DNA from: Henricia sp. BOLD:AAB3569
Lineage: Eukaryota > Echinodermata > Asteroidea > Spinulosida > Echinasteridae
DNA: 64,000 bases
Assembly: GCA_037783545.1 (NCBI GenBank)
Contig: JBBELK010000515.1
Location: 310,001 to 374,000, forward strand
Direction of reading: 5' to 3'
The notes under the pieces were generated by a model. That model saw nothing but the letters and a program-made list of their open reading frames with translations, searched no databases and was not told where the DNA came from. Both the position numbers and the translations under genes were made by a program. Positions 1 through 64,000 of this stretch are shown piece by piece (positions within the stretch are counted from its first letter, which is position 1; each line of letters opens with the position of its first letter).

Positions 1-277
1 CGGGACGGAAACTTGTGTTACATGTTAGGCCGTCCCGGTTAGTAGCCGTGGCCAGACAAGTGTAGCACACTGTTCTCGTACTAATTGCATGCCTTATTTA
101 CTCTAAACTGTATCTATACCCAGCATGCTAATTGCCAGCTACTGTGCACAGCCAGTCCAGTGTACAGAGATCAGTGAGCCATTTGTTTGCTTGTGCATGT
201 TTTCTCCAATTTTGATTTGCTTTGCATACTTTGTTTTGCTCTCCTGCCTAAACTAACCCATGTCAATGTATATGTAG

Positions 278-433
278 AGACTGAGTGCACAGCTGCATGA
301 AACAAGTGTTGATGATCCCACTGTAGCTCCTACCACGCCAACTAGCACTGCTAACACTAGCCAGCCCGCTTGGGTTCAAGAGATGCGGTCACGGTCTTTA
401 AAGAGACCCAAGTCTGTTGCTACATCATCTCAG
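278..433 (+). CDS. CIN85/CD2AP-like exon, duplicated copy 1
   Basis: An open 52-codon block with AG at 276-277 and CAG|GT at 431-435, phase 0 both ends. It starts RLSAQLHETSVDDPTVAP and ends MRSRSLKRPKSVATSSQ. It is low-complexity linker sequence rich in Ser, Thr and Pro. The polypyrimidine tract is weak, so splicing is inferred from the open frame, the matching phase and the preserved second copy. Confidence 0.6.
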
Positions 434-3400
434 GTGATGGTACACAAATATAACATGGTTTGAGGATGGCCAGTCGATATTGGCTCCCTGAGGTACAAAT
501 GTATAGACCATTCCCAGGACGCCTTTCCTGTACACGTCCGCCATAGCTGGGATGCAGTTTTTTCCAGTGCATGGACTGTGCGTTTTGCGTTGTTAAATTG
601 AACAGTGCGCATCCATGACGCGCGCAACGCGTCATGGATGACATTTTTTGGTGCGGGGTCAAAATCACATGCGGGCGCTGACGAGAAACTAGTAATCTAA
701 TTTCATTGGCCTTATACATAGTATACAATACTGCTTGTAGTTCGTTTTTGGGTAGATATATTTTTTGGAAGTGGGGTTTTCCACAGTAAAGGGGGAATTT
801 TGGCAACACAGACCATATTTTCGAGGAAATACCTTTGTTTGGTCTCAAAATAAACGAAATAAGTTTAAATTGTTCTGAAGAGGTAACTCGGGCCCCAAAA
901 AGGTTTACAAATAGTGTGACAACATGCCTTTCTAAAAACCCTGTGTACAAATTTCCAATATATGCTCATAACCGGGACGGACACTTGTGTTACATGTTAG
1001 GCCGTCCCGGTTAGTAGCCGTGGCCAGACGAGTGTAGCACACTGTTCTCGTACTAATTGCATGCCTTATTTACTCTAAACTGTATCTATACCCAGCATGC
1101 TAATTGCCAGCTACTGTGCACAGCCAGTCCAGTGTACAGAGATCAGTGAGCCATTTGTTTGCTTGTGCATGTTTTCTCCAATTTTGATTTGCTTTGCATA
1201 CTTTGTTTTGCTCTCCTGCTTAAACTAACCCATGTCAATATATGTATAGAGACTGAGTGCACAGCTGCATGAAACGAGTGTTGATGATCCCACTGTAGCT
1301 CCTACCACGCCAACTAGCACTGCTAACACTAGCCAGCCCCCTTGGGTTCAAGAGATGCGGTCACGGTCTTTAAAGAGACCCAAGTCTGTTGCTACATCAT
1401 CTCAGGTGATGGTACACAAATATAACATGGTTTGAGGATTGCCAGTCAATATTGGCTCCCCGAGGTACAAATGTATAAACCATTCCCAGGACGCCTTCCC
1501 TGTACACGTCCGCCATAGCTGGTATGCAGTTTTTTCCAGTGCATGAACTGTGCGTTTTGCGTTGTTAAATCGAACAGTGCGCATCCATGACGCGCGCAAT
1601 GCACTCTTCGCACAGACAGACTCACACTGAGTCTCTTTGCGCGTGATTGCCTCGCGCGACACTTTGAGAAAAAGCGGTGTGGAAGCGGTTTATGTGAATG
1701 CACTGAAAATCACTGAATTATGAAAACACTTTTCGTCCAAGCTAATTCTGTGGAAGGAATTTGGGGTGAAACAACGCACCAAAAACCACAGAATTAACCT
1801 GGACATGTTGAACGGAAAGTGTCTTCATAATTCAGTGATTTTCAGTGCATCGTTTTACTCAAAATTCCCTCCACATCGCTTTTTCTTAAAGCGACGTGTG
1901 CCGCAATTACACGCGTGCTGCTATCTACACGCGTGCTGCAATTACACGCGTGCCGCAATAACACACGTGCCGCAATTACACGCGTGCAAAAAGCTCAGTG
2001 TGAATTCACCATCACAACAAACGCGCAAATTGTTCGAAGTGACGACACAGTGAGCATCATCACATAATGCATGTAGTTCATAAACTGACCACGTCCCAGC
2101 TATGGCGGACATACAGGGACGGTTTCCATGGGAAAGGTCTGTTGAAAGTTGACAAACTACATGTAGTTCCCGAGACGAAAACAGAGGGAACTAGTTTGTC
2201 AACTCCCAATACCAAAGGGGAGATAATATCGACTAGCCACCCGAAAATGGAAAAAAACCATGGTATATTTGTTTTACCTTGCCTCATACATATTTTTAAG
2301 TTCAGAAACACAGAGTGCAGGAAAACGATTGGTAAAATTTTCATTCAGCTTGTGTGCGCGTTGCACCCATGCAGTGCTGTCACCCGCTGCATCCGACCTC
2401 TCCGTAAAGCGTGTGCATACAGGTAGTAAACTGTTAATCGACTAGAGGATAGTTTACTACGCTTTAGCATTTGTGTGCTGGTAAACAGCAAATTGAAATA
2501 ACCACAGGCACGGGATGGGGAATGGGCCAATCGGAACGAGACTCTCCTTTATGAATATGTATGAGGTATGGTAATTCCCCCTATTCACGGTGATAAATTC
2601 AAACAAAATTTGCAATAGCGAGGATTGAATTTGAGAGAAGGTGATTTAGTTTGCGTTTGGGAGAACGGATGTTAATTCGGGTATTCTTTTGCCCTTAAGC
2701 CAAATCACCGTCCCTCATCAGTTGCCTTTTTTGCTGCAATATGATTCGAACCAGCCATTCAACACCGGCCGGCTTGGTGGTCGAGTGGTTAAGACATCTG
2801 CCTATAGACCGATCCAGTAAGCTCCGCCCATTTAGAAATTGCCTAGCAACATGCCACACATGTAAGGCACGTGTGCAGTAGAGTCGCGTGGCCGCGCCGT
2901 GCGTCAGCGTCCGCGCCCTGGTCAGCGCGTATTGAAACACGCACACGCACACAGAAACTGCACGCTCGAAAGCAAAATGTGCACTTAAGTATCCGGTCGT
3001 GTGCGTGCACGTACAACACGCCTGCATTACGCGTAACGTGCGCGATCGAACAAAAACATATCCCGACACACATCTAGAACGCAGTGAATGCACAACATAG
3101 CAAAACGACAAGCTATTTTTTGTGAGTTTTTCCCGTTTACACAAAAACACATTTATGAAGGGATTAAAAGTAGGTTAGGATAGTCCTATACAATCCGTTT
3201 TAAACCGGCTAGGGTCCTCTGCGCTGATAAAAATGATGTTTATGGTGTTTTTGCGTCACTCGTGCTGCATTTCGCCGTAGCTCTGTGCACACAATTTTGA
3301 GGACTCGGGTAACCAAAATGGAGATCCACCTCAACCTGAGGCTGTGATTGGTCAATTCCAAAATGGGCGGAGCTTACTGGATCGGTCTATTATGCAGGAG

Positions 3401-6400
3401 GTTGTGGGTTTCAGTTCCACCTGAGCATGCAAGGTTTTTATCATAGTGTCTATGGGAAGCACGGAGTGTACAGTGCTCAAATTTTGCCTGTAGCTTTGGA
3501 AATTGTTCTTTGGTTTTACGCTTTGCAATTTTAGTGCATCTGCTTTATTACATGTAATTACTAAACCCATTTATGCAAATTAACCCAAAATCTGCTTGCG
3601 AGGCTTAAAAGTGTGCTCAGTTGCGCATCCTTGAAATAACCTGAAAGAGCATACCACTGTGCCTTTGTTGCTCAGCTGGTAGAGCATTGCCCGGTGTGTC
3701 AGAGGTCTTGGGGGGAAACCTGAGGGAACTTACCACTGTGCTTTATAGCTCAGCTGGTAGAGCATCTGCCAGTGTGTCGGGGGGTCTTTGGGGAAACTTG
3801 AGGGAGTGTACCACTTTACAGGGTGTATCAGAAAAAGTAGACACTCAAAAATTTCAGATGTCTCAACAAGAAAAATAAGATGGTGTTAGGTCTGGTGTAC
3901 AAGCGTGTAGTACACTATACGAACACGCACACAATCGAGGTCCGCATAAACCAGGAAGCACCGTAACTGTGTGGACTTACACAGGTTCGCAGACGAGTTG
4001 TCTCAGCAATTAAAAAGGGATAAGGGAAGTGGGAGGAGGGTTAACAAAAATATAACGATGCCCTTAAACGATGTGTGGAGTTAGGGTGAAATCCTGCGTT
4101 TCGTTTTTGAGTAAAAAAATATTTTCGGCCAAATTTCGTACAGTGCACGAGTACAAAGCACGGTTCGCATAGTGTATGTGGTAATGGTCTGTGTGATCTT
4201 GAGGGGGCCATTCCCAAGTCCATTTCACAAAATTGCTGCCTATGGAACTGGATAGCCTGGACAGACAAATAAGAACCAAAGTCGCCCTTCTCGGGCAGAA
4301 CAGAGCAGTGATCAGGCGTGCATTCGGTGTTACGCTAAGCGTGCAAATCTGTGTGAAGAAAAAGACGGTCACGTGAAGGACTGATGAGGGGCTAGCTTAA
4401 CTTTCCGAAAAGCTGATAGCAAAGAAAGGACATGTCAAATTGACCTCTTATGCTCCTTGATCCTGTTCTGCATCTTCCATTTTTAGGTGCAAGTTAATTT
4501 TAGCTTTGTTTACAAAACTAACCCCTGTTCAGTCAGGCGTCAAATTCCCAACAAGATGACGATAGTAATGAATACATGAAACCTGTGTCTACCGATATGT
4601 GTGAGCCAATTTTCTAAAAATAATGCAATTTTCATTTTATCTACAATTTTATGAGTGTATACTTTTTTCTGATACACCCTGTAGCTCACCTGGTAGAGCA
4701 TCTGCACGGTGTGTCAGAGGTCTTGGGGGGAAACCTGAGGGAGCATAGACGGATCCGGTAGCTAAGGACCCCTTCCCTATATTTCCGCCATAGCGAGGGG
4801 CCATCCAGTGCCATGGACTGTGTATTCTGTGTTGTTGTTAAATCGAACATGACATGCACAACACGCCCCCTTCGTGTACACATGCTTCGCAGGCTTACAA
4901 TAAACGTACAGTTCATGGTACTGGATGGCCCCTCGCTATGGTGGACGTACAGGACAGGAGTCCTTAGCTACTGGATTCGTCTATACCACTGTGACTGAGG
5001 GAGTATAGACCGTATCCAATAGCTGCCATCTTGTAGGACCACTTTTCAAATTTAAATTAATCAACCATGTACGCTCAAAACGTGCAACCATGCATGTCCT
5101 CAAGGAACAAAGAAACTGCCCTACAAGATGGCAGCTATTCGATACGGTCTATACCACTGTGCCTCGTATCTCAGCTGGTAGAGTATCTGTCCTGTGTACC
5201 AGAGGTCTCGGGTTCTAAACCGTATGATTTTGCTCTCATCTCAAGTTTGGTCATTTCATTATTTGTTTTTGCGTTGCAGGTACCGGGACCAGTCGAAAAT
5301 GGCCCAGCAGTGGCCCCACCACGCCCCAAATCCTCCCCAATTGGTCCCTCACCAGGCATCAGTGTCCTTCCCCAGGCCACCGCGGCGATTGGCAAAAAGG
5401 AACCCAGCCCAACGCAAAGCCCAGCCACAACCAGGCCAGTGAGTCTAGCCACAAGTAGGCCGGCAAGTCTAGCCACTGATTCAGCTAGCGTGTCCTCTCA
5501 GGTATTAAAATTATACAAATATTGACTGCTCATGAGGGTGATGGTGCAAGCTAATGCCCTGAGGTGATCTTGAGACAGTATGCGGAAATAGCAGGCGTAC
5601 TGTCTCAAAATCACCGAGGAACGGTAGTTTGCACCATCACTTAAAGGCCCTGTAGATGATCTGTTTTTAAGCGATTCTGCGAATAAAACCATTATAAATC
5701 AAAAAAAGGACATCAACAAACTCATCTGAAGAAATGTCAGCTTTGTCAAATGTACAATGTTTTAAAAAAACATGAAAATCCATATGCGTTTTCCTGGTCT
5801 TGGCGGGGTGTTTCAAATATTCGTTCTCAGTTGATCGGGTACTATGTGACTTGCGTCATGCACTCTGTGGCGCTGCATGTGCGCGCGATCCATAAAAATG
5901 CATCGTGTTGGAACACGCACACGCAGTACACAGCGCCCATGCATTTTGGACCGCGTAGATGCGAACCAAAAATAAGTAAATCGTTTGCAAACAATCTAAA
6001 TAATTTCATCTTTACGAATTATTTTCTGGTAAAATTATATCATTTTGAGCGAAAACCTTTCATTGGGTAGTTGCTATTAATTCAATCTTTACTTTCAGAA
6101 CTTTTCCCCTGTAAACTCGTCGATTACGTTTTGGGGTCATTGCAAATGATACACTGGGCCTTTAAATTAAGAGCAGTCAATATTTGTTTTGTGTTACTTC
6201 ATACATTGTTTGTGTCTAATGAATGGTATTTCAGGACTAGATTAAGTTTTGCCGAAAGCCAACGTACACGAGCCATAAATGCACATTGTCTACGTAAATG
6301 AAGACAACGCTTGTTGCTTCGCGTGAAGGCCCGCGCTCTGGCACACGCGCACAATATTCCGTTTGCGCTGGGGAATAGTATGTAAAAATGTACTATCCAT

Positions 6401-7691
6401 TGAACTATGATGCGAATGGTCAAGCAATACATGTAGTACTATTTTAATTTGTGCAGGGACATGGTTGAACTAATCTATGTCGCGTGAACTATTTTTAAAC
6501 CAATCGCTGAACGAGAATCAATTTATGAGGTACATAATAAATTATACCACCCCACTCCGACCAGGCTCACGTTAGCTTCTTTTAACCACAGAAACTATTA
6601 TGGGATGTGTCTCAGTGGTCTTGTTAAGCTTGTCCCACCCAATCGTCCCGTCGGCCACACCCTATTTTTCAGCTAAGAGCCTCGTCCATTCTGCAAATAG
6701 GGTGTGTATCTTTTCGAAATCAAATATTTATCAAAGAAAACACACCCTTTGACACACAACACACACAACTAAGCACGTGCGCGTGATTCGATTAGCCTAA
6801 CACACTGTGGCTTGCTCGCATAAATATTGAGCCTCCACCCTCTGGGGTTGTAAGCGCAGCGGCCCTACTCGGGCAAGGTATGGAGCGCGGTGAAATTCGT
6901 GGCACAAATTTGTTCGTGGTTTATTGACGAGCCTCTGTCTTTAAAGATAGTATACATGATTGGTAAACTGTTACAAATATTTTTATCCCCCTGTGTGATT
7001 GAAGATATGCATGATTAAAACCAACCTGAGCAAAAACCAGCTCCGTACTTTGTCTAACTTTTGAGAAAACAGTCAAAAAAGGGTTTGCAGTCATTTCACC
7101 CTAAAACCACTTCGCCCTGAACCATTTCGCCCTGAACCACGGCCGTGTGCACGAAGTGGTTTTGGGGCGAAGTGGCATTTGGGCGATGTAGTGTTTGGAC
7201 GAAGTAATTTTGGGCGAAGTGGTTTGGGGCAAAATGGTTTTGGGGCGAATTTAATTTTCGTCTCATGAGACGAAAACTAATTGTTTTACTCATTTCTCAA
7301 AGACTAGCACTTCAGACAAAACCATTTCAGGGGAAGTTTTCTACGGTCATCATGTTTATATTGTGTAAGTCGGGCGTAAATCTGTGAACATTTCTGATTT
7401 TCGAGATTACCAATGATGTATACTGCCTTTAAGGCTTGCAAATTTGTCCCTCTCTGACCACCACTACCACAATCACAGCGAGACGACTTCATCAACATTC
7501 CCTGTTCTTTTCTTCAGATCGAAGATCTTAAGAAGGAAATGAAAGTCCTTCAAGACCAAATGGCGACTGTCAAGTCAGACTGCAAGAAGAACGTCATGAA
7601 CCTGACGAACGAATTGGACGAAGAGAAGAAACTAAGAGTGGCCATGCAGGTGGAACTAGACCGCATCAAAAAACTTGTCTTTGACAAGTAA
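278..7691 (+). CDS. SH3KBP1: CIN85/CD2AP-family adaptor, 3' part of gene (joined exons)
   Basis: Partial gene entering from the left edge; visible coding exons are 278-433, 1250-1405, 5280-5501 and 7518-7691, all phase 0 at every junction. The family are SH3 adaptors that link receptors, endocytosis and cortical actin. Visible parts are a Ser/Thr/Pro-rich linker with basic RPK motifs (LKRPKS, APPRPKS), the kind of sequence that binds SH3 domains, and a C-terminal coiled coil of about 57 residues containing NELDEEKK, which resembles the CIN85 C-terminus (SELDEEKK). The SH3 domains would lie upstream of the window. The assignment rests mainly on the last exon and on exon layout; whether it is closer to SH3KBP1 or CD2AP cannot be told, since invertebrates often have one ancestral copy. 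The duplicated exon (278-433 and 1250-1405) may be used together or as alternatives. Confidence 0.72.
628..972. other. Unassigned spacer between the two duplication copies
   Basis: This stretch is present only between the two copies. I see no exon, no convincing inverted repeat and no similarity to the other families in the window. Minus-strand open frames run across it but have no recognisable content. Confidence 0.4.
1250..1405 (+). CDS. CIN85/CD2AP-like exon, duplicated copy 2
   Basis: Second copy of the 278-433 exon, exactly 972 bp downstream, with the same splice signals and phase. Two base differences were seen: a silent ACA/ACG threonine codon and GCT to CCT (Ala to Pro in QPAW/QPPW). 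Intact reading frame in both copies argues for a recent duplication or for both being kept. Confidence 0.6.
1478..2140. mobile_element. Inverted-repeat element with nested hairpin
   Basis: The left end (GTCCGCCATAGCTGG near 1508-1522) faces its reverse complement CCAGCTATGGCGGAC near 2097-2111. Inside lies a second palindrome at 1699-1849 with about 37-base arms (TGCACTGAAAATCACTGAAT and its complement). No coding capacity is seen, which suggests a nested MITE. Confidence 0.5.
1901..1987. repeat. Short tandem repeat, 17-18 bp unit
   Basis: About five imperfect copies of ACACGCGTGCYGCAATT. The units are CpG-rich with an ACGCGT core. The array lies inside the element at 1478-2140. Confidence 0.8.
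2149..2460. repeat. Two small hairpins in an intron
   Basis: At 2149-2203 GTTGACAAACTACATGTAGT is followed by a matching complement ending in TAGTTTGTCAAC. At 2424-2460 GTAGTAAACTGTTAAT faces ATAGTTTACTAC. Otherwise nothing is recognised between 2140 and 2690. Confidence 0.6.
2769..3440 (+). mobile_element. tRNA-derived SINE interrupted by a MITE
   Basis: The head GGCTTGGTGGTCGAGTGGTT (2770-2789) is a pol III A-box region of tRNA-Ser/Leu type. The B-box side (GGAGGTTGTGGGTTTCAGTT) resumes at about 3397. An uninterrupted relative lies at 9217-9300 and another at 48030-48096. Joining the halves across the MITE at 2804-3390 restores the order seen in those copies. The cloverleaf is imperfect, so it is a SINE head and not a working tRNA. 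Confidence 0.75.
2804..3390. mobile_element. MITE, about 587 bp, inserted in a tRNA-SINE
   Basis: Terminal inverted repeats of about 30 bp: ATAGACCGATCCAGTAAGCT at the left and its reverse complement at the right, followed by GGGCGGAG/CTCCGCCC. TA dinucleotides flank the ends, as for Tc1/mariner-like insertions. The middle is rich in CACGC/GTGCG motifs. Open frames on both strands here are products of that low-complexity sequence and have no recognisable domain. Confidence 0.75.
3819..4681. mobile_element. Mariner-like MITE, 863 bp, TA target duplication
   Basis: Left end CAGGGTGTATCAGAAAAAGT and right end ACTTTTTTCTGATACACCCTG, bounded by TA on both sides. CAGGGTG...AAAAAGT termini are typical of mariner/IS630 elements. 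No intact transposase frame is seen, so it is non-autonomous. It lies inside a tRNA-like monomer, splitting TTTA from GCTCACCTGG. Confidence 0.85.
4745..4985. mobile_element. Foldback MITE, 241 bp
   Basis: Nearly palindromic over its full length. ATAGACGGATCCGGTAGCTA at the left faces TAGCTACTGGATTCGTCTAT at the right, and CCATAGCGAGGGGCCATCCA faces its complement further in. It shares the ATAGACNG terminus with the elements at 2804-3390 and 5004-5153. Confidence 0.85.
5004..5153. mobile_element. Foldback MITE, 150 bp
   Basis: Arms of about 37 bp (TATAGACCGTATCCAATAGC, then TGCCATCTTGTAGG) with only one or two mismatches. It lies 18 bases after the previous foldback element, within the remains of the same tRNA-like array. 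Confidence 0.9.
5280..5501 (+). CDS. CIN85/CD2AP-like proline-rich exon
   Basis: Exon of 74 codons between ttgcag (acceptor, ends 5279) and CAG|GTATTA (donor at 5502), phase 0 at both ends. It encodes VPGPVENGPAVAPPRPKSSP followed by Pro/Ser/Thr-rich sequence with an imperfect repeat (TTRPVSLATSRPASLAT). APPRPKS is a plausible SH3-domain ligand. GC content is higher than in the flanking introns. Confidence 0.7.
5532..5641. mobile_element. Foldback MITE, 110 bp, abutting a TTAA element
   Basis: GTGATGGTGCAAGCTAATGC and GTGATCTTGAGACAGTA face imperfect complements (ACTGTCTCAAAATCACC and TTTGCACCATCAC) around an 18-base loop. It lies 31 bases downstream of the splice donor of the proline-rich exon. 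Confidence 0.8.
5641..6165. mobile_element. TTAAAGGCCC element, copy 1 (525 bp)
   Basis: Starts TTAAAGGCCCTGTAGATGAT and ends ATGATACACTGGGCCTTTAA, with TTAA at both ends. Close copies are at 39715-40187 and, inverted, at 54591-55124. No transposase is visible. The TTAA target resembles that of piggyBac elements. Confidence 0.85.
6941..7432 (-). mobile_element. TTAAAG element with TTCGCCC repeats, copy 1
   Basis: Ends are TTAAAGATAGTATACATGAT and ATGATGTATACTGCCTTTAA, flanked by TTAA. The interior has several CACTTCGCCCTGAACCA-like units followed by the same units inverted. Other copies are at 13038-13473, 41555-42080 and 53692-54213; this one is in opposite orientation to them. Confidence 0.85.
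7518..7691 (+). CDS. CIN85/CD2AP-like last exon, C-terminal coiled coil
   Basis: Acceptor ttcttcag ends at 7517 and the stop TAA is 7689-7691. The 57 residues form one amphipathic coiled coil (IEDLKKEMKVLQDQM, then NLTNELDEEKKLRVAMQVEL) ending in DRIKKLVFDK. CIN85 and CD2AP end in such a coiled coil, which mediates oligomerisation. The LDEEKK-(K/I)R pattern followed by a short DIKK-like tail is what points to CIN85. The exon is preceded by a TTAA-flanked transposon that ends 85 bases upstream. Confidence 0.82.
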   Translation: MEDLKKEMKVLQDQMATVKSDCKKNVMNLTNELDEEKKLRVAMQVELDRIKKLVFDK

Positions 7692-7772
7692 AGGTAGCAA
7701 GTGCGTAAGTGCAGGCATTAAACACAACCAGACATAACAGAGGTTTTGCAAGCGCACAAAACGAGTACACGA

Positions 7773-8333
7773 CAGTACCGGCCATAAGTTGGAGTACATC
7801 TGTTGAAAACTATGTTTAGTAACATTTTACAGCATTTTATGCCCAGTACAAAAAACACATTATGCAACCAATATATTCAATGCATGTCGTAGAAATGCAC
7901 ATGAAACTTCAGAAATGTCTCTTTATCTTTCATTCCTCAAAATAGCCACCTCTGGCTTCATATATAAAAAAAGTAGCCTCTGAAGGTCACACAAGTTTTA
8001 AGAAGTATACAATGAATACAATATTGTATTATGTAACAGATTATGTGTAATAGGTTTTTTTGCATGTGTTCTGATTTTTTGAGGTCCCTGGAGCGTGTCC
8101 AAAATCTGTTTGTGCTAGCTGAATGCACAGTATGTTCTTGACCACTATCAGATAGCTATCTAGTCTATATTTGCCTTTCTTGCATACACAACTGTTGTAA
8201 AATGGCAAAAGGACCCCAGTTGAGTAAAGAAAAGGGCAAGCAGTGATTACTCTACGAAATGAGGGTCAATCTTACAGACAAATTGTAAATACATAGTTTT
8301 CAACAAGTGTACTCAAACTTTTGGCCGGTACTG
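7773..8333. mobile_element. Tc1-like MITE, about 561 bp
   Basis: CAGTACCGGCCATAAGTTGG at the left mirrors CAAACTTTTGGCCGGTACTG at the right, and the match continues through GTTGAAAACTATG. The ending is Tc1-like (CAGT...AAGTTTG). It begins 82 bases after the adaptor stop codon, so it probably lies in or next to that gene's 3' UTR. Confidence 0.8.
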
Positions 8334-8445
8334 TATGCTTAGCTATCCGTCACCGTTAGCGGCACTTCTGTGGTTTTGGAGAACCCTTCGCAGAGTCATG
8401 ATTACCTATTTAATAGTCATAACTTTGCGACAGGATCATCAATTG

Positions 8446-8631
8446 TTAAGGCCGGTTCATTCAAAAGCAAACACGAATGCGAATCTGACGTAAATCTGAC
8501 GTCAAACATTTCGCAACGAACGTTCGCGCAAGTTGAAAATAGTTCAACTTTCTGCAAATTCGCGGCGCAAAAGCTGTGACGTCAAATTCGTGTTTGTGTT
8601 CGCTTTCACGCACAGTATGAGCCAGGCTTTA
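8446..8631. mobile_element. Small inverted-repeat element
   Basis: TTAAGGCCGGTTCAT faces ATGAGCCAGGCTTTA, and AGCAAACACGAATGCGAAT faces a diverged complement. No coding content is seen. Confidence 0.6.
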
Positions 8632-8754
8632 TCTTAATTGAGAGAGATTTTTCCAACTCGTGAAGTAAATTTTTGAGTCATTGCAAATAACACAATGGAT
8701 TTTTATTCTAGCATTCCCGGATATGCATTCCACGATATTGCTGTCAAAAGAACA

Positions 8755-8960
8755 CTACTCTCAATAAGTTAGGGATATTGTGGGGTGTACACAGATATTT
8801 TATTGAGGGTATGCATTCCACTTGAATGATTTTGTATATGATTAGACAATTGTATCTGCAAGACAGATACACCTTGTCACAGGAATAGGTGAAAACAGTC
8901 ATTTGAAAAACAAATTCAAAAATTGACAACATATCAATATCCCTAACGTATTGTGAGTAA
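8755..8960. mobile_element. CTACTCTCAATAAG element, copy 1
   Basis: CTACTCTCAATAAGTTAGGG at the left and CCCTAACGTATTGTGAGTA at the right. A second copy with the same interior (GATATTGTGGGGTGTAC) is at 43296-43518 in dynein intron 10. Confidence 0.85.
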
Positions 8961-9216
8961 TGTAACTTCGCTTATTCTTGTAATCGATTTTATAAAATTC
9001 ACCTATATTTCTTTACAACAAACATTCCTGGAATTGTTACCTGTCCTTTGGACCATTCCATGATAGCATAGGGGGAATCACTCATAATCCTCCAGAAAGA
9101 TACAATATTCAGGAAATACCCCCTCTGCATCATAAATGAATCATTCCTTAAATCAATTGTCAATACAATAACTATTCCACACACTTGCTGCTGAAGGATT
9201 TGAACCAGCCACACAG

Positions 9217-9300
9217 TATTAGCTAGCTCAGTGGTTGAATGGTTGAGATGTCTGCTCTTGAATGCAGGAGGTTGTGGGTTCTAGTCCCACTTGAGTATGC
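9217..9300 (+). mobile_element. tRNA-derived SINE head, uninterrupted copy
   Basis: GCTCAGTGGTTGAATGGTTG then GCAGGAGGTTGTGGGTTCTA then GTCCCACTTGAG gives A-box and B-box order of a tRNA-Ser/Leu-type head. It is the intact counterpart of the copy split at 2804-3390. Confidence 0.65.
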
Positions 9301-10851
9301 TATGGAGCTTTTATCATATAAGCCATGTTCATATTGGACATATTTTACCAAGACAATACAGCATAACATTCCTGTCTTAATTTTGCTTATTATTCATATT
9401 ATTTTTTTTTTTAACATACATGTACATGTGATTATAGACTGCCGAAGTGAATACATCATCTTTTGTTAGTTGCCTAGGCAATGGCTCTGCACTAAAAATA
9501 ACTGAACCGTGTCCCTGTGCTTTTGCAATGGTACTTTTTCCGATTGCCATGATGTTTAGAGCCAATTACAATGGCAATCATGTCACACTTTGGCTGTCTA
9601 TTAACATTGAGACCAGTTTAAGGGGGAAGGGGGTGCGGGGAACAATTGATGCATAATATTCAAACCTGCTATTAAGGCCACCTTGATAAAGAGGCCACCT
9701 GTCTATAGTGGCCACCCATCTTTGGTCCCAAAGGACATGTGTATAATGCTAATGCAACCTTCATTAAGTGGCCACCTGTTTATAGTGGCCAGTTTTTTAC
9801 GGTCCTGAGTGTGGCCTCTTTGTACAATATGTGGATATTCATAAAGCGTACATATCATATTGTGCTTCACATTTTTACCCCTGGTCATAGGGCTCTGTAA
9901 TAGCATTCCATAATTTAACCTCAACTTCCTGGGAAGTATGCAACCCTGGCTGCCTGTTGGGCGCTCGTGAGCTAACCAAATACCTTCACTACCCTTGCTC
10001 CTGGGTGGAGACTGGAGAGACGAATTGTGTGTTAAAGTACTTTGACCAAGTACACATGCATAATGAACTCGGCTTGAATTCGAGCCTACTCACTACCTGC
10101 AAATGTCGGTGAAAATCGGTCAAAAAAAAAGTATAATGCAGAAACGCACAAATTTATGATCCATACTTAATACGTTCAAGAATTGTGCCCAAAATGTGCC
10201 TTAAAACCTTATAACTGTGAATCGTATATGTGTATAGAATTGAAAGGGAAAAGTAAATGTTGTAATTCACAAAATTCTGTGAGTTGCACAGAGGAAGCAA
10301 TATTAGGGTGTTCCCATGGTCAGTAAAATTGCCGAACTCGGTCAGCGACGTCGCTAGACCATTTTAAATGGGGGAGGCGGTGTGACCAACTAAAATTTGC
10401 CGACGGCTGCTGGGCCTTCGCGATATAGCCGTGGCGTTTTGATGAGTGGTGCTGTATCACTTGAATTATTTTCAATTTCTTAATTTGGCTGACGGCACCA
10501 TCATGAATTTGCAGACAAAATTAATGATGGGGGGCAGGTGTGTCACACCACCACACCCCCACATTCCCCCCTCCCCCCTCCTCTAGCGACGCCGCTGAAC
10601 TCGGTTATATATACAAGTGCATGTATGTAACCTACTTGTTACCAATGTAAATGTTTATAAATCTACTATCGTAGACCATTTTGACATGAACATAGTTTGG
10701 ATGTGCTCGACCGTGCAAACCGTTCCAGCATATCTCGACTGCAGTTGGTTGCTGCCTTCATGTGAAAGGCATTCTAATCTGCTATTGGCCCGTTTCTCCA
10801 ACAAGCTCCAATAAAGTCCAGCGATAGAATCATGTTCAAACAAGTTCCAAC

Positions 10852-11343
10852 TAAACTCCTAAAAAAAGTTCGGAAAGTCAAGTTTGACTGACGATTTCTC
10901 TCTTGTTGCGAAATTTTTTTTTTTTTGAATTTTATATCATTGGAAAGCCCTGTTATTATTCTTTACAATGACGTGTCATTTGTTATGATTAAGCAATTGG
11001 GGGATGTGCAGCACAGCTGAATATGGGGGTTGGGTGTAAAGTGAAATGTCACAAAATGCATTGCTATTGTCAAAAAGTGCATTGACACATTCCCATCCTC
11101 CAAGCAAAAGGGGAATGCACTGCATGACAATAGCAGTGAATTTTGTGACATTTCACTTTCCACCCACCCCTGTATTCCGCTGTATTGCACATCCCCAAAT
11201 TGCTTAATCATAACAAATGACACATCATCGTAAAGAGGGATAACAGGGCTTTCCAATGATATAAAATTCAAGGAAAATTATTTTGCAACAAGAGAGAAAT
11301 CGTCAGTCAAACTTTACTTTCCGAACTTTTTTTGAGGAGTTTA
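10852..11343. mobile_element. TAAACTCCT inverted-repeat element, copy 1
   Basis: About 60-bp terminal repeats (AGTCAAGTTTGACTGACGAT, then TTCTCTCTTGTTGC) that read inverted at the right end. The interior is itself palindromic around AAAATGCATTGCTATTGTCA. Copy 2 is at 31793-32279. Confidence 0.88.
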
Positions 11344-12169
11344 GTTGGATGTTGTTGGACGATGTCTGGAGTGACGCCTACACCATCCAACTTTTCGCCG
11401 GCCGACATCGTCAGACACGTGTTGGACCTTGTTGGGCAACAAATGTTGGTTCGTGTAGATAGGCCTTCATGGTCACAACATGCCTCATTCAAAACGGGTC
11501 AAATTTGACTGACGAAAATCCACAATAACTTTAATTCCAAGAGCCTTCATTTTAAAGAGGTTTTTCCCACAAGCTCTTTCAACATGAAATAAAAATTTAT
11601 ATGATAAGAGCCCTTTGAAATTTGGGTGAATCTGCATACCCTCGGTAAAAATGCTGAAAAAGGGCAGAAAATTTGCATGAGACAAAATTAAAGTTAACTG
11701 TTTTTTCTGACATATGTCAATCTTAATATTTTCCAATGAAATCAATATTAAACCAACACATTGTGTATATATACCTAAGGGGAAATAATAATTATAGATT
11801 TGTAAAATATGGGTGCATATTTTTATTAATGCATCCACATGTAACAAATTACTTTATTCTTACAAAAGAATTTATTATTCGGGTTTTTCCAAATATCAAA
11901 ATTTAGAATTTACTGATAAATAATTACTTGATGTAATTGTTTTAAATGTTTGCTGTTGCTGTTTTTATATTTGAAAATGTATTTAAGCTTTTCATTGTAA
12001 GACTGGATGGTAATTTAACAAAAGAGGGCGCTATAAACAGATCGATTTGCAAATTAAAACCCCTTGAAAAGGTTGAGACCTGTTCATATCATGTTGCATA
12101 TCAATGGAAAGCTCATTCATTGCCTTTCACAATGACGCCACATTTGTAAGTTTGTTTGTTTGTTCAGTA

Positions 12170-12309
12170 TTAAAGGCACAGGCTCGTCAGCAATGCGCCC
12201 GCGCCAAATTCGTGCCACGAAATACGCAGCTCCATACCTTGTATAGAGCTGCGTATTTCAAGGCACGAATTTGGCGCGCACGCATTGCTGACGAGCCTGT
12301 GCCTTTTAA
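12170..12309. mobile_element. TTAAAGGCACAGG foldback MITE, copy 1
   Basis: A near-perfect hairpin of about 140 bp. AGGCACAGGCTCGTCAGCAA is mirrored at the other end, and CCAAATTCGTGCCACGAAAT inside. TTAA is at both ends. Copies 2-5 are at 34709-34851, 36898-37038, 47627-47767 and 48213-48352. Confidence 0.92.
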
Positions 12310-12618
12310 AGGAAGGGACAACACTTGTTTGAAGTTATCAACGAATTTAATCAAAAATATTACCGATGTATTGCCCGGTACATACACCTTCATGAGAATC
12401 GGAGAATCTTGTTTTCAAAGTCGGCAACCCAATCAATTTTGATGATAAACTCTGCAACTATGTGCTGCGCCATATTTGAAATTTTGAAAGGGATGATGAC
12501 GACGACTCCCATACGCCGTGAAGTATGTAAAAATCTGTCGTGTCCTGATTCACGATGGCGACAAACATGAAACGTACAGAGTTAGGCAACCCTTTGCAAG
12601 TGTTGTCCCTTCCTTTAA
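12306..12618. mobile_element. TTAAAGGAAGGGAC element, copy 1
   Basis: TTAAAGGAAGGGACAACACT at the left and AGTGTTGTCCCTTCCTTTAA at the right. It shares its left TTAA with the foldback MITE before it, so one inserted into the target duplication of the other. Copy 2 is at 32595-32971. Confidence 0.88.
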
Positions 12619-13037
12619 ACATTTACTCCAGAAATATTTGTTAGAAATTTCACAAGATCTTTTATTCTTTTGTTTATTCTGTTGTCTTTCAGGAGCAAAA
12701 ATGGCTGGACATTTTGAGGAAAAAGTTCGCTTTATTATTATAACTAGACAAACAATATTTCATAGTCATTGAAGTTTCGAAAATGTTCCAAATACATGTA
12801 ATTTGTACAAATTAGGATCATATTAAATAAGTTATGTTTATTTCGTTTTGAATGTTATAGTTAATATTTCTGATTATTAATCTGGAAAAAAAAGAATATT
12901 TTGCTAAGAAAACATTACTGGAGGTGGTATATTATAGCCTTGTATAATATTGACAAGTCATTTAAATGAAAGGAAAAAACGAGATTAAATCTTATTCAGA
13001 CCCAGGAACTATTTCATTGTGTGATATTGTTGGTGGT

Positions 13038-13473
13038 TTAAAGGCAGTACATCATTGGTAATCTCGAAAATCAGAAATGTTCACAGATTTACATCTAACT
13101 TACACAATATGAACATGATGACCGTAGAAAACTTCCCCTGAAATAGTTTTGTCTGAAGTGCTATAGTCTTTGAGAAATTATAGTAAAACAATTAGTTTTC
13201 GTATCATGAGATGAAAATTCAATTCGCCCCAAAACCATTTCGCCCAAATGCCACTTCACCCCAAAACCACTTCGTGGTTCAGGGCGAAATGGTTCAGGGC
13301 GAAGTGGTTTTGGGGCGAAATGACTACAAACCCTTTTTTGACTGTTTTCTCAAAAGTTAGACGAAGTACGGAGCTGGTTTTTGCTCAGGTTGGTTTTAAT
13401 CATGCATATCTTCAATCACACAGGGGGATAAAACTATTTGTAACAGTTTACCAATCATGTATACTATCTTTAA
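13038..13473 (+). mobile_element. TTAAAG element with TTCGCCC repeats, copy 2
   Basis: TTAAAGGCAGTACATCATTG at the left and CAATCATGTATACTATCTTTAA at the right. This copy has the fewest internal CACTTCG units. A partial second right end (TAAAGATAG, then CCTACATGATTGGTAAACTG) follows directly. Confidence 0.82.
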
Positions 13474-14149
13474 AGATAGAGTTGGCCTACATGATTGGTA
13501 AACTGTTTATAAAAGCGTTATTTCCACTCGTGATTAAAAGCCTATGTTGATAAAAACTGCCTTGTAGAAATTTCAGCCATATAGATGCAGTAATCCTTCA
13601 AAACCTGACAAATACATATATATGTTTTTGTGTTGAGTTAATGATGAATGGTGAAAAAGTCGTCTGCAGACAATTTTTCACGGGGAAAAAAATCATGTGG
13701 TGTTTGTATCAACACTTTAGGTTGGGTTTTTCTTGTCAACTTTTGGTAATGGCAAATGATGTATTGGGGCATTACCCACGCACACTTGTGCTGTAGTAGT
13801 TGCACGTACAAGCGTAAAATAATCAATTTATTTCTCTGAAATAGACACATTACTCAAATATGTATTTTGCTGTGGTTTTCGCTGACGCCACCTAGCCCAG
13901 GTTGGACGTCGTCTTCATTGCATTACGAGTGACGTCCAGGTCACGATGTCTCTAAACAGGGGGACTGAAACTTGCACATAAATGTTTGAGCTATTTTACC
14001 TTTTAGTGGACGTCGAATTGATGTCCGTATATCCTTTGCGTCTTCAGTTACAGGAACGGAAGGTTTAATTGTCGTATATACCAAATTTGATGAACAAAAT
14101 AGTGAAATCTAAGGCACAACATAACGTTAAAGTTCAGAGAAAGAAATAA

Positions 14150-14315
14150 CAGCTGCCGTCGCGTCACGCATCGTGAAGTTTGGATAGGCTTGCGCGTGCG
14201 GCGTCACGATTTCAGGCACGCAATGCGCCGAGGCCATGGCCCAGTTCAGTTGCGACGCGCGCACAGCCGGCCGCGCCGGCACGCGGACGCGGGACTAGAC
14301 TACGCGCGCGGTGAG
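14150..14315. other. CpG-dense patch upstream of TIMM13
   Basis: Roughly 165 bp with many CpG, CGCGCG and GCGTCACG motifs (GCCGTCGCGTCACGCATCGT at the start) in an otherwise AT-rich region. It begins about 870 bp before the TIMM13 ATG. It could be a promoter element or part of a repeat; no transcript evidence is available. Confidence 0.35.
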
Positions 14316-15023
14316 AACAAAATAAGCTGAACGTAACTTGGCTGTAGTAGGCCTAGTGGATTATTTGTGCACAAATATATAGCAAATTAGCGTGACTTTT
14401 TGCCGTTTTCCTCCGGAATATGCAGTTCGGTGATGTGTAGTGGATTTCTAAACCCGGCAATCCCAAAGATTAGGACACATGGAACTTTGTTAGCACATTA
14501 CTGGCTTCCTGCACAAGGTAGAAATATTGATTTTTTTGGTTACAAAAATTTTCACCCTGTTTTTGGAACTTCATATTCTGTATCCCCATGTAGTACAGTA
14601 TGCGGTACAGAGTCCAACCTGGGCTAGCTAGACGCCACCCACCACGCCCTCTCTCCGCTATATGCTGCCACATATCAGACCGAGTGACTCTCCTCCTGCC
14701 GCCCCCATACCTCAACACACTATTCCCTTTTGTTAACGTACGACTCCCTCCCCCTAAAACCTGAAAGGAAATTCCTTGGATGTTTTACACACAATAGGGG
14801 AACAATGGAAGGGGAAGTCACTCAGTCTCATATCTTGCACCAAATGTACTTTTGTCTGGACTGGTTCCCAGTCTATGTGGAACATGTGGACAGGAAAACC
14901 AGTCTAAGGTTGGCGATATTCAATATAGAGAGGGCGCAATACTAGTGCACATGTTCAGCGGTAGAGTTTCGACAGAGCTCAGCCCCAAAGTTTTCGTAGT
15001 TTTCCCTTAAAAATACCCTAGCA

Positions 15024-15149
15024 ATGGACGGCTTTTCGTCCTCGCCGGCCCCGGCAGGCGGCAACAAGTTAGACAGTGCTCAGAGGGGGCAGATTATGGA
15101 TCAAGTTAAGACGCAGATTGCTTTAGCCAATGCACAGGAACTTCTTCAG
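15024..15149 (+). CDS. TIMM13: TIMM13 exon 1
   Basis: 42 codons, [13 protein letters not shown] to NAQELLQ, donor CAG|GTAGGA. Positions 2-16 are a flexible Ser/Ala/Gly segment; the helix with [13 protein letters not shown] follows. The large palindrome begins 13 bases after the donor. Confidence 0.97.
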
Positions 15150-18100
15150 GTAGGACTGCTGATACTTCCAAATACTGAAAGCCGTCCAGATCAAACTGTA
15201 CGGCTTTCAAGAGCAGCATTTTTCCCCCCATCAAAACCGTTGGCAAAATGGAATCTTTAGTTTACTCATTTTACAGGAAATTGCTATTTTTGGTAAAATA
15301 TGAATCTCCACACGTTCTACATACCTCCCTGGCTGAAATTGTCTGAATAGTGGCGTACATTCGTCCGTAAAACCCGAATCTTTCAGGAGCAATCATACCG
15401 CATGACTTGTAGAATTTTTCCCCTTTTCAAGATGGCGGATGTAGACTCGGCGCAGTCGTTCTTTCGGCCACCAGCACGTACTAGCACGGTACAGACAAGG
15501 GGGGCGCTGTTCACATTTATTCGCTCTTGCCTGTGGGCATGTACCGTTCCGCCGGCCGGCGCTCCGCTGGCGAATCCACAGTCACTGACGCGAGTACACG
15601 TTAAAAATGTGATATATTTCCTCATGGCTTGCATCTCTGAATTGTTTATATATTTTTGTAAATTGATAGTTAGAAAACCTACAAGCTGTTTAATTATCGA
15701 CCAATTACTCTCAAAATGATTGTCCATGTATGACAATTGCGTTGTTTACACGTTGCCAATGTCTCTCAACTACGAATGAAGTATGATTTTTTCTTCAGCA
15801 ATTCCGTTAGATGACGAAAAATATTGCCACCCAACTCCCCTTCCCTCCCTCCCAATTAAACAAATTGTAAAACAAAAATCAGAAAGGACTCGATAAGAAC
15901 CACAGAACCTCTCGAAACTATACAATTCCAGGCGCCTATAGCTTTTGAGTAAGGATGCCGCCAACTTTTTTAAGCACCTGCAGCCGATTTCACGAAGCAT
16001 TGCGCAGCTTGCGCAACTTTTGACAAATGGCGCAAGCTTCATAGCCTGCGTGTTATCTTCGGAAGAATGTTGCGCAACTTACGCAATAAAATGTTGCGCA
16101 AGTGGGTTTACGCAGTGCGTTATGATTCGTGAAATCGGCTGCAGGTGCTTAAAAAAGTTGGCGGCATCCTTACTCAAAAGCTATAGGCGCCTGGAATTGT
16201 ATAGTTTCGAGAGGTTCTGTGGTTCTTATCGAGTCCTTTCTGATTTTTGTTTTACAATTTGTTTAATTGGGAGGGAGGGAAGGGGAGTTGGGTGGCAATA
16301 TTTTTCGTCATCTAACGGAATTGCTGAAGAAAAAATCATACTTCATTCGTAGTTGAGAGACATTGGCAACGTGTAAACAACGCAATTGTCATACATGGAC
16401 AATCATTTTGAGAGTAATTGGTCGATAATTAAACAGCTTGTAGGTTTTCTAACTAACTATCAATTTACAAAAATATATAAACAATTCAGAGATGCAAGCC
16501 ATGAGGAAATATATCACATTTTTAACGTGTACTCGCGTCAGTGACTGTGGATTCGCCAGCGGAGCGCCGGCCGGCGGAACGGTACATGCCCACAGGCAAG
16601 AGCGAATAAATGTGAACAGCGCCCCCCTTGTCTGTACCGTGCTAGTACGTGCTGGTGGCCGAAAGAACGACTGCGCCGAGTCTACATCCGCCATCTTGAA
16701 AAGGGGAAAAATTCTACAAGTCATGCGGTATGATTGCTCCTGAAAGATTCGGGTTTTACGGACGAATGTACGCCACTATTCAGACAATTTCAGCCAGGGA
16801 GGTATGTAGAACGTGTGGAGATTCATATTTTACCAAAAATAGCAATTTCCTGTAAAATGAGTAAACTAAAGATTCCATTTTGCCAACGGTTTTGATGGGG
16901 GGAAAAATGCTGCTCTTGAAAGCCGTACAGTTTGATCTGGACGGCTTTCAGTATTTGGAAGTAGGACTGCTGACTGTTGTGCTGGTCAACTCGGTCCCAA
17001 TGTAGCGGTCGCTAGTAGTAACACCCACTTTACTAATGGAACAGTCCACCTTGTTTGCCCTTTATGTTAATAAGGTTCTAGGTGAGATAGCAAAGCATGC
17101 TGGGATAGTCTTGTTGTTGTTGCCAAGATGGCTGAAGTGAACCACGATGTTAAATAAACCAATGTTCCAATCTGTGTTTTAATCGTTACAAATTCGCATT
17201 TGGATTCCTGTTTGTGTGCCTGAGCAATCTTATAGTAACGAAGATCCCGTTACACTGGCGTAGTCGGCAGGATTAGCACTAAGGACCCGCGATTTTTGTG
17301 GATTATATCGGATTGTACTCACCATTTTTTATCGTCAACGTCAACCAATCCCGATCACGTCGCATCGGAAAACTTTGTATAAACATCTCGGATTACTAAA
17401 GGCCTCGCCCAAGTCAGTAATTTATTTTTTTTGAACGAGAAAATCTTCTCTCACGTTGTCATATACAAACTTTTGAAGCCAAAGTAAATGTGGACCTCGG
17501 TTATTTGTTACACAGTTTAGTGACCGCCCTTCGTGTCCGTCGACTGCGGTAAGCCACGCCCACTTCGTACATGTGCCTTCATGATTGTGTGGTTTTGACA
17601 ATTTTTGTTATCTCCTACAAGTCCATGGTCTAAGTAGTAAGTTGCTAACAATGTCACTGTCAGATGCTAGTAGAGCCGTATACTTACGCAGGTTCACTGC
17701 TGAGCATATTTGTAGATTATGCAACTTAAACAACATAGACACCGCCAAAGTAAAAACCAAAGACGAACGAATCACATGTTTGTGTGAACTACCGCAACTC
17801 GTAGAAGACTCTACTCATGCTGCAACTGAATTTCTGTATAGCAGACTGTGAATATTGTTGCGAAACGTGTAAGCAGAAATCATGAACATGATGAATTGTC
17901 GACTTTCGCGGTGGTATCCTCCCTACCCTAGGATAGTGGCTGCCGTCAAGTGACGTCATTGCTGTTGCATGAACTGTATACCGTAACATTTTCATCTATG
18001 TTGAGTGACTTTCCACATTTTGTATGACTGTGACCTTTGTAAACCAAGATGGCTGACCGATCAACCCCTGAGTCGGCTCACAGCCTAGTATATTACCGTA

Positions 18101-21100
18101 TGTATCATTGTGTATATTGCCAAGTTGTGTGACACCAAGACGAAGCACGAGCCTTTCACCATGACCCATTCCTGCCCAATAACACTTGTTGACAGTGTGG
18201 GGGGAAGCTGCACCGGTCCCCATGTCGAGGCAGTCTTAGTTTAACGGCCGTGCCCGCGTCGCTGCCTTATTGGACACCGGATCCAGTTCTTCCCTCATCG
18301 CAAGTGAGCGGTATGAAAAGCTTCAACTTTCTGTCGTTATTAGAGGAATGCCACAATCCGTTCGGCAGCTGTCTGTATCAATCCAAAGGATGAACTTGAA
18401 GATTGGATACTATGCGACGAATGCGACTTGTGGTACATGTACCACCAGAAAAATGTCCACATCCTAAAGAAAAGTTCAGTGTGGGGAATAGCTGCACCGG
18501 TCCCCATGTCGAGGCAGTCTTTAACGGCCGCGTCCGCGTCGCTGCCTTATTGGACACCGGATCCAGTTCTTCCCTCATTGCAAAAGAGCTGTATGAATTA
18601 AGGCATGGACCCTATGTCATTCGCGAACTGTTAACTGGTGTGAACCTTAAACTTGCAAACTTGCAGAACCCTAAGAAAACCATCATTGTTCATGTTGGCC
18701 AGATCAAACCACTCACAGTGTGAGCCCCTTTAATGACTGTACACAAGACACATTGTACATGTTTGTTTTTCAAGTGTTTTAACATGTATTATAACATGTA
18801 ACATAATGTTGCTTATTCTTTAGTAGACTAAGATGAGTCTCTAACTCGGTGTTTTAGATGTTCAAGCCAAAAATGTGATTTTATACTTTATTGAACATTA
18901 TGATCCACATACTGATTTTATGCTAAATGAACATTTAAACTTGTGTAACCTGCTGGACGGTTTACAAAAAAAGATCACTGGATTTTGCCAGCAAATACAA
19001 AGATATTGATGTAGAAAAAGGACTTAAGTCAGCCAATATTTTTTTTTTCAGTTGAAAAGGTGAATACAATTGAACTGTACATGTGTGTATTTAATCTTGA
19101 TACATTTCATAAGTGAAACTTGCTTGGTAAATGTTTTCAGGTTTTTCTTAAAGAAGTTATTTAAATCACTCCCAGACCTACATGTATTCCACAACTTTGA
19201 GACACAGTCTAGGAGGGGGGAGTGTAGCGGTCGCTAGTAGTAACACCCACTTTACTAATGGAACAGTCCACCTTGTTTGCCCTTTATGTTAATAAGGTTC
19301 TAGGTGAGATAGCAAAGCATGCTGGGATAGTCTTGTTGTTGTTGCCAAGATGGCTGAAGTGAACCACGATGTTAAATAAACCAATGTTCCAATCTGTGTT
19401 TTAATCGTTACAAATTCGCATTTGGATTCCTGTTTGTGTGCCTGAGCAATCTTATAGTAACGAAGATCCCGTTACACCAAGTCAACATGGTCAACTTGGT
19501 CCCAAACCAACTCGGTCCCAGGTCAACTCGGTCCCAAACCAAATCGGTCTCAGGAATTGTTTCCGTATACATTGAACAAAGATTTGAAGGAAATTACCTC
19601 CAGGAATCGACAGATAATCTAATTTTAATATAGGCCTAAGCTAGGCCTACTTCCCACTTGCACTTTTGGGTGTTTTGTTAGTTTGTGTCAACTGGAATTT
19701 GACGAAAGTAATTATTGGAATCGATAGCTTGGATGATTTTAGAATATGAATATTTACATACATTTCCGTCGCAAAGACTTAGTTTTAGAGAAAAATCACG
19801 GAAAAAATATTGCATATGATTGCACGCAAAGCGGCCGGCCAGAAACCAAACGGATCATCACGCGCACGCCCTATTTCTTCGCGGGCCTCACACACTGCTC
19901 GGCTGGCAGCAGTTTCACACTCTTTTGTATGGAAGCGGGCGTGACAAAAACACAATTTTCATGGAAATGCAACTTTTGCGACGGAAATGTCAATGAAAAA
20001 GGTATTTCAAAATCATCCAAGCTATCGATTCCAATTATTATTTTCCTTAAATTTAAGATTTTGTAAGTTAACACTTTTCAGCCTGTCTCGTATGTTTTGC
20101 ACACAAGGTCTAAAGCCATGATCAACTTCCCAATTCTTTCCGAATCTTCGAATAAAAAATTGCGTCCAACGTTATTTTTCTTTATATTTTTCCTGTAAAC
20201 TTGTCAGCACTGCAGCATTGAAATTATTGAAATTGTCAGAGGATAGGCTCAAGAGCCAACCAGCATATAGCATAGACTAGTATGACGTCATGCCTAATCA
20301 CTAAATTTCAACTAAAGTTTACCAGAAAAATCCTTTAAAAAAATAACATTGGATGAGTTTTTTTTATTGTTTAGAAGATTCATTGGGAAAAACCAATCAT
20401 TGCACAGAATTCTTGAGAGAAGAACGACCTCCATGGTATGTTTTTCAAAGTATGATTTTGACCAACGTTAGATTTCTGACAAGTATAATAAAGTGACTAA
20501 GGTACAAAATCTAACACTGATGCGATGGTCAACGGGTATTTTTTTGCGAAGGACGTAAAGTGACGTTTTCCTGTCCAAAAGTTAACATAAAAGAGTCACT
20601 TTTAGCCTTCTTAAAGTAAACTTTTTGTATGTTTAACTTTTGCACCCCTTAGAGAATGACTGACAAGTGTTTCAAGAAATGCGTCAACAAACCCGGTACT
20701 TCGCTGGATTCCTCTGAACAGGTAACCATTAAACCACACCCAGTTTTACCCAAATGTGTTTGCTGCAAATGGGTTAGTCAAATTGAAATGATCTATTTAT
20801 TTCCCCGTTGCATTACATACATCTGGACTGCAATTAGTCTTTGTCAGATCCGCTGAATATTCGTAGCACCATTCGCTGGCAGAGTCGTGACGTTACATTG
20901 TGGGTGCTTGACCGTAACTATGGTTACTGGTTCACGCTGACTTTTTACATCCATTGTGTTTGCGCACAGTGCATTTTATTATTATTCTTTTAGAAGAAAA
21001 TATTTAAAAATAAGGACCATAATGACTTGCTCTACTCTCATAGCAATAGTACCATACCGCCTTATTTTGTGATCTTTGTAACAGAAAAACTCAACAGAAA

Positions 21101-22216
21101 ATGTTCCCTTTTTGGCTCCTGTGCAAAACGAATGGAGAAACGCGTTGCCATGCAAGTAGCGTGAACCGTTGTCAAAGAAGTGAGCGCGCAGAAATTGACG
21201 TCACACTCTGCCAGCGAATTGTGACATATTTTTGCTCATGAATATGGAAATTTAAATTGGCACTTTATGCAGGGTGGCGCACCCTGCCTCAGTGGCTCTT
21301 ACAAAGGCTGGTGCAGTCAGCCTTGCCACAAGAAGTGTTCATACAAGTTACTGACTGATAAAATATGTTCAATCTTTCAGCCTTCTCAATATCTTGGTCG
21401 GAGCATAATTTCCATTTTTTTACCCAAACAAATATGAACTGGGCAAAAAGGGAAACTAGTCCACATTAAAAACAGATTACATGATTGGAAAAATTTTAAA
21501 AACAGGAACAACTTTACATAAGGGTCATTCTATAAATTTGGGGTCCAATTTTTCTGACATCTTGTAGAATGTTGTAGTTTGTAAATTCAGAACATATTCT
21601 TTAAATGCTCTCTATTTCAAAGAGTGATTACTTAAAGTACAATTCATAAAAACATGTTTTGAGGGCATTTTTAATGATACTTGTATGGCAAATAGCAGTA
21701 TGTCAGGTGTAACGGGGACAGAAAAATGTCACACGTTGGACCCCAAATTTATAGAATGACCCATAACTAAAGAATAATGTTGATAAACTGCCTTGTAGAA
21801 ATTTCAGCCACATAGATGCAGTAATACATGTACCTCAGAAAACCTGAAAAATCCATGCATGGTTTTTGTTTTGGGTCAAAAAAAATTCTGCAGATTTTTT
21901 TTTTTTTTAAAGCGCATTCAGTTGGCAATTTCACCCACAAATTGACAATCTTACACGGGGAAAAATCATGTGGTGTTTGTTACCATTGCTATCAACACTT
22001 TGAGTCAGGTTTTTCTTGTCAACTCACGAAGTAAAATTTTGGTGAACTGCAGATAATGTACTGGGGCTTTAAGTCGATCAAATGCAACAATTTATCTAAT
22101 TCCTTTTTCTTTTACAGAAATGTCTAACTTTCTGTATGGATAGGTACATGGATGCTTGGAACACGGTTTCTAGGACGTACAACCAGCGGTTACAGAGGGA
22201 ACATAGCAAAATGTGA
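15024..22216 (+). CDS. TIMM13: Mitochondrial import inner membrane translocase subunit Tim13 (complete, 3 exons)
   Basis: Coding exons are 15024-15149, 20653-20721 and 22118-22216, joined in phase 0, giving 97 residues (human is about 95). Tim13 pairs with Tim8 in a hexameric chaperone of the intermembrane space that carries hydrophobic precursors to the TIM22 and SAM machineries. The twin CX3C motifs that form its two disulfides are both present: CFKKC in exon 2 and CLTFC in exon 3. Family landmarks are [49 protein letters not shown] and [13 protein letters not shown]. The ATG at 15024 begins a Gly/Ser/Pro-rich N-terminus of the usual length. No presequence is expected. The coding frame is intact although intron 1 (5.5 kb) holds two large transposons. 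I am very sure of the identity. Confidence 0.97.
15163..16961. mobile_element. Giant foldback element: 1.8 kb near-perfect palindrome
   Basis: Arms of about 830 bp (15164-15995 and 16130-16962) mirror each other around 16063. Matching positions sum to 32126 in the outer part and 32122 inside, so one 4-base indel (TAGTTAG versus TAGTTAGTTAG) is the only length change noticed. The element is flanked by a 12-bp direct repeat, TAGGACTGCTGA (15151-15162 and 16962-16973), which reads as a target-site duplication. Both arms carry the same short frames (for example 15402-15719 and its mirror), with no known domain. The central loop contains GTTGCGCAACTTACGCAAT-type repeats of the family also at 27745-28384. 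Confidence 0.92.
17001..19476 (+). mobile_element. LTR retrotransposon with identical LTRs, internally degenerate
   Basis: LTRs of 254 bp at 17001-17254 and 19223-19476 (TGTAGCGGTCGCTAGTAGTA to ...CCCGTTACA) look identical. The flanks CCAA and CCAA form a 4-bp target duplication. CTGGCGTAGTCGGCAGGATT right after the left LTR is a primer-binding site of the Ty3/gypsy or related type, and AGGAGGGGGGAG before the right LTR is the polypurine tract. Only 1,968 bp lie between, too short for gag-pol. The insertion sits in a small GGTCAACTCGGTCCCAA tandem repeat, traces of which lie on both sides. Confidence 0.92.
17651..18723 (+). pseudogene. Degenerate gag/pol remnants inside the LTR element
   Basis: A short frame starting at 17651 ([12 protein letters not shown]) may be a gag remnant. 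An aspartic-protease motif ([14 protein letters not shown]) occurs twice, in a duplicated block at 18196-18320 and 18479-18601. Between the copies, 18390-18450 reads [17 protein letters not shown], like the first half of a PHD finger. The last frame (ending at the TGA at 18721-18723) finishes [18 protein letters not shown], which resembles the C-terminal end of an integrase. Reverse transcriptase and RNase H are absent. The element could move only with enzymes from a relative. Confidence 0.7.
19709..20042. mobile_element. Inverted-repeat element, about 334 bp
   Basis: ATTATTGGAATCGATAGCTT followed by GGATGATTTT is mirrored by AAAATCATCC and AAGCTATCGATTCCAATTAT. TTTCCGTCGCAAAG faces a complement further in. 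No coding content is seen. Confidence 0.88.
20653..20721 (+). CDS. TIMM13: TIMM13 exon 2
   Basis: 23 codons between ccccttag and [24 protein letters not shown] carries the first CX3C motif, followed by TSLDSSEQ. Confidence 0.97.
20871..21220. mobile_element. Inverted-repeat element in TIMM13 intron 2
   Basis: ATTCGCTGGCAGAGTCGTGA faces TCACACTCTGCCAGCGAAT, and GGTTCACGCTGA faces TAGCGTGAACC further in. It lies 149 bases after exon 2. Confidence 0.85.
21522..21762. mobile_element. GGGTCATTCTATAAATTTGG element, copy 1
   Basis: GGGTCATTCTATAAATTTGG then GGTCCAA, mirrored by TTGGACC and CCAAATTTATAGAATGACCC. Copy 2 is at 51630-51885 in dynein intron 19; a decayed piece lies near 47545-47615. 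Confidence 0.88.
21779..22075. mobile_element. Fragment of a TTAAAGGCCC-related element
   Basis: CTGCCTTGTAGAAATTTCAG then CATAGATGCAGTAATA, and later TGTGGTGTTTGTTACCATTG and GGGGCTTTAA. The same blocks occur at 13549-13780, 22786-23162 and around 48150-48580. Only the right terminus is clear. Confidence 0.6.
22118..22216 (+). CDS. TIMM13: TIMM13 exon 3
   Basis: 32 codons plus TGA after cttttacag. [19 protein letters not shown] carries the second CX3C motif, and the protein ends QREHSKM. No AATAAA was noticed in the first 200 bases after the stop. Confidence 0.97.
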
Positions 22217-22785
22217 AAATTAATCAACTTAGTCCGTTTAGTACAACGAGAGACATTAATTCTACCTCGCTTTGCTGGGACTGTGTGGAGTAGAGTCGTC
22301 CTCGTAAATTTGACAAGAACACGAAAAATGCAACTTGGAACGGGAAATGGATTCCTTGATCCAGCATAAAGTGTCGTCAGATTTTTCTGGATCAGTTCTA
22401 GTAAAAGGGGCGGTGTGAAAAGAAATGTTTTTTATTGTAAAATTTAAGGTTGGGACCACAGAAGTCTATTCAAAGCTAGGACAGAAACGGAGCCGGGACC
22501 TGTATTTATACCGTGCCTTCTCATTAGCATAGTCTTGGGCACCGCATTTGCATATTTCTGGGCACCATTTGCATAGTTTTGGGCACTTTCCCATTGAATT
22601 ACACATAAAAACCTCGCGCATGCGCACTTTCTAAATGTTTGTGATGATAGCACGTGTTATGTTCGACCACAAAACGGGCTACGCGCGCATGCATTCCAAA
22701 ACGACCTAAACTGGTTGCAGTGATAAGCCATTCAATAACACACTCGTTTTCTTGTCTAGCTTTTGATGGAAATATGTGGTTGGGA

Positions 22786-23162
22786 CTCAAAGGCCCATTT
22801 TATCATTTGCAATGACACAATTTTGTTTTTCATGAGTTGACAAGAAAAACCTTACTCAAAGTGTTGATAGCAATGGTAACAAACACCGCATGAATTTATT
22901 TCCGTCAAAAATTGTATTTTATGTTAAAAATTGACGACCGAAGGTGGGTTTGAAAAAAGTCCCGTACACAGGACTTTTTTTACTATTCACTTGTACACAA
23001 AATCCATATATAGATTTTCAAGGTTTTCTGAAGCACTGATGCATCTATGTAGCTAAAATTTCTTCAGGCTAGTTTACCAACATTCTTCCTTAGATATTTT
23101 ACACTCTTATTCCACGAATCTGCAAAAAGTTGTATCTTGCAAATGATACATAGGGCCTTTAA
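22786..23162. mobile_element. TTAAAGGCCC-related element, inverted copy
   Basis: Begins CAAAGGCCCATTTTATCATT and ends AAATGATACATAGGGCCTTT. The interior matches the fragment at 21779-22075 in reverse order (GTGTTGATAGCAATGGTAAC and GATGCATCTATGTAGCTA). Confidence 0.7.
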
Positions 23163-24156
23163 TAGTGAATTTTTGATTATTTAGTTTTCAAAAATCAAAA
23201 TATTTAGAATTTTTTTCGTGGACACTCTTCCTATATGGACACCTTTCCACTATTGTAGAAACGCTGTTTGATAAAGTGTAAAGTTTAGAAAAAAATTGAA
23301 GATTCTTGCAACATTTACAGTCAACCTCGTTATTAGAGGTGCATGACCAGAATCACCGGATCACTTTTTGAAAAACCCACTTAACTCATGTGTGTTGAGA
23401 TTTAATACCATATCATTTGTCATATTTTTGTCATAATTTATCTAGTTCCATAAAGCAGTGCAGTGATTCCACCAACCTTTTTGCTTCCACATCCAAATTG
23501 GAGATTGCAAATTTCCTTTTTTCTTCCCATGGATAGTGTTTTGGGGAGCTATTTATATGATTGTTGGGTTAGAACGAAATCCATTTTCTTGAAAAATCTT
23601 GACAAGCTCCTTTAAGAGACATTGGGACTTTGAAGATTACCTTGTTATGAGGGTTGTAGTCGAGTCCATCACAACTCTTTTACAAGTCAAGTGCAGATAA
23701 AATCACAAGTCCGTGACACGTCCCGCACAAGTCCGTAACAAGTCCAGTAACAAGAAGCAAAGGATGAACACGCACAAAATAATGCCTTTGTTGGAGTTCA
23801 TTCGAATATATAGCTTGTGACTTGAATTAAGACCCATGGACTTGTGAAGGCTTGTGAGGACTTGTTGAACTCAATTACAACCCTTTTATATACAAAAACG
23901 TTGTATTACATGTATCTGTATTAAATGAAATGAAATGAAGATCTTTCCTTGTTATAAGCAGAATGTTGGATTAACAGTACTCCTATATCGAGGTTTGTAA
24001 ATTGGATTTCCTAAATTGAATTTAAATTTTATTAATTCTTTTGCCATGATTTTCCTCAAAGCGTCCACTATATATAACCTACTAAAGTGTGACGTCGTTA
24101 CCATATTAACTGGGTCTAAACATTTGCTGGTAATCTTAACCATCCATTGCTAAAGC

Positions 24157-24660
24157 GCAGGGAAACAGTTCACTGGTTTTATTGTAGACCTGGTAACCTT
24201 GACAACATAAACACCTAAGATGGCATTTTCACGTTAGTACATTTGTAATGTATTATACAATATATGATTAAGGGGGGAAATTCCTCATCCTATACATGAA
24301 CCCTCTAAAACGTTCCCCAGAATTAATCTGCTTGTCCATTATTACGTGAGCTATTAACATCGCCCTCGCCTATGAAAATATTTTTCAAGATTTCAAAAGG
24401 TCATTTCCTTTTTCAAATATACTTTTGACCGTTTTGTTTGTAAGCGCCTTTAGTTTTAATCACATAATTTCATTTTTTTTGTAAAGCCTGATTAAACCTT
24501 GAGAATTAAAAATGTGATGAAACAAAGTTCCCTTGTGATTGATTTAACTAATTTAAAAATCGTCCACTTGAAATGGACTACTACAGTGAAAATGTCACCC
24601 TTTGTGTGTTGCCATGGTTTTTGGGTCTACACTAAAACCAGTGAACTGTTTCCCTGCCTT
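24157..24660. mobile_element. Inverted-repeat element ending at the minisatellite
   Basis: GCAGGGAAACAGTTCACTGG then TTTTATTGTAG is mirrored by CTACACTAAAA and CCAGTGAACTGTTTCCCTGC. The right terminus overlaps the first unit (CTGCCTTCGAGTCCC) of the 28-bp tandem array. Fragments with the same end lie near 43585 and 50938. Confidence 0.75.
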
Positions 24661-25170
24661 CGAGTCCCAAGTCAAGTCAAACTGCCTTCGAGTCCGAAGT
24701 CAAGCTGCCTTCAAGTCCCAAGTCAAGTCAAACTGCCTTCGAGTCCCAAGTCAAGTCAAACTGCCTTCGAGTCCGAAGTCAAGCTGCCTTCAAGTCCCAA
24801 GTCAAGTCAAACTGCTTTTCGAGTCCCAATTCAAGTCAAACTGCCTTCGAGTCCCAAGTCAAGTCAAGCTGCCTTCTAGTCCCAAGTCAAGTCAAGCTGC
24901 CTTCGAGTCCCAAGTCAAGTCAAACTGCCTTCGAGTCCGAAGTCAAGCTGCATTCGAGTCACAAGTCAAGTCAAGCTGCCTTCAAGTCCCAAGTCAAGTC
25001 AAGCTGCCTTCGAGTCCCAATTCAAGTCAAACTCCTTCGAGTCCCAAGTCAAGTCAAGCTGCCTTCGAGTACCAATTCAAGTCAAACTCCTTCGAGTCCC
25101 AATTCAAGTCAAACTCCTTCGAGTCCCAAGTCAAGTCAAGTCAAACTGCCTTCGAGTCCTAAGTCAAGTC
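24654..25170 (+). repeat. Minisatellite array 1, 28-bp unit
   Basis: About 18 imperfect copies of CTGCCTTCGAGTCCCAAGTC followed by AAGTCAAA. Some units lose 9-17 bases. The regular spacing gives long open frames on the + strand (repeats of [11 protein letters not shown]), which are an artefact of the array. Confidence 0.95.
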
Positions 25171-26389
25171 AAGTCACGTCAGCCATATTGGCCAAGATTG
25201 GTCAAGCTAATTTCAAAATGAGTGTAAACGCTGAAACTCACATTCGTGTTGCTCTGGCCATGGTTTATGTAGTGCTTAAATACAATTCGGTCCCCGAAAT
25301 GAAGGGAAAAAAAATTGCATAAAAGATCTAATATATATTTTTGGCAGACTCAAGTCAAAAAGTCTGAGTCAAGTCAAGTCATTTGAGGTTCGAGTCTCAA
25401 GCATGTCAAGTCGGCGAAAATCTGTACTCGACTCGACTCCAGTCTCGAGTCCGCGAGTACGTCCCTGTTCAATAACTGTCAAATAATAGACCATGGAGGA
25501 TGAATAGAACCACAAAGCGTTTCTACTCAGCCATAAGACGCGGTTGCAGTGTGATAGCCTGGCCGCCGCCCAAACCAAGATAATTTGCATAATCTTGTTT
25601 TAGAAGATCGAAGCGCTTTTAATTATGTAACCTTTGACCTTATTACTAAATCAAATTTATGCAAGATAACGTGCCCTCAAGCGCATTACCACCCCGCCCA
25701 CTTTGCAGATTGCCTTGTTATAACCGAAACCTTGTATTATCAGGATATTACGAAGACCCAGAGGGGACATTTAAGTATTTTATTTTTTTATTTTTTTAAT
25801 ACGTACGTACGTGATAATAATACGTACGTACGTGATAATGAAAACAACGAAAAACAATGGATTGGGGCGTCAAATAAAGTTTCAAGATAAGCTAGCAGAA
25901 TGTCGTACTAACAGTGTTCGTTTTATCGAGGTTTTGCCGTTAGTACATTGGACGGATGGGGTGAATAAACTTTTACTTGTCACCTCACGTGCGGTGTTTA
26001 CAAAGTGCCGTTGCCAAGACGACAGACAACAACTGAAACATGAACTTCGCCATGTTGTGCCCGTCCGCGGAAAAATAGTCCCATAATTTCGTTTTGTTTC
26101 TTCATTTTGGAGCTTCTATTTCGCACAAATTATTTATAAAATGCATAGGTACAAAGTTTTGAGTATTTAGAAAGGTTTTCGAGCAAAGTTAAGGTTTATT
26201 TTGTTAGAATTTAATGATCTATATTTCGCGGAATAATCCATTAACTAATTGATTGGTAGTGAATCGGTCTTGATAACAGAACCCCGGGGACGTGAGAAGG
26301 GGTGTTTCGCGAAGAAACTAAACTCTTTATCCTAAGTTTTTAACGAATTTGTGACCGAGATTGTCTCGGCATTACATCGGTGCGTAAGT

Positions 26390-26522
26390 ATGGAGCGTGA
26401 AGAAGGCGAAAAAGCTGAAAACGGGGCCGAAGATGGAAATCCGGGCGAGAAAGAAGCGAGCAAACCGGACTCTCCGAAGCCCGATCAAGAAGTCGCACCG
26501 CCGTTGATCACAACCACAAAAC
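26390..26522 (+). CDS. DNAH8: Dynein heavy chain exon 1 (start codon)
   Basis: Starts ATG at 26390 and encodes residues 1-44 ([16 protein letters not shown] to PPLITTTK) in a strongly acidic, Pro/Lys-rich segment. Donor AAAC|GTACGT, phase 1, which joins exon 2 to make a proline codon. A perfect donor-like GTAAGT lies directly before the ATG (26384-26389). The start is the first ATG of an open frame; a further upstream exon cannot be excluded. Confidence 0.75.
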
Positions 26523-29500
26523 GTACGTAAAGCCAGTGGCGGACAATTATTGTTTAAAGGGGCACATCGTCCAGGAAATTCCCGAAAAAAATTTTGTACA
26601 AATATTCCCATATTTAATCGAAGTCTTAACGTTGCAAGGGCCTGACCGCTTGAAACTCGATCAAGACAAAAGTTAGGAAACAATAGGTCGACATGGTCGA
26701 GGGGTATCCTGCAGTCATCTAAATTCACGCACATGTAATTTCACGCGCGGACGCTCTCCTTGGCGTATCTTTTCACTGAGATCACGCAGTGACGTCAGAT
26801 TTTTCTTGAAAGTTGTTGGTCTCACTATCTTTCATTTTGCACAAAAATATGGGAAATCAAAGCCTTCCCGGTAAGTAATTGAATAAATTTTAATAAAGGG
26901 TACAAAATCCTACTTTCTAGACAAGGTACAAATATACTACAGCCAAAATGGTCGGAGAAATCCTTTAAAATACACAAAAACTTTCACCACTGACCGCCTA
27001 CTCTGTCTCTAGGCACTAAATGACAATATTGATTAGGTTAAACTTTTTAACAGAGGGCGCCTTGAAAGGTACGGAGCTAAAAAAAAGACACCCGTCTTAT
27101 AGCTTTTCAATTCGAAATTATACTGCTTAAGAAATTTCAGTCAATCATAATAATTTACTTATAATTTACAATTTCGTGTTTTTTTCTCATTCCACAAGGG
27201 AGACAGACCGAGAGAATAAAAATAATAAAACATGATAAAAAAAGAAAAAAACAGAAGGCTTCACATTAAAATGAAATCAACGGCAATATAGCCCATTCCG
27301 CCCTCCATTAGTCAACTTCACTGCTGGTTTTGGTAATAGATGTCCCAGAAAAAGCGTGCAGTTTATATGACTTAATCATCTCCAAAACTCAAATAATCTT
27401 TCAATTATGTCCTTAAGTAATGTACTGGATCATAGTTATTAGAAAGCACTTCTTGTAGAAGCATAATTTTCAGATACTGGGCACAACTGGGACACCGTAG
27501 TGTGACATGTGACTAGCTGCGCCAATTTACATGACGTAACTTTAGCAAGTCTACTTTTACATGCGTTTGCAAAAACAAAGCTGGCGTCGTACGGCGATGT
27601 TGCTCTTTCTTGAAATTTTACTCCCAGGTAGGGTTGGACATAAGGAATCTGACAAAGGAGCCTAAAGGTTCTTTTTGGCTGCTTTATTGTGGTCAAAACA
27701 GTGATAAAGGCTTATGTGCGTGAAATATCATGACTCGAGGATACAGCAGCCGTATCACGAAACTTTACGCAATTGCGCAAGTCCACTTACGCCAAAAATG
27801 ATTGCGCAACTTGCGCAATAATTTGCTGCGCATTTTACGAAAGTTGCGCCACATTTGGATATGGCGCAACTCGTCGACTTACGCCATAAAATGTGGCGTA
27901 ACTTGCGCAATGGTTTTTGGTGGCGTAAGTTTTTAAAATGTGTCGTAGGACAGTGAAAAATGGCGATAAAGCAGCTCGCTACACATGCTCGCTACCGCAT
28001 CGTCAACGAATTGAACCAAGGCCTTCCGTTAGTAGAAAACGGCCTTTTATCATAGTGAAATCTGCGACGCGACGCATGATGACCGAGCGACATGAGCGAT
28101 GGCACCCATGATAACAGTGGAAAATTTGTGGAAAACAACGACGTATGTTTTATGTATGACTATTTTATCAAGGGCAAACATCAAATAGTCGTTGATAAAC
28201 TAGAAATTATCCTTGTCCTAGAAGTTACAAGCGCTAAAGTGAAAAAATTAACGTTGCGCAGCTAAGGAGAGTTTCGTGAAATCGATCTTGGGTTTATTGC
28301 GCAGCTACGCCATAAAGTTATGGCGTAAGTCTTACGCCATGCCCATGGCGCAAGTTGCGCAATGTTTCGTGAAATTGGCTGCTGGATTGCGGGGGAGGGG
28401 CCAGAATGGAGGGAGGTGGATAAGGGGATGTGGGAGGAAAGGGGAGGGGAAACAAACGTGACATAAAAATCTTCACTTGTTTTCAAAGAAAAACTTGTAG
28501 GCTAATTCTCACTGCTGAAATCATGTTTCCTCAGTAAATTTTCTCTTTTTCGGGCAATAGGGAGGTTTCGGTGTGCACGGTTAGTGATTACGACTACGAT
28601 TAGCCAAACCTCAAAATCGTTACCTTTCGCTGTCCGTTTTTCACTAAGGTGTAGAGGAGTTGCTATCAGTGTAGACAACAAAACAACACTTGGGATATTT
28701 GTGTAAACGCCACAAGTACGCACAAATCGATGACGTAAAATTCACTAATAGTCGTCGTTTTGCCTAACCGTATGCGACCTAAACCTCCTTATTATCATGT
28801 AATATTAAAGAATTAGTGACGAAAGTGAGCAAAGCGTAGGTAAAGTAAGGTAAAAATCATGCATGTAATTACAAGCCGGAGTGCCCATCTCTCTTTCATT
28901 AGTGAGGGGTGTGCGGCTAGCCCCATTCTGTGGCCAAATACTACGCAGGCTCCGTATGTTTGGCAACAGGGGCGTACATATAGACCTTTCGCAAACAACT
29001 CCAACCTCGAGTGCTTTTAAACTACACAGTTTCAGAAGCCATAACTCACACTATTGTTGCCTTAAGCCCGCCGCACACCTTTGCGATTTACCGGCTCATC
29101 GGACACCGGACCATCGGATCCGGAAAAATCAAACAAGTTTGATTTGCTCCGGTCTATGGTGTGCGGTCAAACCGGCCCGAATTGTTTCAGCGCACACCTT
29201 TCCGGTAAGTGGTCCGGTGATCCGATTATCCGGTAAATCGCAAAGGTGTGCGGCGGGCTTAACCTTATACCCTAAAAAGATACGCATTAGGTAGGGTATC
29301 GTACGATGCCTACTTCCCGGGAAAACACAGCGGGTACTGCACAAGCATGTTGACACTTGCAACGCGCATGCACAATACCGTCGGTGCGTACAGTACTCGA
29401 TGCATGAAGCGCTGCACGGAAAAGGTGAAAATTGGGTGGAATTCCCGCTGTATTTTCTCTGTGAAGGGAAAATGTTGGTGTAATTACTGCACTGCTTTAT

Positions 29501-32500
29501 GGAACCGGATGAATTAGCTTATCGGTGGTTTTTTGACGATATCCTTGAAAATATACGGATTGAGAACACAAAATTTCACAATGGTAATGAGAAAAATATG
29601 ACAATTGATATGGTATCTCAACACCCATGAGAAAATCTCAACACCCATGAGAAAAATGGGGGCTTCAAAAAAGTGATGTGGACACGTTCCTTTAATTGGA
29701 ATTTTTTCAGAAAAAAAGAATTCAGTGCCAGGTTGACCTATGTTTTATGTTAGAACCATCTCTAATCTGATATTTTGTTCTCTATTTTTAAAGCTGACGA
29801 TAAGAAAGATGAACCAAAGAAAAAACCAGTCCCACCTGAAGCCGCTGCTGAAAAGCGCAGACGAGGGCCACCGCCTCCGGTAAGAAAAAAAAAGACCACA
29901 AGGTCCGCTTTCAAAGTTGTCACCAAAAAAAACCTTCCGATTTATTGGATGATAAAATATCAGTCATGCTTATAATTTCATGGCTCCAAACTTTCAAAAG
30001 GGCATTTCACACTTTACAAATGACTTGACTCGACTTGAGACTCGAAGGCAATTTGACTTGACTTGGGACTCAAAGGCAGTTTAACTTGACTTGGGACTTG
30101 AAGGCAGTTTGACTTGACTCAAAGTGGGACTCGAAGGCAGTTTAGCTTGACTTGGGACTCGAAGGCAGTTTGACTTGACGACCCGAAGGCGGTTTGACCT
30201 GACTTGGGACTCGAAGGCAGTTTTACTTGACTTGAAACTTAAAGGCAGTTTGACTTGACTTGGGACCCGAAGGCAGTTTGACTTGACTTGAAACTTAAAG
30301 GCAGTTTTACTTGACTTGGAACTCAAAGGCAGTTTGACTTGACTTGGGACTCGAATGCAGTTTGACTTGACTTGAAACTTAAAGGCAGTTTGACTTGACT
30401 TGGGACCCGAAGGCAGTTTGACTTGACTTGAGACTCGAAGGCAGTTTTACTTGACTTGGAACTCAAAGGCAGTTTGACTTGACTTGGGACACGAATGCAG
30501 TTTGACTTGACTTGAGACTCGACTTGAGACTCAAAGGCAGTTTGACTTGACTTGGAACTCGAAGGCAGTTTGACTTGACTTGGGACTCGAAGGCAGTTTG
30601 ACTTGACTTGGAACTCAAAGGCAGTTTTACTTGAGTTGAGACTCGAAGGCAGTTTTACTTGACTTGGAACTCAAAGGCAGTTTGACTTGACTTGGGACTC
30701 GAATGCAGTTTGACTTGACTTGAGACTCGACTTGAGACTCAAAGGCAGTTTGACTTGACTTGGAACTCGAAGGCAGTTTGACTTGACTTGGGACCCAAAG
30801 GCAGTTTGACTTGACTTGAGACTCGAAGGCAGTTTGACTTGACTTGGAACTCAAAGGCAGTTTGACTTGAGTTGACACTCAAAGGCAGTTTGACTTGACT
30901 TGGGACTCAAAGGCAGTTTGACTTGACTTGGGACTCAAAGGCAATTTGACTTGACTTGGAACTCGAAGGCAGTTTGACTTGACTTTGACACTCGAAGACA
31001 GTTTGACCTGACTTGAGACTCGAAGGCAGTTTGACTTGACTTGGAACTCAAAGGCAGTTTGACTTGACTTGGGACTCAAAGGCAGTTTGACTTGGGACTC
31101 AAAGGCAGTTTGACTTGAGATTCAAAGGCAGTTTGACTTGAGATTCAAAGGCAGTTTGACTTGGGACTCAAAGGCAGTTTGACTTGGGACTCAAAGGCAG
31201 TTTGACTTGACTTGAGATTCAAAGGCAGTTTGACTTGACTTGAGACCCAAAGGCAGTTTGACTTGACTTGGGACTCGAAGGCAGTTTAACTTGACTTTGA
31301 CACTCGAAGGCAGTTTGACCTGACTTGAGACTCGAAGACAGTTTGACTTGACTTCAGGCCCGAAATCAGTTTGACTTGACTTGGGACTTAAAGGCAGTTT
31401 GATTTGACTTGAGACTCGAATGCAGTTTGACTTGACTTAAAACTGAACAAAGGGAGACTCGTTTCAACCCTGCTTGCAAATTACGAACGATTGTGTCAAT
31501 TTCAATGTTAATTTCAACCTGTCTGTCTGTTGCGACACACCATCCATTCTCCACTCAAAATTCTCACAAACACTGATTTTGTCTTTACACCAGCTTAACA
31601 CACAGAAAGGAACTTCGGTAAGTATTAAAAAAGACAGCCTGTAAAGTTTGTGTGCATTACTAACAAGCTTCAGTTTTCAGATGTACATGTATTCAAATAT
31701 AAACTCTCACCAGACCCAACTGTATTTTTATCTTTCTATGGAAAGTGTTCATGTTTAGTGCAAAGGTTGTAGCTGTCAGTAGCTATTGTAACTAAACTCC
31801 TCAAAAAAGGTTCAGAAAGTCAAGTTTGACTGACCATTTCTCTCTTGTTGCAAAATAATTTTCCTTGGGTTTTATATCATTGGAAAGCCTGTTATTCTTC
31901 TTTACGATGATGTGTCATTTGTTATGATTAAGCAATTGGAGGATGTGCAGTACAGCTGAATACAGGGGGCGGTTGGAAAGTGAAATGTCACAAAATGCAT
32001 TGCTATTGTCAAAAAGTGCATTGACACATTCCCATTCTCCAAGCAAAATGGGAATGCACTGCATGACAATATCAGTGAATTCTGTGACATTTCACTTTCC
32101 ACCCACCACTGTATTCTGCTATACTGCACATCCCCCAATTGATTAATAACAAATGACACATCACTGTAAAGAGGAATAACAGGGCTTTCCAATGATGCCA
32201 AATTCAAGGGAAATGATTTAGTAACAAGAGAGAAATCGTCAGTCAAACTTGACTTTGCGAACTTTTTTTGAGGAGTTTACCTGTACATGTAAATGAATTG
32301 AAACCATTAAACAAATAATATTTAAAATTTCAATAATTTAAAATTTAAAAAAAACAACAACATACCATATAATTCTGAGATGTTGGTGAGAATATTATAA
32401 ATATTTGTGATGTATTAAGCAAAGAATAATATCACAAAAATACACAACCACTGAACTGCTGAAATACAGAAAGTATTCATTAAATATTTCATTCTATAAA

Positions 32501-35500
32501 TAATATTTGAATACATGATGGTTGATTGAATATTTGGCACAGACCTAGTACATTTGGCAACTTTGTGTTAACATTTGCATGGATTTTTGTAATGTTAAAG
32601 GAAGGGACAACACTTGTTTGAAGTTATCAACGAATTTAATCAAAAATATGATTGATGTATTGTGCATAAATCTTGTTTTCAACATCGGCAACCCAATTCA
32701 TTTTGATGATAAATTCTGCAACTAATGCAACTATGTGCTGCGCCATATTTGAAATTTTGAAAGGGATGATGACGTCAACCATGCAACGATTGCATGGATG
32801 ACGTCAAGATTAAAGCCTTGTTTCCCGACTACATACGCCGTGGAGTATGTAAAAATCTGTTGTGTCCTGACTCAAGCCCTCTCAAGTCCAAGCGCCGAAC
32901 TGCAAAAGATGGCGACTTACATGAAGCATAAAGAGTTGGGCAACCCTTTGCAAGTGTTGTTCCTTCCTTGATTTATAACAAATGTCAGATATTTTTGCCT
33001 TGCTTTAAAAAGTGTGTTGAAAGAAGTGTCAGTAAAAATTACATTTAATGCATGAAGTTCAAGTTGAATCATAAAGAGCTTGAAAATCAGTTGCTTTTGG
33101 CCAATTAATTATTCTTTTCAGGTCACGGTTGGTCGAGCAGGCCTGGACACTCCGAGTGATCAAATGCGAACTCGTCGAGTTGTATGTCTCACATCACATT
33201 CATTTATTTGACTGTGTTCTAGGACTCGAGTTTAATACTCGGACTCAAAGCCACATTGAGTTACAATTTTGGTGATTTAGATTAAACCCAATAATTAAAA
33301 AACAAAAAATAAAAACAAGAAAACGTTTCTGCAGAAAATAAACATGCAAGAATGCAGAAATGTTGCACACACGAAAAGCATAACCAGTGTTCTTCACTGG
33401 TCCAGATTTTGTCTGGGCGCGCCGATGTTGCTCAGCAGGGGAGGGGGAGCGGGAGGGGGGAGATAACTGATAACCATGTGTTGTGAAATATGCTTGTGCT
33501 CAATCAAGTTTTTTTCGCAATGCTTATTGCGAAACTTCACCACTACATTAAATTGGGCCCTGAACTCAAGTCACATTAACAGAAGGAATTAGACTCAAAA
33601 GACAGTCCAAGTCCCTTTATGTGATTCAAGTCAATTTCAACTCATCAAAAATGTTACCAAGAGGGCTTGTTCCGAGTGTTAGACTCGCATTCTACAGCAC
33701 TGTCATTTGCCTGATCATTTCATGCTGCATGTGTGACAAATCGGGGCTTGAGTTTCAGGGAAAAAGAACTTGAGCAAGTTTATGACTAGTTCTATCATGC
33801 TTATCTCTTTAACGGCATATAATGTGGACAATGTGGATATTTATATTATGCAAATATCACTTATGCCACGGTGCTACACATTATTATACCTGGTCATTGA
33901 GCTCTCAATAACATTCCTTATAAATTTAACCCTTTCAGCTAACTTGGGATGCAACTAAAGGCATGTTCCCATTGGACTTTCTTTTCCGCTGCCTCGCGGG
34001 AAGTTACCGCGACCTTCGGTAACATTCCTTCGTGTAATCTTTCCATGCGTTCCCATTTGCAATTGTTTTCAGTGCCCATGCGGAAAGCTACTGCGACCTT
34101 GCAGTAAACTTTTGCCGTGCAGGCCCATAGTTTACTGCAGGGTCGTGTTCATTTTACAGGGCGAAACTGTTCCCATTGGACTTTTCGATGGCCCTGTAAA
34201 ACTCCCGCGGCTGAGCGGAAAGTTTCCGCGGCCTCTCTCACCCTGTAAGTTTTACATCGTGGTCGCAGTAGCTTTACAGGGACGCTAATTCTCCGTGCTT
34301 CCCCATTGGACTAAATTTTGTTACTCTCCCGCACAACCACGGGAGTTTTACCAAAATTAGTCCAATGGGAACACCACTTAAGACTGCCATTCAAAATAGT
34401 TAATGTTAAAACATTTCGATCTTTTTTCGAAATTGTGGGTGGGTGGATAAAACAAATTACTGAAAATTTAAAGTCGTGCTTTGCTTCCTTTGACCTCAGT
34501 GAACCTGGTTTCGATACCGTTATAACCAGCACGATATTCCTTGGATGTTTGAGACACAATGGGGGAACAATAGAAGGGAGCGTACCCTCTGCCGCGTGCT
34601 GCATATGGATACCGTACCTTAGCTCCTCCGCGTGCCCGGAGATCGCGTAAACAAATCGTCGAACATGGGGACAACCGAACGCACTGATACGATGGTTACA
34701 TGTAGTGTTTAAAGGCACAGGCTCGTCAGCAATGCGTGCACGCCAAATTCGTGCCACGAAATACGCAGCTCCATGCCTTTGCTATGGAGCTGCGTATTTC
34801 GTGGCACGAATTTGGCGCTCGCGCGCATTGTTGACGAGCCTGTGCCTTTAAGGGCACAATTGCACTGGTACCCATCAGGTATTAATATATTGATGCATTT
34901 TGCGCGGGACCAGTTACCTAACCATGTGCGTGTGCGACGTTGTGTAACGGTGACACTTTTATGTACCATTGAATGTAGGACATGTAGAACGTTCGCTGTT
35001 CAGGAAAGCATGTAGGCTGTGCAATGGTCGTATGTATAGGCGTACATACGTTTGTGGGCTGTGTTGTTCAAGATTAAAAAATCAAAATGTTTAACATTGA
35101 TTATTTTGAATGGCCCTTTAGGTGTTCATGAGGTAATCAAATACAACACCTTCACTGTCCTAACAGGTACAAGGTACTTATTTGCTCCTGGGTGGAGAGA
35201 GGCAATGTATGGCAAAGTGCCTTGCTCAAGGGCACACGCACCATGGTTGCGGCTGGGAATCGAACCCACGACCGTGTAATTAGACACACTTTGTTGAGTT
35301 CAATGAACCAAACCGCTCGGCCATACCGGTGTGGTACTCCAAGCCCCGATTTAAGTACTTTCATCATAATGCTTGCCAGCAGTTCACTTGGTTAAAATCA
35401 TACATTCCCAGTAGGCATAGATCACATTTTAAAATTTTATAAAATTTATAAAAATTTTTGTTTTATTATGCACCATGGTCTCCATGCGGAGATTGGTATT

Positions 35501-38500
35501 GTAAATGCAGTGTTACATTTTTAAAGGCCATTGTATCAATTTTAATGACCCAAAATTTTACTTCAATTGTTGACAGAAGAAAAATCTTGTTCAAATTTTT
35601 CTGAACCTGATGGCAGTGAGAACAAATACCACACAATATTTTGTCTGTTTCAAAAAGTATCTTTTAATTTCTGTTGGAAATTAACAAATAAATTAAAGAA
35701 AAATGAGTGCGCACACTTATTTTTTAGCATTTACCCAACACAAAAACCATGATTTTAAAGGCTTTCTTAGGCATTCCTGCATTTACGGTAGCTTAAGCCT
35801 ACATGGTATTGTAGGTAACATATCCACCGATTCGGGATAAGGCACCTGTACGGGCCCAAATTTCGGGGGACTGCAGCCGCAAGGGTACCGTTGCTATCCT
35901 GCAGGCGCCTTGGCGTTCTTTCCACGCCGTAGGGTGCATCAGGAGCTTAAAAGTTCCCGATGTGTCGTAGAAATTTGTACTGGTCGCAAGCCCGTAGACA
36001 AGTCGTAGACAGCATCACGCGGCCCAGTATGGGCGCCACAGGGGCGCAGCAGGGATGCTGTGCGGCGTCTGCAGGATTATCCTGCGGTACCCTTGCAGCT
36101 TACACACGGGTGCCTCGCAATTGGAGTCAAGAAAACTTCAAAGGGCCCTGCCGAATATGTGACTGCTGCACACGAATGCCGCTGACACCTGCGATACCCC
36201 CGATTTCCCGCAATCTTAGAATTCCGCCGTAGGCAGAAAGATTTGGGCTTTACGCAGTGCGCAAGGATTCGTGAAATCGGCTGCCGGTGAATATGCATTA
36301 GATTTCTGCAGGCCATGGCCAGCTTACTAAAATAATTCTAATTCAGGTATGTAATGCCATTGTTTCAGGAAATGTAAAAAAATGACATTTCATCTGCAAA
36401 TGGTACAGTGGGCCTTTAATAGCAACAAGACACTTTGAAATTTGTATGACTATGTAGCTTGCATGCACATTGTGTAAATTCTAAATGGAGCAATCATACA
36501 TGAACATGTACTAACTCTCCTTTCTTTTTCCTTAGCCAATAAAGAATGCTGCCGCACAAACTACAATCTCTTAATAACATTTTATTAAAATTTACATTTT
36601 TACAATATTATTTCCCATTAAAATTATGAGAGTTGCATTTTAATAATAAGTTCTAATATCTCATAGCACTTACATTATTACCCCTGGTCACTAAGCTCAA
36701 TTATGTCATTTCTTAAACCCCAACTCCCTAAAATGCATGCAGCCCTGGGTGCCTGTTTGGTGTTCATGAGCTCATCAGAATAGTCATAATTTGGTAGTTC
36801 CGGTTTTGAAGTTTGCAAGTCATGTGTTCTTTAACTTGTTTAAATTAAAGTTCACGGTTTGTTTTTTTGTACATGTAGCAAAGTAGTAATCCAATTATTA
36901 AAGGCACAGTCTCGTCAGCAATGCGCACGCGCCAAATTCGTGCCACGAAATACGCAGCTCCATGCCTTTGCTATGGAGCTGCGTACTTCGTGGCACGAAT
37001 TTGGCGGGCGCGCATTGCTGACGAGCCTGTGCCTTTAAGTGTGGAGTACCATAGATTTAATTGCTGTGGTATTTACGAGCTGCTGTGATCTTGAATTGGG
37101 CTCAATTTAATAAAGGTCATAAGGACACAATTTCTGGTTTAGCGACACGCTAAAAGACAGTTGTCATATCATAAAAAATATAAAGGTTTCTCCTAAAACA
37201 CTTGCCACTTAGTGAGGGAAATTGCATGCTAACAAACCCTTTAACGGTTATCGACGCCATCTTGTTCACGGGGCACTTCGAACACGCATTGCCATGTGCG
37301 TGCGCGGATCGTAGCGAATGCACAGTGACACAAAAATATATTCCACTGAATATGCGAGCAGAGCAACGCGTGTTCTTTTGCTCCGTTAGCAACATGGCGT
37401 CGATAACCGTGAAAGGGTTTATTGGCTAACTTAATTGCATGCTAATTTTTTGTACTAACTTAATGGACAGCTAATAACTTTTGAGAAAATAAATCCATAT
37501 TTTATGAAAATGTATTTTAGTCGAGCTACATGTAAACTCAACCCCAAACACAAATGATATACTTTTAAACTGCTTAAAAAACAGTTTTCTGAAGAAGAAA
37601 AAATGAAACTAATTGCCTTTTCCATCGCTGTACTAACCTTGCAACACTGTTCAAAGTTAATCTGTATTATTTCCAGTTACCATGCATGTTTACACAATAT
37701 CGCATTTCTAACACAATCAGTATCTGTGATCTATTTTTATCCTGTGAAGCAGGCTAGAACATTGGTTTTCACCGTGAAAACAAATACGTAGCATATGCTT
37801 GATTAAAATCCAGCGCTGTTCTCCAAACTGAGCTCACAAAAGTAATTGAACCTGAGACGGTATGTGGTCTCTTTGTAAACAACTCGAGATCAAAATCGAG
37901 AAACTGAGAAGTTTTCAATTTAATTAAAAATACTTCATGGTAAACCAAAATTTGTTTTTATATGTTGGGAGGCCTTATACTTTGTCGGTCGCACCACGAA
38001 GTGGCGTATCCGTGAAAAAAAATGTGTTTTTCCAATTTCTGTTTTTGGTATAATTTGACTTTATTTGGTGTCCTTAAAATTTATGCAAAGTTACGAGACT
38101 TGACAATTTGTATTTGTTTAATTACAGAAGTTGCCTTAAACCACGTAACAGTGGGTTTGCAAATTTACTTTTTCACGAAGTGGCGTATCGCAATACGCCA
38201 CTTCGTGTCGTATACGCCACTCATAGAAAAATATGGTATGTGCATAAATTGCTTTTTCACGAAGTGGCGTATCGCGATACGCCACTTCGTGAAAATGCCA
38301 CGCGCCAGGGCGACGTTGTAAATATTACGCGCGCAGAGAAATACAGACAGGGGGCGAATTCTGTGGCAAATCACGCATGGTCGGCATTTTTCTTTTTCAC
38401 GAAATGACGGATATGTTTTCAGCTAAAGTGTTCTTTAATTAGACAATCAACACAATACACAAGTATATTTTTACGCCATTTAACTCATACTAAAAAGTAT

Positions 38501-41500
38501 CAACTAAAAAGACTGACGACTTTTCATAGAATAACCGGCGAAGTTTGAGTTTTAAAAATTCACCAACTTCAAAGGCGATTTTCTCAAATAAAGTTTTACT
38601 ACTGCGTTTGCAGATACGCCACTTCGTGGTGCGACCGACGACTTTATACCAGACTTGCAATGAGTTATTAACTCAAATCGGCTCTAGTCATTTAGGTAGG
38701 TGACTTGGTTCTAGTCAATTCTTTAGATTCAGAAGCTTATCTTTTGATGTGAGAATTGAGTCATGTAGACAAATTTGTGCCAGTGACTGGAAGCAAGTCG
38801 CCAAAAATTGACCCTGATCACATGAGGGAAATTGCTTTGTTCCGCGAAGATTCGTACCATGATTCTACAAAGAGATTTCTTAATGTGAATGCACACTTCT
38901 TCAATCGACGAAGATTTGAATTCCTTCGTTCCATGAAGCAAAATACTAAAAATAGCTTCATTCGATGAACGGATCGCTTAGTTCAATGAAGCAACTTTGC
39001 AATGTGTACGCTTCCTTCGTTCAACAAAGCGATTTGGCAGGACTGGTTACACAGTTTTGCGTGTCGAGCCTCAAGTTTCTGGCAAGCATGGTTTTTCAGA
39101 TGCGCCACTTGATGCTCAACATGCATGTGCGACCAGGCCATCGTGGTGTCACACAGCAATAATTTAATGTTCGTTAGCAGTTGTTTAATGCGAACATTGT
39201 CACTTTTCGTCCGATCTTCAATAAATGAGATGTGAACACACACTTTAATAACTAACGAGGATTAACTAATCTTTGTCAATCGAAGCAATTTCTCCCATGT
39301 GAACGGTGTCATTGACTCGAGTCAGACTGGAGGCGAGTCATTGGTTTGAGTCATTGCAATCTTGCTATAAACTCAAATTGATATTTTTTTGCTTTTTAGT
39401 CTGTCGCTAAGAAGAACGTGATCATGTCAACAGAGGCCATGAAAGAAATGGCAAAGCAGGCAAAGGCGAACCGAGACGAAAGGAGAACTGCGGTAAGTTG
39501 GAGAATATCGCCTTAAGAATTTACCAGCTTTACCACTAGGTAGTATGAGACTTGATATCAAGACTTGGCTGTCCTAAAGGTGGATTCTGCATGTGAATTC
39601 AATATGCAGATGTAATCTTATTTTATAAAATTTTTATACAATCTTATACAATTTTTTTCATTTTACCTACAGATGGACAACAGACATCAGTTCATCTTCA
39701 GCAAGGTAATACTTTTAAAGGCCCTATAGATGATCTGTTTTTGAGCGATTCTGAGAATAAAACCATTATAAATCAAAAGAAAGACATCAACAAACATATC
39801 CGAAGAAATTTCAGCTCTGTCAAATGTACCACGTCTTCTAAAAACATAAAAAATCCATACGCGTTTTGCCGGTCTTGGCTGGGTGTTTCAAGTATTCGTT
39901 CTCAGTTGGTCGCGTACTCTGTGGCTCGCGTCATGCACTCTGTGGTGCGCGTCATAAGGCGCGTGTGCACGACCAACGCGATGCATTAAAAAATGCATCG
40001 CCTTGGAACAGCTTACACGCAGTACGCAGCCCCCATTTCGACCACCATTTCTGGTAAAATTATATTATCTCGGGCGGAAACATTTCATTGGATAGTTGCT
40101 ACCAGTTCAATCTTTACTTTGGGTAAGGTTTCCCTGTCAACTCATTGATTAACTTTTGGGGTCATTGCAAATAATACAGTGGGTAATTTACTGAATTTGC
40201 AAGCCAACATTAAAGGAGCCTATTTCCCAACATTTTGACTGCCGTGAAAAAATGCTATAAAGACTATTTGCCTTTAGTTCTGATGTTCATCTTTCTTTTT
40301 CCAATCCTACAGCTTGCAGAGGCTATTGGCATTGAGATTACAAATGTGGAAGAGTCCCTGCTCAGTGACGAAAAGGTATAATGCAATAGACCTTTATCAC
40401 GGTGCGTCCATCTTGGTCTTGTTTCACATAGTACGTGTCAAGCATGATCAGTGCATGTGCGCGACTTTGCGATAGCGCTTGCAGTCTTCCGTTCTTGTTT
40501 TGAGAGAACCACTGTCCGCGCTGCGCGTTTTCTTGATCGCGCTGCGCACATGTCATAATATAATTTTTTTGTGAAATTTTTCATTCATTAAGTTTGACCT
40601 GATTGAAGAGTTCTTCTCTGCCAACGGTTCCCGTAAGCTGATGTTTTACTATCAAGAAGCTGCCTCAAGGGAAACACTTCACTCCAGAACAGGTATTGCT
40701 TTCAACCTGTTGTAACTTACGTTGGTGTGTATGAATTTAATAGACGAGTTGCATGATAGATTTGCATAAATCTTAGAGTCCCGCCCTCACGCTATGGCGC
40801 TCGCGTACGAGTGAGTCAAGCACCAGACTATCTGGCAAATTGGGCCATTTTCAGGTGGTGCACGCTGGTACATAGTAACCGACACGAAAGTCTGTGCGGT
40901 ACCTGGAATACCTCGCACATTACCCTATGCTGGACCATCCGAAATTACATGTTGAAATGAACATGTTATAACATGTACTGATCGTGAATTTTTGTCAAAA
41001 TAATGAAATAGAACGTGTTTTTTTACTTGACATCGATGTCAACTTTGTTGTGTAAGCTGGAACGTTTCCAAACTGCAATGATTCATTCAAGAAAGTGGAG
41101 AAACGATTTTGGGTTATGTGACTGGTTTGAAGTTGCCGATCAACATGTTCAATCAACATGGTCAAGCTTAGAAATACATAGAGTAATGGACACGCTCTTA
41201 CATGTACATGTGATGTTGTTCTATTATTTCTCCAACAGACACATCCAGTATCGCCACCCACCAATCACTTCAGAAGCGGCTTTTCCTAACCACCGGCACT
41301 TCGGAAGGTCTAAATGGCATGTGTTATTTCTTCATCCGTACCACACCCAAGGCCGTTACTGTTCAGAACATCGCACAGGAGGTTAATTTTGGCATGATGG
41401 ACGCTTCCGGCGGGAAAATCTTGGACGGATTTCAGATGCTTCTAAAGAAAGTCATGGTGCCAGCTCTCAAAACACAGGATGTAAGTTTTCTGGGGGGTTT

Positions 41501-44500
41501 TTTGTTTTGTTTTTTCGTATGATCCAAAAAGGAATCTGGTTAGGGTTAGCCAACTTAAAGGCAGTATACATGATTGGTATCTCGAAGAATCAGAACTGTT
41601 CACAGATTTACACATAACTTACACAATATAAACATGATGACCGTAGAAAACTTCCCCTGAAATGGTTTTGTCTGAAGTGCTATAGTTTTTGAGAAATTAG
41701 CAAAACAATTATTTTTCGTCTCGCGAGACGTAAATTCAATTCGCCCCAACACCATTTCGCACAAGTGCCATTTCGCCCCCAAACCACTTCACCTCAGTGC
41801 TATTTCGCCTCAAATCACTTCGTCCAAACACTACCTCACCCAAATGCCACTTCGCCCCAAAACCACTTCGTGCACAGGCCGTGGTTCAGGGTGAAATGGT
41901 TCAGGGCGAAGTGGTTTGGGGGCGAATTGACTGCAAACTTTTTTTTGACTGTTTTCTGAAAAGTTAGATGAAGTACGGAGCTGGTTTTTGCTCAGGTTGG
42001 TTTTAATCATGCATATCTTCAATCACACAGGGGGATAAAACTATTTGTAACAGTTTACCAATTATGTATACTATCCTTAAATGAATTTATTTCTGTCCAA
42101 AATGGTACTTAAAAGTGGTTAAAAGTGGTTTTAGAAGAATTAAAAAATAGACAAGACACTTAATCTCGATTGCCTCGTTAGATCAAGTAATATTTGGGGA
42201 GCTTTTAAGGGGAATGCCACAATCTACGTGCTGCTAGGTTTGTGCGCCTTGCCCAGGCAGCCACCAAGTTGAAGTGAAATGGTTCTGGTGATTTCCTGAT
42301 GGCAGCGGTAATAATTGCTACAACGCCTTTGAATGACAGTCATGTTAGATACTGTATTACTAATCCTTTTCAGAGCTGGGGTGAAATCAAGGACAACGGT
42401 CAGATATCAGACTTCCTTGACCAGCTTGACCGTTTCATCAATAGCCTGGCCATTGCCATGGGTAACATGGAGGGTAAAGTCCAGCTGTGTGAACACGATC
42501 ATCTGGAGTCAACGTTAGATTCACTTAAGACGGCTAGTGACTTCCAACAGGCTGGTTAGTATTTCATCATTGGGTCTACAAAAGCGATTCATCCAATTCT
42601 TTTTAAAAAATTTTTTTTGCCAAATTTAGATATTGCCCTTATCGTGACATTTACACTCAGATGCACATTTCCACCAAATTTTTAATGTGATCAAGCAAAA
42701 TCAGTAGGAACTCGGCAATCCTCATTTTGAAATATGGGCTAAAATATTTTGGTAGGGGTAAAAAACAAATCATAAATGAGAGAAAAGTAGGGTTCTTTTA
42801 CTATGGGAGTATACCCAAGGGAGTATATCACTGTGCCTCCTAGCTCAGTGGTAGAGCATCTGCCTAGAGAGTCAGAGGTGTCGGGTTCGAACCCCATTGA
42901 ATACAATATGATTTTTCTCTGAACCCATGTTCAAAAATCACAAAGTAGAACAATTTTTGCACTCCCCCAGCTGCAGTTCCCGACACCGTCGAAAAACTGG
43001 AAGAACTAATCCTACAATGGGCCAAACAGATCGAGCAAGTCTTGGCCAAAAGCGAGCAGATGCGGAAAGAGGCAGATGACATTGGCCCCTCGGCCGAGCT
43101 GGACCATTGGAAGAAACGCATGGCCAAGTTTAACAGTCTCTTGGAGCAAATTAAGAGTCCGCGATGTAAGGCCGTGGTCGGGGTGCTCCATGCCGCTAAG
43201 TCTAAGATCATCAAACAATGGAAAGAATTGGTGAGTTCCGGTCATTTGCAATGGCCCAAAATTTCACATCTCGAGTTAACAAGAAAGAATTTACGCTACT
43301 TACAATAAGTTAGGGATATTGTGGGGTGTACGCAGATATTTTATTGAGGGTATGCATTCTGCTTGAATGATTTTGTATATGATTAGACAATTGTATCTTC
43401 ATGACAGACACACCTTGTCACATGCAGGAAAAGATGAAAACAGTCCTTTGACAAAAAAATTGACAACATGTTGTAAAAAATTGACAACATACCAATATCA
43501 CTAACTTATTGTGAGTAGGGTACTTAAAGTTAATAGCAGTACTCCGTTTCAAGAAAACGGCTTGTACATGAGCTTTCTAAATTCATTCGCTTGTGTAATC
43601 AATTGTTTAATCCTTTCACCCAAACACGGACAGTGCAACTCCAAGTGAACTGTTTCCCCTCGCTTTACAAAATGTTTAGACTGACGTCACACTTTAGTAG
43701 TTTGTTGCCAAAATGCATGCGTGTCTTCAATACATTCATATACAGTCAAAAGACATAAAAATAATAAAAAACGTGTACACATTCATTTTTAAAAAAGTTT
43801 ACGAAATACTTTCTTGCTATAATTGCCTCTCTTTTTTGCAGGACATTCGCATCACCGTTGCAGCCAATGAAGCCAAAGACAATGTGAAGTACCTGTACAC
43901 TCTTGATAAGTTCTTTGGGCCGTTAGTCAAATGTGATCCGGTATGACTCTATGTTTTTATTTTTTACGATTGAATTGAAAGTTTGTTTCGTATGTGATTT
44001 TTAAAAAAAATTCTTTTCTTTTATGTTAAAACTTTCTGGTGCTGAAACAAGGATTCCTCAACAGCCATTAGGCCTGTGCATTTTTTAATATTTTAATCTT
44101 CAATTTTTTTATTTTTTATAATCTTATCTTTTTATCAGTCTGTAATGGTGGAGCTTGTTCCCAGTCTCATGAACGCAATCCGCATGATACACAGTATCTC
44201 ACGTTACTACAACACCTCCGAGAGAATGACGTCCCTGTTTGTCAAAGTGACCAATCAGATGATCACGACTTGCAAGGCGTACATTAACCGAGATGCCTCC
44301 AAGATATGGGAGTTGGAACGGTAAATACACAGTTAGAAACAACGTGGGGTGGATTGGAATATGTGGTTGTAGCTTGATTTGTGTGCTAAGCAGTGTTTAG
44401 TTAAAACCATTGCCATAGCGCAGTCTTATCACTTAAGGGCCTATGACATGCTAGACAAATTTTTGGCTAATCTTCGCTTCATATGATGGATTACTTGTTC

Positions 44501-47500
44501 AGCAAGACATGCTATTGTTCGTTTGGATGTAAAATCAATAAAAGATGGCCTTTTTCAACTTTTAAGATTTCATTGCAATAAACCACAGACAGAGGGCGCT
44601 GTTTGGAGTGCATCACGTAAGGAAGACAGAAGGGAAAAGTTAAGAAAAAACATAAGACTTCAAGTTGGACTTGTAGCAAATTGCTGCAGTTTTCTCCCCC
44701 AGTTTCGTCATGGAAACATGTAGAACAAACTCAAACAGTCATGGATTACAAAAGTTCCAGGACGTTTGAGAAAAAGGTGGAATCTTTTTTGCACAGTTGA
44801 ATGTGATTTTCCTGTGTTTGCCTCTTATGACATCATGACCTTGGTCATGAATACTTTTTTTTTAGACATCGGCCGTTTTTGTATGGCCGTTTTTGCGACT
44901 TGTCTAGACTTGCCCAGGTCTGGCTTCCCGTGTTTCGTCTGTGGTGCGGTGCGTGCAGCGTGCCCTCTGGACTGGTGGCCTGTCTCGGAAGACTTTCTGA
45001 ATCAGAGGAAACAGAAGAAAACAGATTGGACAGGCCACCTCTGAAGTGGAGTTTTACTCTTTAGTCTTAAGATATACCAAGCAATAAAAGACACTAAGTT
45101 TCTTCAGAAACAAGTTTAATCAAAATTTGAACATTTGTTTCATGAAAAAGTGGCAAACAAATTATTCACATAACTTCATTACGCATGACTGCATAAAGCT
45201 TCTGTGTGCTGAAAATTCCCACTCTCAAATTGACTGCGTTTTTGTTTTCAATCCTATGCGGCATAAATTGCATTGCAAGTGCCGTTTCTAGATCTAATTT
45301 GACAATTTTTTACACCTAAATAAATCGTGACTAATTCAGTCTAAACAAATATTTGATATTCATTCAAACATTTGGTTGACATAGCTTTATCTGCGACACT
45401 CATTTCCAAAGTTTTCCTTCGTTGGCAGACCTGTACTCCTCAAGAGACTGAATGACTGTATCTACCTGAATGAGGAATACCAGAAATGCTTCCACAAGAC
45501 CAAGGAAAAACTCAAGGAGACGCCAGAGGAACGACAGTTTGAGTTCAGGTCAGTTGTGCTATGGCCGAGCGGTCTAGCGCGTCGAACTCAAGTTCCTGTG
45601 CCAGTACTAGAATGTGGGTTCGATTCCGGGCCGTGACACTTGTGCTCTTGAGCAAGGCACCTAATCACACTTGTTCCGTCCTTCGGAAGGGATGTAAAGC
45701 AGTTGGTCCAGTGTGTTAGGTAACGCACTTTAAAGATCCCAGAGCATTCTTTCGTGAAGAGCAAGGGGAGGGATTCCCCGGTGTCTCTGGCCGTTTCTAA
45801 TTCAACTTAGAAGTTGATAGTTATTCGAATATCTATGTTAATTGATCCCATTCCTGTAATTGGCGGTTCTTCCGCTGTTGGATGTGGTGAATAAATAAAA
45901 AATAAAAAAATTACATGCAGCTTAGAGCAAGTTCGGGTGCTGACCATTAGTCAATTTGTGATTATTTTCTAACATGCGTACTTTGTTCACCCAAACGCGT
46001 CGTCAGGCAAATCTAGTCAAACATGGCCAAAATCGTCTGCACTGCTCGCCGTCAACAGTTTACAACAAATACAAGCAATTGTTGGCAACCTTTTCCCCAT
46101 GTTTGCCCTCGTATATTCTACTAAAGACATTTCAACTCGTTCACCAAAAGCTACCATAGAATTGGTTATTAATTCATCTTTAATTCTGATATAAATTTTT
46201 TAAATGTTAGCGGAACTTTTTTTCCATTCGCGTTTACCTTTCCGCAATCTTGAAAAGTGACGTGATTACAACTGACTAGATCCTACCCCCGGGGCTTGGT
46301 TCCTCTAGTCAGACTAGCTAGTTAAACCACGCTGTGTAAAAATCTCTTCGCTCGTACCCTCCGGCCCTTACAGGGCACTGGGATGGGCTAATCTGTTTGC
46401 GCCCTCATTGGCCAAATTTTATACGTCTTTTTCTTGTAAATGGACGTAAAAACAATTTTTCCAGCAGGCAATGCAGATTTCGCACACTACTCTCATTTCA
46501 TTCGTAAAATCAGTTTTTTGCTCTGGATATATAAGCATTAGCATACTTTTTATTAATTATTCATCTGGCAGCAAGCAACCAACAATGCTCCGCGCGTCTG
46601 TAGCCATGACCTTTGCTTGACGTATTTCCTTCACAGAAATCTGTGAAGCACATCAGCCCATCCCAGCGCCCTGTAAAGCACGGTGGGTATGAGCGGGAAA
46701 AAAAAATATCTTGCACATATTCCAAGGGAAGCATCTCTGCTACATGCTTGTAGTTCTAGGCCCAATTTCATAGAGCCACTGAAGCGCTAGCTGAAAACGT
46801 GTGCTTACTGTAGCAGAAAAGTTGTGCTAACGTAAAGGCTATTTCACGGCCGTGGCGTGCTTAAGCATGCGCGCTTGGAAACCGCCATTGTTGCGTCACT
46901 ATCTTCAGCAAAATTTGGCTCTGCGGTTAAGGCAGGTTTTCAGTTGCTTACCGTTAACGATGTCTATGAAATAGCCTGATGCTCGGTTAACGGAAAATGG
47001 GCTGTTAAACAGCTCTATGAAATTGGGCCCTGTACGGATGTTTTCACATTTTTTTGAATTGAAGAGTTCTATTCCCCTGTTTGTTTGTTTTCCAGTGAGA
47101 ATTACATCTTCGGTAAGTTTGACACGTTCTGCAAGCGTCTGGAGCGAATCGCTGACATGGTGAACACCATGGAGAGCATGAGCTCCTTGGGTGAGGTCAA
47201 GATCGAAGGAATCGAGTCCATCTTCTTTCGCTTCCAAGGGATCGTCTCCACGTACAAGAAGAAGACTTACGACGTTTTGGACCATCGTAAGGGAGAGGTG
47301 GGTCCAATTAAAATGGTGATATTATCCAAATACTGAATGTTTATGAGTGTAATTATATCGCGCTCGAGATCAACTACAGAATGTAAATGCGGCACTCGGG
47401 ATCATTGGGGTTAACACTGACGCATTATTATTAGGGGATCAATCTTGATCCTGAGCTCGGGACCACTGTAAACATGGTATCAAAGAGTGAGTACATGAAG

Positions 47501-50500
47501 TGCAATTTATAAAAAATGATTTGAAGGCCATTTTAATGATGGCAAATGGCACATGTTGGGTGTAACAGGGGACACCAAAATATCTCACATTTGGACCTAT
47601 AGTTTATGGAAACACCACATGCGCGTTTAAAGGCACAGGCTCGTCAGCAATGCGCGCGCGCCAAATTCGTGCCACGAATTACGCAGCTCCCTAAAAAAGG
47701 CATGGAGCTGCGTATTTCGTGGCATGAATTTGGCGCGCGCGCATTGCTGACGAGCCTGTGCGTTTAAAGGGCAATCTGATATATTGATGTTGGGGCATTT
47801 TTCCCTCTTTTCGTGCTCCCAGTTCGATGCAGACTACATAGAGTTTCGCTCCCTCATGGACAGCGTTCACTCCCAGCTGCAAGGATTCGTGGATTCCTGG
47901 TTTGAAAAACCACTCAGTGTAAGTCATTTTTTTCTTCTGAACTTCGTGAAAAACTTTTTGTAACATTGAGGGCAAATACATTCCAGCTGCCCACTGTAGG
48001 GTTCTGACCAATCATTCTGCACCAGCAAGCTTGGTGGTCGAGTGTTTAAGGTGTGTCTGCTCTAGGAGGTCATGGGTTCGAATCCCACCCAAGCACTTTT
48101 TTTGAATTTGTTAATAGCACGTGTCACAGGAATATATAGTGCATACAGCATTGTGTGTATTTTAGTCCCAATACATCATTTGCACTTTATGAGTTAACAA
48201 GAAAACCCTGACTTAAAGGCACAGGCTCGTCAGCAATGCGCGCCCGCCAAATGTGTGCCACGCAATACGCAGCTCCATAGCAAAGGCATGGAGCTGCGTG
48301 TTTCGAGCACGAATTTGGCGGGCGCGCATTGCTGACGAGCCTGTGCCTTTAAAGTGTTAACAGCAATGATAAACACCGCATAATTTTTACTGTGTAATAT
48401 GTTACGTTTGTGGGAAAAATTAACAACTAAATGTGATTTAAAAAAAAAATGTCTACAGACAGTTTTATTTTGCCATTCATTCAACACAAAAACCATGCAT
48501 GGATTTTAAGTTTTTCTGAAGTATTACTGCATCTATGTGGCTACAATTTCTACAAGTCAGGTTATCAACATTATTCTTTGGTTATGTAATGCTGTTCCTG
48601 TTTTTATACGTTTTCCAATCACGTTGTCTGTCTTTAAAGCCCTTTAATCTTTATTCCTGTCAATCTTTTAAACAGACTGAGAAAGCCCTCGACCTCCTGA
48701 CCAAATTTGAGAAGATCTCCGGCTCCCATCTTTCACTAACCGACAAGTACATGAAGGTGCTGACCAACTACGGCCGCGACCTGGAGACCATACGCAAGCT
48801 GTACCAGAAGGGGAAGGACGAACCGCCGGTCATCCGTAATATGCCGCCGGTGGCTGGCAAGATCACGTGGGCACGGCAGCTTTATCGCAGGATTGATACG
48901 CCAATGAGAGCGTTCAAGAAAAAGCCGGAAATACTCAGAGTAAGATGTTATGCACACAGCTCCAATCATGTTTTATATAGACCTTTTCAAGGACTCCTTA
49001 CCTGTACACATCTGCCATAGCTGGGATGCAGCTCAGTACATGGACTGTGCGTTTTGTGGTGTCAAAAAAGCACACATCCATGACGCGTGAAATGCACTCT
49101 TTACACACACACAAGCTTCATAAAAAAGGTTATGATAGGAAAAAGATGATAAAATGTGCAGAGAATTTCAAGTGGAATCGTGGCTTATTTTCACCCCTGT
49201 GTCGCCCGAGGCGTGTTTCAGGCCTAAAGTCCCCTCTGATTTTACATTATTTGGTAATTTATAGTCAATGTCAGTAATTTGTATTTTTTCCCACCAATCT
49301 CTAGACCCAAGAAGCCAAAAAGATCATACGGAACTTCAACAAGATGGCCGCAGTGCTCTTGGAATATGAGGTAAAAATAATACAGTTATCACCACCCCCC
49401 TCCCCCCAATATTTATTTTATTCGGCAAATTTATGGTACAGTCTGCAAATTCATGGTGCTGTCGGCAAAAAAAATTAAAAAAATTAAGAGTAATAAAGGC
49501 ACAGCTATATCGGCAATGCTATTACGGCGCTGGTAATATCTATATTCTATCGGCACTAGTTGTCCCGCGAGGGTGCTCATCCGTTCACCAGAACCCCCGC
49601 TGAGCGACTCCCCAAAGGCCCAGCAGCTGTCGGCAAAATTTGGTCACACCCCCAAAATCAAAATGGTCTAGCTGCGCCGCTGGCCACCTGCCTAAAGTGG
49701 CTTCATTTGTTTGGTCCCAAGTCAGTAGAACTTTGGTATTGTGGCCATGGGCACTAGGATCTCTGTGTGTACAACCCTATGGCAGTTGAACCTGGATAAT
49801 CTAGCCATACACAAAATTAAAATTGCCTCAATGAACCAAGCTACTGTGTGAAATTCCAATAGGAGCTTAAAAAAGTATCCAAATTATTACCTGTCCAATT
49901 TCTGACTTGTTTTCAGCTGCTGTACCACCGTGGCTGGTTCCGTGCCGTCGACACCATCCGATCAGGCCTTAACTCATCTCTACTGGTCCGTCACCCTGAA
50001 ACCAAGGAGCTATTCGTCAACTTCGACCCTCAAGTCTTGGAGTTGATCTCAGAGGCCAAGTACCTGAGCAAGATGAATCTTGAAATCCCCGAGTCTGCTG
50101 GAGTGCTGATCTTGAAGGAGTCGGAAATTAAGGCCAACTATGTTGCGTAAGTTATGCACAGTTAACTACATTTAAAAAAATTGCAATTTGGAGGCTTTCT
50201 TTCAACCTTGTGCATATAATTTTTTGTTTTAATCATTCTAACACTAAGGCTTATTGCATTAAAAAATAATTAGGGTGAGTTGGTGTAAACCTTTTTTCTT
50301 GCTCTAAATTTTCTCAGCCAAAAATATTAGGGTAGAATGATGGTAAATTTTTTTTTTAACGGATCTTTGGATTGTAGCTTTGGATATTTCACTCTCGGTC
50401 CATTTTTTTTTTAATTCATGTTTATAGCTTTTATACAAATGTAATATGTTCTTAAGGAGTTTTTGAGAAATTTCAGAGGCCCTTTTCTCCATTTGTTTTC

Positions 50501-53500
50501 CCCGAAACCCCTGGTTCACAAACGTATTTTGTTCCATTTCTTGTCGAAATTTGTTCCTATCGCCAAAATTTCAGACATCTTTAGAAAGCTTGTTTAAGGC
50601 TCTTTCAGAAGAGCAAAAAAATCTCATTTTTCCCCCTAAAAATTGACCCATGTGACTAGTGTGTGGGTAGAGTGTCTTTTAAAATAATATAAACTGTGGT
50701 TCTTCCAGGAAATTTGAATACTAAGAGGCCGCCCAACGTTGTCAACATTTTCACGGTTCTACAAAGTGTAGGAAGGGAGGAGGGGGGTCGAGGGCTGCGT
50801 AGGACTTTACAAGTAGTATTTTTTGGGGGGTGGGGGTCTTGAAAAATACTACGCTCTCTAGAACTGTGAAAACGTTGACAAATTTAGACGCCCCATGAAG
50901 TGAAAATGTCAGCCCTTGTGAGTTGTCTACTAAACCCAGTGAACCGTTTCCCTGCGCTTTAGCAATGGAAGTTTCAGGTTACCAGCGAATGTTTAGACCC
51001 AATTACCATGGCATCTGATGTCATACTCTATTAATTTTTAAAGTGAATTTGTTTTCCTACTTATTAACAGGCTTGTTGAGCTTCTGCAGGAGTATGACCG
51101 CATCGTATCCACCATTCCAGCCCTAGTCCTCCCCCTCATGTCCCCCTTCAGACGTCGTGTTGAGGACGCCCTCAAACCAGGCCTAACCAGTCTCAACTGG
51201 ACCTCGCTCAGTCTTGACCAGTGTAAGTAAAAAATTGTTGTGCAGTTTGCCATTAAACAATAAACAAATAAACCCTATTCACATGGAAGGGTAGTTCAAT
51301 CGTGTTCCTTGAATCTTTTCTATCGGATCAAAACTGCTATTTGGAAAGGTGCCAGCTATGTATGCATTTCAAATCTGAGTTTGGTGAAATCGACCCCAGG
51401 GGTGTTGTTTAGATCTTTCCGAGATCATTTAAATAAAGCAAAAAGGATTAAGCCAATGATAATGAAGTCAGATTTTTAATCGTTTATTTAACACTTTTAG
51501 CAAGGCTTGGAATGGACACATTGTACTAAGGAATATTTATACACACACACCGTGGACAAGACCTGATTTTGAACTGAAGAGTGTCTCATGCGTACCACCA
51601 ATTTTGCTGATTTGTCACTTTTATAATATGGGTCATTCTATAAATTTGGGGTCCAACGTGTGACATTTTTCTGTCCCCGTTACACCTGACGTACTGCTAT
51701 TTGCCATACAAGTATCATTAAAAATGCCTTCAAACCATATTTTTATGAATTGTATTTTATGTAATCACTCTTTGAAATAGAAGGCATTTAAAGAATATGT
51801 CCTGAATTTACAAAATACAACATTTTACAAGATGTCAGATGTAACGGGGACAGAAAATGTGGACCCCAAATTTATAGAATGACCCACATCTATTAATTGA
51901 AACAATTAATGACCCTGTTGAAAAGTACTTTATAACATTGCAACTTCTGATTCAAAATCTGTAGAGATATGGTTATTTCAGGTCGCTTGAAATTTTGACA
52001 CTCTGGTTGAGAGATATTTCATGTTATTTTGAAACACTCCTTTTACAGACATATCCAGCACGTACAAGGAGCTTAACTTCCTGGAGCACTTGACGAAACA
52101 AATCTCAGATCTTCTAGACTGTCGCATCGAGCAGGTCCTCAAGGACATGTCCTGCACTGCACTGTGTGATTTGCCGGAAGCCGAACCCACAACCACCATG
52201 GATTTCCTGGCAAACACGGAGAAGACATGCAAAGAAGCGTGTGAACAGCTCTCAAGGTACAAAAGTCATTCAAAACGTTCTAATCCTCACCTAGAAAGCA
52301 TTAGAGGAGAATATTATTAGGAAAATAAAAGTGTGTTTTGCCAGTCTTAAACTATATGTTTAATACCGGCTGGGGACCTGGCGGGCTGATAATGGCCCGA
52401 GTCGTAAATTCATCAATACCTTTTTGTGTAAATCATTAAAACTCCCAAAATTCTGCAACAATAAATGTCCCAGTTTGGCCAGTATTTTTCTACATACGTA
52501 GTATGCGTTGTTCAAAGTGCTGTGCATTGAGTTGTTTTTGTTCGATCGCGTGCATTGCCCGCGTGCTCACTGCTGTATGCTCACACGGCGTGTAAACTAC
52601 ACTGCATCACATTTGTTTTCGGGCAGGTGCGGTTTTTGTGTGTGTGTGCGCGTGTTCCATTCACACTGAAACTGACTAGGGCACGGCCGCAGCCAGGCTA
52701 AAAAGTGTTTAAGACTGTGCCTTTTTTGTCTGTTTAAGACTGGCCACGTGACGTGCTTTCAGCCAATAGGGATGCGTAAAATCTTGCATTACATTTCAAC
52801 ATAGTCACTCCAAATGGAAGGCCATATCTCAGTCAGTTTTTTTTTATATTTTCATGAAATTATTTAAGGTAAGTTCAGCATTATCTAAGGTTAAAATTGA
52901 AATGCAAATTATACTCTGACTGGAAGATTGGGAAGGCTGATAAATGTAACATATTTTATCGGTCAGTAACGGGTATGACCACCATGTGGCAAGGACTGCA
53001 GCAGCCTCCGCAAGAGCCGCTTAGGCAGTGTGTGCCACTGTGTCTAGAGTGTACCTGAGCTCCTCCAATTCTAGGGCTTTTTTGAGACACATGGCTACAG
53101 AGGTCAGCTCATCTTATCAGGTTGAAACCCAACAAAACGGGTTTTCTGAGAGATCTTAACTGCAGGATTTTCCCAGAAACAAGAAATATGATTGCTGTAG
53201 GAATCACTTTGTTCAAATAGGTCTTCTTAGACCTAGAGGAAATCACTTAAAAGCGATTTCAAAGTGATTGGTCGATCAGTGCCTTATTATCTACAAGCTC
53301 ACTGTATTTTCAAAAAAACTTCTGTTTTGATTAAGAGTTGATATTTTATTATTTTAATTTCATTTTTTGGGGGAGATTATAGATTCATAAAATACACTCG
53401 GCAGCATTCTTGAAGATTTCGCAGACGCAGTTGCATATATCTTTTTGTTTTTATTTTTCTATTGTCAGACAAAGCAAGGCTGTTGAGAAGGCTGTACAGG

Positions 53501-56500
53501 ACCTCGTGGATACACTCAAGACTAACCTGAAAGAGAACGAACGTCGTAATCTGTATGATCACTACCCCTGCCTGACCCCTGACTCCAAGCACAAACGCTG
53601 CCTGGAATGCCTGCCCTGTTGCTTCTACACCATGCTGGGCAGTTTCAGTCAGAGGAACACGGACGCACTCATCAAGTGTAAGTTATCAAGCTTAAAGGCA
53701 GTATACATGATTGGTATCTCGAAAATCAGAAATATTCACAGATTTACGCCTAACTTACACAATATAAACATGATGACCCTAGAAAACTTACCCTGAAATG
53801 GTTTTGTCTGAAGTGCTATAGCCTTTGAGAAATAAGCAAAACAATTAGTTTTCGTCTCGCGAGACGTAAAATCATTTTGCCCCAAAACCATTTTGCCCTA
53901 GACCACTTCGCCCTGAACCACTTCGCCCAAGTGCCATTTCGCCCCCAAACCACTTCGTCCAAACACTACTTCGCCCAAAAGCCACTTCACCCCAAAACAA
54001 CTTCGTGCACAGGCCGTGGTTCAGGGCGAAGTGGTTCAGGGCGAAGTGGTTTTGGGGCGAAATGACTGTACACCCTTTTTTGACTGTTTTCTCAAAAGTT
54101 AGGCGAAGTATGGAGCTGGTTTTTGCTCAGGTTGGTTTTTATCATGAATATCTTCCATCACATAGGGGATAAAACTATTTGTAACAGTTTACCAATCATG
54201 TATACTATCTTAACAATTTTGGGATATCATTAAATCATTTCCAGCTGTCTTTTTGTTTGTGCTTTGCCAAATTAATTTTGATCTCGGCTGACCATTTTCA
54301 GGCACCCGCTTGTCCCTGGACGCCATCAAACGTCGCCTCCAGACCTCGCCCAACAAGTACACCCACCACGGCGCCCATGAGAGCGAAGACGATAAAATCC
54401 CGCTCTTCACGGCCAACATCGTGCTGTCCATTCCCTCAATCGTGTTACGCCCAAGCCTGGACGATATTCAGCAAACCGTCAATAAGGCTGTTCAAGTCAT
54501 ACTGAGGATGGCCCAAGATATCCCACTGTGGGTGCACACCATCATCAGTCAAAAGGCTGCCATTAAGGTTAGATCAGGGCTGCATCTCACTTAAAGGCCC
54601 AGTGGATCATTTGCAATGACCCCAAAAAGTAATCGATGAGTTTACAGGGGAAAAGTTCTGAAAGTAAAGATTGAATTAATAGCAACTATCCAATGAAAGG
54701 TTTCCGCTCAAAATTATATAATTTTACCAGAAAATAATCTGTAAAGATGAAATTATTTAGATCGTTTGCAAACGATTTACTTATTTTTGGTTTGCATCTA
54801 CGCGGTCCAAAATGCATGGGCGCTGTGTACTGCGTGTGCGTGTTCCAACGCAATGCATTTTTATGGATCGCGCGCACACGCAGTATATGATGTGTGCCAC
54901 AGAGTGCATGACGCAAGCCACATAGTACGCGATTAACTGAATGAATATTTAAAACACCCCGCCAAGACCAGGAAAACGCATATGGATTTTCAAGGTTTTT
55001 TTAAACGTGGTACATTTGACAAAGCTGAAATTTCTTCGGATGAGTTTGTTGATGTCTTTCTTTTGATTTATAATGGTTTTATTTGCAGAATCGCTCAAAA
55101 ACCGATCATCTACAGGGCCTTTAAGGCCGCCGTACACGAGAGCTATCTGCTGAGCATTTGTGGCCATTTGCTCAGCACTTGGCCCCTGCCAAGGTCACTG
55201 CACTTTTGCTGGATCCGCCTTTGTGAAAGTGAAAGTGCGGTGACATTGACAGGGTTTGCGCGCTGTCTTCATATCACATGAATAGGGATGGTTTTTTATT
55301 GGCCAGTTACATTCATTTTAGCTCAGCATTTGGCTCAGGTTTCCCGCACACGGTGAGATTTTTTGATGGTATGTTCAGCATTACACTACCCGTCAAAACT
55401 TTGGAAACACCTATTATTTTGTTTATTCATAATAAAACAAGCTATTAAAGCAAACGGAGGTGTAAGGGGTATCTGGAGAGAAAGCAGTCATCTGGAGTGC
55501 TGTCCATCATGGAATGGCCTGCCCAATCTCCTGATCTCAATTCCATTGAGCTGCTCTGGGAGGAGTTGGATCGTAAGGTCAGAAAGAAATGCCCAACCAG
55601 CCAAGAAAACCTCTGGAGAGTGTTAAAAGAGGCGTATTTCCACTGAATGTTTGGAGAAACTGACAATCAGGATGCAGAGATTGTGTGTAGCTGTCATAGC
55701 TGCTAAGGGGTGATTCTTTGATGAACACTAAGTTTAGCCGTTTCTTTAAGCATGCTCTCCAATTTGTTGATAAAGCCCACTGCTGAGGCCGAAGATGGCA
55801 CTAAAATTAACATGTATGTATTGCTTTTTGTTAGAATACACCCACATTTGCTTTCACAAAATTAACATTCACAAAATTAACATTCACAAAATTATACGTT
55901 TTCTTCTCAAAAACCTGAAACTTTCAAGGTGTTTCCAAAGTTTTGATGGGTAGATTCATAAAATAAACTTTATTCAAGTTTTTGCAGACACGGTCACATA
56001 TAAAACCCCATCATTATAATTATCACCCCTTTTCAGGAAATGGAAGAGGCAAAAGACGACAAAGATGCCGACAAAGTGCCCATGCTCCCAATTACCCAGA
56101 AGCCTTTGCACAAGGTCATCGGCGAACACAAGGACGTAGTGAAGGTGGTCATTCCGCTTAACAACATGATCAGCAACAGTAAATCTCAATGTCAGAAGGT
56201 AGGACATTGCTTAGCAAATTACACTACAAGCCACAATGGGTTGTATTTGTAAAAATATACGTAGTATTTGCTTTTACCTGAGCTGCAGTCGAGTCCACAC
56301 TTTCGGAGCCTGAGTCCGAGTCCAGCATATATCAGAGTCCTCACCTATCAAGTTTTTCACATATAACCCCCATTCTTCAACAACTCCACTGGCTTCCCGT
56401 TAAATTCAGAATCATGCATAAACTTATGCTCCTCACGTATCGTTCACTGCATAACATCTCTCCCCCATTTTTGTCCACACTATTAGCTCCATACCAGCCC

Positions 56501-59500
56501 AGTCGTTCAGGTCTTCGGTCTGCTAACTAAAATCTTCTGGCTGCACCGAGATCGTATAGGTCCTGGGGAGACAGATCTTTCCATATATCTGCCCCACATC
56601 TGTGGAACTGTCTCCCTGTAGATATCCGGTCTAGTACATCACTCATTTCATTCAAAACTGCACTCAAATCATACTTTTATAATCTTGCCTACGACACCAC
56701 ACTCTAATTTTCTTTTCTTTCTCCAGCGCCATGAGCACCTACTTTTTGGGTGGATGTGTGCGCTATATAAATATCCATTATTATTATTATTATTAGTCTT
56801 GACAACCGGTTGCTATCCGCCATTACTGTGTCCATACTATGGCATGCCAAAGCGAAAATAATTCAACTGATTTAATTTACGTCCCTCCAGTGTCTCCATA
56901 CATATACAGACAATAGAAGCCATATTGTTAAAAGCCATTTATAGCTCTGTACACACGTGCATTCTATAACTCAGCCCCTATAAATATAAGCGATACTTTA
57001 TATGTATTTTTCCCCCAGGTTTTGGACAGCTTCAAAGATTTCAACGAGTTGTGGAGAGAAGAACCAGATGAAAAAGTGACTGAATTTATGGCAGGGAAAC
57101 CACTACTGTCTGAGATTGAAGCACAGATTAAGTACTATCAGGTATGTCAAAGATTTCTTAAAGGATTTGTGAAGTGAACATTAAAATAAAACAAGCTGGT
57201 TTTATACACAAATCAAAGGATCAAACTGCTGCAGACAAAGGGGCAAACTCAAATTTGTTTTTATTTCAGAAAGAAGTGACCTTTTCTCGACTTCAAAATG
57301 TTCATGACAGGTGGGGGTGCTGTTTAAAGCTAGTCATGGAGGGGAACCCACAGTTGAAAAACAAAGAAAAAACATTGCATTTCAAACAGTAACAGTACCC
57401 CACTGATCCATTTTTGGCTCAAACAAACTTGTCAGGATTGTTGCAAATGACATACTAAACAAACTCAGTAAACTGATACAAGAAGCCACTGAAAATGACA
57501 CCAACATTTGTACACAAGTCTATGGAGAATTCCTCTGTTAACCTGAGATGACATCACCGCTATTAAATTCTCTGAAATTGATTGAAATGTGTAAAACATA
57601 TCACGGCAACTGACGTTACATGTAATGTTAGAAACCGTAAAAAATGCCCAGGAGGGCGCCCTTTTAAAAATGACTGTTCACACGCATTTATATATTTTCA
57701 TTTTCAATAATTTTTTCTGATAAAAAGATATCATTTCGGGTGAAAACATCACATTAGACAGTTGAAGCCACTTCTATCTTTAATTTGAGTAAGGTTTTCT
57801 AGTCAAAATTCTGTACTTAATCTGGTTTATTTCTGATTCACTTTTGGTTCTAGCAACTTGAGATAACCATCGAGGAGAGCCCGGCCAGTTACCGCATCGG
57901 CTCAGTCATCTGCCTGACCGAAAAACTCAAGGAAGCCTTGATTGCCGAAACAAAAGCCTGGAAGTGGGCCTTCGGCAAGGCGCTGAACGCGAAAGGCTCG
58001 GCCGACATGACCGACATCTTCGACTTCATCGACAACCTTCAGAAACGACTGGCTCGTCCAATCAAGGACCTCGATGACGTGCGCGGTGCCATGGCGGCAC
58101 TCGCGGAGGTTCGCGAGGCCGAGATACGCATTGATATGACCATCGGGCCTATTGAGGAGTCCTTCGCGATGCTGAACCGATATGAACTGTTGTTTCAGGA
58201 CGGGAATGCGGAGAAAGTTGATAGTTTGTCTTATAGCTGGAAGAATCTTAACAGTCAGGTAAGTTTTATTACGACATTACTGTACAGGGTGGATGAAAAA
58301 AAAAGAAACCGAGATATTATCGCTAATTGTGACTGAAGTAGGGCACGTATGAATGAACGGGAGATATCATCTGTTAGGGTGGAATCTCCTCTTTAAAATG
58401 ACACCCTGATCATGTCATTATGTTTCCGGTTGACTGAGCATGCAGTGATCAATGTTATGCAAGGGTCTAGTTATGGATTTGCGCTACTTTCTTTAATGCA
58501 TGGCATAGCCTGTTTGGACGCCGGACCAAGTATCCAGTAGCCAAGGACACCTCGGTAAAAATGTTAGTGGGGAAAAACCTGCATTTTCTTAAACAGAACA
58601 TTCAGTCCTACATGAGAATGCAGCGAGTTTTTGTTGAGTCCAAGGTCTGGGCGAAGGAGAACTGGTCGGAAATCCGACAACATTAATGCAATTCAGCAAG
58701 CCCTGCATGCAGCAAGGAGAACGGAGCAGTCATAGACAAAACCATGGCCCTAACCATGTTCAACACAATTGTTCGGTGGTACCCTTTCAAAATTGTGGCT
58801 CGTAAGACATCAACTGCTTTCTGGCGATCTTCAGAGGCATCTTAGGTTTAGCCAATGGATACTTGATCGTCCAAACAGGCCATACCATGGTTCAGGCCAT
58901 GACTGGGCGCCATTGAAGAAAGTGGCGCAAATCCCAAACTAGACCCTTGCATAACATTGATCACTGCTCAGTCAACCGGAAACATAATGACATGATCAAG
59001 GTGTCATTTTAAAGAGGAGATTCCACCCTAACAGATCATATCTCCCGTTCATTCATACGTGCCCTACTTCAGTCACAATTAGCGATAATATCTCGGTTTC
59101 GTTTTTTTGATCCACCCTGTATAGTGTAGTTTTCAATAAATCTCTGTCAAGTCTCGATTTAAGTCTTAAGTCCTTAACAGCAAATCTCAACTGAACTTCC
59201 AGGTGAAAATTAATTTTCTATTTCAAGTCCTTGTAATAAATATATTCAGCGTTTTAAGGCCTTTTGTCGATAACTTTATGAAATTGCTCATGGTATAGCC
59301 ACAGACGTAAAATATCCACAAAGATATTGTTGGACATAAAATATCCACAAAGGTCTGTGGCTATACCATGAGCAATTTCATAAAGTTATTTCAAGTCCAT
59401 CTGTGGCACTTGAAATGTGAACAAATTAATTGTATCACGCAAGAAAAATTATTTGAAAATTTGCCACATAAAATCCTGGAATAGGATGAGTATCTTAGAA

Positions 59501-62500
59501 TGGGATTAGGTGCCAGCCATTAGGCATGCTGCTTTATGGCATCTGCCATTCCATTGTCACTATTTTATGAAAACACCTGGTGTATGCTCAATAACTAACG
59601 TGTATGTTCCACCTGTTCACCAATCCATTACACAGATGCAACAAGTTCAAGTGAACCTACTGAAGATCCAGCCAGGATTCAAATCCAACTTGCTCAGCTT
59701 GGTAGAAGACTACCAGGTGGAGGTTGCAAACTTTGTGGACGACTATACTGACAAGTAATTACAGCTTCTCAGCGTTCGCCCTTAACTTTTTTCCCAACTG
59801 GCCACCAGGACCAGTTGGCTTAAGTTTTGACTGGCCCGTTGGCGTTTCAAGTGGCCCGGTTCAAATTTCAATTCTGGTTGTTCATTTTACACACGTCGAC
59901 CTTTAGTGTTTGCAATAAACACATTTGAGTGAATATTAAAACTAGGAAAGTTTGATAGTCAAGGTTCTCCCCAGTACAAGTTTGAAAATGTGTGGTGAAT
60001 TTTTTAGCTATTCTTGGGTCTTAAAAAGGCTCCTTTGTTTAATACAAACTCACACGGATGCATGTTTTTGTGGACATTTCAATATTTTTACTAACAATTT
60101 TTAAAAATGGGCAGTGAAGCATTTATAAATTTAATGCAAACACTTTATGGAGGCCAACATAATTTTTTTAAAAATATTTGTCAACATTTATCCACAGTTA
60201 GTACAATTTTGTATGATGACTTTTTCATTACATTTTCACCTTCTGGAAGTCAATAAGCTGCAATCTTACAACCCAAATCCACTGTGACAGTCTGGTCGTC
60301 TGGTATTGGTAAAAAAAATTCATAGACCAGGCCGCTTCCCGGCCCGGGAACTAGTGCACGATCTGCAGGATCGACATCACTAACGGACACGGCCAGTATC
60401 CGTTCAGCTTTAAAAAGTATCACTGCACGGCACGGCCTTGATGGACGGGGCAAGGACTGCAGGCCAGGCGAGCCGTGCCAGCAAACCTGCCAGCGAGAGC
60501 GGCCGGTCAACTCTAGGCGCAGCGGCGCGGGCGGCAAAAACATGCAAAAACACGCGCGCACACGACACACTACACACTACACGGACGTTTCATGGCGCCA
60601 TCTTGGTAACTAGACTTGCACAAGTCTGAATCGCGACTCATTGCAGTTGCGGTCTGCACGCGCGCCCAGTTTACATACAATCACGCACGCACATAAGTGT
60701 CTTGGCGCGGACGGAAGTGTCATAGACTTGGACAAGTCTACATGTATTTACTGTCAACGGAGGGCGCTGTTTTCTTGCTTGGTAAAAACAAGATGGACGA
60801 CGACCATGCGTGCGTAAAATAAATTGGAAAATAAAATCTGCCACGCTCAACAAAAATGCGGAAACATGAAGAAAAAAACGCATTAAGGAAATTAACGCGG
60901 AAATTTCACATACATGGCATGGGTCTATTTGAATTCAACTGGACAACCGGACCATTCGGGGATGCTTTCTAGCTGGCCCGAGACGATTTCAACTGTCATT
61001 TGGCCAACGGACCAGTGCTAATTCGAACGCTGCTTCTAAGTAGCATTTTCCCCTCTCAAAATCAATCAAATAAATACGAGACAAACCTTAGATCATTTTT
61101 AGTATGCTAAATTGTGATGTTTCATATCAAAGGTCACAAACTTTTTTATGAAGAGCTAAATGATTATTACATTTCTATTACATTTCTATTACATTTCTAT
61201 GAAACGGCATCTAAAATTATTATATAAAATGAAGCTTTTGCGGATACCGTGCATTTCTGATACTGTGCAGCACAGAGCCCCAATCCAATGTGCGTGCACA
61301 CTGGGCGCACCAAAGCACACACGTAAGCGCACGTCATGCATCGAGTGAATGCACTGTTCCTGTATCGAGTGAATGCACTGTGCATGTGTGCAACGCACGT
61401 GTGAGTACAGTAACAAAAAATACTGTACAACAGAAACAAAAGCGCATGCAGTTGTAAACAATGCACATGAACTAAAGTTTTCAACACCAAACGGACACAA
61501 ATCTTGCGGAAATCTTGCAAAACAAAGAAGGTTTAAGCTTCATTTTATATAATAAGAATAATATTGGATGTCTTTTCGGGTGATATGAGAATATACCACA
61601 CTCGTCATGAAAATACCGAACTCGCCTTCGTCTCCATCAGTACCGGTATTTTCATGACTCCTGCAGTATATTCTCATATCACCCTCAAAGCCATCCAATA
61701 TTATATAAATTCTGCTCCTATAAATTTATAGTACCTGTTATGAATCTTTGCATTTATGATTCGATTTTCAGCTCATCAGTCAAAAATCATGATATATCAG
61801 ATTATCACTGAATCACAGTTTTTGGCAAGTTTATCTCGGACTCGGGCATGCTACCAAGTCATACAGTACATAATGCATTTCAGCACCTTAGAAGGAGCCA
61901 TCCTTTCACAAATTGCGGTGTAGGCTTTGTAATAATGTATAGTGCATTGTGCGTACACACAATATTTATTCGTAACCAGCCAGGAGACATACACTTTTAC
62001 ACACAGTAAGTCCTTCAATCACGTCCCATTCACGGGTGGTTCCAAATTGCAATATTGCTTTTGCATTTGTACATGACAGACAACCAATACGTGATGCCCC
62101 CAGCTGCAAAAAATGAGTCAAGTTATTCAATTTCCCGTTCGACAACCGTGATTTTGTTTTACTCAAATGTCGGGGTTCCCCACAATGAAAAACACTACAC
62201 ACTTTTAATAACGAATAAAGCAAATTTCACCCTGTTTCAGAAATAGTTTCAAGGCAGTTTTGTAAAATTAAACTTCTTGTCCTTGTAACCAGGGGTCCAA
62301 TGGTCCTGGGCATCCACCCAAGCGAAGCCAGCGACCGCCTCCAGCTCTTCCAAGCCCGCTTCGACGAAATCTATCGCAAGTTCATCACGTACTCCGGCGG
62401 TGAGGAACTCTTCGGTCTGGCCGTCACCGAGTACCCGGACATCCAGCGCATCAAACGCGAACTCTTGCTACTGCAGAAATTGTACCAGCTTTACAACGCG

Positions 62501-62592
62501 GTCATCGATAACGTAAACGGTTATTACGATATTCCATGGGTAGACGTCGACATTGAGAAAATTAATCAGGAGCTTATGGACTACCAGAACAA
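26390..62592 (+). CDS. DNAH8: Axonemal dynein heavy chain, DNAH5/DNAH8 type, N-terminal part (27 exons)
   Basis: Twenty-seven coding exons with GT-AG introns and fully compatible phases encode about 1,484 residues of an outer-arm (gamma-type) dynein heavy chain; the last exon ends in phase 2 and the gene continues past the window. Heavy chains power ciliary bending. This part is the tail: an acidic/proline-rich N-terminal extension (1-93), a conserved N-terminal block (125-270: [40 protein letters not shown]), then the DHC_N1 tail region from about residue 340 ([68 protein letters not shown]). Later blocks are [32 protein letters not shown] and [13 protein letters not shown]-like. Linker, P-loops and AAA modules lie downstream. 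Alignment to human DNAH5 from memory is colinear; the long N-terminal extension is what tips the symbol toward DNAH8, but one ancestral gene for both is possible. Confidence 0.95.
27745..28384. mobile_element. TGCGCAA-rich foldback element
   Basis: Ends are GCAGCCGTATCACGAAACTT and TTTCGTGAAATTGGCTGC. The interior repeats GTTGCGCAA, ACTTGCGCAA and TTACGCCATAA in both orientations. The same terminus (GCAGCCGATTTCACGAAGC) flanks the central loop of the palindrome at 15163-16961, and a lone right end is at 36252-36289. Confidence 0.82.
28556..28793. mobile_element. AATAGGGAGGTTT MITE, 238 bp
   Basis: AATAGGGAGGTTTCGGTGTG then CACGGTTAG mirrors CTAACCG and TATGCGACCTAAACCTCCTT ATT. No coding content is seen. 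Confidence 0.78.
29062..29262. mobile_element. TTAAGCCCGCCGCACAC MITE, 201 bp
   Basis: TTAAGCCCGCCGCACACCTT then TGCGATTTACCGG is mirrored exactly by CCGGTAAATCGCA and AAGGTGTGCGGCGGGCTTAA. Inner arms (TCGGACACCGGACC) also pair imperfectly. TTAA stands at both ends. Confidence 0.92.
29794..29879 (+). CDS. DNAH8: Dynein heavy chain exon 2
   Basis: Residues 45-73, [19 protein letters not shown] then KRRRGPPPP: a charged and proline-rich segment. Acceptor tttttaaag is weak; donor CCG|GTAAGA is strong. Conservation is not expected here, so support is phase fit and open frame. Confidence 0.72.
30013..31440 (-). repeat. Minisatellite array 2, same 28-bp unit, inverted
   Basis: About 50 imperfect copies of AAGGCAGTTTGACTTGACTT followed by GGGACTCG, the reverse complement of the unit at 24654-25170. 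Higher-order blocks recur (for example around 30500-30560 and 30690-30750). Minus-strand open frames through it are array artefacts. It fills much of intron 2. Confidence 0.95.
31793..32279. mobile_element. TAAACTCCT inverted-repeat element, copy 2
   Basis: Same ends and interior as 10852-11343: AGTCAAGTTTGACTGACCAT at the left and its complement at the right, with GGGAATGCACTGCATGACAA inside. It lies in dynein intron 2. Confidence 0.88.
32595..32971. mobile_element. TTAAAGGAAGGGAC element, copy 2
   Basis: TTAAAGGAAGGGACAACACT at the left; the right end (AGTGTTGTTCCTTCCTTGAT) has lost the clean TTAA. It contains a small internal palindrome, GATGACGTCAACCATGCAAC facing GTTGC...GACGTC, that copy 1 lacks. 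Confidence 0.82.
33122..33181 (+). CDS. DNAH8: Dynein heavy chain exon 3
   Basis: Residues 74-93, [20 protein letters not shown], between cttttcag and GTT|GTATGT, phase 0. A short poorly conserved linker; support is splice signals and phase. Confidence 0.68.
33961..34374. mobile_element. TTCCCATTGGACT inverted-repeat element
   Basis: GCATGTTCCCATTGGACTTT at the left and TAGTCCAATGGGAACACC at the right. CCCATTGGACT also occurs twice inside (near 34180 and 34300), and GTTACCGCGACC/GGTCGCAGTAGC blocks face each other. The structure suggests repeated internal subterminal repeats. Confidence 0.72.
34709..34851. mobile_element. TTAAAGGCACAGG foldback MITE, copy 2
   Basis: Complete hairpin with TTAA ends, loop near GCTCCATGCCTTTGCTATGG. 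The arms differ from copy 1 by a few bases in the CG-rich stretch. Confidence 0.92.
35108..35345 (-). mobile_element. tRNA-derived SINE on the minus strand
   Basis: Read on the minus strand: TATGGCCGAGCGGTTTGGTT (A-box region), GTGGGTTCGATTCCCAGCCG (B-box), then CCCTTGAGCAAGGCACTTTG and GGAGCAAATAAGTACCTTGT. The head resembles tRNA-Leu. The CTTGAGCAAGGCACT body is shared with the SINEs at 45553-45912 and 63405-63697. Confidence 0.8.
36898..37038. mobile_element. TTAAAGGCACAGG foldback MITE, copy 3
   Basis: Hairpin with TTAA ends; one base change (CACAGTCTC) in the left arm and TACTTCG instead of TATTTCG in the right. Confidence 0.92.
37229..37427. mobile_element. Inverted-repeat element around ATCGACGCCAT
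   Basis: GCTAACAAACCCTTTAACGG then TTATCGACGCCAT is mirrored by ATGGCGTCGATAA and CCGTGAAAGGGTTTATTGGC. About 200 bp, no coding content. Confidence 0.78.
37984..38639. mobile_element. GTCGGTCGCACC element with repeated CACGAAGTGGCGTATC palindromes
   Basis: The ends are GTCGGTCGCACCACGAAGTG with GCGTATC, mirrored at the right. Inside, CACGAAGTGGCGTATCG faces its complement at 38173-38208 and again at 38258-38292, so the same 17-base motif occurs six times in alternating orientation. Confidence 0.85.
38817..39303. mobile_element. Possible inverted-repeat element
   Basis: TCACATGAGGGAAATTGCTT faces GAAGCAATTTCTCCCATGTG. Between them are short CTTCGTT/CAATGAAG alternations. The ends are imperfect and the element is less certain than its neighbours. 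Confidence 0.5.
39400..39492 (+). CDS. DNAH8: Dynein heavy chain exon 4
   Basis: Residues 94-124, [20 protein letters not shown] then [11 protein letters not shown], helical and basic. Acceptor gctttttag, donor GCG|GTAAGT, phase 0. It leads into the conserved N-terminal block. Confidence 0.85.
39673..39705 (+). CDS. DNAH8: Dynein heavy chain exon 5 (33-bp microexon)
   Basis: Eleven codons, [11 protein letters not shown], matching the (L/M)D(A/N)RH-(N/Q)-(Y/F)-(L/I)F motif of DNAH5/8. Phase 0; donor AAG|GTAATA. A TTAA element begins ten bases after the exon. Confidence 0.92.
39715..40187. mobile_element. TTAAAGGCCC element, copy 2
   Basis: Left end TTAAAGGCCCTATAGATGAT, interior AAAGACATCAACAAACATAT, right end GGTCATTGCAAATAATACAG with a decayed terminus. 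Same family as 5641-6165. Confidence 0.82.
40313..40375 (+). CDS. DNAH8: Dynein heavy chain exon 6
   Basis: Residues 136-156, [21 protein letters not shown], phase 0. Aligns with the (V/L)A-x-x-L-x-(L/I)-x-x-x-(D/E)VE segment of DNAH5/8. Confidence 0.92.
40593..40692 (+). CDS. DNAH8: Dynein heavy chain exon 7
   Basis: Residues 157-189, [20 protein letters not shown] followed by [13 protein letters not shown], ending in phase 1. [12 protein letters not shown] is a clear DNAH5/8 landmark. Confidence 0.94.
41239..41480 (+). CDS. DNAH8: Dynein heavy chain exon 8
   Basis: Residues 190-270. [20 protein letters not shown] then [20 protein letters not shown] and [11 protein letters not shown] match the family's CVFFIRT...NMLDA.GG.L...(I/V)PAL pattern. 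Phase 1 in, phase 0 out. Confidence 0.95.
41555..42080 (+). mobile_element. TTAAAG element with TTCGCCC repeats, copy 3
   Basis: TTAAAGGCAGTATACATGAT at the left and AATTATGTATACTATCCTTAA at the right. It holds the longest run of CACTTCG(C/T)CC units of the set (41740-41925), first in one orientation and then inverted. Confidence 0.88.
42374..42554 (+). CDS. DNAH8: Dynein heavy chain exon 9
   Basis: Residues 271-330, [20 protein letters not shown] followed by [20 protein letters not shown] and a helical end. GWG(E/D)-like start matches the family. Donor CTG|GTTAGT is slightly unusual; phase 1. Confidence 0.93.
42832..42900 (+). mobile_element. tRNA-like SINE head in intron 9
   Basis: GCCTCCTAGCTCAGTGGTAG then AGCATCTGCC and GTCGGGTTCGAACCCCATTG: A-box and intact B-box. 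The acceptor ends do not pair, so it is a SINE monomer related to those at 3648-5225, not a tRNA gene. Confidence 0.7.
42971..43230 (+). CDS. DNAH8: Dynein heavy chain exon 10
   Basis: Residues 331-417 and start of the DHC_N1 tail domain. [40 protein letters not shown] and LEQIKSP match closely. Phase 1 in, 0 out. Confidence 0.97.
43296..43518. mobile_element. CTACTCTCAATAAG element, copy 2
   Basis: CTACTTACAATAAGTTAGGG at the left and CACTAACTTATTGTGAGTAG at the right, interior as in 8755-8960. It starts 66 bases downstream of exon 10. Confidence 0.85.
43842..43940 (+). CDS. DNAH8: Dynein heavy chain exon 11
   Basis: Residues 418-450, [20 protein letters not shown] then [13 protein letters not shown]. 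This is one of the best conserved stretches of DHC_N1. Phase 0. Confidence 0.97.
44139..44320 (+). CDS. DNAH8: Dynein heavy chain exon 12
   Basis: Residues 451-510. [20 protein letters not shown] then [14 protein letters not shown] is diagnostic of axonemal heavy chains. Donor ACG|GTAAAT, phase 2. Confidence 0.97.
44321..45428. other. Dynein intron 12
   Basis: 1.1 kb. I recognise no element. The only candidate trace is a TTAAGGGCCTATGACATG start near 44432 with no matching end. Confidence 0.5.
45429..45548 (+). CDS. DNAH8: Dynein heavy chain exon 13
   Basis: Residues 511-550. [20 protein letters not shown] then [12 protein letters not shown], phase 2 in and out. The YQ.CFHKTK motif matches DNAH5. 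The donor AG|GTCAGT is followed within five bases by a SINE. Confidence 0.96.
45553..45912 (+). mobile_element. tRNA-Leu-type SINE directly after a splice donor
   Basis: Head GTGCTATGGCCGAGCGGTCT, B-box GTGGGTTCGATTCC, body CTTGAGCAAGGCACCTAATC and GGTAACGCACTTTAAAGATC, tail AATAAATAAAAAATAAAAAA. About 360 bp and nearly full length. Same family as the copy at 63405-63697. Confidence 0.9.
46347..46697. mobile_element. Inverted-repeat element in intron 13
   Basis: CGCTCGTACCCTCCGGCCCT then TACAGGGCACTGGGATGGGC is mirrored with a few changes by GCCCATCCCAGCGCCCTGTA and CACGGTGGGTATGAGCG. Confidence 0.82.
46759..47030. mobile_element. GGCCCAATTTCATAGAGC element
   Basis: GGCCCAATTTCATAGAGC at the left and GCTCTATGAAATTGGGCC at the right, about 272 bp. 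Inner CGTGTGCTTACTGTAGC has no clear partner. Confidence 0.82.
47096..47297 (+). CDS. DNAH8: Dynein heavy chain exon 14
   Basis: Residues 551-618. [40 protein letters not shown] and [20 protein letters not shown] match the DNAH5 order. Phase 2 in, 0 out. Confidence 0.97.
47627..47767. mobile_element. TTAAAGGCACAGG foldback MITE, copy 4
   Basis: Hairpin with TTAA ends in dynein intron 14, 56 bases before exon 15. One terminal change (CTGTGCGTTTAA). Confidence 0.92.
47823..47918 (+). CDS. DNAH8: Dynein heavy chain exon 15
   Basis: Residues 619-650, [20 protein letters not shown] then [12 protein letters not shown]. Phase 0, donor AGT|GTAAGT. Aligns with (F/M)D-(Q/A)DYEEF of the family. Confidence 0.96.
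48030..48096 (+). mobile_element. tRNA-like SINE head with near-complete acceptor pairing
   Basis: GCTTGGTGGTCGAGTGTTTA then GGTCATGGGTTCGAATCCCA and CCCAAGCA. Six of seven acceptor pairs and the T-arm are intact. The D and anticodon arms are poor, so a SINE head is more likely than a working tRNA. Confidence 0.6.
48213..48352. mobile_element. TTAAAGGCACAGG foldback MITE, copy 5, nested
   Basis: Inserted with TTAA duplication into a TTAAAGGCCC-related element: GACTTAA before it and TTAAAGTGTTAACAGCAATG after it are contiguous in the related copy at 22786-23162 (ACTCAAAGTGTTGATAGCAATG). This fixes the order of insertion. Confidence 0.88.
48676..48939 (+). CDS. DNAH8: Dynein heavy chain exon 16
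   Basis: Residues 651-738. [40 protein letters not shown] and [13 protein letters not shown] carry the PP(V/I)AGKI.WAR(Q)L landmark of the dynein tail. Phase 0. Confidence 0.98.
48977..49100. repeat. Fragment of the CCGCCATAGCTGGGATGCAG repeat
   Basis: CCTTACCTGTACACATCTGC then CATAGCTGGGATGCAG and CATCCATGACGCGTGAAATG match bases 512-620 of the duplicated region. It is a single-ended fragment in intron 16. Confidence 0.75.
49305..49370 (+). CDS. DNAH8: Dynein heavy chain exon 17
   Basis: Residues 739-760, [22 protein letters not shown]. Matches (A/K)I.R.YN.MA.VLLE(F/Y)E. Phase 0. Confidence 0.96.
49917..50146 (+). CDS. DNAH8: Dynein heavy chain exon 18
   Basis: Residues 761-836. [40 protein letters not shown] and EIPESAG. 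The LFVNFDP(Q)(I/V)L motif is characteristic. Phase 2 out. Confidence 0.98.
51071..51222 (+). CDS. DNAH8: Dynein heavy chain exon 19
   Basis: Residues 837-887. [20 protein letters not shown] and [18 protein letters not shown] match the ...PGL..L.WTSL motif. Phase 2 in, 1 out. Confidence 0.97.
51630..51885. mobile_element. GGGTCATTCTATAAATTTGG element, copy 2
   Basis: Same termini and interior as 21522-21762; right end GGACCCCAAATTTATAGAAT GACCC. In dynein intron 19. Confidence 0.88.
52049..52256 (+). CDS. DNAH8: Dynein heavy chain exon 20
   Basis: Residues 888-956. [20 protein letters not shown] then [20 protein letters not shown] correspond to the RIDAIL..MS.T.LC.LP..EP segment of DNAH5. 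Phase 1 in, 2 out. Confidence 0.97.
52257..53468. other. Dynein intron 20
   Basis: 1.2 kb with no clear transposon. 52520-52720 is rich in GTGTGTGCGCG-type sequence, and 52970-53060 may be old repeat sequence. No exon is seen. Confidence 0.5.
53469..53677 (+). CDS. DNAH8: Dynein heavy chain exon 21
   Basis: Residues 957-1026. [20 protein letters not shown], then a cysteine cluster ([17 protein letters not shown], four Cys in eight residues) and [10 protein letters not shown]. The region is variable in the family; the cluster is noted under findings. Phase 2 in, 1 out. Confidence 0.95.
53692..54213 (+). mobile_element. TTAAAG element with TTCGCCC repeats, copy 4
   Basis: Complete copy with TTAA at both ends, beginning 15 bases after exon 21 and ending 88 bases before exon 22. 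It therefore makes up most of intron 21 (624 bp). Confidence 0.9.
54302..54567 (+). CDS. DNAH8: Dynein heavy chain exon 22
   Basis: Residues 1027-1115. [40 protein letters not shown] and [16 protein letters not shown]. Matches PIF.A.V.L.IP.I...P.L.D.QQ..NK.V. Donor AAG|GTTAGA is weak. Phase 0 out. Confidence 0.97.
54591..55124. mobile_element. TTAAAGGCCC element, copy 3, inverted
   Basis: Starts TTAAAGGCCCAGTGGATCAT and ends ACCGATCATCTACAGGGCCT TTAA. It is the reverse of 5641-6165 and begins 24 bases after exon 22. Confidence 0.88.
55384..55953 (+). pseudogene. Tc1-like transposon remnant
   Basis: Left end CACTACCCGTCAAAACTTTG then GAAACACC, right end GGTGTTTCCAAAGTTTTGAT GGGTAG. A frame at 55509-55646 ([20 protein letters not shown] then [16 protein letters not shown]) is the DDE-domain end of a Tc1 transposase. 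The N-terminal DNA-binding part and most of the catalytic core are missing, so it is dead. Confidence 0.9.
56037..56198 (+). CDS. DNAH8: Dynein heavy chain exon 23
   Basis: Residues 1116-1169. [20 protein letters not shown] then [21 protein letters not shown] charged linker, then the ENKEIVKLV.VL-like block. Phase 0. Confidence 0.95.
56372..56796 (+). pseudogene. LINE 3' end (reverse-transcriptase C-terminal tail)
   Basis: One frame (56372-56707) reads [49 protein letters not shown] then NCLPVDIR, the standard C-terminal tail of CR1/L2/Rex-type LINE polyproteins, with one internal stop after LRSAN. A short 3' UTR (GGATGTGTGCGCTATATAAA) and an ATT microsatellite follow. The copy is 5'-truncated. 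Confidence 0.88.
57019..57141 (+). CDS. DNAH8: Dynein heavy chain exon 24
   Basis: Residues 1170-1210. [20 protein letters not shown] then [19 protein letters not shown], matching F..(Y/F)N..W...(K/E)E......F....PLLSEFE.QI.(Y/F)(F/Y)Q. Phase 0. Confidence 0.96.
57142..57853. other. Dynein intron 24
   Basis: About 0.7 kb. No full element is recognised; GAGTAAGGTTTTCTAGTCAA near 57787 resembles the inside of the TTAAAGGCCC family, so part may be an old copy. Confidence 0.5.
57854..58258 (+). CDS. DNAH8: Dynein heavy chain exon 25 (largest, 405 bp)
   Basis: Residues 1211-1345. [60 protein letters not shown] and [20 protein letters not shown]. The RPIKDLDD(V/I)R.AMAAL block is a hallmark of DNAH5/8. 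Phase 0. Base composition is clearly GC-richer than the flanks. Confidence 0.98.
58287..59119. mobile_element. Mariner-like element with long inverted arms, 833 bp
   Basis: CAGGGTGGATGAAAAAAAAA at the left and GTTTTTTTGATCCACCCTG at the right, flanked by TA. The arms stay complementary for about 260 bp (for example GAGATATCATCTGTTAGGGT and GGTTGACTGAGCATGCAGTG). The middle (58560-58850) has no intact frame. It starts 28 bases after exon 25. Confidence 0.9.
59270..59389. repeat. 120-bp hairpin with a repeated loop motif
   Basis: Arms of about 38 bp (ATAACTTTATGAAATTGCTC then ATGGTATAGCCACAGAC) are perfectly complementary. The loop has AAAATATCCACAAAG twice. Confidence 0.92.
59636..59754 (+). 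CDS. DNAH8: Dynein heavy chain exon 26
   Basis: Residues 1346-1384, [20 protein letters not shown] then [19 protein letters not shown], matching (V/L)Q..L..(L/I)QP.FK..L...V. Phase 2 out. Confidence 0.96.
59763..61038. mobile_element. Probable inverted-repeat element filling intron 26
   Basis: CAGCTTCTCAGCGTTCGCCC near the left faces AATTCGAACGCTGCTTCTAA at the right. Inside each end, blocks of ACTGGCC/GGCCAGT and GGACCAGTTGG/CCAACGGACC face each other. The centre is CpG-rich (60330-60720). Less sure than the smaller elements. Confidence 0.5.
61217..61555. mobile_element. TTATTATATAAAATGAAGCTT element
   Basis: TTATTATATAAAATGAAGCT at the left and AGCTTCATTTTATATAATAA at the right. The interior is rich in ATGCACTG and GTGCGTG motifs. 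A second inverted-repeat element starts only a few bases later. Confidence 0.78.
61559..61703. mobile_element. TAATATTGGATG hairpin element
   Basis: TAATATTGGATG and GGGTGATATGAGAATATACC face GTATATTCTCATATCACCC and CCATCCAATATTA. GTCATGAAAATACCG inside also pairs with CGGTATTTTCATGAC. Confidence 0.88.
62293..62592 (+). CDS. DNAH8: Dynein heavy chain exon 27 (last in window)
   Basis: Residues 1385-1484. [60 protein letters not shown] and [14 protein letters not shown] match DNAH5 nearly residue for residue. Ends in phase 2 at AA|GTTAGT, so the protein continues. This exon precedes the linker (DHC_N2) region. Confidence 0.98.
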
Positions 62593-62719
62593 GTTAGTTA
62601 CATTTTTGAATTTCACTTTTATTCAATTTAAAAAACAAAACAAATAATAGACGAATCCCAAATTAACCAATTTGAGAACGGTCTGCGCATTTCCGGGTTT
62701 GATAACGGGGCTCTTCATG

Positions 62720-63753
62720 TTAAAGGGGCTATGTCATGGTTTGCGCATGCGCAGCAAAACTTGAAAAAGTGTGGCTAACTTTTTCAAGTTTTGTCGCCAG
62801 GTTTTGCATATCCTATTCAATCTTTGCCATCCCTTATAATTCTTTAGTAATTTTGGCAGTGGTGTACTTGTCAACGTCCAGGATGTCCTGATGCATTACT
62901 TTTTACTTGGAATCGCACTGTTTTTTTAAGCCGCCAAACATCGACATCACCGTTTGTGCGACCGTCATTAAAAAGAGAGTTATTTCATCCCATAAAAAAA
63001 CTTGACAAAACATGACAGACCGGCATCGAATGATATGAATGACATGGTTGGATACAGCAATTTACTTAACCTTGTTTTCCATAAAAACTGACATGCTTAT
63101 TTTACAGCATACCTTCTGTCCTTGGAAAGACACAGTGGCCGCCACCGCTGTACGATTTTGTTTTTCCAGACATTAATCGCGCAATCGCGCCCACGCGATG
63201 CCAAATCGAACGAATGCGCGCACACGATGCACAATGTAGTTGAATTCTGCGTATTGTAAACACTCATGAACAAACACACTGCCCATGCGGCACGTGCTAA
63301 GTACACGATGTACACAACTATAGCACACGTACCAATGGCGTTGTGTAACGAAATTGCACTACATTTATGTGAGCCCGCACGTATGTCAAAATATGAAAGG
63401 ATTTGGCGCATGTGGGTTCGATTCCGGGCCGCGACAGGTTGTGACACTTGTGCTCTTGAGAAAGGCACTTAATCACACTTTCTCCATCCTTCGGAAGGGA
63501 TGTAAAGCCGTTGGTCCGGTGTGTTAGGTAAAGTAACGCACTTTAAAGATCCCAGAGCATTTCTTCGTGAAGAGAAGGGGAGGGATTCCCCGGTGTCTCT
63601 GGCCGTATCTAATTCATCATGGGTTTCCTCACGCTTGCCGCGCGAGCGACAGTGCAATGGGCACTATTGAGGAATCCTTGGTTTCAGTACCAGAAATAAA
63701 TAATAATAATAATAATAATAATAATGCGCAAACCGTGACATAGCCCCTTTATA
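62720..63753. mobile_element. TTAAAGGGGCTATGTCA element with nested SINE
   Basis: TTAAAGGGGCTATGTCATGG then TTTGCGCATGCGC at the left, GCGCAAACCGTGACATAGCC then CCTTTATA at the right. A SINE (63405-63697) and an ATA microsatellite lie just inside the right end. Confidence 0.85.
63405..63725 (+). mobile_element. 5'-truncated tRNA-SINE with (ATA)n tail
   Basis: Begins at the B-box (GTGGGTTCGATTCCGGGCCG), then CTTGAGAAAGGCACTTAATC, GGTCCGGTGTGTTAGGTAAA and GGGATTCCCCGGTGTCTCTG, ending in about nine ATA/TAA units. Same family as 45553-45912. Confidence 0.88.
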
Positions 63754-64000
63754 GAGTGGAACATTTGAAGTAATTTACAAACTGTAATAAACATATCTTA
63801 GTATCATAGTTTTCAAGGACGGATTTGGCTTTTAGTTAAGTGTAGGGTTATGACTCCTACTGTGTCCTGAAAACACGCCCTGCTAGGGGGTTCTGGAAAA
63901 TTTTGAAATTTTGGTGCTTTCTCATGCAATCTAATATTTAATATATTTCTTTAACGTTAGTGCGCCGCTCAAGAGTTGGGTTGCAATCCCCTCTACCCCC
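63754..64000. other. Dynein intron 27, right edge
   Basis: Nothing recognised. No acceptor followed by dynein-like coding sequence was found before the window ends. Confidence 0.5.

Follow-up and report, generated by a model that had tools for sequence, protein, structure and literature searches.

Long perfect palindromes are unstable. The arms of Drosophila FB elements proper are built of short tandem repeats. Target-site duplications measure 8-11 bp, typically 9 bp, in the Mutator superfamily and 8 bp in the P superfamily, while MITEs are short non-autonomous elements, usually under 600 bp. Two described systems come closest to the element studied here. Tm1 of Meloidogyne, placed in a Mutator/Foldback family, is described in the sections of its paper used here as generating duplications of 8-10 bp, mostly 9 bp, without a clear consensus (PMC3169594). 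For Galileo, a Drosophila element of the P superfamily, the authors propose that one repeat is repaired from the other, and the part of their Discussion used here records long palindromes in unrelated transposons (PMC3573991). Those same sections contain no arm-symmetry count of common variants for Galileo, and a text search of a second Galileo paper (PMC4168063) found neither conversion nor homogenization in the text covered. For foldback elements, little literature on snap-back or on conversion between arms was found beyond Galileo and Tm1, and the literal element end sequences had no match in the literature searched by text.

Self-alignment of the window (the whole stretch of 64,000 nucleotides that was analyzed) placed a palindrome of 1801 bp at 15163-16963. 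Its arms, 15163-16000 and 16122-16963, were aligned over 842 columns and are 100% identical apart from one 4-base gap (TAGT) and one mismatch, the latter lying three columns short of the centre-side end of the alignment, which confirms the near-perfect palindrome described in an earlier note on this DNA. A match of this length is not credibly attributed to chance. The range proposed earlier, 15151 to 16973, does contain the palindrome but also takes in the flanking repeat, and the element itself starts at 15163. Similarly, the 12-bp direct repeat that had been reported corresponds to a real flanking repeat, the longest form of which is 13 bp (GTAGGACTGCTGA, 15150-15162 and 16961-16973), but not to the duplication. 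The right copy begins with GTA, three bases that already belong to the end of the element, and, because the element ends are symmetric (TAC...GTA), the duplication is read as the 10 bp GGACTGCTGA. A 12-bp duplication was rejected, as it includes bases common to the element end and 10 bp suits the family. The features of the locus are as follows.

15024..15149, + strand: exon 1 coding sequence of a TIMM13-like gene, with the donor site at 15150
15153..15162, + strand: target-site duplication GGACTGCTGA, left copy
15163..16963, strand (.): foldback transposon copy, E type, TACTTCC...GGAAGTA
15163..16000, + strand: left arm, 838 bp
15176..15209, + strand, mirrored at 16917-16950: small subterminal hairpin TGAAAGCCGT..ACGGCTTTCA
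15980..16142, + strand: 163-bp unit at the centre, bounded by inverted GCAGCCGATTTCACGAA ends, with free-standing relatives elsewhere
16122..16963, - strand: right arm, 842 bp, with one TAGT unit more than the left arm
16964..16973, + strand: target-site duplication GGACTGCTGA, right copy

The element lies in intron 1 of a gene that we take, from the look of its exon peptides, to be TIMM13. The earlier gene reading holds, with exon 1 ending at 15149 (...NAQELLQ, followed by gt) and further exon-like stretches near 20656 and 22133. Within intron 1 the duplication begins at +4 and the element proper at +14, and a second GTAGGACTGC is present at 16961 because the element regenerates GTA at its right end. 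If transcribed with the intron, the palindrome might, as the earlier note proposed, fold into a very long hairpin RNA that could serve as a substrate for Dicer or ADAR. An empty TIMM13 site was not found in this assembly with a 30-letter query and up to 2 mismatches. At 15428-15441 the arm holds CAAGATGGCGGATG, which to our eye resembles a captured promoter or first-exon start and is a possible case of gene-fragment capture.

Other repeats were observed in the window. The same intron carries identical 255-bp direct repeats (TGTAGCGG...GTTACAC) at 17001-17255 and 19223-19477 around ~2 kb that include an aspartic-protease-like stretch, with a possible 4-bp CCAA duplication; we assume the pair to belong to a young, short LTR-type element. 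A 28-bp minisatellite, CTGCCTTCGAGTCCCAAGTCAAGTCAAA, forms large arrays in inverted orientation at 24654-25172 and 30025-31438. A palindromic MITE-like family of ~140 bp with TTAAAGGCACAGGCT-like ends is found at 12170-12306, 34709-34851, 36898-37038, 47627-47767, and 48213-48352, and a repeat family of ~450-530 bp, with inverted TTAAAG-type ends and a TTCGCCCCAAAACCAC-type minisatellite inside, at 6933-7432, 13038-13474, 41554-42081, and 53687-54211.

Further copies were sought in the window's own assembly (740.7 Mb, 2104 contigs). The left arm as query gave at least 46 genomic matches (40 of 1046 candidates scored), and 20 regions were taken, then 6 more, four of which overlapped the first set. 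A direct target-site duplication of 9-10 bp was present at 41 of the 44 places with both ends read, a count that leaves out L012, which has a single end, and the copies on contigs C104 and C147, which were read in part. The first duplication test covered 26 two-ended places and gave 22 exact 9-bp and 2 exact 10-bp duplications, the two misses being L018 and L034, which have no duplication directly at the element ends. Three copies of 1.7-1.8 kb (L069, C465, and C340) all carried a 9-bp duplication, their flanks being judged by eye, and among 15 other family members 14 were duplicated, L075 being the miss. At L024 a young copy is nested in an older one; removal of the young copy together with one 9-bp copy left a sequence that matches the older copy's opposite arm at 60/60 letters and therefore represents an exact empty site for the nested copy.

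The 19-bp terminus TACTTCCAAATACTGAAAG, with at most 1 mismatch, occurred 1151 times (569 + 582) in the 740.7-Mb genome, while the reversed control gave 0. Among the termini listed (the first 100 places, on low-numbered contigs), 33 convergent pairs were paired by hand and ranged from 60 bp to ~3.8 kb, nine of these elements measuring 1.78-1.88 kb. The window palindrome is identified from these data as one copy of a young, multi-copy, mobile foldback transposon. This bears out the foldback transposition proposed in the earlier note, since many copies have common ends and different 9-10 bp duplications, and an exact empty site exists at another copy; the search it suggested, for copies with the same ends and different flanks, turned up such copies in the genome. 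The same observations make an assembly artefact unlikely.

The wider family proved to be diverse in its interiors. Over the outer ~200 bp, copy L013 (termed E) is 82-92% identical to L066, L067, L070, L072, L074, L077, L079, and L080, and shares shorter outer stretches at 74-84% with L071, L073, L075, and L078. Nine of the 15 members (L067, L068, L070, L072, L073, L074, L077, L079, and L080) are mirrored over most of their length, with arm identities of 84.7-100%, and in some of these the interior is unrelated to that of E, as in L067 (950 bp, arms 97.8%). The outer arms of L066, L071, L076, and L078 match over a smaller part only, L075 lacks matched outer arms, and L065 is interrupted; it is an E copy that holds a stretch reminiscent of a retrotransposon protein end. 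Smaller kin of 60, 269, and 424 bp exist, and the 60-bp elements L068 and L016e have duplications of their own. A separate observation concerns L016 (1280-3760), where an element lies within one arm of a host palindrome and a minimal element of 60 bp occupies the corresponding site of the other arm; the duplications of the two elements, CACTCACCC and GGGTGAGTG, are reverse complements.

The element has the features of foldback (FB-like) transposons, namely long inverted-repeat arms, a short centre, and mobility with target-site duplication. No tandem array of the kind seen in Drosophila FB proper was detected at 13322-19489 by Tandem Repeats Finder at default score. The duplications of 9-10 bp at 41/44 places are of Mutator-type length, for which reason placement in the Mutator superfamily appears likely, and they differ from the 7 or 8 bp of Galileo and the P superfamily. 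The E type, at ~1.8 kb, is too large for a MITE, while the kin of 60, 269, and 424 bp fit by size. The genome contains 19 matches to MULE (PF10551). At three of these 19 loci, with ~2.2-2.7 kb covered on each side, a flanking pair of element ends was not found around the MULE and matches to a 15-base end, at 4 mismatches or fewer, were no more than scattered. At L081 (1573-3995) a MULE-type reading frame lies between inverted arrays of GGTCGTTTCGTACCC units, an arrangement that we take to resemble Rehavkus-type elements.

The relationship between the two arms was studied in 24 intact E-type copies over arm positions 1-819. Copies with one end, with an interrupted or deleted arm, or only partly read were dropped (L012, L020/L033, L025/L034, L028, L065, C104, and C147), as was the old copy; because the 24 are mostly best matches to the window, the sample is biased toward young copies. 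In the first 17 copies, the tabulated variants included substitutions that several copies had in common and that sat on both arms. In the 24 copies, all 14 substitution sites common to more than one copy were on both arms in every carrier, while private sites were on both arms in 26 cases and on one arm in 25 (Fisher p 0.00045, the sites being not fully independent on the tree). The diverged copies L029a and L069 account for 22 of the 26 private two-armed sites; in the remaining 22 copies, 4 private sites are two-armed and 21 one-armed. The arms of a copy differ on average by 1.08 substitutions, as against 5.9 (median 3) between copies. Symmetric variants at 186, 247, 269, 629, and 662 mark different groups of E-type copies. 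Several indels were also two-armed, among them a 21-bp indel of C465 and another, at 384, carried by two copies. The TAGT unit is missing from one arm only in both the window copy (W) and L030, perhaps through recurrent slippage, and a 2-bp indel at 604 is one-armed in L024 and two-armed in its other carriers. Toward the centre, position 820 is one-armed in L014, L016, L019, and L021 and two-armed in L022, and positions 839-847 keep an inherited asymmetry. Together, the substitution patterns indicate that the two arms of E-type copies evolve together, with exceptions at the centre side, at two indels, and in close subfamily pairs.

Pairs of elements were compared by counting columns that differ on both arms against columns that differ within an element. 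For E and the old copy, both arms differ at 80 of 372 columns, against 5 columns within the old copy; the corresponding counts are 18 against 4 for E and L029a, 38 against 11 for E and L066, and 61 against 4 and 3 for L067 and L070. In close subfamily pairs the symmetry was not clear, with symmetric columns numbering 3 against 4 and 3 (L067/L072), 2 against 3 and 7 (L067/L079), 1 against 2 and 7 (L072/L079), 2 against 3 and 2 (L070/L074), 12 against 3 and 13 (L070/L080), and 12 against 2 and 11 (L074/L080). The counts for E and L067 (108 against 4) and for L077 and L070 (54 against 6 and 3) were set aside as evidence, because these pairs match only over the outer ~200-220 bp and unrelated interior columns were included. 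Symmetry in distant but not in close pairs makes homogenization look like a long-run property of the lineage, in which settled copies drift.

The 163-bp unit is present in the centres of 21/21 E copies (C465, C340, and L069 being outside this count), shortened to 139 bp in L023 and L026, and L029a has a shorter, diverged form. As had been noticed earlier, the centre carries the GCAGCCGATTTCACGAA terminus and TGCGCAA-like repeats and has relatives in the window at 27745-28384; a further related piece lies at 36246-36289. Relatives with GCAGCCGATTTCACGAA-like ends also stand alone, for example in L017, L020, and L025, with no clear duplication by eye, and it is plausible that the palindrome grew around, or captured, another element. 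Simple insertion of the unit into a finished palindrome was rejected, as the sequences on either side of the unit in the window copy are inverted and lack a direct duplication.

A probable footprint of copying was found in L018, where the order is GGGCGAAGC (921-929), TACTTCCA (930-937), a 465-bp tract (938-1402), the element (1403-3208), and again GGGCGAAGC. The 465-bp tract is an exact inverted copy of the sequence to the right of the element, and the outer 9-bp pair GGGCGAAGC is read as marking the original insertion. At the left arm-centre junction, GAAGCATTGCGCACTGCG, letters of the opposite side are joined at CGCA. This arrangement suggests that the left arm and the 465-bp tract were synthesized together, with the right side as template, in a single tract running from centre through arm into flank; the simplest reading is that the tract was then joined to a left-end remnant. 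L018 is the one clear overshoot into flank that was seen. L011 and L031b share a GCA-type centre junction unlike that of L018 and have different duplications, so a re-copied copy probably transposed again.

One interpretation of these data, which we consider rather probable, is that the element is a non-autonomous foldback DNA transposon whose palindrome is kept near perfect by re-copying of one arm from the other; copying of this kind may explain the near-perfect state of such palindromes. A transposase reading the ~20-bp end would presumably move the element in trans. An end would be cut during the transposition cycle, and repair, by snap-back or arm-templated synthesis starting in short inverted repeats of the TGCGCA-rich centre, would then copy outward along the arm that survives, so that the spreading copy would have matched arms. 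In L018, synthesis would have overrun the arm end by 465 bp of right flank before the join to the left-end remnant. The same route could mirror new interior DNA, so that members of one family would share their ends while differing in their palindromic interiors. The frequencies suggest that re-copying probably happens mostly in the transposition cycle, because common variants are two-armed in 14/14 cases and private ones one-armed in 21/25 in the less diverged copies. A stronger form, which we hold only tentatively, is that each transposition round renews one arm by centre-primed snap-back and also mirrors captured DNA, founding new foldback subfamilies; if so, almost only arm-symmetric variants would be inherited.

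The alternatives have overlapping odds and are exclusive neither of each other nor of parts of this interpretation. It could be that the arms of resident copies undergo ordinary gene conversion, by cruciform or homologous recombination and unlinked to transposition. Such conversion of large inverted repeats has a precedent in the mammalian sex-chromosome palindromes described in the part of PMC8981503 used here, and would account for the symmetric variants and the weaker homogenization near the centre. However, 21 of the private mutations in 22 copies are still one-armed, against 4, while 14/14 common variants are symmetric, and resident copies therefore seem not to convert quickly; we regard this explanation as somewhat unlikely. 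Arms could also be equalized without break-copying, if a transposition intermediate snapped back as a single-strand hairpin or extruded cruciform and mismatches in the stem were repaired. This would explain why positions 1-819 are symmetric and why the last 20-30 bp next to the loop escape, but the flank overshoot of L018 and the centre microhomology junctions of L018 and L011/L031b are left unexplained, and this route is judged unlikely.

Another proposal, quite unlikely in our estimation, is that the founder of every subfamily was made anew by a single inverted duplication centred on the inverted-repeat unit, after which its arms only diverged. Subfamily interiors do differ and are mirrored in 9/15 members, junctions fall at short inverted repeats, and close pairs diverge as much between arms as between elements; the several symmetric variants that mark different copy groups within the E type (186, 247, 269, 629, and 662), however, call for repeated events. 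Palindromes are hard to assemble and the sampled copies are young, so arm likeness might merely reflect a very recent palindrome or a merger in assembly or polishing. Against this, the arms still match in copies that are old or diverged (E versus the old copy and versus L029a), on which ground plain youth was rejected as the cause of arm identity; the 25 one-armed private sites persisting in the same assembly led likewise to rejection of a merger of the arms, and the duplications at the ends differ between copies. Such an origin is very improbable.

The re-copying of one arm from the other remains the preferred reading. The family offers sequence evidence that the arms evolve as one unit, together with the footprint of a likely copying event. 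With 1151 ends in a single genome, it makes the origin and persistence of foldback elements testable. Members as short as 60 bp that have duplications of their own set bounds on the sequence that the transposase requires.

The comparison with known systems, limited to the sections of the cited papers used here, is as follows. The yeast foldback inversions (PMC7467729) are alike in forming an inverted duplication via a hairpin; they are chromosomal rearrangements, however, whereas a transposon family is involved here. Tm1 (PMC3169594) likewise has foldback-like inverted repeats, mostly 9-bp duplications, and MITE-like members, but its arms average 93.15% identity within an element, while those of young E copies are near 100%, and Tm1 has a known Phantom/Mutator-type transposase, while no transposase was linked to the present ends. 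Galileo (PMC3573991) resembles the present family in its long inverted repeats, 98-100% identical within a copy, in its 2-repeat elements of 1.7-2.2 kb, and in the recruitment of interior sequence into longer repeats. Note, however, that Galileo copies are bounded by 7-bp sequences, against 9-10 bp here, and that repeat extension in Galileo runs inward, whereas the L018 tract runs outward into the host flank.
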